A stretch of 64,000 nucleotides of DNA from Linderina pennispora (lineage: Eukaryota > Kickxellomycota > Kickxellomycetes > Kickxellales > Kickxellaceae), in contig NW_024468251.1 of NCBI RefSeq assembly GCF_002104995.1, positions 1,550,001 to 1,614,000 on the forward strand, in the 5' to 3' direction. The position numbers were made by a program, and so were the translations under genes. The notes below the pieces were generated by a model, which was not told the origin of the DNA, made no database searches, and saw only the letters and a list, made by a program, of their open reading frames with translations. Below, in pieces: positions 1 through 64,000 of this stretch. Every line of letters starts with the position of its first letter. The stretch's first letter is position 1.

Positions 1-1790
1 AGACAGTACTCGAACTGTGCCGACAGGAGCGCGCGGGTCCGGTACCGCTGGATAAAGCGCAGGTTGGAGATGAAGCTCTGCGGATTGGCCGTGACCACAG
101 CAAAAATCAGCAGCGGCAGGATGCTGTCTGCCGACAATAGCGACGATGTCGGCGAGTCCTCGGGCTTCTGTGCTGGCTCTTTCTGCTGTCCAGCGCGCAG
201 CCTGGCATTGAGGCGGTCCATCCGGTCCACCATGGTCTTGTGTGCGTCTACCACCAGCTTGAGCTTCTCGGCCGGCGACCGAACTGCATTCATGCCCTGT
301 AGCTGGGCGCCAGTCTCGCGCGCAATACGCACCAGCTCCTTTGCGGTCTGCGGGGCGGCCTTCAGACCCAGATGCTCGAGCCGAATATCAGCCAGATTGA
401 GGGCGGCCACCTTGGACGCAAACTGCTCGTCCTGCGTGCGGTCGTCGCTGAACCATGGAGCGAATACCTTGGCGTACACAGACTCGCACACCAGCTTCTC
501 CACACACTCGATCACTGCCTCTGCCAGCCGCCTGCGCGCCTCAGCGTCACCGCACATGCTGGTCTCATGTTCCAGCTCATCAAAGTGCGCTGCAAGATTG
601 CCCATCAGCTTGGCCATAGCCGCCTGCCATGCGTCGGTGTCCTCCTCGACGCTGGGCGTCTTCTCGACGCTCCCACTGCCCAGCGTCAGCCGCCTCACCA
701 CACCGCCTTTTGCAGGCCGTCCAGGCAGCGGTGGCGTGCGCGACTCTATCTGCCGCGCATATTGCACGATGTCCTCGATATCAACCTTTATCTGGTCGTC
801 TTCGGTCAGCGCCGCCGTGGCCTGTGGCAGCAGCGCCTTGATTGTTGCATTAGCGGCCTCGTAGATATTGGCCGATAGTGATGTCACTGCCGAGTCCACC
901 ACCAGTGCCCGCTGCAGCGCCCCCGATGTCACTGCCACCCGCACGCTGCGGCCATCCGGCAGCCTGCAGTTGTCATGGATGCTGACTATCCGCAGGCGTA
1001 CCAGCGGCTGGGTCCGTTCGTCATCCAGCACGTCAAAGATTGTGGCTCGCGGCGTCTCCGACTCAGCCATCATGCCCATGATATCCTCGACTGGCGGCAG
1101 CATTCCCAGCGCGTTCACCGAACTGCAGTCGATTGTGCCGCGGATCCCGCTGACTGTCGTGAACTTACACTTCCTGCCCTCCGCCAGCACGTCTGAATCG
1201 GTGAATAGCACGTTGTCGTTCAAAAGTGCTCCTACGTCTGGCTCGTCTGGCCCGCGGAATGGCGCCTGCGGCAAGACTACCAGCCCGGTTGCGCTGTTGG
1301 CCACCATATCGCGCAGGTCCGCCATGCCTGCCGCCACCTGGAAGTGCTGCCACAGCCTCTTTCCCAGTGACTCTGGTAGCAAAGCAACCAGTGCATTCTT
1401 CTCATCTGTGGCGGCATCTGTGTGCTCTGTCGGCGGTGCGCTCTGCGCCTGCCGTGGCTCCTGGCCCTTTGCTGTTATTCCCAGCCCGCTCACCTCACTG
1501 CCCGTATGCAGGGACACGCGCGACGCCTTGCGTGACCGCGAAAACCCTGTGCTTGGAAACGACTTGTCATGATGCTGGTTCATCTCGGTCGCCTTCATTT
1601 CCTTCATAATCTCGTGCCTTCCAAACTGAGGAGCATCGGATTGTTGCCGCCTGCGCGATGTCTCAGCCACGGGCTCAAGCTTGTTTAACGCTCCTACCAT
1701 CTCCTGCGAACTGCTGTCGCCAGCTGAAAGCGGGTCGCTGCCGGTAGTGCCTGTTGCGTTGGTGCGGAACAGTGTGTGTCTAGAAAACAT
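1..1790 (-). CDS. VPS9-domain Rab5-type GEF, C-terminus cut by window edge
   Basis: A single open minus-strand frame runs from an ATG at 1790 to the window edge (596 codons seen, no stop). The first ~430 residues are low-complexity and not recognised. From about residue 440 the sequence reads as a VPS9 domain: 'FAPWFSDD', then about 50 residues on 'EHLGLKA', and near the edge 'DSILPLLIFAVVTANPQ' followed by 'SNLRFIQRYR', the classic core helix pair that holds the catalytic Asp. Proteins of this family exchange GDP for GTP on Rab5/Ypt51-type GTPases at early endosomes. The last VPS9 helix (with the catalytic Tyr region) lies outside the window. No intron is needed to keep the frame. The long plus-strand frames over this region are GC-driven shadows. 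Domain call is from pattern recognition only. Confidence 0.75.
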   Translation of the reverse strand, partial: MFSRHTLFRTNATGTTGSDPLSAGDSSSQEMVGALNKLEPVAETSRRRQQSDAPQFGRHEIMKEMKATEMNQHHDKSFPSTGFSRSRKASRVSLHTGSEVSGLGITAKGQEPRQAQSAPPTEHTDAATDEKNALVALLPESLGKRLWQHFQVAAGMADLRDMVANSATGLVVLPQAPFRGPDEPDVGALLNDNVLFTDSDVLAEGRKCKFTTVSGIRGTIDCSSVNALGMLPPVEDIMGMMAESETPRATIFDVLDDERTQPLVRLRIVSIHDNCRLPDGRSVRVAVTSGALQRALVVDSAVTSLSANIYEAANATIKALLPQATAALTEDDQIKVDIEDIVQYARQIESRTPPLPGRPAKGGVVRRLTLGSGSVEKTPSVEEDTDAWQAAMAKLMGNLAAHFDELEHETSMCGDAEARRRLAEAVIECVEKLVCESVYAKVFAPWFSDDRTQDEQFASKVAALNLADIRLEHLGLKAAPQTAKELVRIARETGAQLQGMNAVRSPAEKLKLVVDAHKTMVDRMDRLNARLRAGQQKEPAQKPEDSPTSSLLSADSILPLLIFAVVTANPQSFISNLRFIQRYRTRALLSAQFEYC

Positions 1791-1951
1791 TAATGGCGTA
1801 TTGTAATAAATGGCGCTTGCTAGGTTGAAGGAGGAGGTGAAAAGCATGGGGAGTGCGTGCGTGTCCCACCCCCAGTTAATGCGCTTGCATCAGTTGAGCG
1901 GTCAGACGCTCGCTGATTTGATTTTGAAATAGTTTATTTACATTCCACGTG

Positions 1952-1998
1952 ACACCTCACACCTCACACCTCACACCTCACACCTCACACCTCACACC
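1952..1998. repeat. (ACACCTC)n short tandem repeat
   Basis: Nearly seven perfect 7-bp units. The stop codon of the neighbouring HbrB-like gene (1992-1994) lies inside the repeat, so unit-number changes alter only its 3' UTR. Confidence 0.9.
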
Positions 1999-3060
1999 TG
2001 CATCGCAACAGCAAACGCCTGCGCTGTCTTGAACAGCGGGCCGCGCTCCGCTGGCGTCAGCCCTGCCAGCACCGTCAGCATCTGCAGTAGGATAGCCGCC
2101 ATCTGGTGGTGGCTCCCCTGCACCCCATGTAGGTTCTCTGCATGCACCATTCCCGCGACCTCCTCGAGCCTCCCTAGCACGGGTACCACAATAATGTCTC
2201 TGAAATGCATAAGCACGGCGCGCCGCATGCTACCCGCCTTGCCGGGCCGGGCCTTGGATGCCAGCCGGAACTGCAACACCGGCAGAAATACGCCCTCAAA
2301 ATACGGCAGAATATGTGCCGACAGCATCTCCCATACCGTCACTAGGCTGTCGCAGATCTGCGCGCTGTTAATGCGCTCCGCATTGGCAATTCCGTTCATT
2401 GACAGAATAGCCAGCGGCTGCTTGCTGCTGCCCTTGGTCAGCTTTAGTGCTTCAAACTTTGGCACCAGCTCGCATTGCTGGTACATGGTCCGGATCAGCG
2501 ACGACATCCCGACCCGCAGGATGTTGTTTATCTCGTGCCAGATCGAATCCTGGTCGCTTCGCAGACAGCTCCTACCAGAAAAATGTATTTTTAGCAAAAA
2601 GCCCCACACGCTTCACGTATGCAGATCTCACCTGGCGCTTTGACGCACACAAAACAAACAACCGCATGCTATGGCTCCGTCTCCCTTACCTGACAATTTC
2701 GTTGTTCTCCTCCACCGTGCCCTGTAGACGATCACCATTAAACAGGGGCAGAATCCGTGCCCCTAGCCTCCGCCACTTGTCCTCGGCCGTCAGGTCCAGC
2801 CGCGGCTGCCCAAAGTCCCGCACAATGTTCTTTGCATCCAATACTGTCAGTGAACTGGTCGCCGACATTGGTGTCGACGGCGCCGTTGACTTGTATGCGC
2901 TGGACTGCAGCCCGGGTGAAAACTGCGTCCGCGGTGTGAATGCCGACTGGGGTGTCGATGGACTACGCGGCAGAACTGTGCTCGGCGACAGTGGCGACTG
3001 CATGTACGGCGCCCAGGCGCGCATGCCAGGACGCAGGGTATCGAAACTATCTCTCTCCAT
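1992..3060 (-). CDS. HbrB-domain protein, Bit61/PRR5-like TORC2 subunit
   Basis: Two exons, 3060-2690 and 2571-1992, joined across a 118-bp intron (2689-2572; donor GTAAGG, acceptor TAG). The join keeps the frame and gives 316 aa. Residues 1-70 are Ser/Pro/Thr-rich. The conserved part starts with 'LGARILPLFNGDRLQGTVE' at the end of exon 1 and continues through 'SIWHEINNILRVGMSSLI' and 'ILPYFEGVFLPVLQ' to 'HFRDIIVVPVLGRL', the order expected of HbrB domains. HbrB proteins (yeast Bit61/Bit2, human PRR5/Protor) are accessory subunits of TOR complex 2, which controls actin polarity and AGC kinases. The start at 3060 is chosen because upstream in-frame ATGs lie in an AT-rich, 5'-UTR-like stretch. 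Confidence 0.7.
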
Positions 3061-3830
3061 TTGCCTAGTTTGAATGCGAAATATAAATGTAAAAGGATGT
3101 TTGTACAAATAAAAATAGAAGAAAAAGGTTTGAATGCAAAAAATAAAAGTAGGAAGAGGTTGAGCGAATTGGAATGTGCAAGGGAGAGCTGAGGAGAAAG
3201 AAATTGCAACGGTCAAATTTTTTAGTTGTGCTCTTGTGCTCGAGACACGCCACACCACAGCGGTAGAAAGAGATCTGCAGCTACTGCCTCCACTGGCTAG
3301 GCAGATACGTGTCGCGAGGCTAGCTGCTTGACGGCCACATGTCGCAAACCATGGAGCCTAGATGTCGCGCGTAGTGCCAGTGTGACTGAGCTCCCCTCCC
3401 TTCAACGTACGCCCTTCTACAAAGACAAGCAATGATGAACACACATGATGAATTGGCTTGGATCCTCTGTGCATAATACTTGTTTTTGGGATGTGCATAT
3501 AGATATCTTGCCGAGTTCCATGAAACCCTCTGCACATGTTCCTATCATGCTGAAGGCTACATCTTGTGCTTGTGTGCAGGGTAGCTGGTCCTAATCGTCA
3601 GATCTCAATATTTACCACTGTTAACCTCAAAGGCAGAATCAAGTATTTACGAGCGCACATGTAGGAGATTGCTCAAGAAAAAAACAGCTGAGGAGAAAAA
3701 GAGAAGTAGCCCTTGGGGATCTGAATATGTATATGCCTGGTTTAGTCATGGTGGCATTGAACTGTGTTGTTGCTTCAGAGTCAGCAAATAGGGCTGTAGA
3801 TATGGAATTGAGAAAGGTATAAATGGATGT
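3061..3830. other. Intergenic, no gene seen
   Basis: Upstream DNA of the HbrB-like gene and downstream DNA of the chitosanase. A/T-rich polypurine stretches at 3085-3200 fit a promoter or 5' UTR. Short open frames here have no recognisable features. Confidence 0.6.
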
Positions 3831-4676
3831 TTAGCACGAGACTGTGACAGGCTTGCCATCGTTGTCGAGGACCTGCACCGACTTGGTCCAGTTGTACTGC
3901 TTCTTGCTGAGAGCGTACTGGTACGACTTTACGCGGTACAGCGTCTCCTTCCATGCACCCGACGCGTTCTCCTTCTCCTTCGGGTGGAGCAGGTCGTTGG
4001 TGCGCACCTGCAGGAACTTTGTCAGCCAGGCGACCTCGTCGACGTTGTGGCCGTTGATCTTGAGCGTGCTACCCGAGCTGCCTTTGGCATCGGCCTTGAA
4101 CGACGCGTTGGTGGTCTTGATCAGCCCAGCCAGTCCGTCGGCGTCCGATCCAGTGCCGTGCTGGGTGCCGCAGTCGTACAGCTGCGCGCGGCTGATGCTC
4201 AGCTTGAGTCCGAGCTGGTCCGCAAGCTTCTGCGATGGGTTATAGTACATGCTGTCGCGGATCGCGTCCTGCGCATTGCGGAACTTTGCGTCGGACTTGC
4301 CCAGCTTCGACCACACCGAGCAGTATCCGTCAAGCCCGCTGGTCGAGTCACTGCCGGACTGGGCATACTTCTTCAGCACACCGTCGTACTTGCTGAAGGA
4401 GTCCTTGCCGCCTGTCAGCTTGTGGTACTGCTGGACCACCTCCCATGCGTCGGCGGTGCCGGTGCAGAACCCAGAGATGCCAGAGGTGAACCCGCGCCCG
4501 TCCTTGATGTTCTCGCAGTAGTCGTAGTGGAAGTTGGTGTCGCCGTTCTCGTAAATGTTGGTGATCTTGAGCGCAAGCGTCTTGGCGCAGGCGTTGTTGC
4601 CCGAGGCGGTGTCGGCAGCCGGCGCGGCAGAGGCAGCGGCTGCGAGGAATCCGAGGGTAAAGGCAGTGATCTTCAT
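3831..4676 (-). CDS. Secreted GH46 endo-chitosanase
   Basis: 281 aa, intronless. Residues 1-18 form a signal peptide (hydrophobic core, Ala-X-Ala end 'AAAASAAPA'), so the enzyme is exported. The GH46 signature follows: 'NIYENGDTNFHYDYCEN' with the likely general acid Glu43, and 'DGRGFTSGISGFCTGT' with the likely Asp59 nucleophile activator, 16 residues apart. Family members cleave beta-1,4-glucosamine chains in chitosan. Later conserved features include 'AQLYDCGTQHG' and the C-terminal Trp/Tyr-rich part. Length is normal for the family. The gene is divergent from pirin, with a TATA box 95 bp upstream of the start. GH46 is mainly bacterial but known in zygomycete fungi, so an old transfer is possible; codon use here matches the GC-rich neighbours. 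Confidence 0.92.
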   Translation of the reverse strand: MKITAFTLGFLAAAASAAPAADTASGNNACAKTLALKITNIYENGDTNFHYDYCENIKDGRGFTSGISGFCTGTADAWEVVQQYHKLTGGKDSFSKYDGVLKKYAQSGSDSTSGLDGYCSVWSKLGKSDAKFRNAQDAIRDSMYYNPSQKLADQLGLKLSISRAQLYDCGTQHGTGSDADGLAGLIKTTNASFKADAKGSSGSTLKINGHNVDEVAWLTKFLQVRTNDLLHPKEKENASGAWKETLYRVKSYQYALSKKQYNWTKSVQVLDNDGKPVTVSC

Positions 4677-4770
4677 GGCTGGATGCAGGTGGGGGTGAGA
4701 GGCTGGTGTGGAATTGCTGGCTGGTGTTGTTGGTAGTGAAGGTGTGATGTCTGCGAGGAACGCCTGTGCT

Positions 4771-4780
4771 TTTATATTCG
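4771..4780 (-). promoter_or_regulatory. TATA box of the chitosanase gene
   Basis: Reads AATATAAAAG on the minus strand, about 95 bp upstream of the ATG at 4676, a usual spacing for this genome. Confidence 0.55.
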
Positions 4781-5550
4781 CAGCAGCACATAGCTACCGG
4801 GTGGTGGCTACGTTCAGGAGACCTGAGTGGGCTTGGCGAGCGCACGCTGAAAAGCCTAGACAGCAGGCTCCGACCGGGTCTCCAAAAATACGCACTCGTA
4901 AATGGAAACGAGATGAGATGCCAAGAAGCCTCTGTGGGTGAAAGCGATGTCCACAAAGGAGAAGCTGGGCGATCGAAGGATTCGGTTGATTGCCCTTCGC
5001 CTGCAGGCCAAAAATAAATGGCGGGTTCAGCACACCTGGGCCCTGCTTCCGGTCCTTGGCGCCGGGATAGCCAGCACTCAGATGCGGCAGGCTTCTGGAC
5101 GAGTCTCGCCCTGCAGCTGTTTTTTTGTTGAACCAGCCATCGCTGGGAGTACATCAGTGCGAGTAGTTTGCATGTCAGCAAGCGTGGGAGCTTGTGGGCT
5201 GTCGGCAGAGAACAGGCAGGCCAAAGGAATCGGGACATAGGCATCCCACTCCAAACCACTTCCAGTGGTCCGGTCTTAGTCACCAGCTCCTGTACTGGGC
5301 CATCGCCAACATCGGAGTCGATCCTCTAAGCACCGTAAGCAGACGAGTCTGGTGAGGAATATCGCTTTGTGCTGCTTGTGCCTCGTTACGAGAGCGAGCA
5401 GTGGCAGTTTAGTAATGCGATGTCCGTTACTAACGCAGTTGTCCTGGAGCGCCAGCCAGTCACGCTGGTTCAGGATGCGTGACTAAAGCCCTAGCCGAAT
5501 GACAAATCGGCCACCAAATCCTTAATAATCACCACACTGGCCCGATCTGC

Positions 5551-5558
5551 ATAAAAAG
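5551..5558 (+). promoter_or_regulatory. TATA-like box of the pirin gene
   Basis: ATAAAAAG at 5551. Its position argues against the in-frame ATG at 5567, which would fall before the expected transcription start, and supports the ATG at 5684. Confidence 0.5.
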
Positions 5559-5683
5559 CGCTGATTTTGGCACTGCCGGTTCTTGGTCTCCCAGCTTTTC
5601 AGCCACTCCTAGATCTTCTACACATCACTTGTATTTCTACAGCAACAACGCCAACAACACCAACAACACCAACAACAGCACAA

Positions 5684-6631
5684 ATGTCCACCACTACAAA
5701 AATCACTAAGCAGGTCTCGCGAATCATCACTGCACACCGCCAGCGCGAAGGCGGCGGCTTTGTCGTGCGCCGCCCAGTACCGTCCGGCAGCCTGGACATG
5801 GTTGACCCGTTTCTGATGCTCGACCATCTCGGCCCGACAAAGTATGGACCTGGCGAGGCTGTCGGTGCTCCCGATCACCCACACCGTGGCCAGGAGACGA
5901 TTTCGTACGTGCTGGAGGGCGAGATTGAGCACCGTGACAGCCACGGCAACCACGGAATTCTCAAGCCCGGGTGGGTTCAATGGATGAGTGCAGCATCCGG
6001 CATCATCCACAGCGAGATGCCGACCGAGAAGATGCTCAAGGAAGGCGGTGTTATGCACTCCTTCCAGATCTGGGTCAATCTGCCTGCCAAGTACAAGATG
6101 ACGGCGCCTCGCTACCAGGACGTTCCGCCCGAGAACATCCCCACGTTCACCTCCAGCGACGAAAAGACCCGGATCAAGGTCATTGCAGGCAAGGTTGAAG
6201 ATGTCACTGCCAACATCGACACGCGCACGCAGATATTCTTCCTGGACCTGCGCACCACTGGGCGGTACACGCTGGATCTCCCGAGCGGCATGGACGCAAT
6301 GGTGTACAACTTCCACACGGAGCCGATCCTGGTTGGCAACGAGAAGGCAGGGGTGAAGGAAGGCCAGATGGCTGTCATCAAAACCGACGGGCAGCCGATT
6401 GACTTTGAGGCCGCTGGGTCGGAGGAGGCGCGCATTCTGGTCCTGGCCGGCACTCCGATCGGCGAGAAGGTTGCCCGCTACGGCCCATTCGTCATGAACA
6501 CTCAGGAGGAGCTGGGACAGGCATTTGCTGATATGAGAACTGGGCGCTTTGGATCCATTCCCGGTCGCATGGAGCGCATGCATCAGACTGACTCAGCCAA
6601 TGCAGCCCGTGCAAAGGCTGGCAAAGAGTAG
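5684..6631 (+). CDS. Pirin-family cupin protein
   Basis: 315 aa from ATG 5684. An in-frame ATG at 5567 would add 39 residues rich in Thr-Pro that translate the CAACAC-repeat leader; I reject it because it lies only ~10 bp after the TATA-like box. The protein is a bicupin with the pirin N-terminal signature: 'PFLMLDHLGP', 'DHPHRGQETISYVLEGEI' (two metal-binding His) and 'ASGIIHSEMP' (third His and Glu). The C-terminal cupin contains 'ILVLAGTPIGEKVARYGPF', typical of pirins. Family members bind an iron ion; known roles range from transcription cofactor to quercetinase-like dioxygenase. Which applies here cannot be told from sequence. Confidence 0.92.
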   Translation: MSTTTKITKQVSRIITAHRQREGGGFVVRRPVPSGSLDMVDPFLMLDHLGPTKYGPGEAVGAPDHPHRGQETISYVLEGEIEHRDSHGNHGILKPGWVQWMSAASGIIHSEMPTEKMLKEGGVMHSFQIWVNLPAKYKMTAPRYQDVPPENIPTFTSSDEKTRIKVIAGKVEDVTANIDTRTQIFFLDLRTTGRYTLDLPSGMDAMVYNFHTEPILVGNEKAGVKEGQMAVIKTDGQPIDFEAAGSEEARILVLAGTPIGEKVARYGPFVMNTQEELGQAFADMRTGRFGSIPGRMERMHQTDSANAARAKAGKE

Positions 6632-6755
6632 TTATCAGACCGGGCTTTTGGCTAGTTGCAACTTTTGCTCTCCATTTCTAGCTGGTTTTCTTGCACAAAT
6701 TGCCTCTTACATTTCTATATTTCCTCATTTTAGAAAATGAATGACTAGTGTCGAT

Positions 6756-7495
6756 TTAGGCACCAGCCTTGCGCACTAGGTTTCCTATCGGCCATAGCGG
6801 CATTGATTTCGTCCTTGTTAGCGCCATAGACGGCAGATCCTTTGATGTGGATGTTGATGTAGTCCTCGATCTGGAGGGGGATAACTGACCTGCAAGAATG
6901 CACAACTCTGACTCCTTCAGAGGCATAATACCTTCGCTGCAGATAAATCGGCCATACGCATCGAAGAAAAACACCGGCAGCAGCTCTGGGCACATATCTG
7001 TGTTGTCCTTCAGAATGGCGTCAGTACATGATCCTCAAACACACGCCTAGCAAAATCCTGGCCACGCTTAGAGACAAGCTTGTAATCCTGCTCTTCCTCA
7101 GTCCGGTAGACATCCTTGCTTAGCTTTGCCTTGACATCCTCGCTGACCGCCTGCATCAAGATGATCATTGCATAATGTGCTCTGGCAGAACCAACCATTG
7201 CGATTGTCTTAATGATTGCGCGGCGAGAGAGCTCCGACGAACGAAACAAAGTCATCTTGGTTAAGGGTAGCTTCACAGTGCTTAACGAGGCTGGCGATTC
7301 CGACGTGGTCCATGACCGAACCAAATGTGCTGACCTATGGATGTAGGTATACTTCTTAGCACGGATATTACGAGAAATTGGGCCTTTAGGCTGATAGCTA
7401 TATGTCTTACCATCATGGCATATCTTCAGCGTCGGCTCCAGGGCAGCAGCGATATCGTCGAGCTGGGAAAAGTCGATAGTGTTGTTTGCAACCAT
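6756..7495 (-). pseudogene. Decayed gene A of an unrecognised paralogous pair
   Basis: Starts at 7495 with 'MVANNTIDFSQLDD' and shares with the copy at 8472-9207 the blocks 'FSQLD..AAALEPTL', 'ELSRRA.IKTI', 'RTEEE.DY', 'YGR...SE..MP.KES.LC' and 'VYGA..DE...A'. A GTAAGA donor lies at 7410 with a possible acceptor near 7335. The conserved blocks fall in different frames: single-base shifts are needed near 7245, 6885 and 6795, and no intron of reasonable size repairs them. The second half contains 'IHIKGSAVYGANKDE'. I do not recognise the family and see no signal peptide or membrane segment. The breaks are mostly not at homopolymers, so genuine decay is more likely than sequencing error. Confidence 0.55.
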
Positions 7496-8471
7496 TTTTA
7501 CTGAGAATATGGAAAAGTCTGTTCACAAGGATGGAGATAGGCACCACCGGCTCCTCTCCCCTCTCGCTTTATATCCACCATTGTCAATCACCCTGGCTGC
7601 AAGAGTGCCAACCTTTGGCACTCGTGCCACTAGCTTGGCCAACAAAAGAGGCAAGTCCAGTGGATATATCCAGCCACACATCCTCCAGATTGCCATCGAG
7701 TTGGGAGTAGCAGAAACTTCCCATGCTACATATCCAGCAGGTATAGTGCAACCGTCGACATATCCTGTGGCGCAAGCGTTATGTTGCCCTTAAAAGGCAG
7801 AACACAAAATGTGGTCACCTCAGAGGAATAGCAAAGATATATGGCAACAACATGCGGAGCAACAAACCTCAGCTTGCGCTTTATTCAAATAGCGGTGGTT
7901 TACCCTAGTACTGGATGCAGAGAATCAGTTGCTATTGCCATCGATCTGGACCAAATGTACTTACAGCTTTTAGTCTATGGATATACGATATATAGCTAGG
8001 AGAGATGGATGGTCAAACGATGAGTGCATGGTGTTGGATCCTAGATTTCTTGGGATTCTTGCCAGTTTGGACTTCAAGTTGGCTTTTGTTGTTGGACATC
8101 GGTGGTTCCAGACGGTTCTTGGGAGTTCCTCGCTGCCAATCCAAGGCAATCCTGTAGCTATTTTCAACACAACATTGACAAGCTAACTCGTGCAGTTTAT
8201 GTACAATTCTCCAATAGAGTGCCTATCCATCTCGATCATATGTCGATAATAGGGTAGTCAATTTATCGTGCTGCATGCCTTGGGGATTGATATTCGTTTA
8301 GTTGTTTGGAGTCTCTGAAGGTTGCAAGGAGATACAGTATCTGCTGAGGGTAGCCAGAAAGCTAAAAATAAAAACTATGGTCGAGAATATGAAAGTTAAT
8401 CCAAGAAACGATAGCAGTGAGCCGAGAAGAAGAAGATAATGAAAAGGGAAGCTTTAGAACATAAAATGGCT
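7496..8471. other. Intergenic between the two decayed paralogues
   Basis: About 1 kb with no gene I can support. It probably holds the promoter of copy A; nothing else stands out. Confidence 0.5.
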
Positions 8472-9207
8472 CTAAACACCGAGAGCAAGACCTCCGATAG
8501 CTAAGGCGGCTTCACACTCATCTCTGCTTGCACCGTAAACAACGGCACCGTTGTAATGCGACTTTAGGTACTCATCGGCCCCCAGTGTCTTAACCGTGGC
8601 AATCATACACAGTTGTGATTCCTTTATCGGCATGAGGTTTTCGCTGGAGAGGCATCGGCCGTAAGGTATCGAATCCCAGTACCTCTTCCAACTCGGGGCA
8701 CGCAGCTATCGTCTCTTGGTATCTGGCATTGAGAGCGTCTCCATTCAACTTGGAAAGCAAAGTCACTGCCTCGTTTCATGGCGAAATTGTAATCACGCTC
8801 TTCCTCCGTCCTATAGCGCTCCTTTGAAAGCTGCGCCCTGACACCTTCGCTGATTGCCTTCAGTATGACCACAAGCCCAATGTGCGCTCTTGCAGCACCA
8901 ATTACTGGAATTGTTTTAATCAGCGCGCGGCGACTGAGCTCGACAAATGCAACAAACGCCTTTTCGTCAAGCTGTTTTCTCGCAATACTTGAGCAGGCTG
9001 TAAATTCCCAATGTTGTTGGAAACAGAGCAAAGTGCACTGAGCTAGAGATATTGAAATCTGGTATTGGGAGGTTAGCACGTATATGTGTGGTGGTGGAAC
9101 TAGTAATTGGATTAGATTCTTACCATTACAGTGTATCTCAGTGTCGGCTCCAATGCTGCCGCCGCCGTATCAAGTTGAGAAAAGTCGAGCGTGCTGGTTG
9201 CATTCAT
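8472..9207 (-). pseudogene. Decayed gene B, paralogue of 6756-7495
   Basis: Begins 'MNATSTLDFSQLDTAAA' at 9207. A donor GTAAGA follows the first ~80 bp, at the same place as in copy A, so the pair shares an intron position. The middle reads 'AFVAFVELSRRALIKTIPVIG' in pieces and 'RTEEERDYNFAMKRGSDF'; the end reads 'YNGAVVYGASRDE' and stops at 8472. At least two frame changes are required relative to copy A, and neither copy is fully open. Orientation and order suggest a tandem duplication. Function unknown. Confidence 0.55.
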
Positions 9208-9518
9208 GGTACTGTTGAAGAGGTAGTATAGCACAGAAACTGAAGAAGAAACAAGAGTACAATTCCTCAAGCCAATTTTATCCTGGCCAATGCTCCGCTG
9301 ACCATGGGAATACCTGATGTGTTTCCCGCACTGCATGCAGAACAAAAGACCTGTGATTGTTCCAGGGCTCAGCCTCTTTTCCGTGGCATGGAATTGTTCG
9401 AGTTCCCATGATACAAATGAGATAGATAGCGTACATAGCCACTATCCTCAGGCCAAGATCTTTAGCGTTGGTATCCGTGCTTGGATACAGAGATTCATAT
9501 ATTAAACTAGACAGATAT

Positions 9519-10949
9519 TCATATCAGACGGCGGCTGCTATATTGGTCGCTCAGACTTTCCCCATCGCCTGCATCAGCCCATCTTGAGTCTATATAAAAT
9601 ACTTGCTCATGATAGCTTCTTGACACGGTTAGCGGAGAGTGACCAGAAGGTGTGCTAGCCTCTGGCATATGATCCGCCGAACCATAGAGCCGATCTTGGG
9701 TAATGCAGGCGTGCTGCTGTTCCACTTGGCGATCAAGCACAGCATTTGCGTCCCGTATCGAGTCCATACGCATAGTTTTTTCCCCTGAAGGAGCGTCCAT
9801 ATTATGGCCAGGCTGGTAAAATGCTCGAGTTGACACTAAAGGTGCGGGTGCAGCCAAATTCAGGCTATGCGCTTGCACCGTGTTGCAAGTGTACCGGCTC
9901 GAGTTGAAATCGCTCTCTGGCTGATTTGACAGCCCTGCGTTGTTGATAGAAGACCTGAAGGAGCGACTGCCTAAAGCCGCATGTTGGCAGAGCATGCCAA
10001 TATCGGTAGCAACATTTGCTTGCTGCTCGTATTGGCGCTGAAGACCATCGTCCGATAGCTTTTTCATCCAGTAGCGCAGGTATCTTTCGCGCCGGAACAT
10101 GCAGTTGAAGAGAGGAACTCCGGCCAATGTCCACCAGACTAGGTTGGATGCAATGTGGTTGAGCCACGTGCTGGCAAGACGCAGCGGGAGATCAAACAGA
10201 TAGTCACCCCGCACATAGTTTACGATAGTACCGAATGTCAGAACAGCAAAAATCAGGGCGCAACAGAACAGCATTTCCCGCGACTCGTTAAACGAGCTCT
10301 TAATCCCGCGAATCTGCCAGTTCACTATGGCAACGTACACCCAGGCTGCCCAGGCAAAGATAAACAGCGACGCCTTGAAACCGCCTTTGTAGACACAGAC
10401 ATCTAACAAGCCCTTATATACAATGGTTTTGTCATCTGGGAGCACCTGCACAACAACCCCGTAGATAAGCATCAAAGTGGTGTAGATAATAAACGGGAGG
10501 TACCGACTGAGTCCCCGGTACGGCTTATTCAGTTCGAATATGCAGAACAGCGAGTAGCTGCGCAGAGCGACCAGCGCGCTGAACATACAGATACCAAGGA
10601 TGATACGCAACCAGACTCCGAACACCTTGCAGTTTGCATATGCAGTGCCTTTTAAATGAATATGCCCGCTCACTTGAATTTCACCAATGAACCAGAATGC
10701 GATGGCAATATAGGCACCGGCCAGGAATCCAGGGCCCTTTGACTTGATAGGCGGGTAGTTCCAGTTCCAGAGCAGGTAGAGCACAGCAAATAAATCCACA
10801 GCGTAGATTACTGAGAATACGCAGAGCATCGCCAGGTCGTGTTTTCCGATCGGGTCCAGAGAATATCCTAGCGCCGCTGCGGCCTGCACGCGGGCCTGCT
10901 CCTCGGGTGTAAATGAAAAAGACATCTCCAGGCTCGAGGAGGAATACAA
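9519..10949 (-). CDS. Seven-transmembrane GPCR-like receptor
   Basis: 476 aa, one exon. Seven hydrophobic segments at about residues 40-61, 73-91, 111-131, 149-170, 191-211, 225-245 and 264-284, then a ~190-residue polar Ser/Gln-rich tail. A Cys at 107 just before helix 3 and a Cys at 185 in the loop before helix 5 sit where GPCRs form their conserved extracellular disulfide. An Arg/Lys-rich 'MFRRERYLRYWMKKL' follows helix 7. This arrangement supports a G-protein-coupled receptor fold at the plasma membrane, perhaps related to fungal 7TM-RGS receptors, but no RGS domain follows. Ligand unknown. Met9 (10925) is an alternative start. Confidence 0.6.
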   Translation of the reverse strand: MYSSSSLEMSFSFTPEEQARVQAAAALGYSLDPIGKHDLAMLCVFSVIYAVDLFAVLYLLWNWNYPPIKSKGPGFLAGAYIAIAFWFIGEIQVSGHIHLKGTAYANCKVFGVWLRIILGICMFSALVALRSYSLFCIFELNKPYRGLSRYLPFIIYTTLMLIYGVVVQVLPDDKTIVYKGLLDVCVYKGGFKASLFIFAWAAWVYVAIVNWQIRGIKSSFNESREMLFCCALIFAVLTFGTIVNYVRGDYLFDLPLRLASTWLNHIASNLVWWTLAGVPLFNCMFRRERYLRYWMKKLSDDGLQRQYEQQANVATDIGMLCQHAALGSRSFRSSINNAGLSNQPESDFNSSRYTCNTVQAHSLNLAAPAPLVSTRAFYQPGHNMDAPSGEKTMRMDSIRDANAVLDRQVEQQHACITQDRLYGSADHMPEASTPSGHSPLTVSRSYHEQVFYIDSRWADAGDGESLSDQYSSRRLI

Positions 10950-11517
10950 GAACTAAAATTTTTACAACGCAAAGAGAAATAGGCTTTTTTTGTTCTGTTT
11001 GACTATCGAGGCTGTCTCATACAGAAGTCCAGATATCAGACGAGTGATAGTGTGGACTTTGTCCCCAGTCTGCTTCACTAGTGGTGGAGAGACTATGCAC
11101 AGCGCTTTGGATGGGCATTTCTTCACCCAACCACATAGACCAGGAGACGTTTCCGCAAATGGGAGACCACGGCGGCGATGCCGAAAGGGGCATCATGGCC
11201 GTTTATGGACGTCATATTCGGACTCTGTGCACTGTGTATGTGTATTGTACACTTTAGGTTCCACCAACAGCCTCGGTGCGACCGATTGTAATACCAAGGT
11301 TTCTGCGGCTGGGCAAGAATAAATTAAAGATCGAATGACCAATACCAGACCTCCAAAACCGGGCCTATGCACAGTAGCACTAATCTGGCTTGCAATGGCA
11401 CGACAGGGGTAGTTACGCAGTTAAAACCAAAAAAAACCAAGAGGAGCGCGTAACCCGTTATGATCAAGTGCATATATGGCGACAAATGCATAGGGGTACT
11501 AGTGACAAATTATTAGA
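10950..11517. other. Intergenic, no gene seen
   Basis: Promoter side of the 7TM gene up to the right end of Fanzor copy 1. No supportable features. Confidence 0.5.
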
Positions 11518-11524
11518 CTACTAC

Positions 11525-11686
11525 AAATACTCTGCTCGCGATGCAAGCTCGGCTGCTAGTCAGCATGGGTTGACACGTCGATAAGGGCATCACGGCGAAC
11601 CGGTCATTTGAACGTGTCGGATGGTTGTTTGTGCAATGACGATCCTAGACATTTCCCACCTTGATGGCCTGCTCAGCGCAGGCGTT
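11525..11686 (-). ncRNA. Candidate Fanzor guide (omega) RNA 3' scaffold, copy 1
   Basis: The stretch between the Fanzor stop and the element's right end is conserved in all three copies about as well as the coding part. It ends in two small stem-loops: GCTG-ACTAG-CAGC, then GCTTGC-ATC-GCGAGC just before the end. In copy 1 the second stem carries a T where copy 2 has C, giving a G-U wobble and keeping the pairing. Fanzor and TnpB systems are known to use an RNA from this position, with the guide taken from the flank beyond the end. Confidence 0.5.
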
Positions 11687-14357
11687 TCAGCGCTGGTTCG
11701 CTGCTGTACGCCTCTTGCGTAGCCTCTTGCGCGGCCTCTTTGTTGCAGGGGTGGTGCCAGAAGCATTGGCAACAATGGCCGTAAAGCGACGGAACCGTTC
11801 AGGAATATTGCCTGAACCACAGAGTGACTGGAAAACGAGTCTGAAGTTTAGAACTGCTGCGAGATCGCGGTTCAAGAGCCGAAACGAATAGGCTCGCCTG
11901 TATTGTGCCATGGCCCGCTTACATGACTCGCTTGTACAGCGGAGAGGGCCATGACACTTCACAGTTGGGTTCTTCGATTTCTGGTAGGGCTGCAGGTTGG
12001 GAACATGCCGGGATGTCTGCAGCGACTTTTCGCAGCAGAACGGGCACATCGATGGTGTCCGGAATTCGTCGACCGGATAAATCTCAAAGCCATGGTGTTT
12101 GAACTTGTCGCGCCATCCCTTGCCAAGAATCGGTGTATGGTGTCAGGCCATCGGCGCACTCCAATTGCCCATGATCAGCACTGGGTCTGGACCGAACTTG
12201 CTCCGGAGTTTCGCGGCAAGCCTGTGGTCTGCACGGGCCTGGTTCATGAATGAATCAAGGCGCAGCTTGCGGTGAAGCAGGTACACCTTGGGACTGGTCC
12301 CGACACCCGGATGGGCCTTCCAGCGCCTCTGATGCTGCTTGTTTGACTTAGTGGGCTGCTGCTCTGGTAACCTTCGCTCTGTCATCGTGTTGGCATAAAA
12401 CGGTGCTAGGACACACCGCACAGATGCATGGGCAGCAACGTAGGCACGGAATTTTGCTGGGCTAAGGGTCCGGCAGCAGTGGTTGGAAAGCTCTGCCTCT
12501 GCTCTGCGGACAGCATCTTCTGGGACTTGATCCTTTGTAGCCTGACGAATCCTGTCATAGTGGCGCAGCTTGAGCTCCTTATTGTGCTGCTGCCGTGTGT
12601 AGCGGTAGAGCATTTTTCACCCTCTTTCCCATTGCTGCTATTTCCGTGCATCATATGCAGTAAATCACCCTTACCTGGGTCGATGAATACACAGCGGCCT
12701 TTCAGATTCTGCAGCTCTGGCTGTGGGATCTGGTGGATATAACGACAGTCAGCTATAATATTGCCTCCCACAGCATCGCCTCCTGCACCCATCAGCATCT
12801 ACTGCACCATCAGCCTTGGATACCTTGTCTTGTAGCAAAATGAATATCGTTATACCATCTGTTGTCACCATTCCATGGACTTTTCTATCACCATGCGCCT
12901 TAAATGGCTTTGATGTTAGATCTGCGACCTGGCCCCATATATCCCACACAGATTGTGTAATCCCTTGGACCAGGTCATGTGCACAGACTGGGGGTGCTGG
13001 TGCACATGCATTGTTAAGTGCTGCAACTGTGTCTGCTGCTCCCGCCGATGCAGCAACAAGTGAATCAGCCGCTACTGCTGCAGTTGCTGCAGTGGCCTCT
13101 GTTGCATCCGATGGCATCTTCGCGTGCAGCCTTCTTGGCCAATTTTTCGCCCCTTTCTGCTGCTTTCCTTGCCTCTGTTGCTGCCCTCTTTGCTGCGTTG
13201 ATCTTGGTAACTTCCTCACGTGTTTTCGAAATAAACACCTGCTTGATTATTTGCTTGTCTAAGCGCACATGGCCTGGGATCCATGATGTCCGCAGAGGCA
13301 AGCATTGGTGGGAGACTTGCCAAGCTGCTCATTCCAGATAAGCTAGCATAGGCGAATGTATGCACGCAGATGCCTAAGTGGATTTGCCTTGGCATCATAG
13401 TATCGGCTGTCTTTGGCGAATCTGTACTTGGCATCATAGGCATTGAGGACTGGTGCCAGCTTGTTGTAGATCACAAGCATCGGTGGGGTGAGCACACTGA
13501 GATCAGGGTGCCTAGAGGCAACTGCCTGGCGGAGCTTCTGTGCAGGTATATAAATACACACTTGACATGCATTATTGAACTCAGCCTTGGACACATTGCC
13601 CATTGTACTGTGCAGTGTGTTTTTGCGGCTGCGAATATCAATCAATTTGGCCAGAATCCGCTGTAGGCAAGTGCTGTAGTGCAACACAATGTTGTTCTTG
13701 TATGCTGTCATCAGCTCGGTATCCACATATGTTGCTACTTGATTCATTTCGCGCACGCCATGTAGCTCGATATCGCCATTATGTATTAGATAATCATAAA
13801 TATGGTATCTAATTACATCACCGAAATCTGCGCTCGACAGTTCTGACCTGTCCTTCTGGTTGATGAAATCGTCGGCAGATATGGCCGTCTTCGCCTTCAG
13901 ATTGTAGTAAATTAATAAGTAAATAGAATGAAAAAAACCCCCTTTTTCACAAATGTTGCAGGGTCAAAGGTGTCAGAAGATTACAAGCAATACAAGATTG
14001 TAGAGCGGGCTGAAACACCAGAAGGTCGATATATTAGGAAAGTGTGAGAGAGTGCAGAAAGGCACTAAGCAAGTAGAAAAATCTCGAAGAAAGACAAGAA
14101 GGATCCGGTCCAATATTGGACTGGGTAGCAAGATATAAAGAAAAATAGAACAATTAGATGAGGAAAATATAATTCTGATAAAAGGCATCATCATCAGCTA
14201 GTTGATGGAGTAATATCCATCGTGCAAGCATGTATGTATGCTCTTTGATGATATTGACACTGTGTACAAATTGCTCTAGGCGGGGCAACATAGAATCATG
14301 GAAGCCAATACCACCAAATGATGTCTTTATGACAGTAGTGCTGCGGGTAATATTCAT
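11687..14357 (-). pseudogene. Fanzor (TnpB-like RNA-guided nuclease) gene, copy 1, broken
   Basis: N-terminus 'MNITRSTTVIKTSFGGIG' at 14357. The three RuvC parts are recognisable: 'VFIDPGKGDLL' (Asp near 12680), 'VDEFRTPSMCPFC' (Glu plus the first zinc-ribbon Cys pair) and 'NRDLAAVLNF' (third acidic residue, intact), with 'CTSESC' between as the second Cys pair. An Ala/Lys-rich helical stretch precedes the nuclease. Damage: the 210-bp solo LTR near codon 60, an 8-bp deletion near 13115, further frame changes around 12780-12600, and an in-frame TGA (CGA or CGG to TGA) near 12150. Fanzors are eukaryotic TnpB relatives that cut DNA under RNA guidance. This copy cannot make full protein. Confidence 0.75.
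13971..14180. mobile_element. Solo LTR inserted in Fanzor copy 1
   Basis: A 210-bp segment that starts TGTCAGAA and ends TTCTGATA (imperfect inverted ends, near-canonical TG...CA). It is flanked by the 5-bp duplication AAAGG (13966-13970 and 14181-14185). Copies 2 and 3 carry the empty site with one AAAGG (or its complement). Size, ends and 5-bp duplication are those of an LTR-retrotransposon solo LTR. Confidence 0.8.
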
Positions 14358-15008
14358 TTGAGAAATTCAATAGGCAAAGTAAGAAGAGAAATGATGCTGT
14401 TCAGTTTTGCTGTATTGCGTATGCATAGCATCAAGAACTTTTTATTAAAAACGATCTGGCTTGCATGGTTCTTGGGGCCCTTAGCACTGATACAGTCTCT
14501 TGGATCAGTCTATACAGATTGGGTCCATTGTGGCCCAAATACTACCGCTTACGCATGTTCATAAGACAAATTAATTTATAAAATAAACCTACAAATATTG
14601 CATGACTGCTAGAAGAGCTATATGGCCTTATTCAATAGGTGCTTATAAATAAATATCCTAAGAGTGTTGCGCAGCCGGTGATGACCACCATTATGACACC
14701 ATGGAAGTTATAAGGCCGACCGACAACGAGAGCAGCTCTTGCGCTGAACCAATGGAGATATCTAGTGGAGACCTGTGACCACTACAATACCAGTTTGTGC
14801 AGCATCTGACCTCATCGGTGAAGCCAGGGCGACAAGATCAAAAGGAGTTTACAGAGCAAGTCACTCAAACTCGTGTTGAAGCTTAAGGGGTTTATCTTTT
14901 AACCAATTAAAAAGATTCTAGCAGACGCTCGGACACTTTTTAGACTATAAAATCTTATATATAGGTAGGTAAGGTATAGAAGTAAAGTAACAGCTATGCT
15001 GCGCAGCG

Positions 15009-16415
15009 TTAGTGGATATGCTTGAATCCAGATTTTCTGAAGCTGGTACGCGAGTTAGTGAGTTTGTCGGCTCTAGAGCTATACAGCAATACAGCGCTGC
15101 AGATGATAGCAGCACCAAACATGGCAAAGTTAGATGAACTACCCTTGATATACAGCGGCGCATCGCTGTTTAAGTAGGCGTAGCTGTTAGCAAACACGCC
15201 GATATTGCAGGCGGCGGTGGCAAAGGCATTGGAAATAGCGCTGTTGTCGGTCCCGCGGATCCTCAGGTTCAGCCAGGTCGGGCCGACAATACAGGCAGGA
15301 GCGGCGAGAATTGGCAAAAGGAACACGCTGATGGTGCGCGCAATTTTGCTCTGGACACCGGCCACGCCAATAACAAGGACGACGGCTCCAGCCACCGACA
15401 GGGCAATCTGCAAGTAGCCGATGTGATTTATGCGCTGGGCGTACCACCCAGTGGCAATGGTCGCCAGCATGGCCAGGATGGCCGAAATGAGCAAAATCAG
15501 CATGCTGGTGGTGGTCGAGTGGCCGATGCTTGTTAGTAGGACAGGGGCCCAGCCGCTGGCCGATGCGCCCACGTAGTTGTTGGCAAAGTCGATGGCCATG
15601 AACATCAGTAGGCGCCAGTCGGTCAGGCCCTGGATGATCTGACGGCCGGATATTTTCTTCGACTGGCTCGCCTGCAAGTCGCTCTTGCTCATGACCTCAG
15701 CAATGAAGGTGCGCTCCTGGTCATTCAGGAAGCTGGCAGTGTCCGGATGGTCACGGATAAAGGCGAAACCAAAGAGACCTGAAGCGCAGGCCAGCAAGCC
15801 GACCAGCAAATACAGGTACTGCCAGGAGTAGATGGGTGCTGGCGCGTTAAGCTTCGAGAGGCCGAGACTGAAGGCGGAGAACAGGATGCCAGCCAGACAT
15901 GTAGAGCTGATTACCCAGCTAGTGCGTGTGGCGAGGTACTGGCGCGGGTACCAGAGCGAGAGAGTGAAGAACACAGCCGAGCAGAACCCCGCCTGGAAGA
16001 GTCCCTCGAGAATGCGAATCACCAGCATGCCAGAGTACGAATGCACGGCTAGCACACATACGCTCAATGTGCCGGCACAGAACAGCATTGTTGGGATGTA
16101 CATGCGGGCACCGATCTTCCGATACACCAGGTTCAACGGCAGCTGGAAAAACAGAAAGGTCGGGTAGAATAACGCAAGCAATGTGTTGTACTGGGTGCCG
16201 TGCATGTCGAGCTGGGCTTCGATGCCTTGGATCTTGGAGAAGCTGGTTGCAGAGCGGTTCAGAAGCACGGATCCGTAGCCAAAGCAGAGGAACGCCGCAA
16301 TGCGCAGGTCGACTTTGCGCAGGTACGATTTCATAATCTCGTCGGTTTGAGCTATGGTAGCGTCGGACGCATCGTCGACAGGTATGTCCTGGTGGGGAGT
16401 TGAGCGTCCTGTCAT
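15009..16415 (-). CDS. MFS permease, anion:cation symporter (allantoate-permease-like) family
   Basis: 468 aa in one exon. About 12 hydrophobic helices in two halves of six with a cytosolic loop near residue 235. N-terminal marks of this family are 'DLRIAAFLCFGYGSVLLNR' leading into helix 1, 'LFYPTFLFFQLPLNLVYRK' (helix 2 and the start of the A motif) and 'IRILEGLFQAGFCSAVFF' in helix 4. Relatives such as Dal5 and vitamin permeases take up small organic anions or vitamins by proton symport at the plasma membrane. Substrate cannot be read from sequence. Divergent from transketolase. Confidence 0.85.
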   Translation of the reverse strand: MTGRSTPHQDIPVDDASDATIAQTDEIMKSYLRKVDLRIAAFLCFGYGSVLLNRSATSFSKIQGIEAQLDMHGTQYNTLLALFYPTFLFFQLPLNLVYRKIGARMYIPTMLFCAGTLSVCVLAVHSYSGMLVIRILEGLFQAGFCSAVFFTLSLWYPRQYLATRTSWVISSTCLAGILFSAFSLGLSKLNAPAPIYSWQYLYLLVGLLACASGLFGFAFIRDHPDTASFLNDQERTFIAEVMSKSDLQASQSKKISGRQIIQGLTDWRLLMFMAIDFANNYVGASASGWAPVLLTSIGHSTTTSMLILLISAILAMLATIATGWYAQRINHIGYLQIALSVAGAVVLVIGVAGVQSKIARTISVFLLPILAAPACIVGPTWLNLRIRGTDNSAISNAFATAACNIGVFANSYAYLNSDAPLYIKGSSSNFAMFGAAIICSAVLLYSSRADKLTNSRTSFRKSGFKHIH

Positions 16416-17217
16416 TAGGAGCTTAATGCGGGCATCAATAAATAGTCAGTAAACGAAAGCTATATGTGAACAGACAGCGGATGTGAGGGAGACATTATTT
16501 TTATACGGACCAAAGGTTTGAACCCCGCGAACGACCAACCCGCTTATCTTCTGTTCGCCTTTTTATTGCGAAGATCCATAGGAAGGGATACAAATAAGTA
16601 TGCAGTTCGTAAGAACAGCAAAGGGAGGTATCGACAAACAGCGCAAATTCAGTCACTTTCTACATTTTGCAGGATGTCTTCGCGTACGAGTGATCAGCCG
16701 AGCTTGTTGTGAAAATCAACGGTGACCCGGTGGGGGTTGGTGGTGTGGTCGGTTGACACCAAGGGGAAAGCATATGCTTGGCCGGTAGGTTCCCAATTAC
16801 ATTTCGTGATTCTGTGATATGCATGTCAGGTGCAGAGAATCAGCATTACTCAGCACCCACCACTCTGCATGTGCTCTGAGAAACATCGGCCCTCCTTTCC
16901 GCCTACGTGGTACTGGCTGACGGAGTAATGCGGGTTAGCTTCCAAAACGAGCCGCCTTTGTCAGCGTGAGGGGCCGATTGGTGATGATTTTGACTAATCG
17001 CCTGCTAACACTGATGCTAATAATGGTCAAGCTGCCACCACCCCTGATCCGTTTAAAAGGCAAGTAACTGGGCGGCAGCGGCGGTGGCTTTATCAGTATC
17101 ACAAATTTCCTCTCTCTCGGATTTACTAGCTCTTGCTTCTCTAGTTCGCTCACACAACAACCAAGTACTCTTTTTTTCTTTCTAAACTTCCATACAAGCC
17201 ATTTTCGTCAGGAAACC
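16416..17217. other. Divergent promoter region, permease and transketolase
   Basis: 800 bp without a gene. The transketolase side has a TTTAAAAGG element near 17050 and a pyrimidine-rich tract (17105-17185) just before the start, typical of strongly expressed fungal genes. Nothing else supported. Confidence 0.55.
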
Positions 17218-19444
17218 ATGTCGAACATTGACCAGACCTCCATCAACACGATCCGCGTTGTAGCCGCGGACATGGTCCAGGCTGCCAACTCTGGACACCC
17301 CGGAGCGCCGATGGGGTGCGCGCCGATGGCGCACGTCCTGTTCACGCGGTTCATCAAGGCCAACCCCCAGCACAGCAAGTGGCTGAACCGTGATCGCTTT
17401 GTGCTGTCGAACGGGCACGGGTGCGCTTTGCACTACGTGCTTCTGCACCTGATGGGGTACAAGGTGTCGCTTGATGACCTCAAGAACTTCCGCCAGCTGA
17501 ACTCGGTCACGCCGGGCCACCCGGAGAACACGCATACTGACGGTATCGAGGTCACAACGGGCCCGCTGGGCCAGGGCATCTCCAACGCAGTGGGTCTGGC
17601 TGTTGCCGAGCGCCATCTGGCAGCCACGTTCAACAAGCCGGGCTTCCCGCTCATTGACAACTACGTGTACACTATTGCTGGCGACGGGTGCCTGCAGGAG
17701 GGCGTTGCGTCGGAGGCCAGCTCGCTTGCTGGGTAAGTAGCGGAGGAAAATTTTTTGCTTGTAATTACTCATATCAGCAGAATGGGTGTTCCGGTGATCC
17801 ATTCTTGCAAAGCGGCTAGAAAAGCGGCGCTTTGTTTTATTTTCTCCGAGCCCTGTTCCTGCGGCCAGCCGGTCGCATCTTTTTTCACCAATCACTGACA
17901 GCATCTGGCTTGATAGGCACCTCGAGCTTGGCAACCTGATTGTCCTGTATGACTCGAATGGAATCCAGATCGACGGCTCGACGCAGCTGGGCTTCACGGA
18001 GGATGTGCTGAAGCGCTACGAGGCGTATGGCTGGCATACACTGGAGGTGGCCGACGGCGACAACGACCTGGAGGGTTTGACGCGCGCCATCGAGGAGGCC
18101 AAGGCAGTCAAGAACAAGCCGACGATCATCAAGGTCACCACGACGATCGGGTTTGGCGCTGCCAAGGCAGGCACTGCCGGTGTGCACGGCGCTCCTCTGG
18201 GCGGCGAGTCGCTGGGCGCAGTCAAGACCCTGTTCGGGTTCGACCCGGCGCAGTCGTTCGTGGTGCCGGCGGAGGTCACCAAGCAGTACGCTGAGCGCGC
18301 TGCTCTGGGCGCTGCGGCCGAGGCCGAGTGGAACGCGCTGCTGGCCAAGTACGCGTCGGCGTACCCGGCGGAGCATGCGGAGCTGGTGCGTCGCATTGAG
18401 GGCCGCCTGCCCGAAGGGTGGGAGAAGGCGCTGCCTTCGTTCACTCCGGCAGACAAGGCTGTGGCGACGCGCAAGCTGTCCGAGGGTGTGATCAATGCGC
18501 TGGCGCCGGTTCTGCCGGAGCTGATCGGCGGGTCGGCGGACCTGACGGGCTCGAACCTGACGCGGTGGAAGGACGCGGTGGACTTCCAGCCGGCGGCCAC
18601 GGGCCTGGGCGACTACGCGGGCCGGTACCTGCGGTTCGGTGTGCGCGAGCACGGCATGGCGGCGATTTCCAACGGCATTGCGGCGTACGGAGCGAACATT
18701 CCGTTTGCGTCGACGTTCCTGAACTTCATTTCGTATGCTGCCGGAGCCACGCGTCTGTCGGCGCTGTCGCACTTCCGCGTCCTGTACGTGATGACCCACG
18801 ACTCGATTGGTCTGGGCGAGGACGGCCCGACCCACCAGCCGATCGAGACCTTTGCCATGCTGCGCGCGACGCCCAACTACCTGAACTTCCGCCCGGCCGA
18901 CGGCAATGAGGTGTCTGGCGCCTACTACGCGGCGCTGACGCACGCGACGCGTCCGTCGGTGCTGTCGCTGACGCGCCAGAACCTGCCGCAGCTGGAGGGC
19001 TCGTCGATCGAGAACACCCTGAAGGGCGGCTACCACCTCAAGACGTACGGTGCGGCCGCTCAGCCGGATCTGGTGGCGGTGGGCACGGGCTCGGAGGTGT
19101 CGATTGCCGTGGATGCGGCCAAGCTGCTGGCGGAGAAGCACGGGCTGACCGTCAAGGTTGTGTCGATGCCGTGCCTGGAGCTGTTCAATGAGCAGCCGGC
19201 CGAGTACCGCCACCAGGTGCTGACGCCCGGCGTGCCGTCGATTAGCGTCGAGGCCCTGTCGACCTTTGGCTGGCACAAGTACGTCCACCACCCGATTGGC
19301 ATTGACACCTTTGGTGCCTCGGGCCCGTACCAGCAGCTGTACGAGAAGTTCGGCCTGGTGCCCGAGACCATTGCCACCAAGGCGCTCAAGGTCATCGAGT
19401 ACTACAAGACCAACGCTGTGCCGACCCTGGATCTTGATTTCTAA
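17218..19444 (+). CDS. TKL1: Transketolase
   Basis: Two exons, 17218-17732 and 17917-19444, with a 184-bp intron (donor GTAAGT, acceptor ATAG). The junction gives '[14 protein letters not shown]' in frame and a 680-residue protein, the usual fungal length. Seen motifs: '[10 protein letters not shown]' (active-site His), '[10 protein letters not shown]' (thiamine diphosphate GDG motif), '[15 protein letters not shown]' (Glu that activates the cofactor), '[12 protein letters not shown]' and 'LSLTRQNLP'. It transfers two-carbon ketol units between sugar phosphates in the non-oxidative pentose phosphate pathway in the cytosol. Strong third-position GC bias fits high expression. The long minus-strand frames opposite it are shadows. 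Confidence 0.97.
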
Positions 19445-19650
19445 GTAGCCAGAAATGTCTTTCCAATAGCAAGTTTTGCATTTATAAGCCCACCAACCAT
19501 CACTCCCCCCCCCCTGGCACATGTGGCACCCAAAAGCCCGTGATCGCAATGGCAAAAATACAAACAAGCAGGATGACTGGGCTTCTGGAGAGATTGCTTG
19601 GATAACAAGCTGCTTTCCAAGGCCTTGCATTCTTCACATACACATTAGCC

Positions 19651-21426
19651 ATGAAAATTGTTCCCCTGGGCGCTGGACAGGACGTCGGGCGGTCATGCGT
19701 GCTGGTGACGCTGGGCAGCAAGACCATCATGTTCGACTGCGGCATGCACATGGGGTACAACGACGAGCGGCGATTCCCCGACTTCAACTACATCACGACC
19801 GAGGGCGACTTCACATCGCGCATCGACGCAGTGGTGATCACGCACTTCCACCTGGACCACTGCGGGGCACTGCCGCATTTCACCGAGCAGCGTGGCTACC
19901 ACGGGCCCATCTACATGACGCCGCCGACCAAGGCCATCTGCCCGATACTCCTGGAGGACTACCGCAAGATCACGGTGGAGCGCAAGGGCGAGACCGGCTT
20001 TTTCACATCGCAGCACATCAAGGACTGCATGAAAAAAGTGGTGCCATTGCATTTGCATGAGACCGTGTGGGTGGATGACGAGCTGGAGCTGCGCGCGTAT
20101 TATGCCGGCCACGTGCTGGGCGCGGCGATGGTGTATGCGAGGTGCGGCAACGAGAGCGTGGTTTACACCGGCGACTACAACATGACGCCGGATAGGCATC
20201 TGGGCGCTGCATGGATAGACCGCGTGCGCCCGGACGTCCTGATCACCGAGACCACGTACGGCACGACCATCCGCGACTCGAAGCGCGCACGTGAGCGGGA
20301 CTTTCTGGAGAAAGTCCACAGGTGCGTGCAGCGCGGCGGCAAAGTGCTGATCCCGTGCTTTGCGCTGGGCCGGGCGCAGGAGCTGTGCATTCTGATCGAG
20401 ACGTACTGGGAGCGCATGGGTCTGACGGCCCCCGTGTATTTCTCTGCGGGGCTGACGGAGAAGGCGAACCGGTTCTACAAGCTGTTCATTAACTGGACCA
20501 ACCAGAAGGTCAAGGAGTCGTTTGTGGACCGCAACCCGTTCGACTTCAAGTACATCAAGCCGTGGAACCGCGACTACGCCGACCTGCCCGGCCCCATGGT
20601 GTGCTTCGCCACGCCCGGCATGCTGCACATTGGCACATCTCTGGAGGTCTTCCGCAAGTGGGCGCCCGACGAGCGCAATATGCTGATTATGCCCGGGTAC
20701 TGCGTGGCCGGCACTGTGGGCGCCAAGGTGCTGAGCGGCATGAAGGTCGTGGATATTGACCAGTACTCGCAGGTGCACGTCAACATTGACGTGCAGAACC
20801 TGTCGTTCTCGGCCCACGCCGACGCCAAGGGCATCATGGAGCTGATCCGCCAGGCGGCGCCGCGCAATGTGGTGCTGGTGCATGGCGAGAAGAGCCGCAT
20901 GACATATTTAAAGTCCAAGATCATGGGCGAGTTCGCCTGCCCCTGCTACGACCCGGCCAACGGCGAGCTGCTGGAGATTGCCACTGGCCGGGACGTGCGT
21001 GCGCTGATGTCCGACCAGCTGTTCCAGGCTGCCTGGGCCACCGAACAGCGCCGGAAACCTCCCCGCCCCATCACCACCGTGCCTGTCCAGGGCATTCTGG
21101 TGCTGGGCAGCCAGGGCCGCCCACGTTTGCTGGATCCATCCGAGTTCGCTCTGGACGAGCTGGCCCAGAAGGTGTCGCTGGAGGACTCCAATGCGCCCCA
21201 CCAGGCCGTGCACCAGATTGCGTTCACCACTCGCCGCGTCTTCGATGCGGAAAGGCTGGCGCTGCGCCTGGGGCTGGCCCAGGACGCCGATCCCGCGCGC
21301 GCTGCATTGGTGGCTATCAACGAGCTGCTGGCGGTTGACCCTGCCACTAAGCCCACGCTTGACGACGCCGTCAATGTTGGCAAAACCGTGCGTGTTCTGG
21401 CATCGGCCGGCTCCAGTGACTGCTGA
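19651..21426 (+). CDS. INTS11: Integrator complex endonuclease subunit 11 (INTS11/CPSF3L)
   Basis: 591 aa, one exon. The start '[18 protein letters not shown]' and '[19 protein letters not shown]' fit INTS11 better than CPSF73. Metallo-beta-lactamase motifs include '[12 protein letters not shown]' (zinc site), '[11 protein letters not shown]' and '[16 protein letters not shown]'; beta-CASP motifs follow ('[14 protein letters not shown]', '[10 protein letters not shown]', '[11 protein letters not shown]'). All catalytic metal ligands look present. INTS11 is the RNA-cleaving subunit of Integrator, acting on snRNA ends and paused RNA polymerase II transcripts. After about 21400 another frame encodes 'ISWAWSEEELATQVLAVMN' up to a stop at 21514, which resembles an INTS11 tail, so the stop at 21426 may be caused by a one-base frameshift. 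Tandem with transketolase, 206 bp apart. Confidence 0.93.
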
Positions 21427-21553
21427 ATTGCCAGCCCTCACAATTTCCTGGGCGTGGAGCGAGGAGGAGCTGGCGACGCAGGTCCTGGCGGTAATGAACC
21501 GAGTACTTGGATGAGAATAAATGAAATGTATTTTCGGTTTTTTTTAAAGTAGC

Positions 21554-22948
21554 TCAGTGGTTTAACGTATCGGTAATCATGGAGATGCCGATGGCATTGA
21601 TGATTTCGTCCTGCCCCAGCGTTGTGGTCTGCGGCTCTTGCCGTACTGTCGTTCCGCACAACGTTGCCCAGCCCGCCGCCGCCCATCATGCCCATGAGAT
21701 TGCCGATATTCAGGCTGCCCATGTTCGGCAGGCTGATGCTCTCGAGGTCCGGCAACGGCAGATTGGCAATATCGTCAAACGACATATGCGCCTTGCTCAG
21801 AATGCCCTCGATATACGCGAAATTCGTCAAACTGGCTGGATTGAGCGACGGTATGGTGATCGTGGGCAAATGCAGACCCGTGACTGCAATTCCTTGCAAG
21901 GGTCACGTCCGGCAGATGTACCGACGCCAGGTTGATCTCCGGCAGCTCAATGTTGGGCAGGGGCATTGGCAGATGGATGCCGTTGGCAAGCACCATCTGC
22001 AGGCCCTGCGAGATTAGCTGCCCCGAGAGCCCGAATTTCTTCGCCAGTGTGTCGATCGGTGGGTCGCAGGGCTGGCAGCGGGTTCCGTGGTGGTCAAGTC
22101 TGTGGGCTCGGCCGTCCGAGGCAGTTGGCGAAAGAATGTCAGATGTCAGGTTTGACGACAAGTCTGGTGTGGCGCCAGTTGTGTCACTGTAAGAGGGCAG
22201 CACAGTGTCAGGAAGTGGCGGGTCGGGAAGAGGGTACCGAACGGGTCACTGGTAGACGAGCTGCCGACAGTATCAGGATAAAGTGTATTTCTGCTGATGT
22301 GGTCTCAGCTGGAGTAGTCTCAGCTGGAGTGGTCTCAGCTGGAGTGGTCTCAGCTGGAGTGGTCTCAGCTGGAGTAGTCTCGACCGGAGTGGTCTCAGCT
22401 GGAGTAGTTTCGACCGGAGTAGTCTCGACCGAAGTGGCCCCAGCCGAGGTACTCCCAGATAAAGTACTCTCAGCCGGCTGGGAGGCTACTAGCCGATGAC
22501 CCAGCCAGTGCCCCGCCATCGCCCTTCCACCCGCAGTACATACTGCTGCCCTTGCTCTTAATACACACCGGTGCCCGGCGGACAGCTAAAATGTATGTAA
22601 TTGCCACTGACGCACCTGAGGAAATACGCATGGGACGCCGCTCTCCCCTGGGCACACATACTCGTCCCACGGCGACAATGCCTGGCACTGTGCGCCCGCC
22701 ACCAGCCCCTTATCGGTGGCCGGCTCGCTTGCCGTGTCTACGGGAAACCCGCACATAATGCTGTTTCCCTGCGAGTAGCAGACTGTGCCGGGCCCGCACA
22801 TCATGGAAATTTCGCTGCCGTTGGCGCACTGCAGGAATTGCGCGGCCAGCCCGCTTTTCTGTGCGCACCGGTACGTGCCTGAGACGCAGGCGGATGTGCC
22901 CGTGTATGCCAGCGAGAGAAGCGCTGTGATAGTTATTGCGTATTTCAT
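21554..22948 (-). pseudogene. Secreted cysteine-rich (chitin-binding-like) repeat protein, frame-broken
   Basis: Start at 22948: 'MKYAITITALLSLAYTGTSA' is a signal peptide. Two CBM19-like cysteine modules follow: 'CVSGTYRCAQKSG...FLQCANGS...CGPGTVCYSQGNSIMCG', and a second, 'FLRCVSGNYIHFSCPPGT...CIKSKGSSMYCGW', that needs two frame changes. Next come about ten Thr-Pro-Ala/Val-Glu-Thr repeats, a 'DTLAKKFGLSG' block, a hydrophobic Leu/Pro-rich part ('GIHLPMPLPNIELPEINL') and a Met/Gly-rich end. The best ending, 'ITDTLNH', stops at 21554. At least four frame changes are needed. Either a decaying cell-wall gene or a real gene with consensus errors; chitin binding is inferred from Cys spacing only. 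Confidence 0.5.
22302..22445 (-). repeat. 15-bp coding minisatellite (Thr-Pro-x-Glu-Thr units)
   Basis: Units of the type TCAGCTGGAGTGGTC, about nine or ten copies with few changes. On the minus strand they encode PAETT or PVETT, a likely O-mannosylated stalk of the secreted protein. Confidence 0.85.
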
Positions 22949-23819
22949 TGGTATCCTGTTGTTTATGGTGTGCTTGGAGGGATTAGTGAAGGGAGATGAG
23001 GGTAGTTTTTTGGAGACATGCTTTGGACAACCTACCGTCGTCGTTTTGGCAGTCGGCGATGTGGACACCCCTCACGCCACCGAAATATCGCTACATAATT
23101 TACGCTTACTACCTACGGTGGTCAGCACCCTCTTGGAAGCTGATAATATATATACTGGCCAGCGCCGTGCATGTGCGTATATGCCAACCTGGAAGCAGTA
23201 GCCCAAAAACACAATGCAACTGAAGATCAAGCGATGCGAGAATTAAATATCACGTGCTGCCTTTGCTCTAATCCGCCTGGCCCCATGGAAAAAAAACCTG
23301 CGTGGTCCGGCCCCGGACTAAAAAGTCACTCTAATGCTCCGTGTGGCAAGCACAAAAGAGGAATGCGATCCTCTTTATCGCCCTCTCTCGGACTTCCAAA
23401 GGAACCGCAGAATACAAAACTCTTGCATGGCGGATGCAATCCGGGTCCTTGCTAGCAGTCACTTGGCAGATGATAAACGCATGTGAACAAGCCAATTTCC
23501 TCGCTCTCCGATCCCCCCGATAAACCTGCAATAAGACAGACGACCCACCCCATTGAGGGCCGCCTCTTCGGAGAGTATAGAAAGCTCGTGCTTGTGCATT
23601 TTTCCTCGCCCTCCTCTTTTTCATTTCCTTTCGTCTCTTGGAACCGCCTTTTTTCTGTTTATACACCTTCCTCTTCGCTTTTTCACATATTTCTCCGACG
23701 CACGCTCCCCCTCGTTACTGCTGGCCTTTGCTTGTCGTCCATAAGCGTATTTCCAGAAACATACATCTCGCCCTCCCCTGTACTTTTTTATTCTTGCGAT
23801 TCGTATTTTTCTATCCACA
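22949..23819. other. Divergent intergenic region
   Basis: No gene supported. The last ~250 bp before the carrier gene is strongly pyrimidine-rich, a common fungal promoter/leader feature. Confidence 0.5.
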
Positions 23820-24900
23820 ATGTCGCTGTCGAAAGAATCCCTGCCTCCGGTCGGCCATGCGATCGCTGGGGCCGGCAGCTCAGCTCTGGCGCTGTTCCTC
23901 ATCTACCCTCTCGACACGTAAGTTGCAACAAACCCCCTTTTAGCTGGCGTCCCTCCCCTCACATGACAATGCATTTACCGTTTTCCTTGTGATTACCCAT
24001 GGCTGATCCAGCTGAAGACTGACACATGAAAAAAGCACTGCATCCATCACTATAGAATAAAGACGCGGATGCAAGTGCAGACCAGCACGCAGTCGTACAA
24101 AAGCCCCATAGACGCGGTGAAGCAGATTCTGCAGCGCGAGGGCCTGTCTGGGCTGTACGCCGGCCTGGTAACGAACCTGGTGAACCAAGTGATCAACGGA
24201 TTTGTGTACTTTTACGCATACAGCGTGGTGCGCGGAATCGCGCTCAAGGCACTGGCCAAGTCGGGCGGCAAGACATTGTCGACGGTGGCCGAGCTCACTA
24301 TCGGCGCGCTGGCGGGCATGGTGAACCAGCTGATCACGCTGCCGATCGGCGTGGTGGCGACGCGCCAGCAGACCGGCCCACCACACCGAGCGCCAGCACT
24401 GGACCGACACCGTGCGGGAGATCATCCGGACCGAGGGCGTCCAGGGCCTATGGGCCGGCTTCCGCCCAGCCATGCTTCTGTGCTCCAATCCGGCCATCAC
24501 CTACGGCGTGTTTGAGCGCGTCAAGGGCATGCTGACCAAGGACCGCGCCGACCAGTTTTTGTCGTCCGGCGAGGCCTTCTGGGTGGGCGCGCTAGCCAAG
24601 ACGCTGGCCACGGTGGTCACATATCCGTATATCATGGCCAAGGTGCGCTTGCAGTGGCGGCCCAGTAAGCAGGAGCTTGCGGTTAGCGGCGACGAGGTCG
24701 TGTATAAGAGCTCGGCCGACGTCCTGCAGAAAGTGCTGCGCCGCGAGGGCATCCCGGGTCTCTACAAGGGCATGCAGACGCAGATCATCAAGGCTGTCAT
24801 CACACAGGCCCTGATGCTGATGATCAAGGAGTCGTTCACGCTGCAGGTCGTGCGAGTCTTTGCGCTGCTGTCCAAGCGCAAGGGTGCGCAGCCTGCGTAG
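23820..24900 (+). CDS. Peroxisomal PMP47/PMP34-type mitochondrial-carrier-family transporter, one frameshift
   Basis: Exon 1 23820-23917 ('MSLSKESLPPVGHAIAGAGS...IYPLDT'), intron 23918-24055 (138 bp, GTAAGT/TAG), exon 2 from 24056 ('IKTRMQVQTS'). Three carrier repeats are visible, with PLDTIKTR, the middle repeat 'LPIGVVATRQQT', and 'YPYIMAKVRLQ'. 'NPAITYGVFERVK' is characteristic of peroxisomal PMP47/Ant1/SLC25A17 carriers, which exchange ATP, CoA or related nucleotides across the peroxisomal membrane and so serve fatty-acid oxidation. The frame changes by one base near 24377-24385 (GGCCCACC area); both sides are otherwise well conserved, so I favour a consensus error over a dead gene. It would pair functionally with the acyl-CoA synthetases further along. 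Confidence 0.8.
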
Positions 24901-24932
24901 AATAAAAAACAATAGACTTTTTTTTACCAAAA

Positions 24933-25934
24933 CTAGAAAAAAAACCTTGATATGAGTGATGGGATATTGCAGGGGTTGGTGCTGGAGCTAATAGAAGAAA
25001 AGATAGCTATGCTTCGGCTGGCGGCGCCTTCCTTGTAGGCGACCTCTCCGGTCAATGCAACTACCAGCTCGTCGGTATAGCCGCCCTCCTCGATGACTGC
25101 CCACTGGCACTCGGCCACGCTGCCGTCCTCATGCGTGATGCACAGCAGCAGCGCCGGCCGTTCCTCGACGTTGAACAGCACGGCAGAGCCCACCGGGATG
25201 CCCGCCGCAGGGCTTACGCCAAACGCCTCTCTGATAAACAGCAGACCAACTCTGACTGTGCCCTCGAGATAGTGCCCAGCAGCCTTGGGAAACTCCATCC
25301 CGACCTCGGTGGCATTCAGGAAGCGGTGGCTGAGCAGATGACGCAAATGCACCCCAAACTCCTTGGCCACTCCCAGCGAGCTGCCAGACCCAGGCGACGC
25401 AAACTCCACCGCAATCCTGCCGCGCAGCCTGACCAGCCGGGGCAGCTCCAGGCGCACCGCCCCGGCCACCAGCTGCGAGCTGCCCAGGGTCACCAGCTGC
25501 GACACCGTGAACTGCTCCGGGCTCGTCTCCTTCTCCGTGTCGTCAAACAGCAGCTGGCCCTTCTCGTTCTGCTGCATCACCAGATGCACCGGATCTTCGC
25601 CCGCCAGAGTCTCAAACCACAGCTTCACCCGCATATCCACCAGCGGGATCGGCGACCGGTTCGTCACGTTGATCTTCAGCAACGTGCTTGGCTGCTCCGT
25701 TGCCAAGGCCTCCGCCACCACGCCGATTTGGATCGACCGCTTCACCAGCTCCTCCATCATCTTGTTCAGCGTCACCGTCACTTGCACCGCGCGCTGCATG
25801 TTGTCCAGGAACTGCTGCTGCATCCCCTGGATCGACGTCCCCATGTTTTGCGTTGCGTTCGTTAGCCCTTGCACGAACCCGTACGTGCCGTTGTTCTCGG
25901 CCTCATGCTCTGACGTCGCCTTTTCGTTCTCCAT
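24933..25934 (-). CDS. Conserved-looking protein of unknown function
   Basis: Up to 333 aa. Residues 20-75 are helical and probably coiled-coil ('MQQQFLDNMQRAVQVTVTL'). From about 85 the sequence is beta-rich ('LLKINVTNRSPIPLVDMRV') and suggests an Ig-like or adaptin-ear-like sandwich. I do not recognise the family. The last ~25 residues look like translated 3' UTR; a one-base shift near 25015 would end the protein at 'APPAEA', a more natural terminus. Its upstream region is shared with ARL2 (divergent). Confidence 0.6.
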   Translation of the reverse strand: MENEKATSEHEAENNGTYGFVQGLTNATQNMGTSIQGMQQQFLDNMQRAVQVTVTLNKMMEELVKRSIQIGVVAEALATEQPSTLLKINVTNRSPIPLVDMRVKLWFETLAGEDPVHLVMQQNEKGQLLFDDTEKETSPEQFTVSQLVTLGSSQLVAGAVRLELPRLVRLRGRIAVEFASPGSGSSLGVAKEFGVHLRHLLSHRFLNATEVGMEFPKAAGHYLEGTVRVGLLFIREAFGVSPAAGIPVGSAVLFNVEERPALLLCITHEDGSVAECQWAVIEEGGYTDELVVALTGEVAYKEGAASRSIAIFSSISSSTNPCNIPSLISRFFF

Positions 25935-26318
25935 TGAAATTGAAACAATAAAAAACCACGCAATGGTGCAGAGAGTAAATTACTGAACCCGGTGTGGAAT
26001 AGAAAGGGACAAAAGAAGAATTGTTGAAATGTGAAGAAAAGGGGGCAGGTGTTCCTTACAGCACGAGAGAAAGAAAAGAAAAAGAAAAAGACCACAGGGA
26101 AAAAGCGTGTCAAAGTTTTTTCTACAACGTTGTGCCCCGCCACCTCATTTCAAGCCCAGATAGTGCCTGCAAGTGCACCATACTATGTGACCCGTCACAT
26201 GCTGTGATCACAGCCTAGACGGCTTCCAGGGATTTTCCTAGAAAACGAAAAACTACCTTGGCCCGTATCCGTTACCAGCAGATCGCTCGCTTCCCAATAC
26301 ATACCATCAACCACATAT
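25935..26318. other. Divergent promoter of the unknown gene and ARL2
   Basis: 384 bp, no gene. Contains purine-rich runs on the unknown-gene side and a TGTGACCCGTCACATGCTG segment with a short inverted GTGAC/GTCAC pair near 26187-26200. Confidence 0.45.
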
Positions 26319-26873
26319 ATGGGGCTACTGTCGATATTGAAGAAACTCCGCGAGAAGGAAAGAGAGGTGCGCGTGCTGGTGCTCGGCCTCGATAATGCCG
26401 GCAAAACCACCATCATCAAGCGCATGAACAACCAGCCAATCGACGACATCTCGCCCACCCTCGGCTTCAACATCTCCACACTCACTCTCGACACATACAC
26501 TGTCAATTTCTGGGACATTGGCGGCCAGCGCACCATCCGGCCCTACTGGCGCAATTACTTTGAGCAGACCGACGGTATAGTGTGGGTTGTCGACTCTGCT
26601 GACAGACAGCGCATGCAGGACTGCAAGAAGGAGCTCCAGGGCCTGCTGAAGGAAGACAGGCTTGCAGGCGCATCCTTGCTGGTTTTTGCGAACAAGCAGG
26701 ACATCGATGGTGCAATGTCCTCGGCCGAAATTCAGCAGGCTTTGGAATTGGACAAGCACACTACGCACCATTGGAATGTCAAGCCATGTAGCGCAGTCAC
26801 TGGCGAGAACTTGCTGGATGGCCTCCAGTGGCTCATTACCGACATTGGGACTAGAATCTACATGTTCTCTTAA
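26319..26873 (+). CDS. ARL2: ARF-like GTPase ARL2
   Basis: 184 aa, the exact size of ARL2. Gly2 is kept, and the P-loop '[10 protein letters not shown]' (24-33), switch I '[10 protein letters not shown]', switch II '[18 protein letters not shown]', 'NKQD' and '[11 protein letters not shown]' are all present and nearly invariant. The start '[19 protein letters not shown]' is diagnostic for ARL2 rather than ARF1 or ARL3. ARL2 works with tubulin cofactors C, D and E in alpha/beta-tubulin assembly and releases lipidated cargo from carriers. No intron. The stop overlaps the stop of the convergent Zwilch-like gene by 3 bp. Confidence 0.95.
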
Positions 26874-28889
26874 AACACTTTGGCCTCAAACACGGCGTAA
26901 TCATCAAATATAGCCTCGTCCCCGCTCTCCAGAATCCCCGCCGCCGCCACCACTTCGTCTGCATTGAATGCTGACCCTAGCATGCCAGCCGTTTTTGTTA
27001 GAACCACCAGCCTGCTCCTGCCTGGCTCTTGCGTCACTATCGTGTACCGTGTCGGATCGAACCCCTCGCCAATTGCCCCGACAAACTCCTGCACTTCAGT
27101 CGCATACACGGGCAAAAACAGTGTCACTCTAAGAGCCTCCCCATATGCCGCCTCACTATCTAATGCAGCGCCGAAATGTTCAATCAGTGCACTAATCACC
27201 TGGCACACGTAGTGCCTCGGTAGCCCTGGCACACCTTGTTGCACCAGCCACCACACCTCCATGATCCGCAGTAGCACCCAGAACCTTTTCACAAGTTCCT
27301 TGGGCTCCACGTCCATGTCCAAAAACACCGACATCTGCTTGGGCGTCGCCAGCTGGCCATTGACAAAGTAGAACCAAAAATCGTTCCTCAGCTTCTGCGC
27401 TCCCACCGCCACTAACGCGTCCTGCGGCTGCTCGTCGATCCACAGATCCAGCTGCTGCGCCAGCCGCTCGTGCTCCTGGTCTGCGTCCATCAGGTTCTTC
27501 TGCTGCGCCAGCTTCAGTGTCTCCTTAATTAGCTGCGCCAACGGCGCCTGGTTCGTGTGCTGGATATACGGCTGCAGCTTGCCTGTCTCCAGGCCCTCAG
27601 CCACAGCAGTCAGGAGCTCTGACAGATCGCTCGAGTCATACGCAAAATGGGCTATATTCCAGAGCCGCTCGGTGAAATCGAGGTCCGGGCGCTCTGGTAA
27701 TCCGCTGGCGCTGTGCCGGGGTGCTGTGCGACCAAGCCGACTAAACATCGCGGTACCGCGCGGGTCCTTGATTGACGCCTCGATGAATTCGTCCACCCTT
27801 TGGCCGAACGCTTCGCGGTGCTCTGCCAATCTGTCTGCCGCCTCGTATCCTTCTTCCCTTGCGATTTGGTCCTCATCAGCAAACGGCTCCAGGTCCCTCT
27901 TGATCTCCTGCTGCCATACGTGTGGCCGGAATGTGCCGGCATCCTCCATCCACCTTTTGCCTGCCGCCCAGCTTGCGCACAGGGAATCGAGGACGAGTAA
28001 TCTCCATGTACAGTGCCTGCAGAGACCTGTTAGGCTCAGGCTCGGCTAGCAGCGGCAGGCTGACCAACTCCAACATCCATCTGCGCGGACGCTGGGGGCT
28101 CAGGCGGTAGCTCGACCGCCAATGGACCTTTGGTATCCATGTCCCAGATCCCGCGCAGTGTGACAAACGAAGCTGGCAGCATATCCCCAGCCATATCGCC
28201 TCCCAGTACCGCTGTTTCATCTCCCAGAAGCTGTGATCCTAGCAAATCGTACTCTGCCCACTGCTGCACCCTACCCACCTCGTTGTCAGCTATCTCCCTA
28301 ACAACAACCTCTCCCCTTGCAGCCCCTAGTCCCTGTCTGTTTGATCGCCACAACACTGGCAAACTCTGACGGACTGCCTGGCTGAAACACTACAAGGTAA
28401 AATGGCAATCCCAATGCCTGCTCGATCGGCTTCGTCCACACCACCATCGGCACACCTTGACCATGGATCTCCGGCAGGATCTGTGCATACTGCGCTGTCA
28501 GCATCCGCGCCTGGTCGCGTTCTAGTGGCGCAATCTTTCGGCTGCCCCCACTGGTACTGGTACTCCGACACGGCTAGCACATCGCTGTCGTCACCAGCGA
28601 GCGGTGTCCAGCTCATGAGTGGTTCAGCGCCGCAGATCACGTTGCTTACACGGTGCACCTTGATCGGCCTCTGTTTGTCGGCGTGTGCACTGATTAGAAT
28701 CATAGCAGTTGTGAGGCCTAGCGCGCTGCGCAGCGGGTGGTTGACAGTCGCCGGAATGTACCAAAGCTGTGCCTTTTGAGCAAACACAAAGGGAACCAGC
28801 GTGCCAGTTGCTGTTAACGTGTCTTGTGCGTTTTTTTCGGCTGTGGTTAGAAACGTGTGCAGCAACTCGTGTGTTAATTGAAGCGACAT
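26870..28889 (-). CDS. Zwilch-like kinetochore (RZZ complex) protein, several frameshifts
   Basis: Begins '[16 protein letters not shown]' at 28889. N-terminal blocks: '[18 protein letters not shown]' and '[19 protein letters not shown]'. The last 359 codons are open and contain '[20 protein letters not shown]' and '[16 protein letters not shown]', the pattern I know from the Zwilch C-terminal domain. Between them the frame changes near 28545 (GGGGG run), 28335, about 28065 and about 27960; each piece continues the same protein. Zwilch is part of the Rod-Zw10-Zwilch complex that recruits dynein and checkpoint proteins to kinetochores. Homopolymer positions favour consensus error for some breaks, but a true pseudogene cannot be excluded. 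Confidence 0.5.
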
Positions 28890-30586
28890 GACTAATGCAA
28901 AAGGTATGGACGATGATAGCTTTCAAAAGTTGTGAGAGGGCGCAAACGGCACTTGGCCATATGTTTCTGGTCTCCACAGGCAGGAAAAAGGGTCGCTGCG
29001 CAATAACACGTGATTTATCCTATATCTCACTCTCAAACTGTGCAAACAATCGGTACTGCCAGGCCTGCTCTGAAGAACCAGGCTGAGGCTAGTTGAATGC
29101 ACACTATTACTTGTCTATCCATGATACGTTTGCTGGTTTCAAACAGCCAATACATGGCACTAGATCCTCCTTTTCATCACCTTGTTTTAAGAGCGCTCGT
29201 TTTAGCTGATTCCGCTTTCAATGCAAGCAGCTGAATCAAGCAGTACATAGCAACCATACCGGCTGTTTATCCTTGTCGGCTCCCCGAAACAGTCCGCGTG
29301 GACCGACAGATCTGTGCACACGCATTTTTCGCTGCACTGTTCACGTGAAAGAATCTTTAACAAGATTGAGCACACTGTTTTTGCCCCAGATATATGCAGA
29401 CACTGCCTGATCCATGCAACGTAATGTCCATCATCCCCAGGCCACACGGCTTTTAGGGAAAGAATAGACACCTTTAATGGGCATCTAGATGCACCCCTTG
29501 ATGGATACCGCATGAGAGGGGGATGCTAGTGCCATATAATCAATCACTGATGGACCAAGCAAAGATACTCAATGCGAGAAGCGTTTACATGTCCTTGGCA
29601 CATGCCTTTGCAGCCCATGCCACTAGTAGTATGGCCCGGTGACAAACGCGTATGGGGTACACTTGTTTGTAGAATATACGGCCAATGCTTTGTATTAACT
29701 CGCTCTCTTTATGCCATGAGCATTGGCGTGGCTGTTTAAAAAATAAGACCACCGAGCACGAATATGCTACCAGCTTACACGCCCTGTAGAATGCGACGGC
29801 TACCTTACCTGTAAGCAAAAAAAATACCTATTCGTACACTTGTACAACCACAGACAAGAATATGCTGCGAAGGAGCTGGAAACAAAGCCAAATGCAACGT
29901 TCTTCTTTTTTCGATGCCTGTATACGGGGTGTTGCTGGCAGGCAAATCCCAATTGCGGTTGGAATTACTGCCTAGCTTGATGCGGATGGATCGACAAAGA
30001 GGGAGGCAAAAATATTTTTGCTTACCACGTTCAACAGACCACCTCCTCTGGCAATGCTCGGTGGGATTGGGCAATCATCTCCCTTGGTTTCCAAATAAAA
30101 GCTGAACAGGCAGCCCGGCTCAACGAACCATACCAGTCTTGCAAACACAAGTTCTCCTTTCGCAGCCTTTTCTCTTTCCTCTATATTTCTATCTCCCTAT
30201 ACTACGCTGCGTATCGTTTCAGGTAAGGGCAACGGAATTCATACTAAGGTCTACCTTCATGCCAAAGCTATGGTCTATCCTGCCGTTGCAGATAGGCGGT
30301 CCCCATCTTCTGCAGCCCAATACACATAAAAGGCTGCTCCGCGAGTATTCTTCCTTCCGGATAGCACCTAATGCATCCCAAGCCGGATCATGACTGGAAC
30401 ACCCCCTTGCATATATTTCTGGCTGCTGTAGTATTTTTATCACTGCTCACAATGCACTAGCATGCAGCCTGTGCGCCCATGCAATTGCAAATACACCACA
30501 CGCACACAGGTCCATCTAAATACTTGCTCTACCTCCCATCTTGTAGCCACTAATTCCATTTTCGAGCACAAGTACCCTGCACAACC
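28890..30586. other. 1.7-kb intergenic region, nothing recognised
   Basis: No open frame with believable features on either strand. One perfect 16-bp palindrome, GCAAAAATATTTTTGC, lies near 30006. Short frames are scattered and unlike the GC-rich coding style of neighbours. Confidence 0.5.
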
Positions 30587-32602
30587 ATGTACCCGACCGC
30601 GCTCTCATCGATTGAGGTCCTGAATTCGCCAGCAATTGCGGGTGAGACTAAGCCGCGTATCGCTGCCAATCGCACCGATGGTACTCTTGCCACGAAACGA
30701 CGAAGGCATTACCAACATGCACTTGAACTTTCTTCAAGGTATGAAGAATGCCGGCGAGGCCGCAGAGTTCCTTGGCCACCGGCCGGTGGCCAGTGATGGA
30801 TCGTTTGGAGACTACAAATGGTTCACGTATCGCCAGGTGTTGGACAAGGCGCAGTGTATTGGATCTGGCATGTCCAAGATGGGCATCAAGCCGCAGGAGT
30901 GCATTGGAATCTTCTCACCTAACCGCATCGAATGGTCGTTTACTGAGCACGCAACGTACATGTACAACATTGTCAGCGTGCCCATGTATGACACCCTGGG
31001 TATTGAGGCTATCAAGCACATGGCCAATCGAGACTGAGATGCGTCTTGTGTTTGTTGCTCCCGAGAAACTCGACACCATGCTTGGAATCTGGGACGACAT
31101 CCCGACGGTCAGAACCCTATGCGTCTTACGGACAAATCCCCGAGTCCGCTAAATCTGCAATCGATTCTCTGTCCGAGGATCGCAGTGTGCTCACGCTGAC
31201 TGAGTTGGAGGCAGCTGGTAAGCAGGACGACCTTGCCCCTATGCCCGAGACACCTGCCGGACTTGATGACCCATGCACGATCTGCTATACTTCCGGTACC
31301 ACTGGCTTGCCTAAGGGCGTGGTTCTGTCTCACATGAACTTCTTATCTGTTGTCGGCAGTTTCAAGGAGCGCATGCGTATTGGACAGGTGCTCAAGGTTT
31401 GGTGCCGGCGACACGCACTTTTCTATTCTCCCCCTTGCCCATTGTCTGGAACGCGCGGTGCATGCTGCTATTTCCAGCGTCGGCTGCCGCATCGGATACG
31501 GCTGTGGTGATATCCGCAAGATCCTTGATGACATCAACGCCCTGAAACCCTCGATCATGGTCGGCGTGCCACGCATCTTCAACCGCATCCACGACCAAGT
31601 GTGGGCACAGGTCAAGGCCCGTGGCGGCTTTCGCCTAGCAAGCTGTTCAACCATGCCTATTCAACCAAGAAGGGTAACCTTTTGTCGGGCACAAACACAC
31701 ATTGGCTCTGGGACCGTCCTGGTTTTCAAGTCTGTGCGCGAGAAGTTTGGAGGCAATATCCGCTTAATCATCTCTGGCTCAGCGCCGATATCTCACGACG
31801 TCATGGATTTCTTGCGTATCGCCTTCTCCACCACAGTCTATGAAGGCTACGGCCTGACCGAGACCACTGGCCCATGTGGAATGACCGTGATCTCAGAAAT
31901 GAGGGCTGGCAATGTCGGCTGCACATTCGGCAACTGCGCCTACAAGCTGGTCAGCGTGCCCGAGATGGAATACACAGTTGACGATATGCCGTACCCGCGC
32001 GGGGAGATTTGTGTCAAAGGACACAACGTCTTCACCCAGTACTACAAGCGCCCTGATCTCACAGCTGAGGCATTCGATGAGCACGGTTTCCTACGTACCG
32101 GTGATATCGGCCAGTTTGACGACCTGGGTAACCTCGTCATCGTCGACCGCAAGAAGAATATGTTCAAGCTGGCGCAAGGGCGAATATGTTGCGCCTGAGC
32201 GCATCGAGAACGTTATCACTAACTGCCCACTAATTGACCAGGCATTCGTCTACGGGCGACTCGCTGCAGAGCCAGCTTGTTGGTGTCATGGTTCCCAACG
32301 AAGAGTTCCTGCGCCGTGAGATCACTGAGTCCAAGGAGCTAGCGCATTTGGAGGGCAAGGACCTCAAGGATATATGCGCTGATAAGACCGCCAGCGACTA
32401 CCTCTGCCGCACCATCAATTCCTGGGGTCGCAAGAGCGACCTGAAGGGCTATGAGATCCCGAAAAACATCCACCTTGAGTCTGTGCCATTCACTATTGAG
32501 AACAACCTGCTCACCCCTACTCTCAAGATCAAGCGTGCTGATGCCAAAAAACTCTACAAAGATATTCTTGACCGCCTCTACGCTGAGCTAACTAAGAACT
32601 AG
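30587..32602 (+). pseudogene. Long-chain acyl-CoA synthetase copy, intron-less and frameshifted
   Basis: Start 'MYPTALSSIEVLNSPAIAGE' at 30587. AMP-binding motifs: 'CYTSGTTGLPKGVVLSH' (P-loop), 'GVPRIFNRIHDQV', 'SGSAPIS', 'YEGYGLTETTGPCG', 'RTGDIGQFDDLG' and 'VDRKKNMFKLAQG'; the end is 'LKIKRADAKKLYKDILDRLY'. Continuity needs frame changes near 30695, 31030, 31105, 31400, 31635, 32180 and 32265. It is most like the gene at 52884-54938 but lacks that gene's first intron (after GETK), which also has an equivalent in the gene at 57083. This fits a retrocopy or intron loss followed by decay; some breaks may be consensus errors. If functional it would activate fatty acids with ATP and CoA. Confidence 0.75.
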
Positions 32603-32671
32603 ATTTACCATCAAACACCACAAAAATAATTGTTTTCGTTAGCCTGACAAAAGGAAATGTAAAAGTTAAGC

Positions 32672-32742
32672 TCTCCGACCGGGAATTGAACCCGGGTCTC
32701 CAATGTGACAGACTGGTGTACTCGCCACTATACTATCGGGGA
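32672..32742 (-). tRNA. tRNA-Asp (GUC)
   Basis: 71 nt, minus strand. D arm 'TAGTATAGTGG', anticodon stem CCAGT/ATTGG with loop CTGTCAC (anticodon GTC), T arm GGGTTCAATTCCC. Acceptor TCCCCGA/TCGGAGA with one C-A mismatch, so it may be slightly degraded. No intron. Confidence 0.85.
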
Positions 32743-33122
32743 TACTCATATTGCTGACTCCTCGGAAATAAGAAATATATATAAGGATTAGCATTTACGG
32801 CAAGCACTATTGATAGCTGCACTTTGCACTGGTGTGCAGTTCGCAACGCCATGTCAGCCAACACACCGATCGTTCAACAAATGTATATTTGCTCTGTCAG
32901 TGGCGTATTTGAACATGGTCTTTGCCAGCGAAAATATGATGTCAATAGACAAACATTCTAAATGGAAATCGACACAGAACAAATATAGTGACCAAATAAA
33001 GGACAAAACCACTGTGCCCGACCAATACAAGCCACCTGCTTTACTTTGCCACCTGCTATATTAACCTGACATCATACTTTCCTTGCTTGTCTACAAAGGC
33101 TATCGGCAATGGTAAAAACAAA

Positions 33123-33129
33123 TATAAAA
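33123..33129 (+). promoter_or_regulatory. TATA box of the Ser-Asp repeat protein gene
   Basis: TATAAAA, 111 bp upstream of the ATG at 33240, the same spacing as in the chitosanase gene. Confidence 0.5.
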
Positions 33130-33239
33130 CACGATTTCCCCTCACATCCTTCAAGCAGAGCAAAACAGTTGCATACTTTTTACTTGCATCCGCTCTTTGC
33201 ATTTCCTTTTCACACACCTCCTAGAAATCGTTACCAAGC

Positions 33240-33602
33240 ATGCTGAAGATCCGTGTTGTACCTTCATTAATTGCTGCACTTGCGCTGCAGATGCTTGTCT
33301 CCGCAGATGTGCTTTATCATGCCACTAAGACTGCTAAGGCTGATCCCACAGACGCCCCTAGGGTCATTTCTTGTACCCCTAGCATCCACCTCATGGGAAA
33401 CAAAGATGAAGTGATGCACTACATCCTGACCAATGTTGCTTCAACTCAAGGGAAGGCTGGTGCCGGATACCAACCTAAGAATACTGTTAGTCATAGTGGC
33501 AATGATAGCAACAGTGACAGCGACAGCGACAGTGATAGTGACAGTGACAGCGACAGCGACAGTGACAGCGACAGTGATAGTGATAATGAGGATGGGTTCT
33601 AA
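33240..33602 (+). CDS. Small secreted protein with C-terminal (Ser-Asp)n tract
   Basis: 120 aa. Residues 1-22 make a good signal peptide ('VVPSLIAALALQMLVSA|D'). The mature part has one Cys and a 60-residue region without known motifs, then about 14 Ser-Asp pairs encoded by alternating AGTGAC/AGCGAC units (33505-33585), ending 'NEDGF'. The acidic tract could bind calcium or act as a stalk, as Ser-Asp tracts do in unrelated surface proteins; that is analogy only. A TATA box at normal distance supports a real gene. No GPI signal. Confidence 0.6.
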   Translation: MLKIRVVPSLIAALALQMLVSADVLYHATKTAKADPTDAPRVISCTPSIHLMGNKDEVMHYILTNVASTQGKAGAGYQPKNTVSHSGNDSNSDSDSDSDSDSDSDSDSDSDSDSDNEDGF

Positions 33603-34502
33603 ATCATGCCTCTTACACTTTCTAAATAATTGTTTTTTGTTATCTAAGCAAATATGAATACCAAAACATCATACTATGATTAGTAAGAGATGTATATACC
33701 TAATATGTAATCGATTGATACTGTTGTGTCAGTCGACTATATAGGGGATTTATAAAAGGTATATTTAATACTGAAGAAAAGAGAGAAAAGGGAATAGACA
33801 AGTTGCATACGGGAGTTTTTAATACTGCCATCTGTGCAACTTATCAGAGGCTAGACTCTACCTCTATATCATAGGCTGTAGTGGGGCTCTCATTAGTACC
33901 TAGATTTCTGTCACCTGATTCAGCTGATATACCGACATTAGGTACAACTGCATCAGGTGTGCAACAATACTAATGAAGATTTATAGTGCTTATATATGAA
34001 CTAATATATTTTATATTAGTTTACCTTAATGTCATATAGAAGTGATTGGTGATATAACCTCAATTATTAATAGTAGCATTACTAGTAGGGGATAGATAGG
34101 TTTGGATTTCAAGGCTAAAGAAAAATGAAAAATACTAATGCTATATGCTAGCATTTTTGAAGATTTCACTGCTATGCACTATCAGATCACATTAGTGAAA
34201 CTAGGGGAGAAAGCTATGATTATATTTGTCATATATCTCTACTAGATATATCTATTAGTTCAGCATAAGAGCTATGTCTTTCGTAATCGATCCACTGACT
34301 ATGCTTCTTCTTAGTCTCTTTTAAACATCACATGATTGTCATATCATAATCGGTCCATGGTCGGACCACAACATGGTTACACAGCAACTGGACCAAATTG
34401 TTTCTTTTACCTCCGTTCTTTTGCCGCTGTTCCGCTATCAGTGCTAGCCGCCCCTGACTATCGCGGGTCAAGCTGACTCCCGCGAATGGATTCGATATGA
34501 TA
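33603..34502. other. AT-rich intergenic DNA
   Basis: No genes seen. The segment 34286-34340 (CCACTGA...CTTTTAAACATCACATGAT) has a diverged relative at 34857-34905, perhaps remnants of the same repeat. Confidence 0.4.
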
Positions 34503-35392
34503 TGTCCGACTCCCGACATCTACCAACGGATGGCCTCCGATATGTATAGATCGGATCTATACAGATGTAGGAGCACTATCCCGCGGGCGCCCGGCAGCCG
34601 ATAACAGCATGTAGTATACTCCGTTTGCCGAAGTCCATCCCACTGAGCGAGTATAAATACAGCCATGAGCAGCAAGCAGCATTAAGTTTTATTGTCTACT
34701 TTTTAGGATACAATCTCGTTAAAAGCAGTTTATTGAGCTTTATTCTACAAATTTTTCCAAGTTATTAAGTCAGGACCGTTACAAGCAAGACAAGTGAGAC
34801 AAGCGAGACGAGCGACTACAATGTCCTTCATGACCGATCCAGACAGTGCTGGTAATCGACCCACTGAACAAGCCTCTCCACCATCCCTTTTAAAAACCAC
34901 ATGATCAGTGTTATGCTCAACTCGGATGAGCATGAACATGACGAAGCCCACCTGCGAGATCAAGATCAAGATCAAGACCCGGGCCAAGACAACGTCACAC
35001 ACGCACAAGGTTCCACTCGCAATATAAACACAAGTACACTGCCTCGTCTACGGAACAAGTCCGCCCTTTATGCTCCTCTTACGGATCCTAACACAGGAAT
35101 TCCTATCGTATATGCTACACCTAAAGCGTAGCCAAGACACTCGTTGACTACTCCATATATATGGAGAAGTCAGACCGACAGGACAAGACAAGAACAACAA
35201 GCCCCCGAATATTCCTTGACTCAGAACCTGTTTCCAAATATAACCCGTTACAATCCCGACCTTCTCTCCCCGACGTCTGAGCTCCGGTTCGAGCTCTTCC
35301 GACGCTAGCTCCTTTGCTAGCATATTATCACTCCCGCCGAGCGATAACATCAGAGATTGGCCGGCCGATTAGCTTTGAATTGGCGACTAAAG
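34503..35392 (+). mobile_element. Possible degraded LTR-retroelement debris upstream of tRNA-Gly
   Basis: TGTCCGACTCCCGACATC at 34503 to GGACCGTTACA near 34783 has LTR-like ends, an internal TATAAATA (34651) and poly-T/A signals. A short gag-like start follows ('MSFMTDPDSAGN' at 34820, then 'DPNTGIPIVYATPKA' in another frame). No reverse transcriptase is seen and there is no second LTR I can align. The location just upstream of a tRNA gene fits Pol III-targeted elements. Weak call. Confidence 0.25.
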
Positions 35393-35463
35393 CGTCTGTG
35401 GTCCAGAGGTATGATTGCTCCCTGCCACGGAGTAGACCCGGGTTCGATTCCCGGCGGACGCAC
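35393..35463 (+). tRNA. tRNA-Gly (GCC)
   Basis: 71 nt. Acceptor GCGTCTG/CGGACGC pairs with one G-T wobble; anticodon loop CTGCCAC gives GCC; T arm GGGTTCGATTCCC. No intron. Complete and canonical. Confidence 0.93.
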
Positions 35464-36165
35464 TTCTCTTTTGCCCAATCTGCGGTATCCTTTTTTGAAT
35501 GGATTTCTGATCATAGCTCTCATTTTGAACTTCTGTTCTAACAAATAGTCTAATTTCTATTGGCTATAATAACTATGCTGACCTTCTGAATAGCCATTCC
35601 CTTTCATATTTGCCGTACCTGAGATATTGCCATGGCTTACACCATTTACAATCCTAGAACTAGGGAATATGTAATGATTCTAGACATCCAAACTAATAGG
35701 TTTGCCTAGGTAGCATATAATGCAAATTTGTTCCAAGCATTACTTGATATCAATTGGTGTATCATATAACTCGATATTGAGTTGAGCATGAATTCATTTT
35801 GCAAAGTGGAAGGCAGCGTTCGCATCTGGAGCACATATATGCTCCGACTAGAGACACAATCATTGGCGCCAGAAAACGGCACCCTTGCAAGATAGACAAT
35901 AGTGCTGCTAAAAATTAATATACAGTCTTCAAAAATGTGTTGGCTACACAAGGGTTTGCATTTACTTTTACTCGGCCCTTATATTTCTAGTCGCAGGTAA
36001 GAATTACAGGGTAAAATTACCAGAGAAAAGGTATGAAACAAGTCATGAAAATAGCTACCGTTTCATTATCGTTATCAATACTTTACAAAAGGATAGAGTT
36101 GCGCTATATCCATAGCCAGGGCAAAACTCTCGCCACATCGTCCTCGAGCAGTGGCAAAAAGTAGC
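35464..36165. other. Spacer between two tRNA genes
   Basis: A T-rich Pol III-type terminator follows the tRNA-Gly (CTTTTGCC, then CCTTTTTTG at about 35490). Otherwise AT-rich with no gene. Confidence 0.5.
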
Positions 36166-36247
36166 TGATCAGAGTGGGATTCGAACCCACGCCTCCGGGG
36201 AGACTGCGGCCTAAACGCAGCGCCTTAGACCGCTCGGCCATCTGACC
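36166..36247 (-). tRNA. tRNA-Leu (UAG)
   Basis: 82 nt with a long variable arm. Acceptor GGTCAGA/TCTGATC, anticodon stem CTGCG/CGCAG with loop TTTAGGC (anticodon TAG), T arm GTGGGTTCGAATCCCAC. No intron. Fanzor copy 2 ends about 75 bp upstream of its 5' end. Confidence 0.93.
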
Positions 36248-36327
36248 TCTCAGCTTTTGAGAATAGCAATGAATATCGTACTCATCTATACACATTGATA
36301 CTACTATATTTTTCTTATTTCTACTAG

Positions 36328-36475
36328 AAATACTCTGCTCGCGATGCGAGCTCGGCTGCTAGTCAGCATGGGTTGACACGTCGATAAGGGCATCACGGCG
36401 AACCGGTCATTTGAACGTGTCGGATGGTTGTTGGTGCAATAGCGATCATGGACATCTCCCATCTTGATGGCCTGC
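36328..36475 (-). ncRNA. Candidate Fanzor guide (omega) RNA 3' scaffold, copy 2
   Basis: Conserved 3' tail ending in GCTG-ACTAG-CAGC and a perfect 6-bp stem GCTCGC-ATC-GCGAGC, with the element end 8 nt later. Guide sequence would come from the flank below 36322, that is, from the upstream region of the tRNA-Leu gene. Confidence 0.5.
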
Positions 36476-37604
36476 TCAGCGTAGGCGCTTCAGCGCTGGC
36501 TCGCTGCTGCTGGCAACAGAATCGCCTGCTGCTGCACGCCTCTTGCGCGGGTTCTTTGTTGCAGGGGTGGTGCCAGAAGTATCGGCAGCAATGGCCGTAA
36601 AGCGACGGAACCGTTCAGGAATACTGCCTGAATCACAGAGTGACTGGAAAATGAGTCTGAAGTTTAGAACTGCTGCAAGATTGCAGTTCAAGAGCCGAGA
36701 CGAATAGGCTCGCCTGTATTGTGCCATGGCCCGCTTACATGACTCGCTTGTACAGCGGAGAAGGCCATGGCACTTCACAGTTGGGTTCTTCGATCTCTGG
36801 TAGGGCCGCGGGTTGGGAACATGCCGGAATGTCTGCAGTGACTTATCGCAGCAGAACGGGCACATCGACGATGTCCGGAATTCGTCGATCAGATAGACTT
36901 CAAAGCCATGGTGCTTGAACTTGTCGCGCCATCCCTTGCCACGAATCGGCGCATGGTGCCGGGCCATCGGCGCACTCCAGTTGCCCATGATCAGCACTGG
37001 ATCTGGACCAAACTTGCTCCGGAGTTTCGCGGCAAGCCTGTGGTCTGCACGGGCCTGGTTCATGAATGAATCAAGGCACAGCTTGCGGTGAAGTGGGTAC
37101 ACCTTGGGACTGGTCCCGACACCCGGATGGTCCTTACAGCGCCTTTGGTGCTGCTTGTTTGACTTAGTGGGCTGCTGCTCTGGTAACCTTCGCGTTGTCA
37201 TCGTGTTTGCATAAAACGGTGCTAGGACACACCGCACAGATGCACGGGCAGCAACGTAGGCACGGAATTTTGCTGGGCTAAGGGTCCGGCAGCAGTGCTT
37301 GGAAAGCTCTGCCTCTGCCCTGCGGACAGCATCTTCTGGGACTTGATCCTTTGTACCCCCCGACGAATCCTGTCATGGTGGCGCAGCTTGAGCTCCTTAT
37401 TACGCTGCTGCCGTGTGTAGCGGTAGAGCATTCTCTCACCCTCTTTCCCATTGCTGCTATTTTCGTGCATCATATACAGTAAATCGCCCCGACCTGGATC
37501 GATGAATACACAGCGACCTTTCAGATTCTGCAGCTCTGGCTGTGGGATCTGGTGGATATAGTGACAGTCAGCTATAGTACTGCCTCCCACAGCACCACCT
37601 CCTG

Positions 37605-37760
37605 CAACATCGCCTGTAGCATTGCCTGTAGCATTGCCTCCCACAGCATCGCCTGTAGCATCGCCTGTAGCATCGCCTCCCACAGCATCGCCTGTAGCAT
37701 CACCTCCCACAGCATTGCCTGTAGCATTGCCTCCCGCAGCATTGCCTCCTGCAGCACCAG
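37605..37760 (-). repeat. 15/30-bp coding minisatellite in Fanzor copy 2
   Basis: Units such as GCATCGCCTGTAGCATC alternate with CCTCCCACA versions and encode (G-D/N-A-T-G-D/N-A-V-G-G)n. Copies 1 and 3 have only one or two units here, so the linker ahead of RuvC-I expanded in copy 2. Confidence 0.8.
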
Positions 37761-38508
37761 CCTTAGGTACCTTGTCTTGTAACAAAATGCATATCGTTAC
37801 ACCATCTGTTGTCGCCATCCCGTGGAATTTTCTATCACCATGCGCCTTAAATGGCTTTGATGTTAGATCTGCGACCCGGCCCCATACATCCCACACAGAT
37901 TGTGTGATCCCTTGGACCGGGTCGTGTGCACAGACTGGGGGTGCTGGTGCATATGCATTGTTAAGTGCTGCAACAGTGTCTGCTGCTGCTGCCGATGCAG
38001 CAGCAAGTGAATCAGCCGCTACTGCTGCAGTTGCTGCAGTGGCCTCTGTTGCATCCGATGGCATCTTCGCTGCTTCGCGTGCAGCCTTCTTGGCCAATTT
38101 TTCGCCCTTTTCTGCTGCTTTCCTTGCCTCTGTTGCTGCCCTCTTTGCTGCATTGATCTTGGTAACCTCCTCACGTGTTTTCGAAACAAACACCTGCTTG
38201 ATTATTTGCTTGTCTAAGCGCACATGGCCTGGGATCCATGATGTCTGCAGAGGCAAGCATTAAGGGGGAGACTTGCCAAGCTGCTCATTCTCGATAAGCT
38301 GGCATAGGCGAATGTATGCACGCAGATGCTTAAGCGGATTTACCTTGGCATCATAGTATCGGCTGTCTTTGGCGAATCTGTACTTGGCACCATAGGCATT
38401 AAGGACTGGTGCCAGCTTGTTGTAGATTGCAAGCATCGGTGGGGTGAGCACACTGAGATCAGGGTGCCTAGAGGCAACTGCCTGGCGGAGCTTCTGTGCA
38501 GGCGTATA

Positions 38509-38905
38509 GGAGATCAGCCAGAATTGGTTAGCTTTTTAATAATTATTAATAGTTTTACTATTTTATTGTTCAGATGCCAAATATGGTGCTTCTACGAAAC
38601 CCCCTTCGGCATCCTGAAAAATTTCAGTTGATTTCTCGGGACGCAGCCTCTATCTCAGTAGAAGCATATTAATTGTGTATCAACTGAAATTTTTCAGGAT
38701 GCCGAAGGGGGTTTCGTAGAAGCACCATATTTGGCATCTTTGTTTATTTGTTAATCTAGTTGCTAGAATCTTTTTGGCCACTACTAAACATTCTGTATTT
38801 TAAAATATTTATCTACTGCTAGTAATTGATTTCTTATTTGTTAATTGGTTATTCTGATAATAGTTATTTAGTTTCTTTAACTATTTATATTTGTGAATGG
38901 CCTCC
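38509..38905 (+). mobile_element. Solo 397-bp terminal repeat (P-a) in the Fanzor copy 2 gene
   Basis: Starts GGAGATCAG, ends ATGGCCTCC, flanked by ATA on both sides (38506-38508, 38906-38908). Copy 1 shows the empty site with one ATA. Internal palindrome 38573-38738 has 60-bp arms and a 46-bp spacer in the common orientation. It differs at several AT-rich sites from the other five repeats, so it is probably the oldest. Confidence 0.9.
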
Positions 38906-40096
38906 ATAAATATACACTTGACATGCGTCATTGAACTCAGCCTTGGACACATTGCCCATTGTACTGTGCAGTGTGTTTTTGCGGCTGCGAATATCAATCA
39001 ATTTGGCCAGAATCCGCTGTAGGCAGGTGCCATAGTGCAACACAATGTTGTTCTTATATGCTGTCATCAGCTTGGTATCCACGTATGTCGCTACCTGATT
39101 CATTTCACATATGCCATGTAGCTCGATATCGCCATTATGTAATAGATAATCATAAATATGATATCTAACTACATCACCGAAATCTGCGCTTGACAGTTCT
39201 GACCTGTCCTTCCAGTTGACGAAATCCTCGGCAGATATGACAGTCTTCGCCTTCAGGTTGCGATAAATAAATAAATAAATGGAATGAAAAAACCCCTTTT
39301 TCACAAATATTGCAGGGTCAAAGGCATCATCGTCAGCTAGTTGATGGAGTAATATCCATCATGCAAGCATGTATGTATGCTCTTTGATGATATTGATGCT
39401 GTGTACAAATTGCTCTAGGCAGGGCAACATAGAATCACGGAAGCCAATACCACCAAGTGATGTCTTTATGACAGTAGTGCTGCAGGTAATATCCATTTGA
39501 GAAGTTCAATAGGCAAGTAAGAAGAGAAATGATGCTGTTCAGTTTTGCTGTATTGCGTGTGCATAGCATTAAGAACTTTTTATTAAAGATTTTCTGGCTT
39601 GCATGGTTCTTGGGGTCCTTAGCACTGATACAGTCTCTTGAATCAGTCTATACATACTGGGTCCGTTGTGACCCAAATACTACTGCTTACGCATGTTCAT
39701 AAGACAAATTAATTTATAAAATAAACCCACAAATATTGCATAACCACCAGAAGAGCTATATGGCCTTATTCAATAGGTGCTCATGAATGAATATCCTAAG
39801 GGTGTTGCGCAGCCGGTGATGACCACCATGATGACGCCATAGAAGTTATCAGGTCGACCGATACTGAGAGCTGCTCTTGCGCTGAACCAATGGAGATATC
39901 CAGTAGAGACCTGTGACCACTACAATAACAACTTGTCACCCTGGTTTCACTGATGAGGTCAGATGCTGCACAAGATCAAAAGGAGTTTACAGAGCAAGTT
40001 ACTCAAACTGGTGTTGAAGCTTAAGAGTTTTTTTTAACCAATTAAATAATTTCTAGCGGATGGTCGGACACTTTTTGGACTATAAAATCTTATATA

Positions 40097-40493
40097 GGAG
40101 GCCATTCACAAATATAAATAGTTAAAGAAACTAAATAACTATTATCAGAATAACCAATTAACAAATAAGAAATCAATTACTAGCAATAGATAAATATTTT
40201 AAAATACAGAATGTTTAGTAGTGGCCAAAAAGATTCTAGCAACTAGATTAACAAATAAACAAAGATGCCAAATATGGTGCTTCTACGAAACCCCCTTCAG
40301 CATCCTGAAAAATTTCAGTTGATACACAATTAATATGCTTCTACTGAGATAGAGGCTGCATCCCGAGAAATCAACTGAAATTTTTCAGGATGCCGAAGGG
40401 GGTTTCATAGAAGCACCATATTTGGCATCAGAACAAGAAAACAATAAAAATATTAATAATTATGAAATAGCTAACCAATTCTGACTGATCTCC
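40097..40493 (-). mobile_element. Solo 397-bp terminal repeat (P-b) at the 5' end of Fanzor copy 2
   Basis: Starts GGAGGCCAT and ends GATCTCC on the plus strand; ATA duplicated at 40094-40096 and 40494-40496. Copy 1 has the empty TATATATAGG site. One palindrome arm has its own variants (CTTCAG for CTTCGG). Spacer orientation relative to the ends matches P-a, P-c and P-f. Confidence 0.9.
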
Positions 40494-40499
40494 ATATAG

Positions 40500-41114
40500 G
40501 TAAAGATATTTGACTTAGGGCACTTGCGGTGCGAGTTCAGCTAGCCAGTATGGTTTAGACAGTCAATATTATGGCAGGAAATCTGCCACAGGGCTTCATG
40601 GCCTATGGCCGATTGTAACTGCTTAGAAAGTTAAATATTAGAAATTATATTTGGGGGCTTGTTTTGGGGCTTGATTGGTATAGGTAATGCTGCTTTAACT
40701 TGCCATTACTAGCAGCAGCTGAATATTTCTTTATTTGCTTAGTTGCTTGCTTGAAATCTGGGTGATAGCAGAGTTATTGGGAGTAGGGTCAGTAGTGAAG
40801 CCTTATAAGAACCTTGCCTATCTGGTATAGTAGGAAGCATACACCTATAAAGAGAGCTTAATATAGCCTGACTATACATATTTTATAGCAACATTTATTA
40901 TAGAAGGCTGTAGAGCAAAGGTGAGGGTTCATCCCACTGCAGAAGGCAGGTGATTCCTATGCAGTCAGATATATCCATCAAATAGTTATAAATGCATATC
41001 ACTAAGCTAAGCCCCATATTGAGGTATACTATAGCTAGTAGAGGACATTTACAATTACTCAGTTATGTAACTATAAATACTCTCCTTTGTCTATCAAATT
41101 TCTCTAACAAATTA
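40500..41114. other. Unexplained AT-rich spacer between Fanzor copies 2 and 3
   Basis: About 600 bp that match neither Fanzor copy nor the transposons. No gene seen. It may be the original spacer between two insertions or a 5' part of copy 3 too decayed to align. Confidence 0.4.
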
Positions 41115-41267
41115 CCTATAGTAATTTATATATAGTATCAATATTGCCAATATCATCAAAGAGCATACATATATGCTTACATAATAAATATTACTCTATC
41201 AACTAGCTGACAATGATGCCTTTGATCCTGCAATATTTATAATAAGGGGTTTTTTGTTCTATATATT

Positions 41268-41664
41268 GGAGATCAGTCAGAATTGGTTAGCTATTTCATA
41301 ATTATTAATATTTTTATTGTTTTCTTGTTCTGATGCCAAATATGGTGCTTCTACGAAACCCCCTTTGGCATCCTGAAAAATTTCAGTTGATTTCTCGGGA
41401 CGCAGCCTCTATCTCAGTAGAAGCATATTAATTGTGTATCAACTGAAATTTTTCAGGATGCCGAAGGGGGTTTCGTAGAAGCACCATATTTGGCATCTTT
41501 GTTTATTTGTTAATCTAGTTGCTAGAATCTTTTTGGCCACTACTAAACATTCTGTATTTTAAAATATTTATCTACTGCTAGTAATTGATTTCTTATTTGT
41601 TAATTGGTTATTCTGATAATAGTTATTTAGATTCTTTAACTATTTATATTTGTGAATGGCCTCC
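41268..41664 (+). repeat. Left terminal direct repeat of element I (P-c)
   Basis: 397 bp. Carries two variants shared only with P-f: CTTTGG in the left palindrome arm, and ATTC for TTTC near its right end. Its last nine bases are the first three codons (Met-Ala-Ser) of the 547-aa gene. Confidence 0.92.
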
Positions 41665-42488
41665 TTGGGAGTACATCTTAACTCCCTTTTGGGACTTCAG
41701 TTGAAGAATAGAGATAATATGCCTGATATATCTGATGCAAGATATACTAGTAATGGCATTGAACAACAAGGATTTGTTCAGCAATCTGATATCTTTATGG
41801 ATTCATGTATTGTTGAGATACCTGAATCATATGCTCTTATAGATCAGATTAACAATATTACTCCATTTGTTAGATTGCATAGAGTTTTTGGTGATGGATA
41901 CAGATTTAAGTATATGAAGTGCATGACAAGTGCAAGAAATGGTAAAGTCTCTGTTTACAAAGTATCTGCTCCAAATGTTGCAATAGCTGATCCTGCACTA
42001 ACTGATATCTTTCTTAGGATGCATCAGGAACATGTATTTCTTCTGAACTATGATATTACAATGGATTGTTTAAACATATCTTCTAGGGCTGTGATTAAGG
42101 AATTTCTTCTTGATAATGAAATCAGTAGCAATGATATTCTTGATGATGAAGATAAAGTTGGAGCAAACTGTATTAGCTGGTTTACTGAAGAAGATGAAAT
42201 AAAAATTAGGAACAAGTTATATAATAAATTTGTTCAACTTCTAGAAAGTGGTGAGGTTCGTAATCAACTTACTTCTAAGCTATCAGAGCTAGTGATGCCA
42301 ACTTCTCAGCAATTTGGTGAAACACTTGTTGCTTGCAGGAATGAAGGATTAATGAGACTTGAGCTTACTGTTCACTCTCCTGAGTTGAAAGAAGTAGAAT
42401 GGAACATAAACTTAATTGCTAGTACACTGGAGTTTCTTAGTGATTGTAGGACATTTGCAACATCTTATGAAAAGCAATGGATGGCACT

Positions 42489-42950
42489 GGGGGTTATACA
42501 GAGATACTTATCTGCCCATTAACTATTTATGCATGCTGGAACTATTGGCAATTTCAGTGAAATAAAAATTTCACCCAAACCGCCATCGGCATCTTGGAAA
42601 AGTTTCAGTGAACATAATTTTAACCAGAAAGAAAAACCTTTGCATATTTGGGGTTAATTATCATTGGGCAACAAAAGTCAATATCTCAATAGATATGGCT
42701 AAGTAACCACAAGGAAATTATGTTCACTGAAACTTTTCCAAGATGCCGATGGCGGTTTGGGTGAAATGGCAAAAAAAATATTTGTATTTTTAAAATCAAT
42801 TATACACACAAAAACATTCTGGACACAACAATTATGAATATCTGTTCCAAAAATATCTAGTAGCTAAAAATAGTTCTGAAAACGATTATTCAAATATCTA
42901 TCTAACAAAATTGTAATTTACTAAAATTTATAAGTTCAGGAATGACCCCC
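42489..42950. mobile_element. P2: 462-bp palindrome-bearing MITE-like element
   Basis: Ends GGGGGTTAT and ATGACCCCC (inverted, one mismatch), with ACT duplicated on each side (42486-42488, 42951-42953). A perfect 52-bp-arm palindrome lies at 42569-42766 with a 94-bp spacer. The arms align with the 60-bp arms of the P repeat over about 37 bp, including CGGCATC and TTTCAGT, although the outer ends differ. No coding capacity. Confidence 0.88.
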
Positions 42951-43051
42951 ACTAGTTGATCAGATTTATAACAAAAATATGTTATGCATTTACTTCCATA
43001 AAGAACATGCTCTTGGTTACTGCCATTGGTTCAATAGGACAACTATGAAGA

Positions 43052-43448
43052 GGAGGCCATTCACAAATATAAATAGTTAAAGAAACTAAATAACTATTAT
43101 CAGAATAACCAATTAACAAATAAGAAATCAATTACTAGCAGTAGATAAATATTTTAAAATACAGAATGTTTAGTAGTGGCCAAAAAGATTCTAGCAACTA
43201 GATTAACAAATAAACAAAGATGCCAAATATGGTGCTTCTACGAAACCCCCTTCGGCATCCTGAAAAATTTCAGTTGATTTCTCGGGACGCAGCCTCTATC
43301 TCAGTAGAAGCATATTAATTGTGTATCAACTGAAATTTTTCAGGATGCCGAAGGGGGTTTCGTAGAAGCACCATATTTGGCATCAGAACAAGAAAACAAT
43401 AAAAATATTAATAATTATGAAATAGCTAACCAATTCTGACTGATCTCC
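43052..43448 (-). repeat. Terminal direct repeat of element II (P-d), 3' side
   Basis: 397 bp, transposase-proximal repeat in element order. Spacer flipped, arms without the P-c/P-f variant. Identical in state to P-e. Confidence 0.92.
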
Positions 43449-43755
43449 TTATAGAACTAGACTTAATCAAAAGGTTCCATTTTAAAACATCATGTTCAAG
43501 TCATCAAGTCGTTATCATCCTATTTATAACTATTTTTCTAATACCAAGTAATCATATATATTATCAATTTTAAAAAGAATCAAACTATGCCATTTTAAAA
43601 AATCATAATAAACTCATCAAGTTGTTAGAACCCCATCTGTAATAAGTAGATATGCACCAAGCAATCATATATACAATCATTTTTAGAAAGATTCAAACTG
43701 TGCCATTTTAAAACATCATATTCAAGTCATCAAGTCATTAGTACTCCATCTGTAA

Positions 43756-44985
43756 TTAATCAATATGCACCAAGCAATCATATGTATCATCAATTTTAGA
43801 TTGAAGGAATCGATTTTGAATTTCAACAATAGATGCTTCTAACTCTGCTTTTTGGGGCAAAGTATGTATTGGTTCCACTTGTGTTGACTTATCATGTGTA
43901 TCAGGGTAATCAAAGTTACTCATAACCCAGAGTGAGTGATGATGATCAATATGTACATCACTGTTTGCTAGTAACTTCTTCATATTATAGAGTAAGCAGC
44001 ATAACTTCATTTGCACATTGTAAACATTCCTATTCTTTACTCTAACAATCTCCCTGTTTGACAGCCTTTTGAATGTATTGCCTAGTTCTCCAAATGTATT
44101 TTCTACCATTGAACGGAATGATCCAAGATGGGAATTATATTCAGCTTCTGTTTCTGATAAACTTGTTCCTCTCTGCTTTCTTACTGGTAAACAAAAGTTG
44201 TGCAGTCCAAAAGTATCCTGCTCTTCTTCCTCAGTCATCTCTTCCAAAATACTTTGTGGATAGCCACCATCAAGCACAATGCAATCAATAGGTGATATGT
44301 TCTTCAGTAGCCCCATGTTCTTAATCATTCTTGAGTCTGGGTGATCTCTACAGTCTTCAGTTGGTGAAACAAGTAGAACCATTCCATTCACATCAATGCA
44401 TACTTGTGTGCGATATCCTGATTTTTTCAATTTGAATGAATAGAGATCTGGTTTGTATGCTCCATTGTGTAGTGCTCTTGAGTCATGGCCATCTAACATT
44501 AGTGTTACATGTTTAAACCCTTGTGGATTCTGTATCTTTGCTGCAAAGACTCGTAGTTCTGGAGTTGAAAACATTGTTTGTAGATAGTATGTTAGCTTCT
44601 TGTTCAAATCTTTCATTTCAGAAATATAGAACATATTGTGAATAGCTTGATAGCTGCTTCTTGGAATGAATCTTTCCATTTCATTGATTGACAATCCTTC
44701 AACAAGTTGGTACAAGATGAGCAATCCTTTCTCTACACTTCTGTAAGGACATGGATAATGAGTGCAACCAAACAAAACATTCAGAAAGAAGAAAACAGGA
44801 ATCATCCCTAGATGTTTAAGAAGTGTATCTTTTATATGCTTAATTTCTCTTACTTCACGAACTTCACTTCTGTGATATTTTGTGGGCTTTAAAATTACCC
44901 AGTCATCATTCAGAAACTTCCATTTGTTTGTGTACAGCTTATGAAACTCCCTTTCTCTGAGTTCTTGTAATTGATGATTCATCAT
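43756..44985 (-). CDS. DDE transposase of element II (DDE_Tnp_4, Harbinger/HARBI1-like)
   Basis: 409 aa. A ~100-residue N-terminal part with a helix-turn-helix-like stretch ('LVEGLSINEMERFIPRSSY') precedes an RNase-H-fold core. The acidic triad reads Asp165 ('LMLDGHDSR'), Asp239 ('IVLDGGYP') and Glu295 ('SMVENTFGEL'). Between them 'KKSGYRTQVCIDVNGMVLL' and 'DHPDSRMIKN' fit the DDE_Tnp_4 family used by PIF/Harbinger elements, as does the 3-bp target duplication. It should cut at the element ends and join them to staggered target cuts. AT-rich codons contrast with the GC-rich host genes. The start lies 25 bp from the divergent 84-aa gene, implying a shared bidirectional promoter. Confidence 0.88.
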   Translation of the reverse strand: MMNHQLQELREREFHKLYTNKWKFLNDDWVILKPTKYHRSEVREVREIKHIKDTLLKHLGMIPVFFFLNVLFGCTHYPCPYRSVEKGLLILYQLVEGLSINEMERFIPRSSYQAIHNMFYISEMKDLNKKLTYYLQTMFSTPELRVFAAKIQNPQGFKHVTLMLDGHDSRALHNGAYKPDLYSFKLKKSGYRTQVCIDVNGMVLLVSPTEDCRDHPDSRMIKNMGLLKNISPIDCIVLDGGYPQSILEEMTEEEEQDTFGLHNFCLPVRKQRGTSLSETEAEYNSHLGSFRSMVENTFGELGNTFKRLSNREIVRVKNRNVYNVQMKLCCLLYNMKKLLANSDVHIDHHHSLWVMSNFDYPDTHDKSTQVEPIHTLPQKAELEASIVEIQNRFLQSKIDDTYDCLVHID

Positions 44986-45010
44986 TGTGAGGCACTCATA
45001 AATTTAAAAG

Positions 45011-45265
45011 TTGTCATTTATTACAATGGGCCCATTCTACACTTTCTTCACTACAAAACTTGCTGACCTTGATGAGCAAGAGAGAGAAAAGCTTGCACAA
45101 CTACTAACTAAGAATTTCAGTATGAGCAGGAAATTGTCAGTATATATCAGAGCATGGATTGAGAGTGTTTCAGAAGATAAGGGTGTTACTATTAAGCATG
45201 TGTTTGATGTATGCAACTACAGTTGTGCAGATATGGAAGTAATGGTTGCTAACTGCCCATTTTAA
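45011..45265 (+). CDS. 84-aa element protein, unknown function (element II)
   Basis: Open frame in both elements, between the two larger genes and antisense to both in element order. Sequence is helical and charged ('LADLDEQEREKLAQLLTKNF') with two Cys near the end. Start 25 bp from the transposase start and stop 3 bp from the 547-aa stop: the three genes tile the interior with almost no gaps, which argues that it is real. PIF/Harbinger elements often need a second, DNA-binding protein; this could be such a partner or a regulator. Confidence 0.6.
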   Translation: MSFITMGPFYTFFTTKLADLDEQEREKLAQLLTKNFSMSRKLSVYIRAWIESVSEDKGVTIKHVFDVCNYSCADMEVMVANCPF

Positions 45266-45267
45266 AA

Positions 45268-46911
45268 CTAGATCCTCGCAATATAGATAATACGATTATG
45301 AATTCTAGCTACTTTAAGTACTACTTCTTGATTTGGTTCACCAATAATAGAAGCAATATATTCACCAAATGGACTACTTGCTTGTATTTTGATATGAGTG
45401 TGAGTACTGCTAACTACTTCATTGTGAATCATATAGATATCTAGATAGTAGAATGGCAACCCTCTAAAAGTATATAAGAAATAATGACTAACTAGGAACT
45501 CATCTCCAGCATGAAGTATGTTATAAGCAACTTTGTATCTAGCTGGCCTAAGATCAGTATTTTCTCTTATGTATATGGGTTCTAGATCATCAAGTTCAAT
45601 GTTGCTGATATCAGCAATAAGATCATCTATTCCTAGGTCATCAGCATCCTCACTAATACTTGAGAGAGTTGAGAGACAAACTTTCTCTCTTGCTTGTTGA
45701 GCAGTTAGCCAATCAATATGCATCCCACGATAGTTTACAAGTCCCATTTCAGCAAATGTGTGTTGTTGTCTTTCTCTTGAAGCAACAGGCCAGAAAGAAT
45801 TCCTCTGACTTGGAACAATGGTGATGTTTGTGTTATCTCTTCTTAGAACAACTTCTGATTCAACAGGACCACTGCTGGTAGCATATGTTAGAAGAACAGT
45901 TGGGTGCCCATTAAATGTAAGATTGGAAACAACAGTCATCACATCCTCATTCTCTTTTAACTTTTTAGCTATTCCTTGTTTCTTCATAGTTGTCCTATTG
46001 AACCAATGGCAGTAACCAAGAGCATGTTCTTTATGGAAGTAAATGCATAACATATTTTTGTTATAAATCTGATCAACTAGTGCCATCCATTGCTTTTCAT
46101 AAGATGTTGCAAATGTCCTACAATCACTAAGAAACTCCAGTGTACTAGCAATTAAGTTTATGTTCCATTCTACTTCTTTCAACTCAGGAGAGTGAACAGT
46201 AAGCTCAAGTCTCATTAATCCTTCATTCCTGCAAGCAACAAGTGTTTCACCAAATTGCTGAGAAGTTGGCATCACTAGCTCTGATAGCTTAGAAGTAAGT
46301 TGATTACGAACCTCACCACTTTCTAGAAGTTGAACAAATTTATTATACAACTTGTTCCTAATTTTTATTTCATCTTCATCAGTAAACCAGCTAATACAGT
46401 TTGCTCCAACTTTATCTTCATCATCAAGAATATCATTGCTACTGATTTCATTATCAAGAAGAAATTCCTTAATCACAGCCCTAGAAGATATGTTTAAACA
46501 ATCCATTGTAATATCATAGTTCAGAAGAAATACATGTTCCTGATGCATCCTAAGAAAGATATCAGTTAGTGCAGGATCAGCTATTGCAACATTTGGAGCA
46601 GATACTTTGTAAACAGAGACTTTACCATTTCTTGCACTTGTCATGCACTTCATATACTTAAATCTGTATCCATCACCAAAAACTCTATGCAATCTAACAA
46701 ATGGAGTAATATTGTTAATCTGATCTATAAGAGCATATGATTCAGGTATCTCAACAACACATGAATCCATAAAGATATCAGATTGCTGAACAAATCCTTG
46801 TTGTTCAATGCCATTACTAGTATATCTTGCATCAGATATATCAGGCATATTATCTCTATTCTTCAACTGAAGTCCCAAAAGGGAGTTAAGATGTACTCCC
46901 AAGGAGGCCAT
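45268..46911 (-). CDS. 547-aa element-encoded protein of unknown function (element II)
   Basis: Open from the ATG that lies in the terminal repeat (Met-Ala-Ser from ATGGCCTCC, then 'LGVHLNSLLGLQLKN'). No domain recognised. Notable segments: 'RLHRVFGDGYRFKYMKCM', an acidic middle ('NEISSNDILDDEDKVG'), and 'LCIYFHKEHALGYCHWFNR' with clustered Cys and His. I see no Myb/SANT signature, which is what classical Harbinger partners have. Its size and its promoter inside the repeat suggest a core function in transposition or replication of the element. Predicted soluble; no membrane segments. Confidence 0.8.
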   Translation of the reverse strand: MASLGVHLNSLLGLQLKNRDNMPDISDARYTSNGIEQQGFVQQSDIFMDSCVVEIPESYALIDQINNITPFVRLHRVFGDGYRFKYMKCMTSARNGKVSVYKVSAPNVAIADPALTDIFLRMHQEHVFLLNYDITMDCLNISSRAVIKEFLLDNEISSNDILDDEDKVGANCISWFTDEDEIKIRNKLYNKFVQLLESGEVRNQLTSKLSELVMPTSQQFGETLVACRNEGLMRLELTVHSPELKEVEWNINLIASTLEFLSDCRTFATSYEKQWMALVDQIYNKNMLCIYFHKEHALGYCHWFNRTTMKKQGIAKKLKENEDVMTVVSNLTFNGHPTVLLTYATSSGPVESEVVLRRDNTNITIVPSQRNSFWPVASRERQQHTFAEMGLVNYRGMHIDWLTAQQAREKVCLSTLSSISEDADDLGIDDLIADISNIELDDLEPIYIRENTDLRPARYKVAYNILHAGDEFLVSHYFLYTFRGLPFYYLDIYMIHNEVVSSTHTHIKIQASSPFGEYIASIIGEPNQEVVLKVARIHNRIIYIARI

Positions 46912-47299
46912 TCACAAATATAAATAGTTAAAGAAACTAAATAACTATTATCAGAATAACCAATTAACAAATAAGAAATCAATTACTAGCAGTAGATAAA
47001 TATTTTAAAATACAGAATGTTTAGTAGTGGCCAAAAAGATTCTAGCAACTAGATTAACAAATAAACAAAGATGCCAAATATGGTGCTTCTACGAAACCCC
47101 CTTCGGCATCCTGAAAAATTTCAGTTGATTTCTCGGGACGCAGCCTCTATCTCAGTAGAAGCATATTAATTGTGTATCAACTGAAATTTTTCAGGATGCC
47201 GAAGGGGGTTTCGTAGAAGCACCATATTTGGCATCAGAACAAGAAAACAATAAAAATATTAATAATTATGAAATAGCTAACCAATTCTGACTGATCTCC
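46903..47299 (-). repeat. Terminal direct repeat of element II (P-e), 5' side
   Basis: 397 bp; supplies the start codon and presumably the promoter of the 547-aa gene. Same flipped spacer as P-d. Confidence 0.92.
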
Positions 47300-48017
47300 A
47301 GAAACAAGGAATAGCTAAAAAGTTGAAAGAGAATGAGGATGTGATGACTGTTGTTTCCAATCTTACATTTAATGGGCACCCAACTGTTCTTCTAACATAT
47401 GCTACCAGCAGTGGTCCTGTTGAATCAGAAGTTGTTCTAAGAAGAGATAACACAAACATCACCATTGTTCCAAGTCAGAGGAATTCTTTCTGGCCTGTTG
47501 CTTCAAGAGAAAGACAACAACACACATTTGCTGAAATGGGACTTGTAAACTATCGTGGGATGCATATTGATTGGCTAACTGCTCAACAAGCAAGAGAGAA
47601 AGTTTGTCTCTCAACTCTCTCAAGTATTAGTGAGGATGCTGATGACCTAGGAATAGATGATCTTATTGCTGATATCAGCAACATTGAACTTGATGATCTA
47701 GAACCCATATACATAAGAGAAAATACTGATCTTAGGCCAGCTAGATACAAAGTTGCTTATAACATACTTCATGCTGGAGATGAGTTCCTAGTTAGTCATT
47801 ATTTCTTATATACTTTTAGAGGGTTGCCATTCTACTATCTAGATATCTATATGATTCACAATGAAGTAGTTAGCAGTACTCACACTCATATCAAAATACA
47901 AGCAAGTAGTCCATTTGGTGAATATATTGCTTCTATTATTGGTGAACCAAATCAAGAAGTAGTACTTAAAGTAGCTAGAATTCATAATCGTATTATCCAT
48001 ATTGCGAGGATCTAGTT

Positions 48018-48272
48018 TTAAAATGGGCAGTTAGCAACCATTACTTCCATATCTGCACAACTGTAGTTGCATACATCAAACACATGCTTAATAGTAACAC
48101 CCCTATCTTCTGAAACACTCTCAATCCATGCTCTGATATATACTGACAATTTCCTGCTCATACTGAAATTCTTAGTTAGTAGTTGTGCAAGCTTTTCTCT
48201 CTCTTGCTCATCAAGGTCAGCAAGTTTTGTAGTGAAGAAAGTGTAGAATGGGCCCATTGTAATAAATGACAA
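48018..48272 (-). CDS. 84-aa element protein, unknown function (element I)
   Basis: Same as 45011-45265 with one change (Lys to Arg in 'SED(K/R)GVTI'). Intact. Lies tail to tail with the broken 547-aa gene and head to head with the transposase. Confidence 0.6.
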   Translation of the reverse strand: MSFITMGPFYTFFTTKLADLDEQEREKLAQLLTKNFSMSRKLSVYIRAWIESVSEDRGVTIKHVFDVCNYSCADMEVMVANCPF

Positions 48273-48297
48273 CTTTTAAATTTATGAGTGCCTCACA

Positions 48298-49527
48298 ATG
48301 ATGAATCATCAATTACAAGAACTCAGAGAAAGGGAGTTTCATAAGCTGTACACAAACAAATGGAAGTTTCTGAATGATGACTGGGTAATTTTAAAGCCCA
48401 CAAAATATCACAGAAGTGAAGTTCGTGAAGTAAGAGAAATTAAGCATATAAAAGATACACTTCTTAAACATCTAGGGATGATTCCTGTTTTCTTCTTTCT
48501 GAATGTTTTGTTTGGTTGCACTCATTATCCATGTCCTTACAGAAGTGTAGAGAAAGGATTGCTCATCTTGTACCAACTTGTTGAAGGATTGTCAATCAAT
48601 GAAATGGAAAGATTCATTCCAAGAAGCAGCTATCAAGCTATTCACAATATGTTCTATATTTCTGAAATGAAAGATTTGAACAAGAAACTAACATACTATC
48701 TGCAAACAATGTTTTCAACTCCAGAACTACGAGTCTTTGCAGCAAAGATACAGAATCCACAAGGGTTTAAACATGTAACACTAATGTTAGATGGCCATGA
48801 CTCAAGAGCACTACACAATGGAGCATACAAACCAGATCTCTATTCATTCAAATTGAAAAAATCAGGATATCGCACACAAGTATGCATTGATGTGAATGGA
48901 ATGGTTCTACTTGTTTCACCAACTGAAGACTGTAGAGATCACCCAGACTCAAGAATGATTAAGAACATGGGGCTACTGAAGAACATATCACCTATTGATT
49001 GCATTGTGCTTGATGGTGGCTATCCACAAAGTATTTTGGAAGAGATGACTGAGGAAGAAGAGCAGGATACTTTTGGACTGCACAACTTTTGTTTACCAGT
49101 AAGAAAGCAGAGAGGAACAAGTTTATCAGAAACAGAAGCTGAATATAATTCCCATCTTGGATCATTCCGTTCAATGGTAGAAAATACATTTGGAGAACTA
49201 GGCAATACATTCAAAAGGCTGTCAAACAGGGAGATTGTTAGAGTAAAGAATAGGAATGTTTACAATGTGCAAATGAAGTTATGCTGCTTACTCTATAATA
49301 TGAAGAAGTTACTAGCAAACAGTGATGTACATATTGATCATCATCACTCACTCTGGGTTATGAGTAACTTTGATTACCCTGATACACATGATAAGTCAAC
49401 ACAAGTGGAACCAATACATACTTTGCCCCAAAAAGCAGAGTTAGAAGCATCTATTGTTGAAATTCAAAATCGATTCCTTCAATCTAAAATTGATGATACA
49501 TATGATTGCTTGGTGCATATTGATTAA
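48298..49527 (+). CDS. DDE transposase of element I (DDE_Tnp_4, Harbinger-like)
   Basis: 409 aa, predicted protein identical to the copy at 43756-44985, with Asp165, Asp239 and Glu295 all kept. Although its partner gene is interrupted in element I, this transposase is still open and could act in trans together with the 547-aa protein of element II. About 300 bp of AT-rich non-coding DNA with internal imperfect repeats of the last ~60 bp ('ATGATTGCTTGGTGCATAT' units) separates it from the right terminal repeat. Confidence 0.88.
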   Translation: MMNHQLQELREREFHKLYTNKWKFLNDDWVILKPTKYHRSEVREVREIKHIKDTLLKHLGMIPVFFFLNVLFGCTHYPCPYRSVEKGLLILYQLVEGLSINEMERFIPRSSYQAIHNMFYISEMKDLNKKLTYYLQTMFSTPELRVFAAKIQNPQGFKHVTLMLDGHDSRALHNGAYKPDLYSFKLKKSGYRTQVCIDVNGMVLLVSPTEDCRDHPDSRMIKNMGLLKNISPIDCIVLDGGYPQSILEEMTEEEEQDTFGLHNFCLPVRKQRGTSLSETEAEYNSHLGSFRSMVENTFGELGNTFKRLSNREIVRVKNRNVYNVQMKLCCLLYNMKKLLANSDVHIDHHHSLWVMSNFDYPDTHDKSTQVEPIHTLPQKAELEASIVEIQNRFLQSKIDDTYDCLVHID

Positions 49528-49834
49528 TTACAGATGGAGTACTAATGACTTGATGACTTGAATATGATGTTTTAAAATGGCACAGTTTGAATCTTTCTAA
49601 AAATGATTGTATATATGATTGCTTGGTGCATATCTACTTATTACAGATGGGGTTCTAACAACTTGATGAATTTATTATGATTTTTTAAAATGGCATAGTT
49701 TGATTCTTTTTAAAATTGATAATATATATGATTACTTGGTATTAGAAAAATAGTTATAAATAGGATGATAACGACTTGATGACTTGAACATGATGTTTTA
49801 AAATGGAACCTTTTGATTAAGTCTAGTTCTATAA

Positions 49835-50231
49835 GGAGATCAGTCAGAATTGGTTAGCTATTTCATAATTATTAATATTTTTATTGTTTTCTTGTTCTGA
49901 TGCCAAATATGGTGCTTCTACGAAACCCCCTTTGGCATCCTGAAAAATTTCAGTTGATTTCTCGGGACGCAGCCTCTATCTCAGTAGAAGCATATTAATT
50001 GTGTATCAACTGAAATTTTTCAGGATGCCGAAGGGGGTTTCGTAGAAGCACCATATTTGGCATCTTTGTTTATTTGTTAATCTAGTTGCTAGAATCTTTT
50101 TGGCCACTACTAAACATTCTGTATTTTAAAATATTTATCTACTGCTAGTAATTGATTTCTTATTTGTTAATTGGTTATTCTGATAATAGTTATTTAGATT
50201 CTTTAACTATTTATATTTGTGAATGGCCTCC
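49835..50231 (+). repeat. Right terminal direct repeat of element I (P-f)
   Basis: 397 bp, shares both diagnostic variants with P-c. Its terminal ATGGCCTCC is followed in frame by Fanzor codons (see copy 3 gene). Confidence 0.92.
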
Positions 50232-52438
50232 ATTTATCACAACCTGAAGGTAAAGATAGCTATACCTGCTAAGAATTTCATCAACTGGAAGGACAGGTCA
50301 GAACTATTAAGCACAGATTTCAGGGATATAATTAGATACCATATTTATGATTATCTAGTATATAATAGTGATATTAAGCTATATGGTACATGTGAAATGA
50401 ATCAGGTAGCAATATATGTTGATACCAAGCTGATGACAATATATAAGAACATCATTGTGTTGCACTATGGTACCTGCCTACAGCAGATTCTGGCCTAATT
50501 GGTTGATATTCGCAGTTATGAAAACACACTGCATAGTACAATAGGCAATGTGTCTAAGGCTGAGTTCAATAATGCATGTCAAGTGTGTATTTATACACCT
50601 GCACAGAAGCTCCGCCAGGCAGTGGCCTCTAGGCACCCTGATCTCAGTGTGCTCACCCCACTGATGCTTGCAATCTACAACAAGCTGGCACCAGTCCTTA
50701 ATGCCTATGATGCCAAGGCAAATCCACTTGAGCATCTGCGTGCATACATTCGCCTATGCCAGCTTATCGAGAATGAGCAGCTTGGCAAGTCTCCTCCCCA
50801 ATGCTTGCCTCTGCGGAAATCATGGATCCCAGGCCATGTGCGCTTAGACAAGCAAATAATCAAACAGGTGTTTATTTCGAAAACACGCGAGCAGGTTACC
50901 AAGATCAGCGCAGCAAAGAAGGCAGCAACAGAGGCGAGGAAAGCAGCAGAAAGGGGAGAAAAATTGGCCAAGAAGGCTGCACGCGAAGCAGCGAAGGTGC
51001 CATCAGATGAAACAGAAGCCACTGCAGCAACTGCGGCAGTAGCGGCTGATTCACTTGTTGCTGCATCGGCGGGAGCAGCAGACACTGTTGCAGCACTTAA
51101 CAATGCATATGCATCAGCACCATCAGTCTGTGCACACGACCCGGTCCAAGGGATCACATAATCTGTGTGGGATGTGTGGGGCCGGGTCACAGATCTAACA
51201 TCAAAGCCATTTAAGGCGCATGGTGATAGAAAATTCCACGGAATGGCGACAACAGATGGTATAACGATATTCATTTTGCTACAAGACAAGGTATCCAAGG
51301 CTGATGCTGCAGGAGGCGATGCTACAGGCGATGTTGCAGGAGGTGGTGCTGTGGGAGGCAATACTATAGCTGACTGTCGCTATATCCACCAAATCCCACA
51401 GTCAGAGCTGCAGAATCTGGAAGGCCGCTGTGTATTCATCGATCCAGGTCAGGGCGATTTACTGTATATGATGCACGGAAATAGCAGCAATGGGAAAGAG
51501 GGTGAAAAAATGCTCTACCGCTACACACGGCAGCAGCGCAATAAGGAGTTCAAGCTGCGCCACCATGACAGGATTCGTCGGGGGGTACAAAGGATCAAGT
51601 CCCAGAAGATGCTGTCCGCAGGGCAGAGGCAGAGCTTTCCAAGCACTGCTGCCGGACCCTTAGCCCAGCAAAATTCCGTGCCTACGTTGCTGCCCGTGCA
51701 TCTGTGCGGTGTGTCCTAGCACCGTTTTATGCAAACACGATGACAACGCGAAGGTTACCAGAGCAGCAGCCCACTAAGTCAAACAAGCAGCACCAGAGGC
51801 GCTGGAAGGCCCATCCGGGTGTCGGGACCAGTCCCAAGGTGTACCCACTTCACCGCAAGCTGCGCCTTGATTCATTCATGAACCAGGCCCGTGCAGACCA
51901 CAGGCTTGCCGCGAAACTCCGGAGCAAGTTCAGTCCAGATCCAGTGCTGATCATGGGCAATTGGAGTGCGCCGATGGCCCGACACCATGCGCCGATTCTT
52001 GGCAAGGGATGGCGCGACAAGTTCAAGCACCATGGCTTTGAAGTCTATCTGATCGACGAATTCCGGACATCGTCGATGTGCCCGTTCTGCTGCGAAAAGT
52101 CGCTGCAGACATCCCGGCATGTTCCCAACCTGCAGCCCTACCAGAGATCGAAGAACCCAACTGTGAAGTGCCATGTCCTTCTCCGCTGTACAAGCGAGTC
52201 ATGTAAGCAGACCATGGCACAATACAGGCGAGTTTATTCGTCTCGGCTCTTGAACCGCGATCTCGCAGCAGTTTTAAACTTCAGACTCGTTTTCCAGTCA
52301 CTCTGTGGTTCAGGCAGTATTCCTGAACGGTTCCGTCGTTCTACGACCATTGCTGCCAATGCTTCTGGCACCACCCCTGCAACAAAGAACCCGCGCAAGA
52401 GGCTGCGCAAGAGGCGTACAGCAGCGAATCAGCGCTGA
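50223..52438 (+). pseudogene. Fanzor gene, copy 3, main part fused to the transposon's start codon
   Basis: The N-terminal piece is left at 41115-41267. The rest starts with Met-Ala-Ser from the right end of element I and continues in frame as 'IYHNLKVKIAIPAKNF'. Stops: TAA at 50498 and TAA near 51160 (CAA to TAA). A GGGGGG run near 51580 shifts the frame by one, as in copy 2. RuvC-I 'VFIDPGQGDLL' (Asp at 51441), RuvC-II 'LIDEFRTSSMCPFC' (Glu at 52058) and RuvC-III 'NRDLAAVLNF' (Asp at 52259) are all intact, so the last 244 codons still encode an unaltered RuvC-II/zinc/RuvC-III block. The protein as a whole cannot be made. Confidence 0.75.
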
Positions 52439-52600
52439 AACGCCCGCGCTGAGCAGGCCATCAAGGTGGGAGATGTCTAGGATCGCTATTGCACCAACAA
52501 CCATCCGACACGTTCAAATGACCGGTTTGCCGCGACGCTCTTATCGACGTGTCAACCCATGCTGACCAGCAGTCGAGCTCGCATCATGAGCAGAGTATTT
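52439..52600 (+). ncRNA. Candidate Fanzor guide (omega) RNA 3' scaffold, copy 3
   Basis: Aligned to the tails of copies 1 and 2 with only scattered changes. The terminal stem is weakened (GCTCGC-ATC-ATGAGC). The guide would come from the AT-rich flank after 52606. Confidence 0.45.
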
Positions 52601-52883
52601 ATAGTATATCTATAATATACTTCTAGAGAACCAGCGCACATCTTAACGCTACTCGCCCACAGGCCTCTTTTCTAAAGCAGAAACGACAGCGCCGACCACA
52701 CTTTCAGCCTAAGCCATAAACGATACAAACATCAGAAAAAGCCCTCCATCCAATTGCCTATTACTAAGTCGACAAGACAGCAAAAATAGTAGTGTAGGTG
52801 TCACAGCTGAGCTCGCATTGCGAGTGCGGAACAACTGGTGGATTCAAGTAAACTATATTCAGTGCATCTGCAACAACGGTATG

Positions 52884-54938
52884 CTACTTGGTGGTCGAGA
52901 GCTCCTTGTACAGATCGCCGATGATGTCCTTAAAGTACGACAGTGCATCACGTCGCTTGAGCTTGAATGTGGGCGTAATCAGCCCGATGTCTTCGAATGG
53001 TGTGGACAGCAGGTATATGCTCTTTGCAATTTCGAATCCCTTGAGGTCATGGGCCTTACCCCACGCGGCCAGCTCAGCTGTGACCTCTCTGCGCACCTTG
53101 GTGTCACGGCAAATATCCTTGAGCGGCAAGTTCGACTTGGGTGGCAGAATGTTCTTGCTCTTTAAGAACATGGGCAGGAACTCTTCGTCCGGGACAATAA
53201 TTGCAACCAGTGCATTCTGCAGCGGGTCGCCGTAGATATAAGCCTGGTTTACAATAAAGTGATCCATATAAATGTTCTCGATGCGCTCGGGTGCAATGTA
53301 CTCGCCTTGCGCCAGCTTGAACAAATTCTTCATGCGATCGATGATATGCAGCCGGCCGTACTTGTCGAACATGCCAATGTCGCCTGTGTTTACCCATTCG
53401 TCGCCACGTTCCAACAGCACCATGTTGCTGTTTTCCTTGTAATACTTCTTGGCAACCGAGGTGCCCGAGATAAGGATCTGGCCACGCGGAAATGGCTTAT
53501 CGTCGACGGTGTAGCCGAGCTCAGGTGCGCTGCGTAGCTTGATCATGGTGCTAGGCAAAGGTCCACCGACATTTCCGGGCTCCACATCGTCGCACTTGGT
53601 TAGGGTTGCTGGGCCCATGGTTTCTGTGAGGCCGTATCCTTCAACAACATTGCATGAGAAGCAGCAGCGCAAAAACTCAAGCGTCTCGGGCGAAATAGGA
53701 GCCGACCCCGATACAATCAGATTGAGGCGGCCGCCAAATTTTTCGCGCAGCGGTTTGAATATCACGCGGTCCCACAGCCAGTGGTTGACTTGACCGTGCT
53801 TTAGGTTGCCCTTCTTGGTCGTCAGCGCATACTGGAACAGCGCTGAGGGCAAACCGCCGCGTGTGCGCACTGCTGATAGAACCTTGTCCTGGATGCGGTT
53901 AAATATGCGAGGCACACCAACAAATATCGTTGGTCGCAGTTCCTGGATATCATCAATCAGCCTTAGAGTGTCGCCAGAAGCGAATGCCGTCTTGGTGCCA
54001 CGCGAAAGCATGATGTGCAGCACCATGCGGCCGAGGCAATGTGCTAGCGGTAGGAATCCCATCGAGCAGTCTTCAGGTGAGATATTGCATATATCACCAC
54101 ATTTCTGGATCATTGAGGCTCCAGCGCATGATGCCAGCATGTTTCCGTGGGTGATAACGACGCCCTTTGGTGTACCCGAGGTGCCGCTCGTATATACAAT
54201 CGTGGCGACATCATCGGGGCCAGGGAGCCGCTCTGGATCGACAACTCCCTTTATGCCCGAATCCTCCACGTATCGGAACGGTCGGATACTGATTCCATGC
54301 TCCTCACCCAGCGCAACTACATCGTTGGTTAGCGTGTCGACCACAATCAGGTTCATAACCACCGGCACAAACTCAATCAAGCTCAGGATGTACCGCGCAT
54401 TCTGGTTTGTGCAGACAATCGTCTTGAGCTCAGCCTCATTCACCATATGCTCGATAGCAGCCTGGCCAAGTGTTTCGTACAAGGGAACCGATACAAAGTT
54501 CTGATAGTAGCCAGCAAACTCGGTCAGCACCCATTCGACGCTGTTGTTCATGAATATACCGATGTTGTCGCCAGCGCGCATACCCAGGTGTACGAGACCG
54601 GAAGATAAATTGACGAATCGCTCATGGAATATGTCCCACGAGAGCCACCGATAGGGCCCAACGTTGCCCATACCGTCGACGACTACGCGGTAGCCGAATA
54701 CAGGTGCGTCGCGGCCAGCCAGGCGCCGCCCCTGCAGAAAGTTTTCGTACAGCGAGTTGATGCCCTTTGGTCGGGACACCAGCTTTCCGTCCTTCAAGTT
54801 GTTGTTGATACGCGGCTACAGGGCGGACATAGTTAGAAACGGGTGTCGTGTGGAGCTTGAATTCCAACAAGGCATGACGCTCACCTTGGTCTCATTGGGA
54901 ATGGCTGGCGCGCCTGGGAGCTCAATAGAACTAAGCAT
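52884..54938 (-). CDS. Long-chain acyl-CoA synthetase
   Basis: Exon 1 54938-54885 ('MLSSIELPGAPAIPNETK'), intron 54884-54816 (69 bp, GTGAGC/TAG), exon 2 54815-52884; 661 aa in frame. ANL-superfamily motifs: 'VYTSGTSGTPKGVVITHGN' (ATP-binding loop), 'FVGVPRIFNRIQDKVL', 'VSGSAPISPETLEFL', 'VEGYGLTETMGP', 'NTGDIGMFDKYGRLHIIDR' and the C-terminal Lys in 'PTFKLKRRDAL'. It activates long-chain fatty acids to acyl-CoA with ATP, feeding lipid synthesis or peroxisomal oxidation. Size and motifs match ACSL-type enzymes without an N-terminal anchor. Its 3' end lies about 280 bp from the right end of Fanzor copy 3. Confidence 0.95.
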
Positions 54939-56079
54939 GGCTATATACACGCAGTATGAATAGAAGTGTTAATGAAAAAGTGTAGGAGAGGAGAAAGGGA
55001 ATAAGAAGAGTGGTTGGTGGTGGGGATAAGGGGCGGTTTTATAACCTGCGGTTTCCCACCGATTTTCGAGTCACAAGGTGCGTTATAAAAGTGCTCTTAA
55101 AGGGAGTGCGTGTGCAGGTGGTAATGGCGCTGTGTGCACTGGCAGTGCCAATCCCAGGAATGTGTAGATGACATATCTCCTTCTTCCTGCCCATACGATG
55201 TTGCAGGAGTACCACCCAGCAGCCGATCTGGCAGCATCGCAGCTTGCCCTTGTTTTTAACAGAAGGGAACCGTGCCGTGTATTTGGGGTGGAAATCGCCA
55301 GAGTACTTTGAATAAAACCATTCGAATCGCGCTGAGAGATCCTCTGCGCGATTTGCTACGTAGAAAATGAAAGGATTTTTCGACCGCCCTCACACGAAAG
55401 CGTATTTCGTGTGACAGTGCAGAACCCACAAAGGAAGAAAAATGGCCATGGCCCGCTACTCCAGGGCCTGTTTTTGAAAGTGAAAAAGCTAGCTTTTGAC
55501 TGATCCAAGGCAAGCGGTCATTTCACATGCCCATGCGGATATTGACCGGTCAGTGCCCGGGTTCCGACAGAGCACAGCATGCGCTTGGCATATATCTCCA
55601 CTATTCATGCCGAGTGTGCAGCAGTTGCACATTTTGGCGTGCATAAAGCATATGGCTGATCGCCCTAGTGTATTTCACACATCGATTATTAGATTACACG
55701 CTAAATCTGGTGTGGCTAGTTGTGCTGGGTGCCAGCCGTTCAACATATTCCTATCATTTGCTGTATGGATTGCAATGGCAGGTATAGCATACAGAGGCGA
55801 GTTCGCTTTAATTGATGATGGCCTCAATGGAAACCCTGCTCTCAGTGCGCCTGCTGCGGACCAGGCACGACACTGCTTGCCAATCTGAAGCTGAGTCGCA
55901 TAGTCCATCAGCTGATCATCGGATTAATGAAGGGAAGTGGAGGATCTGTTCCACTGCGTTGGGCACATGGAAAACTGTTGAGCGGGGTCTCGAAACGGAA
56001 CTGTTTGTTTACTTCCCTACCCTCATCTGTTCGAATTTACCCTCTTTTCCTCCTTTCCCATCCCGAAATTTAAGCAACC
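54939..56079. other. Divergent intergenic region
   Basis: 1.1 kb between the synthetase and the kinase gene. A TTTTATAA element near 55036 could serve the synthetase. A pyrimidine-rich leader precedes 56080. No gene supported. Confidence 0.5.
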
Positions 56080-57048
56080 ATGTTCTCGGCATCTCGCAAC
56101 ACCCTGCTGCGCTCGCTGCAGGCACGTGCTCCTCTGCGCTCCTCTGCCACCAAGCGCATGTTCACGAAGCCTTCCCGCATTGTGCGGGCCAGTGAGCAGC
56201 AGAACAAGCCGAACCAGTTCAACATGGGCCAAAACAGCAAGGGCAGCGGAAAGTCACGCCTGATTTTTGGTTTCCACCCGTTCGCGATTGTGGCCTCGCT
56301 GTCACTGCTGGGGTCGGGCTACATGATGATCATCAAGCCGTACCTGGAGTGGAACGAGAAGCAGAAGAAGGAACGTGACGAGAAGCAAGCGAAGATCGAC
56401 GGCGCGGCGTACTCCGAGGAGGAGATCAAGCAGTTCCCGTTCGACAAGAAGACAATTGTGTTTGTGCTCGGTGGACCTGGATCGGGCAAGGGCACGAACT
56501 CGGAGAAGCTCGTGGATGACTTTGGATTCGTGCATTTGTCGGCTGGCGACTTGCTGCGCGCCGAGCAGAAGCGGCCGGTGTCTCAGTATGGCGATCTGAT
56601 TGCGTACTATATCAAGGAGGGCCTCATTGTTCCCCACGAGATCACAATCGGGCTGCTGCGCAACGCCATGATGGACCACCCTGAGAGCGACCGGTTCCTG
56701 ATTGACGGATTCCCGCGCAACCTGGTGCAGGCCAAGGCGTTTGAGGACACAGTTTGCAAGGCTAAGAAGGTGCTGTACTTTGAGTGCCCCGAGTCCGTGC
56801 TGCTGGAGCGTTTGTTGAACCGCGGAAAGACCAGCGGCCGCTCCGATGACAACATCGAGTCAATCAAGAAGCGCTTCAAGACGTATTTCAACGACAGCAT
56901 GCCAGTCATCACCGAGTACGCTAAGGAGGGCAAGGTCATCACTGTGTCATGCAAGGGCACTATGGACAGTGTGTACAAGAACACGTACGACCAGGTCGAG
57001 CAGTTCTTCAAGGGTATCGGCCAGGAGGCCCGCCCCAAGAGCCAGTAA
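56080..57048 (+). CDS. UMP/CMP-kinase-like nucleoside monophosphate kinase with N-terminal membrane anchor
   Basis: 322 aa. Residues 1-37 are Arg/Ser-rich with no acids before residue 38 (mitochondrial-presequence-like). One hydrophobic helix at about 63-85 ('FHPFAIVASLSLLGSGYMM') is followed by a charged coiled-coil stretch. The kinase begins at about 123: 'VFVLGGPGSGKGTNSEKL' (P-loop), 'LSAGDLLRAE', 'YIKEGLIVPHEIT', 'LIDGFPRN' and the lid 'LNRGKTSGRSDDN'. Short lid and 'SGRSDDN' are typical of UMP/CMP kinases (Ura6 type). It phosphorylates UMP, CMP or AMP. The anchor suggests attachment to a mitochondrial membrane, as proposed for related fungal forms. Convergent with the next gene, 34 bp apart. 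Confidence 0.85.
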   Translation: MFSASRNTLLRSLQARAPLRSSATKRMFTKPSRIVRASEQQNKPNQFNMGQNSKGSGKSRLIFGFHPFAIVASLSLLGSGYMMIIKPYLEWNEKQKKERDEKQAKIDGAAYSEEEIKQFPFDKKTIVFVLGGPGSGKGTNSEKLVDDFGFVHLSAGDLLRAEQKRPVSQYGDLIAYYIKEGLIVPHEITIGLLRNAMMDHPESDRFLIDGFPRNLVQAKAFEDTVCKAKKVLYFECPESVLLERLLNRGKTSGRSDDNIESIKKRFKTYFNDSMPVITEYAKEGKVITVSCKGTMDSVYKNTYDQVEQFFKGIGQEARPKSQ

Positions 57049-57082
57049 GCGAAATTTATATATTTGACCATAAGCACGTTTT

Positions 57083-59363
57083 CTAGTAGAATGAGTAGCT
57101 CCTGTCAGATTTCCCGTCGGGGCTGCACATGACCGAGCCCTGGTCGCCGATATCCTGGTACAGCCGATTGACGCATGACCGGTAGTGGCGCAGCGCCTCA
57201 TACCGCTTGAGCTTCATACTAGGCGTCAGCAAATCATAGTAATCGAACGAGTGCGGTTCCAGGAACAGACTAGAGATCAGCTCATGCGCCCGCAATCCAC
57301 GAGCAGTGCCATGCCGGTTGATCTCATTGCGTACAGCATTGCGGATGTTCTCGTCAGCGCAGATAAGCTCGTGTGAGATTCGCGAGCCCTCAGGAATTAG
57401 CTTATTGTTGAGCAGGAACACCTCCATGAACTCCTTGTCCGGCACTGCTATTCCCACCAGCCGGTCGTGATCCGAGCTGCCATACACGAATGCCTGGCTG
57501 ACTAGTCCGTTGTCGCAGTACACATACTCGAGGCGCTCTGGCTCAATGGACTCGCCGGTTTTTAAAGTGAAAATGTTGACAATGCGGTCCAGCACCCGCA
57601 TCCGTCCTAGTGCATCAAATGTGCCCAGATCTCCTGTCCGTAGCCACCCATCAGGCGAAAGAACCTGGGCTGTCAACTCTGGTTGGCGGTAGTACCCCCG
57701 GAACACATTTGCGCCCTTGACGTAGATCTCACCCCTTGGGAACGGCTTGTCGTCGACCTTGTATCCGAGTTCTTTGACACTGACCAGCTTGATCATGCTT
57801 GTCGGGAACGGCGATCCAACGTGCCCCGAGATGTTATCCTTTGACACTGTCATGCAGGAGGCACCTGTGGTCTCTGTGAGGCCGTATCCTTCCACGACAT
57901 CACACGAGAAGATGCAGCGAATGAAGTCAAGTGCCTCGCGCGAAATCGACGATGTTCCTGAGACGACTAGCCGGATATTGCCCCCGAGAGTCTCGCTGAT
58001 GGGCTTGAAGATAACCTGGTCCCACAGCCAATGCCCCCTCTGCCCTTGCTTCATGTTGCGTAGTTTGGCACGCATCGCATGCTTGAAAATCGAGCTCATC
58101 ATATTACCGCGCTCCTTCACTGATGACATGACCTTGTCTTGCACGCGGTTGAAGAACTTGGGCACACCAAAAAATATTGTCGGCTTTAGCTGCCGCAAAT
58201 CAGAAAGCAGGCACCTTGGATCGTTGCGTGTGAATGCTGTCTTCGCGCCCAATGCGATGATCATATGCATTAGCGAGCGGCCCTGGACATGCGAGAGCGG
58301 AATAATGCTGACAGCGCAGTCGTTGGGCCCAATGTACGGTAGGTCGCGCTGGTCCATGACGAAATTGACGCCTGCACATATGGACACAATGTTGCCGTGC
58401 GTCAAGACAGCGCCCTTGGGCTGCCCAGTAGTCCCCGATGAGAACACAATTGTTGCAACCTCGTCATATCCGGGCTTGGACGGTGACTCAATGTCAGGGT
58501 ACTCGCGGCCATACCTTTCGACATCACACATATCGTACACAGCAAACCCCCTATCTGTCAGTCTATCGACAAGCTCCTGCACCGGCGGGTCCATCAAAAT
58601 GACCTTCTTCAGAAGCGGGATCTGGTCACGCATTTTTAGCAGCTTTTGAGCACACTCTGACGAGCAAAACACTGTTGTCAGCTCTGTCAGATTCAGCACA
58701 TACTCGCACGACAGCTGCCCCAGTGTCTCGTAGATCGCCACAGACACGTACCCGTGGTAATACGTAGCAAACTCGGCTATCAGCCATTCCAATCGGTTCC
58801 CAGAGAATATGCCAATGTTATCGCCCCGGCGCATCCCAAGACCAGCCAAGCCACGTGCAAGGCATCTAAACCGATCGTGGAACTCCCCGAACGATATCCA
58901 CGAGAACTCCGAGTCGGCGCCCTGTGCCGAATTCTTGCGGTATCCAAAGACTCGCGCCTTAGCTATGGGTTTGGAATGCAATCCAGGCATCAGTTTGCAT
59001 GCAAATGGAGGCCACTTTCTCTGTGTAGACAGATGCACCATAAGCCATAGCGCATGCCAGAGCTGCATATGTTTACACGGGAATCGGCACCAAATACTTA
59101 CGCCCTCCAGCGACCTCCATTCCGTGCAAGAAATTGTCATAGGCTGTTTTGACCTTTTCCACGCCAAACAGGAGCTTATAGTCGGACGCATGTCGGTTCA
59201 ACACCGGCTACGGAAGTACATGATGATTAGCTGCTATGTGATTCACATGCTAATCTGGTATTAATGGTATCAAAAATCTACTGATACTTGCCGTCGTCTC
59301 ACCCTCGATATGTGGGGAGTTTGGAATCGCGAGCGCATATTTCTGCTGCTTTGCATAACTCAT
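57083..59363 (-). CDS. Long-chain acyl-CoA synthetase, second intact copy
   Basis: Three exons: 59363-59292 ('MSYAKQQKYALAIPNSP'), 59207-59102 ('PVLNRHASDYKLLFGVE...'), 58962-57083; 685 aa in frame. Intron 1 (84 bp) has a GC donor (GCAAGT) and a TAG acceptor; intron 2 (139 bp) is GTAAGT/TAG and joins 'MEVAGG|PKARVFGYRK'. Motifs: 'VFSSGTTGQPKGAVLTHGN', 'FFGVPKFFNRVQDKVM', 'VSGTSSISREAL', 'VEGYGLTETTGAS', 'RTGDLGTFDALGRMRVLDR' and 'PSMKLKRYEALRHY'. Same reaction as the neighbour but clearly diverged, so an old duplication with different substrate range or location is likely. Confidence 0.94.
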
Positions 59364-59914
59364 TCTATGTGCGGGGTGTAGAGAACAGCAACTAAGGAAC
59401 CAAAGAAAAGTGTGTTAAAATTAGCAAGGAAAAAGGCTGGCTGAAGAAAAAAAGTGATGTTTACGGTTGTCCAGGTTTGAGGAACATCCCTCCTTACCTT
59501 TGTTTTTTGGAGCGTGTGTGAATCCCAACGACCGCCCAAACGCGCCTTTAGCTCCTGAAACATGCAGCTTGGGGAAGGCCTTTTATTTCTTCGCTTAGAA
59601 TAGTCGGTTTTCTGCAGCGAAATCAATCGTTTTATTGGGGCTGGCCACGGATCCCTAAAGCGTGGTTAAACGAGCCCTGCCAAACCGCCCCTCTTTCTCA
59701 CACCAACCTCCCCCCTCTATGCGACCTACCTGTCCTATCACGCTACAAAGACAGCTCGTGCGGCTTTCTGGATGCGGCTATCCCGCATAATTGCCGATCG
59801 GCAATGTGTTTTAATATAGGCACCCTCTCACCCAGTCCCGTCCCGTCTTGATCATGGAACCCAAATACAGTGAACCCGGTTGATTTCCTTTATTTCCCAC
59901 CAAAACAACAGGAT
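59364..59914. other. Intergenic, promoter of the synthetase
   Basis: 550 bp with no gene; includes poly-purine and CT-rich tracts at 59690-59720. Confidence 0.5.
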
Positions 59915-60994
59915 TCATGGAAGCAGAATCGCGCCTTCGCTGTCGTATGCCCCGGTGTCCGTGAAGTGGAACCGCTTTGCAATCTGTATCTGCCCAAGCT
60001 TGCACGCTCCAAATGACAACTCTCCATACCTGCGAAGCATCGGCACTGCATTTACGCGGACATCTCGACGCCGGTCATCCGCTGCCTGGCTGGGCTCATC
60101 AGCTGTCGTGGGGCTGTCTTGCGCCGCCCGCATTATCGTCGCATGGATCTTTAACGGCCGGACCTCATCAATTAGTCCTGCATCCGTAAACCGGCTTCGC
60201 ACGAGTCCTAAAAACAGAGAACATAGCAATTAACCTACTCCAGGTGGTATACATATCGTGCATATGGCTTTTGTACATGCGGTATACTTACCACACACTT
60301 TCTCAAGCCGCTGTGCGTCTTCGAAATCCTCGAGATTCAGGTAAATAATACGCGCTTTGCTCGGATTAGCTTCCATCGCCGCAGGATTGCCAACCTTGAC
60401 CACCAGCGACCGCGTGCCCAGCAAATCGTACACCTCTTGGTGCAGAGACTTCAGCAGCTTGACTGCACCTTTGATCTCGGATGTTGTCAAAAGACGCAGC
60501 ATACCGATAGTCACATGCATTGATGCAGGTGCATTGAAGCTGGTATCACTTAGAGACTTGAAATACTCGCCGTGTATATCGCGCTGGAACTCACTGATCT
60601 TACGCTGCACATCCAAGTCACTAATCGGCAACGACAAAAAGTGAGTATATGGCACCTTTTGCAAGTTTTCCTTGACCACCTTGTCAATAAGATCCCGGGC
60701 TTTCTGGATCTCTCCCTCGCTGCCCTCCAGCTCGACAGTGTCACTTTTCGAGTTCTCGCGTGGTACAGTGACTTTGCAGTGCGATGCCTCCCGAATTGAA
60801 CTAAGGGTAGAACCCTGCCTGCCAATTAGGTACTTGTGCAGTGCGCGGGCAATAGTGATGGTTATGCGATGTGTTTTGGTGGTTTGGCTGCCTTGGAAAG
60901 AATTTTTGGCGCAAAACCTTTCGGTTGAGGACGGACTAGACGCATCAAGTGGGGTTGAAACACGGTACCGCCGGGTGCCGACGTTGTATATCAT
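59915..60994 (-). CDS. ASCC1-like protein (KH domain plus 2H phosphodiesterase-like domain)
   Basis: Exon 1 60994-60292, intron 60291-60208 (84 bp, GTAAGT/TAG), exon 2 60207-59915; 331 aa in frame. Residues ~42-105 form a KH RNA-binding domain with 'YLIGRQGSTLSSIREASHC' (GxxG loop). The rest is an AKAP7/LigT-like fold: 'THFLSLPI', first H-x-T motif 'HVTIGML', second 'KIHATIM', both intact. The order matches human ASCC1, a subunit of the activating signal cointegrator complex involved in alkylation repair and ribosome quality control. No mitochondrial or secretory signal. Confidence 0.88.
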
Positions 60995-61173
60995 GATACT
61001 GTTAATTTGTAGATGCCTAACGTATGTTGTAGAGATGGAAAACCAGAGACAATAACAGACCGCGTGGTTGTCGAACTTTTACCCAGGCGGGATATGTTGG
61101 ATGTACTATTTTTGTTGTACCTATATATTATGGTGGCTGCTGAGTAATTTATTCAAGCTCTATATTATGTTGA

Positions 61174-61755
61174 TGGCATCCGATAACAAATTATGATGTG
61201 GGCGGCAAGAGTACATACCTGCGCCAGGGCGCCTTGATATTGATTCTGGCGCAGACTGGTACCTTTGTGCCTGCCAACGAAGCGCAGCTGCATGTGGTTG
61301 ATGCCATCTACTCGCGGATCGGGGCCCATGACAATCTGGCACTCGACCAGTCGACGTTTATGGTGGAGATAAGCGAGACGACAGACATCCTGCGGCATGC
61401 GACCAGCCGGTCATTGGTGATCCTGGACGAGATTGGGCGCGGTACGTCGACCACAGACGGAGTGTCGATTGCCTATGCGACACTGAAGTATCTGCACGAC
61501 AAGGTCAGATGCAAGGCGCTGTTTGCTACACACTACCACGAGCTGGTGCCGCATGTCGTGCCATCGTTGGCCGGGGTGCAGCCGCTACATACGGCGATAT
61601 ATGAAGATGGTGAGGGCGGGTTTGCGTTTTTGCACAAGGTCAAGCCGGGAATTTGCGAGAGATCGCATGGCCTGTATGTAGCCCAGATAGCCGGGATGCC
61701 CGATGAGGTGCTAGAGACTGCCCGGCAGTTTGCCATCAGGAGATGCAGTGTTTAA
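61174..61755 (+). pseudogene. Orphan MutS-homologue ATPase fragment (MSH1-like), 5'-truncated
   Basis: Begins abruptly inside Walker A ('DVGGKSTYLRQ', where family members have GPNMGGKST) and continues with the MutS ATPase: 'FVPANEAQLHVVDAIYSRIG', 'DQSTFMVEISETTDIL', 'LVILDEIGRGTSTTDG' (Walker B), 'LFATHYHEL' and 'VKPGICERSHGLYVAQIAG'. The frame ends at 61755. No MutS domains I-IV lie upstream; the DNA there is AT-rich and belongs to the ASCC1-like promoter. The 'CERSHG' form and short tail suggest mitochondrial MSH1 type. Most likely a duplicated or translocated fragment; an upstream exon hidden elsewhere is unlikely because the break is in the middle of the P-loop. Confidence 0.75.
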
Positions 61756-62276
61756 AATAGAAACATTTCTGGCCATGCCGCCAGTTGGATGAGTAGAGGA
61801 GCGACCAGACATACTGGCTCTGTGATACTAGAAGCATAAGGAAGATGGACTGGAAGACGATCATCAGAGAAGAAAAAAGGAGGACCTATGTAAGGCTTGT
61901 AATAAGCAATGCGGACAATTGGAATAGCTGTACGCTCTCGGAAAACAAAGGTCAGAGCGTGGAGATTGGTACCCAGACATGATACAAAAAGGAGGGAAGT
62001 GGGCCCTAAGCTCTGCGCGATTGCTCACAGGCCATTGTGCTGGCGCTGTTGATAGTATGGTTTGTAGATCAGCTTGCAGCCGTTAATCATCACAGGTAGC
62101 GAGATGAAAGGGCACAGCTCGTTGTTACGTTAGACTGGGCAATGGTCATACCAAATCCTTGATGAGTAGAGGCAGGAAGAAAGGAACTGGTGGTAAACAG
62201 AAGGCGTCGGCAGAAGGACAAAAGCAAGCTTGAGTTTATGTATATACTAATTTACTCTAATTCATCAATTACTGAG
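61756..62276. other. Intergenic, nothing recognised
   Basis: Purine-rich, no gene supported. Confidence 0.5.
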
Positions 62277-62358
62277 GGTCAGATGGCCGAGCGGTCTAAG
62301 GCGCTGCGTTAAGGCCGCAGTCTCTCCGGAGGCGTGGGTTCGAATCCCACTCTGATCA
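62277..62358 (+). tRNA. tRNA-Leu (AAG)
   Basis: 82 nt. Same as the tRNA-Leu(UAG) at 36166-36247 except in the anticodon loop (TTAAGGC, anticodon AAG) and one base of the variable region. A T-run follows at 62370 (CCTTTTTTGC), the Pol III terminator. Confidence 0.93.
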
Positions 62359-64000
62359 ACGTAACCCTCCTTTTTTGCTTTTGTCGACGAAGCTGAGGCG
62401 ACGGTTACAAGACCTCTCTTTTTTTTTTGCTGCTAACAGTATCGATGTACAGATCACAATCAAATTTATTTACATCCTAAGTGGATTGTGGCGTCACCTG
62501 CCTGTACTTTAGACTCTCCAATCGTGCTAGCTCTGCTTTGTTGGTATCGATCATGTTGCCCATGGTGGCGCAGGAGAGACTCCTGATCTTGAATTTCAAG
62601 GCTGAAACACACACGTACAAAGGCCCAGACAGCCGAACAGCCTCCCTTCTTCCCCTTACACATATTTTTGAGAAGTTGTTTTTCCATATACCGGACAACC
62701 ACTCATCTTCTAGGTTAACAGATCCTAACATATACTAATACACCCTTTGTTTACCATTTGGTTCCTAAGCTCCGCTTGTTTTTTTTGTTTTTTTGTTTTT
62801 ATCTAACCTGCTAGCTGTTTTTTTCATGAATCGTACACATACCACTTTGCACACCTATCTCATAGCTTACTGATAAATAGTGCTTGGCAGTAAATCTATA
62901 TCACCCAGTTCTAGAGATATGGTTAGGCGAAAGCAGAGCATAAGCATATGTCTGAAAGAGATATATGCAAAGGGACCAGAACTGGGCAAGTATATGAACA
63001 ATGAGACTATGGATCATTTGCTTAGCTGCACTATGTCTTTTGTTATGACACCCAGAGCCTAACTTTTTACACAAATATCTGATGTAGGTGTTAAGCATGG
63101 TGGCACAGGGCAGTGTTAGCAGCATGATGTTAAGATTAACCATATACTTAAAAGGGCCTCAAGCACCCAACAGTCCACCTTTTCTCCTCAATTTTGCTCT
63201 CATATATATATTCCCCTATATATGGTAATAAATACTTGTCTGATTATTAATAGTAGGAGCAGAGCATTATGATAGAGAGCAGATACCTTGGCATATCCCT
63301 CATGGCCATAGTCTATCTATGCTCAGCCATACGATTTGTCAATGCGTGTGTCTCTTTGGCTTCTGATGTGGTACTACTGACACATATGGCATTATGCTTC
63401 TAATCGACTAGACAAGGCAAGTATTGGTTTGGGCCAGCAGCTGTAGAGTCTAATCAACCGCACCTCCTACACTGTAGATCGTCACCTCTTGCTTCCACAC
63501 TCTCTTTATCATATTCAATTATTATTAGCATGATGCCTCACTACTATCATATACACGAGGATCTAATAAGCACTGGATGTCACGATGAAGACTTCAGAAG
63601 CTCTCGGTGACGATAAAACCAACATCGGGCAAGCCAACATGTTGACCTTCAGAGAGTCCAGTAGTTATGAGCTTTATGTCATGAATATAACCAGAAATTG
63701 CTGAAGAGAAAAAAGGGAGGATGGGCCATTCTGGCCTATAATGTCTATACAGGTAGGGATTTGGATCTGCACATAGTGGTGAAGGGCATGGGGTTGCCCG
63801 AATGTCAGCACGACAAAATGTATAATGCGCATGAGCGTGGTCGCAGGGGAATAGAGCAGCCAAGATACATCGTCTCATCAAGGAATCAGTATCTTGACAA
63901 CTTTTGTCATTCCAGCTTTCCTGTCTTTCCCATTCCCCGGTTACCAAGGTCAAAGATGAACGAGTAGATCATTATGAAATCTATTCACCAGTTAAAAAGC
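62359..64000. other. Gene-poor end of the window
   Basis: AT-rich, short open frames only. The frame at 62880-63062 ends with 'NETMDHLLSC', which recalls the zinc-binding C-terminus of LINE reverse transcriptases; too short to be sure. TATATATA runs near 63203-63222. Nothing else supported. Confidence 0.4.

What the first reader, a model, noticed from the sequence alone, without database searches (positions are those of the whole stretch)
41268..50231. A DDE DNA transposon with LTR-like 397-bp terminal direct repeats
Elements I and II each have the same 397-bp repeat at both ends in the same direction, outer ends GGAG...CTCC, 3-bp target duplications (ATT, AGA), and three cargo genes including a DDE_Tnp_4 transposase. 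Net lengths agree exactly (4248 bp each after removing the nested insertions), so the boundaries are firm. Cut-and-paste Harbinger elements are known for short terminal inverted repeats; long direct repeats are the mark of LTR retroelements, yet no reverse transcriptase is present. I know of no described family with this plan.
Basis: partly seen in the sequence, partly recalled or inferred. Interest (0 to 1): 0.93.

Follow-up and report, generated by a model that had tools for sequence, protein, structure and literature searches.

The report
Fungal jumping gene with LTR-like ends
A fungus carries a family of DNA transposons that begin and end with the same several-hundred-base direct repeat, a plan so far described for an unrelated animal transposon lineage, and each repeat holds a large hairpin that occurs in either orientation.

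Summary
Two 4,248-bp elements in the window carry identical 397-bp direct repeats, 3-bp target duplications (ATT, AGA) and empty sites. In the genome (apparently Linderina pennispora) 27 uninterrupted repeat-core-repeat spacings were found (10 subfamily A, 17 C), plus solo repeats (17 of 23 with exact 3-bp duplications) and a multimer. The core encodes a DDE_Tnp_4 transposase, a 544-547-aa orphan protein and a 79-aa protein, all under purifying selection. Each repeat has imperfect ~12-bp inverted ends and a 166-200-bp hairpin found in either orientation, in 5 of 15 elements opposite in the two repeats. The plan is not unknown: KolobokP (Kojima & Bao 2022) has it, with solos and multimers, but with another transposase superfamily, in animals, with a homing nuclease. 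This is a separate, fungal, Harbinger-like version with no recognised nuclease and an invertible hairpin. Best explanation: a composite-like DNA transposon whose transposase uses the outermost ends, while recombination between repeats makes solos, multimers and matching pairs. Bolder and unproven: the orphan protein is a Rep_trans-like nickase acting at the hairpin (the residue pattern fits; profile and fold comparisons give no support).

The parts
41268..41664 (+). 5' long terminal direct repeat (LTDR) of element I, subfamily A, 397 bp
41332..41497 (+). hairpin inside the 5' LTDR of I (orientation called F)
   Evidence: folding of the identical 3' copy
41656..42488 (+). first part of the 547-aa gene of I; its ATG lies in the last 9 bp of the LTDR; interrupted by the solo LTDR and by element II
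42489..42950 (+). solo LTDR of subfamily C inserted in element I, duplication ACT
43052..47299 (-). element II, 4248 bp, nested in I, duplication AGA (43049-43051 and 47300-47302)
46903..47299 (-). 5' LTDR of element II; hairpin in the opposite orientation to that of element I
43052..43448 (-). 3' LTDR of element II; hairpin in the opposite orientation to that of element I
45268..46911 (-). 547-aa gene of element II, uninterrupted; orphan protein
45026..45265 (+). 79-aa gene of element II (end with stop inferred from the copy in I)
43756..44985 (-). 409-aa DDE_Tnp_4 transposase gene of element II
47300..48015 (+). last part of the 547-aa gene of element I
48018..48257 (-). 79-aa gene of element I
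48298..49527 (+). 409-aa DDE_Tnp_4 transposase gene of element I
49483..49821 (+). three tandem 113-bp repeats at the 3' end of the core (100, 84 and 73% to the first)
49835..50231 (+). 3' LTDR of element I; duplication ATT at 41265-41267 and 50232-50234
38509..38905 (+). solo LTDR, subfamily A, duplication ATA; empty paralogous site near 50590-50596
40097..40493 (-). solo LTDR, subfamily A, duplication TAT (in its own orientation)

Best explanation
A composite-like DDE DNA transposon. A three-gene core (INT) lies between two copies of a 397-462-bp direct repeat (LTDR) that has imperfect ~12-bp inverted ends of its own. SHOWN by sequence: complete LTDR-INT-LTDR units, single LTDRs and a multimer each sit between 3-bp duplications, and several have an empty copy of the site. 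INFERRED: the encoded DDE_Tnp_4 transposase recognises the LTDR ends, acts on the outermost pair and inserts the unit. INFERRED: recombination between direct repeats (unequal crossover, annealing, gene conversion) makes solos and (LTDR-INT)n-LTDR multimers and keeps the two LTDRs alike; some solos may be LTDRs that moved alone. INFERRED: the hairpin in each LTDR is prone to recombination or breakage, which would explain why it is found in both orientations and why its arms match within a copy; it could stand in for the homing nuclease proposed for KolobokP. The LTDR carries the start codon, and so presumably the promoter, of the long gene.
For: Empty sites: five of five nested insertions joined (element II, solo C, full C L049, full C on C178, multimer C1/C133) and two. 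Duplications 14 of 16 complete elements, 17 of 23 solos, 0 of 72 LTDRs inside elements. 10 A and 17 C pairs at constant spacing. Transposase DDE_Tnp_4 in A, B and C, triad conserved 30/30, 29/29, 28/28. Three genes in the same order in A, B and C, dN/dS 0.10-0.34. LTDR pairs identical after turning hairpins alike in 11 of 15 elements. Multimer with shared LTDRs. Hairpin in opposite orientation within 5 of 15 elements and 8 of 27 pairs; arms within a copy alike, 0 of 5000 reshuffles.
Against: No experiment; transposase action at these ends is inferred. L034 has identical LTDRs but unlike duplications (AAT/AGT), L040 also mismatches, and 6 of 23 solos have no duplication. The lower diversity of the hairpin is only weakly beyond circular shifts (15 of 397 for A, 65 of 462 for C) and may be plain constraint. 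The flips rest on one assembly. The role of the 547-aa and 79-aa proteins is unexplained.
Confidence: 0.82

Rival explanations
1. Rolling-circle-assisted version. The 547-aa protein is a Rep_trans-like tyrosine nickase that cuts at the LTDR hairpin and copies LTDR-INT as a circle or concatemer; the DDE transposase then inserts LTDR-INT-LTDR pieces, so both LTDRs of a new insertion are copies of one template.
For: The 547-aa protein has D133xT135xD137, Y189xK191xxQ194 and R234xE236 in the order of the Rep_trans active site (residues from passages of PMC4797284); 8 of 9 aligned copies have the pattern and 3 of 30000 shuffles do, 0 of 30000 column shuffles. Its DxT/YxK/RxE spacing falls in the range of 7 phage gene II proteins; 10 of 20000 shuffles, 0 of 20000 column shuffles. 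A hairpin origin fits published Rep_trans relatives (passages of PMC13107129). Identical LTDR pairs and multimers would follow.
Confidence: 0.1
2. Most solo LTDRs are not recombination products but LTDRs that were moved alone by the transposase, as MITEs, so the element is a true composite of independently mobile ends.
For: LTDRs have inverted ends on both sides; 17 of 23 solos have exact duplications; KolobokP LTDRs are thought to be excised alone.
Against: Recombination after insertion would leave the same duplications. No LTDR-INT or INT-LTDR excision footprint was looked for. A suspected difference in duplication sequence between solos and full elements was not upheld.
Confidence: 0.35
3. 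A non-autonomous LTR retroelement (LTR-INT-LTR) moved by a reverse transcriptase supplied elsewhere.
For: Long identical direct repeats, solos, and a gene start inside the repeat.
Against: Ends are GG...CC, not TG...CA; duplications are 3 bp; the repeat has inverted ends and a hairpin; the core has a DDE transposase gene under purifying selection. No primer-binding site or polypurine tract was evident by eye at the core ends, which also differ between subfamilies.
Confidence: 0.02
4. The repeats are unrelated MITEs that happened to flank a transposase gene.
For: Solo repeats exist.
Against: 27 pairs at constant spacing; 0 of 72 LTDRs inside elements with matching inner and outer 3 bp; the gene starts inside the repeat in A, B and C.
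Confidence: 0.005

Closest known systems
KolobokP (Kojima & Bao 2022, PMC9587614; parts 1-4 of 6 and passages read)
   Same: LTDR-INT-LTDR; LTDR of ~450 or ~660 bp with its own short inverted ends starting 5'-RR; solo LTDRs and (LTDR-INT)n-LTDR multimers between short duplications; accessory gene on the other strand.
   Different: Kolobok transposase with C/DxxH and zinc fingers plus a His-Me finger nuclease, found in 7 animal phyla. Here: DDE_Tnp_4 transposase, no nuclease domain found, a 547-aa orphan protein, a fungus, and a large invertible hairpin in the LTDR (the word hairpin does not occur in that paper's main text).
PIF/Harbinger and relatives (PHIS; passages of PMC12730594)
   Same: DDE_Tnp_4-type transposase, 3-bp duplications, short inverted ends.
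   Different: Long direct repeats at the ends, duplications mostly not TWA, no Myb/SANT protein found.
Bacterial composite transposons (as described in PMC9587614)
   Same: Two repeats, each with transposon ends, flank a core and move together.
   Different: The transposase gene lies in the core; the repeats hold no ORF above 32 aa.
LTR retrotransposons
   Same: Long direct repeats, solos, gene start in the repeat.
   Different: No reverse transcriptase domain found; other ends; 3-bp duplications; DDE_Tnp_4 transposase.
Rep_trans rolling-circle initiators (passages of PMC4797284, PMC6499999, PMC13107129)
   Same: Order of putative catalytic residues in the 547-aa protein; a hairpin that could be an origin.
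   Different: No profile or fold similarity shown; a eukaryotic host.

Membership tests
KolobokP | LTDR-INT-LTDR unit inserted as a whole | tested here: met
   27 pairs; empty sites
KolobokP | LTDR with its own short inverted ends | tested here: met
   Imperfect ~12 bp, read
KolobokP | Solo LTDRs and multimers between duplications | tested here: met
   17 of 23 solos; multimer C1/C133 with TAT
KolobokP | Kolobok transposase with C/DxxH between second D and E | tested here: not met
   1 of 29 aligned sequences has [CD]xxH there; Pfam DDE_Tnp_4
KolobokP | His-Me finger nuclease gene | tested here: not met
   No Pfam family above its cut-off in the 547-aa or 79-aa protein; some KolobokP also lack it
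PIF/Harbinger (PHIS) | DDE_Tnp_4-type transposase with DDE triad | tested here: met
   E 6.3e-14; triad 30/30, 29/29, 28/28
PIF/Harbinger (PHIS) | 3-bp duplications | tested here: met
   14 of 16 complete elements
PIF/Harbinger (PHIS) | Duplications of TWA (recalled, not from a call) | tested here: not met
   ATT, TCT, TAT, TTT, AGT, ATG, TGA, ATA, ACG, GCA, ACT, GAT
[quoted passage not shown]
   No such Pfam hit; some related lineages also lack it
PIF/Harbinger (PHIS) | Place of the transposase in a PHIS tree | not tested
   No named reference set was at hand
LTR retrotransposon | Reverse transcriptase, Gag or retroviral-type integrase | tested here: not met
   Pfam scans of the three core proteins
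LTR retrotransposon | TG...CA ends and 4-6-bp duplications (recalled) | tested here: not met
   GG...CC ends, 3 bp
Bacterial-type composite transposon | Transposase encoded in the flanking repeats | tested here: not met
   Longest ATG ORF in the LTDR 32 aa (A) and 24 aa (C)
Rep_trans initiators (547-aa protein) | Order of DxxxD, YxK and RxE active-site residues | tested here: met
   8 of 9 copies; 3 of 30000 shuffles; chosen post hoc
Rep_trans initiators (547-aa protein) | Profile similarity to the family | tested here: not met
   No Pfam hit to E 10; hhalign against 7 gene II proteins at shuffle level; plasmid-type Rep_trans proteins were not compared
Rep_trans initiators (547-aa protein) | Rep_trans (TBP-like) fold | tested here: inconclusive
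   Models at pLDDT 42; only residues 44-139 matched anything, generic folds

The most novel reading that the evidence does not exclude
A eukaryotic transposon that joins two enzymologies: a DDE transposase that inserts the unit at its outer ends, and a Rep_trans-like tyrosine nickase (the 547-aa protein) that fires at a hairpin origin inside each terminal direct repeat. Copying from one repeat to the next would regenerate two identical repeats each round, as LTR elements do by reverse transcription, but wholly in DNA; the flipping hairpin would be its trace.
Probability: 0.1. Interest if true: 0.92.

Novelty: new variant of a known kind. Interest (0 to 1): 0.66.

Why it matters
KolobokP was described as unlike any other DNA transposon (and its background). 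A second case, with another kind of transposase, in a fungus and without a recognised homing nuclease, would suggest that paired direct-repeat ends evolved more than once and need no nuclease. It offers a compact system with many identical copies in a 26-Mb fungal genome in which to ask how a DDE element keeps two identical terminal repeats and whether an invertible hairpin drives recombination. It also warns annotators that long direct repeats plus solos are not proof of a retroelement.

Tried and rejected
Chance flanking by MITEs: rejected by pairing and by the inner/outer control. Retroelement: rejected by ends, duplications and protein content. Relatives in viral contigs and prokaryote genomes: 109 and 60 pattern matches, none confirmed. 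Copies of this transposase lineage without LTDRs: a search with a chromodomain relative (P0003) gave 91 rows that, compared by eye, lie at places already. A suspected difference in duplications (solos ATA, full elements TAT) seen in the first sample grew weaker with genome-wide patterns and was dropped. Solo C at 42489 and the full C element L049 occupy the same base of A elements; first taken as one insertion before and after repeat recombination, dropped because the hosts differ (4 of 242 left, 11 of 101 right) and the LTDR right parts differ by 18 of 183. Structure of the 547-aa protein: two models, both mean pLDDT 42; Foldseek had no match at E 0.001 or better, and no Rep_trans or TBP entry was among the rows shown. 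Gene II profile test: no support. Sequence searches of the PDB: nothing meaningful. Phage and plasmid records with the 547-aa protein: none, and two at E 5.

Limits. The genome search scores at most 40 candidates per DNA query, so counts are lower bounds and orientation counts depend on the query (F-type, inverted). In one search only full-length rows were used and one position (C1:2110337) was added from L039; nested elements do not show at the fixed spacing. The 16 complete elements were listed by hand. B LTDRs (9 of 95) were left out of the solo count and the diversity analysis; two truncated C LTDRs (L037 first, L034C) were left out. Of 72 transposase homologues 29, plus the window's, were aligned (A2). 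Arm lengths are fixed, so a copy with an indel (value 18) is out of register. dS between A and C is above 1, so those dN/dS values are rough. Background proteins (73, none with the pattern) are mostly relatives of one transposase and a weak control.
Full report
WHERE IT IS. The window is G000:C146:1550001-1614000 of a 26.17-Mb, 222-contig genome. Proteins of the element are named Linderina pennispora (DL89DRAFT) by their source and lie on contigs of 138801, 1730256 and 79268 bases, which are the lengths of C135, C112 and C147 here. The genome is therefore apparently that fungus; this is inference.

CHECK OF THE OBSERVATION. Repeats and reading give element I at 41268-50231 (+) and element II at 43052-47299 (-), each with two identical 397-bp direct repeats and 3-bp duplications ATT and AGA. 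Element I also holds a 462-bp solo repeat of another subfamily at 42489-42950 with duplication ACT. Without these inserts and their duplications I is 4248 bp, as is II. Joined flanks of II match the uninterrupted element at 119 of 120 bases, those of the solo at 120 of 120. Solo 38509-38905 and element I lie in two inverted, diverged copies of a host repeat, each of which supplies the empty site of the other insertion (132 of 140; 122 of 150 columns with 10 gap columns). For solo 40097-40493 the stretch tested gave no empty site.

GENOME-WIDE. The genome gave 94 match rows for the LTDR, 105 for the transposase, 79 for the 547-aa protein and 97 for the 79-aa protein; many rows are fragments or second matches of hairpins. 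They fall into three subfamilies relative to the window: A (full-length transposase rows 96-100%), B (~87%) and C (~75%, with the 547-aa protein at ~51%). LTDRs are 397, 396 and 462 bp. A catalogue from fetched loci holds 95 LTDRs: 40 A, 9 B, 46 C. By position, 10 A pairs at ~3851 bp and 17 C pairs at ~3678 bp were found, two of the C pairs being steps of one tandem. C1 and C133 end inside such a tandem; their outer flanks join to an intact A element at 120 of 120 bases with duplication TAT. That the two contigs belong to one multimer of at least three units is inferred.

DUPLICATIONS. 14 of 16 complete elements and 17 of 23 solo LTDRs of A and C have identical 3-bp flanks; with right sides dealt anew the expected fractions are 0.033 and 0.18. 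Two of the 17 share their flanks and are one event duplicated. Of 72 LTDRs inside elements, 0 have matching inner and outer 3 bp. So the composite and the solo, not the LTDR within an element, are the units inserted. Exceptions: L034 (AAT/AGT), L040 (CAT/AAT) and 6 solos. The sequences are mostly not TWA.

ENDS AND GENES. Read inward, the left/right LTDR ends are GGAGATCAGTCA/GGAGGCCATTCA (A), GGAGGTCATTCA/GGAGGCCATTCA (B) and GGAGGTCATTCA/GGGGGTCATTCC (C; some copies start GGGGGTTATACA): imperfect 12-bp inverted ends. The long gene's ATG lies within the right end of the LTDR in A, B and C. The core holds the 544-547-aa gene, a 79-aa gene on the other strand and the 409-aa transposase gene in representatives of all three subfamilies; dN/dS between them is 0.10-0.34. 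The transposase is DDE_Tnp_4, with D165, D239 and E295 conserved in 30/30, 29/29 and 28/28 aligned sequences, and C/DxxH in 1 of 29. Named relatives are from Coemansia, Mortierellales-type and Mucorales-type fungi, many with a chromodomain (the orders are recalled). The 547-aa protein has three homologous clusters in 5.8 billion proteins, all named Linderina, and no Pfam hit.

THE HAIRPIN. Bases 65-230 (A) or 80-279 (C) of the LTDR form a hairpin with 60- or 54-bp arms (-73.6 and -70.4 kcal/mol as DNA, z -19.5 and -15.8). It is found in both orientations while the flanking parts of the LTDR keep theirs: elements I and II differ in it, 5 of 15 elements read in full have it opposite in their two LTDRs, as do 8 of 27 pairs by position. 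Among subfamily-C copies that are otherwise identical all four combinations occur (L036, L041, L043, L044, L045), so flipping appears faster than point mutation. After turning hairpins alike, 11 of 15 LTDR pairs are identical; L039 differs by 2 gap positions, L049 by 1 base and 7 gap positions, L031 by 8 bases, L040 by 11. Arms within a copy match better than arms dealt anew (0 of 5000 for A and for C). Mean diversity is lower in the hairpin (A 0.025 against 0.072 and 0.050; C 0.033 against 0.118 and 0.089), but circular shifts reach this in 15 of 397 (A) and 65 of 462 (C), so this is weak. Recombination between arms and between LTDRs would explain the whole; constraint on the hairpin is not excluded.

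HOW IT LIKELY WORKS. The transposase would act at the outermost LTDR ends, since the things found between duplications are LTDR-INT-LTDR, a multimer of it and the solo. Recombination between repeats would give solos and multimers and even out the pair. For KolobokP the authors propose that a homing nuclease induces unequal crossover; here no nuclease domain was found, and the hairpin may be the break-prone site instead. These steps are inferred.

THE BOLD READING. The 547-aa protein has D49, D133xT135xD137, Y189xK191xxQ194 and R234xE236, which recall the active site of Rep_trans initiators (PMC4797284, passages), and the DxT/YxK/RxE spacing of phage gene II proteins (7 of 7). Shuffles reach the gene II pattern in 10 of 20000 (48 of 20000 with limits widened by 5) and the Rep_trans pattern without D49 in 3 of 30000; column shuffles in 0. 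Yet the patterns were picked after the fact, profile comparison is at the level of shuffles, Pfam finds nothing, the models are poor, and one of nine copies (L031, which also has a broken 79-aa frame) lacks the tyrosine. I give it about 0.1.

COMPARISON. KolobokP (PMC9587614; parts 1-4 of 6 and passages) has the same architecture and life forms, but a Kolobok transposase, usually a His-Me nuclease, and animal hosts. This element meets the architectural criteria and not the protein ones: it works like KolobokP but is not one. Searches for a described Harbinger-like or fungal version (open-licence PMC only, most hits seen as listings) showed none; Repbase and Dfam could not be searched. PMC12730594, PMC4797284, PMC6499999 and PMC13107129 were seen as passages.

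VERDICT. Real, repeated across this genome, and a new variant of a known kind: a second composite-like, LTR-mimicking DNA transposon plan, with a different transposase family, and with an invertible hairpin of unknown role.

Noticed in passing
36476-38263 and 50664-52438: Two inverted, diverged copies of a TnpB/Fanzor-like element (name recalled; weak Cas12f1-like_TNB match below its cut-off), with further pieces at 12143-12613; they host the LTDR insertions.
   Followed up: partly
42489-42950; L049 243-4386: A solo C LTDR and a full C element sit at the same base and in the same orientation of A-element 547-aa genes whose hosts otherwise differ: insertion hot spot or gene conversion.
   Followed up: partly
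L034 455-4702: Element whose LTDRs are identical after turning one hairpin, yet whose 3-bp flanks differ (AAT/AGT): perhaps an exchange between elements.
   Followed up: no
L042 3846-4085; B LTDRs listed: Subfamily B has a second, diverged copy of the 79-aa gene after the transposase gene, and its 3' LTDRs are preceded by a near copy of the first 21 bases of the LTDR.
   Followed up: partly
49483-49821: Three tandem 113-bp repeats between the transposase gene and the 3' LTDR; role unknown.
   Followed up: no
31557-32198, 52884-54671, 57083-59191: A long-chain acyl-CoA-synthetase-like gene (AMP-binding) and two similar ORFs by eye on both sides of the transposon cluster.
   Followed up: no
L048 3873-4601; L003 1501-1897: LTDRs and elements insert into one another, for example into a hairpin (L048) and into a solo LTDR (L003).
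   Followed up: no
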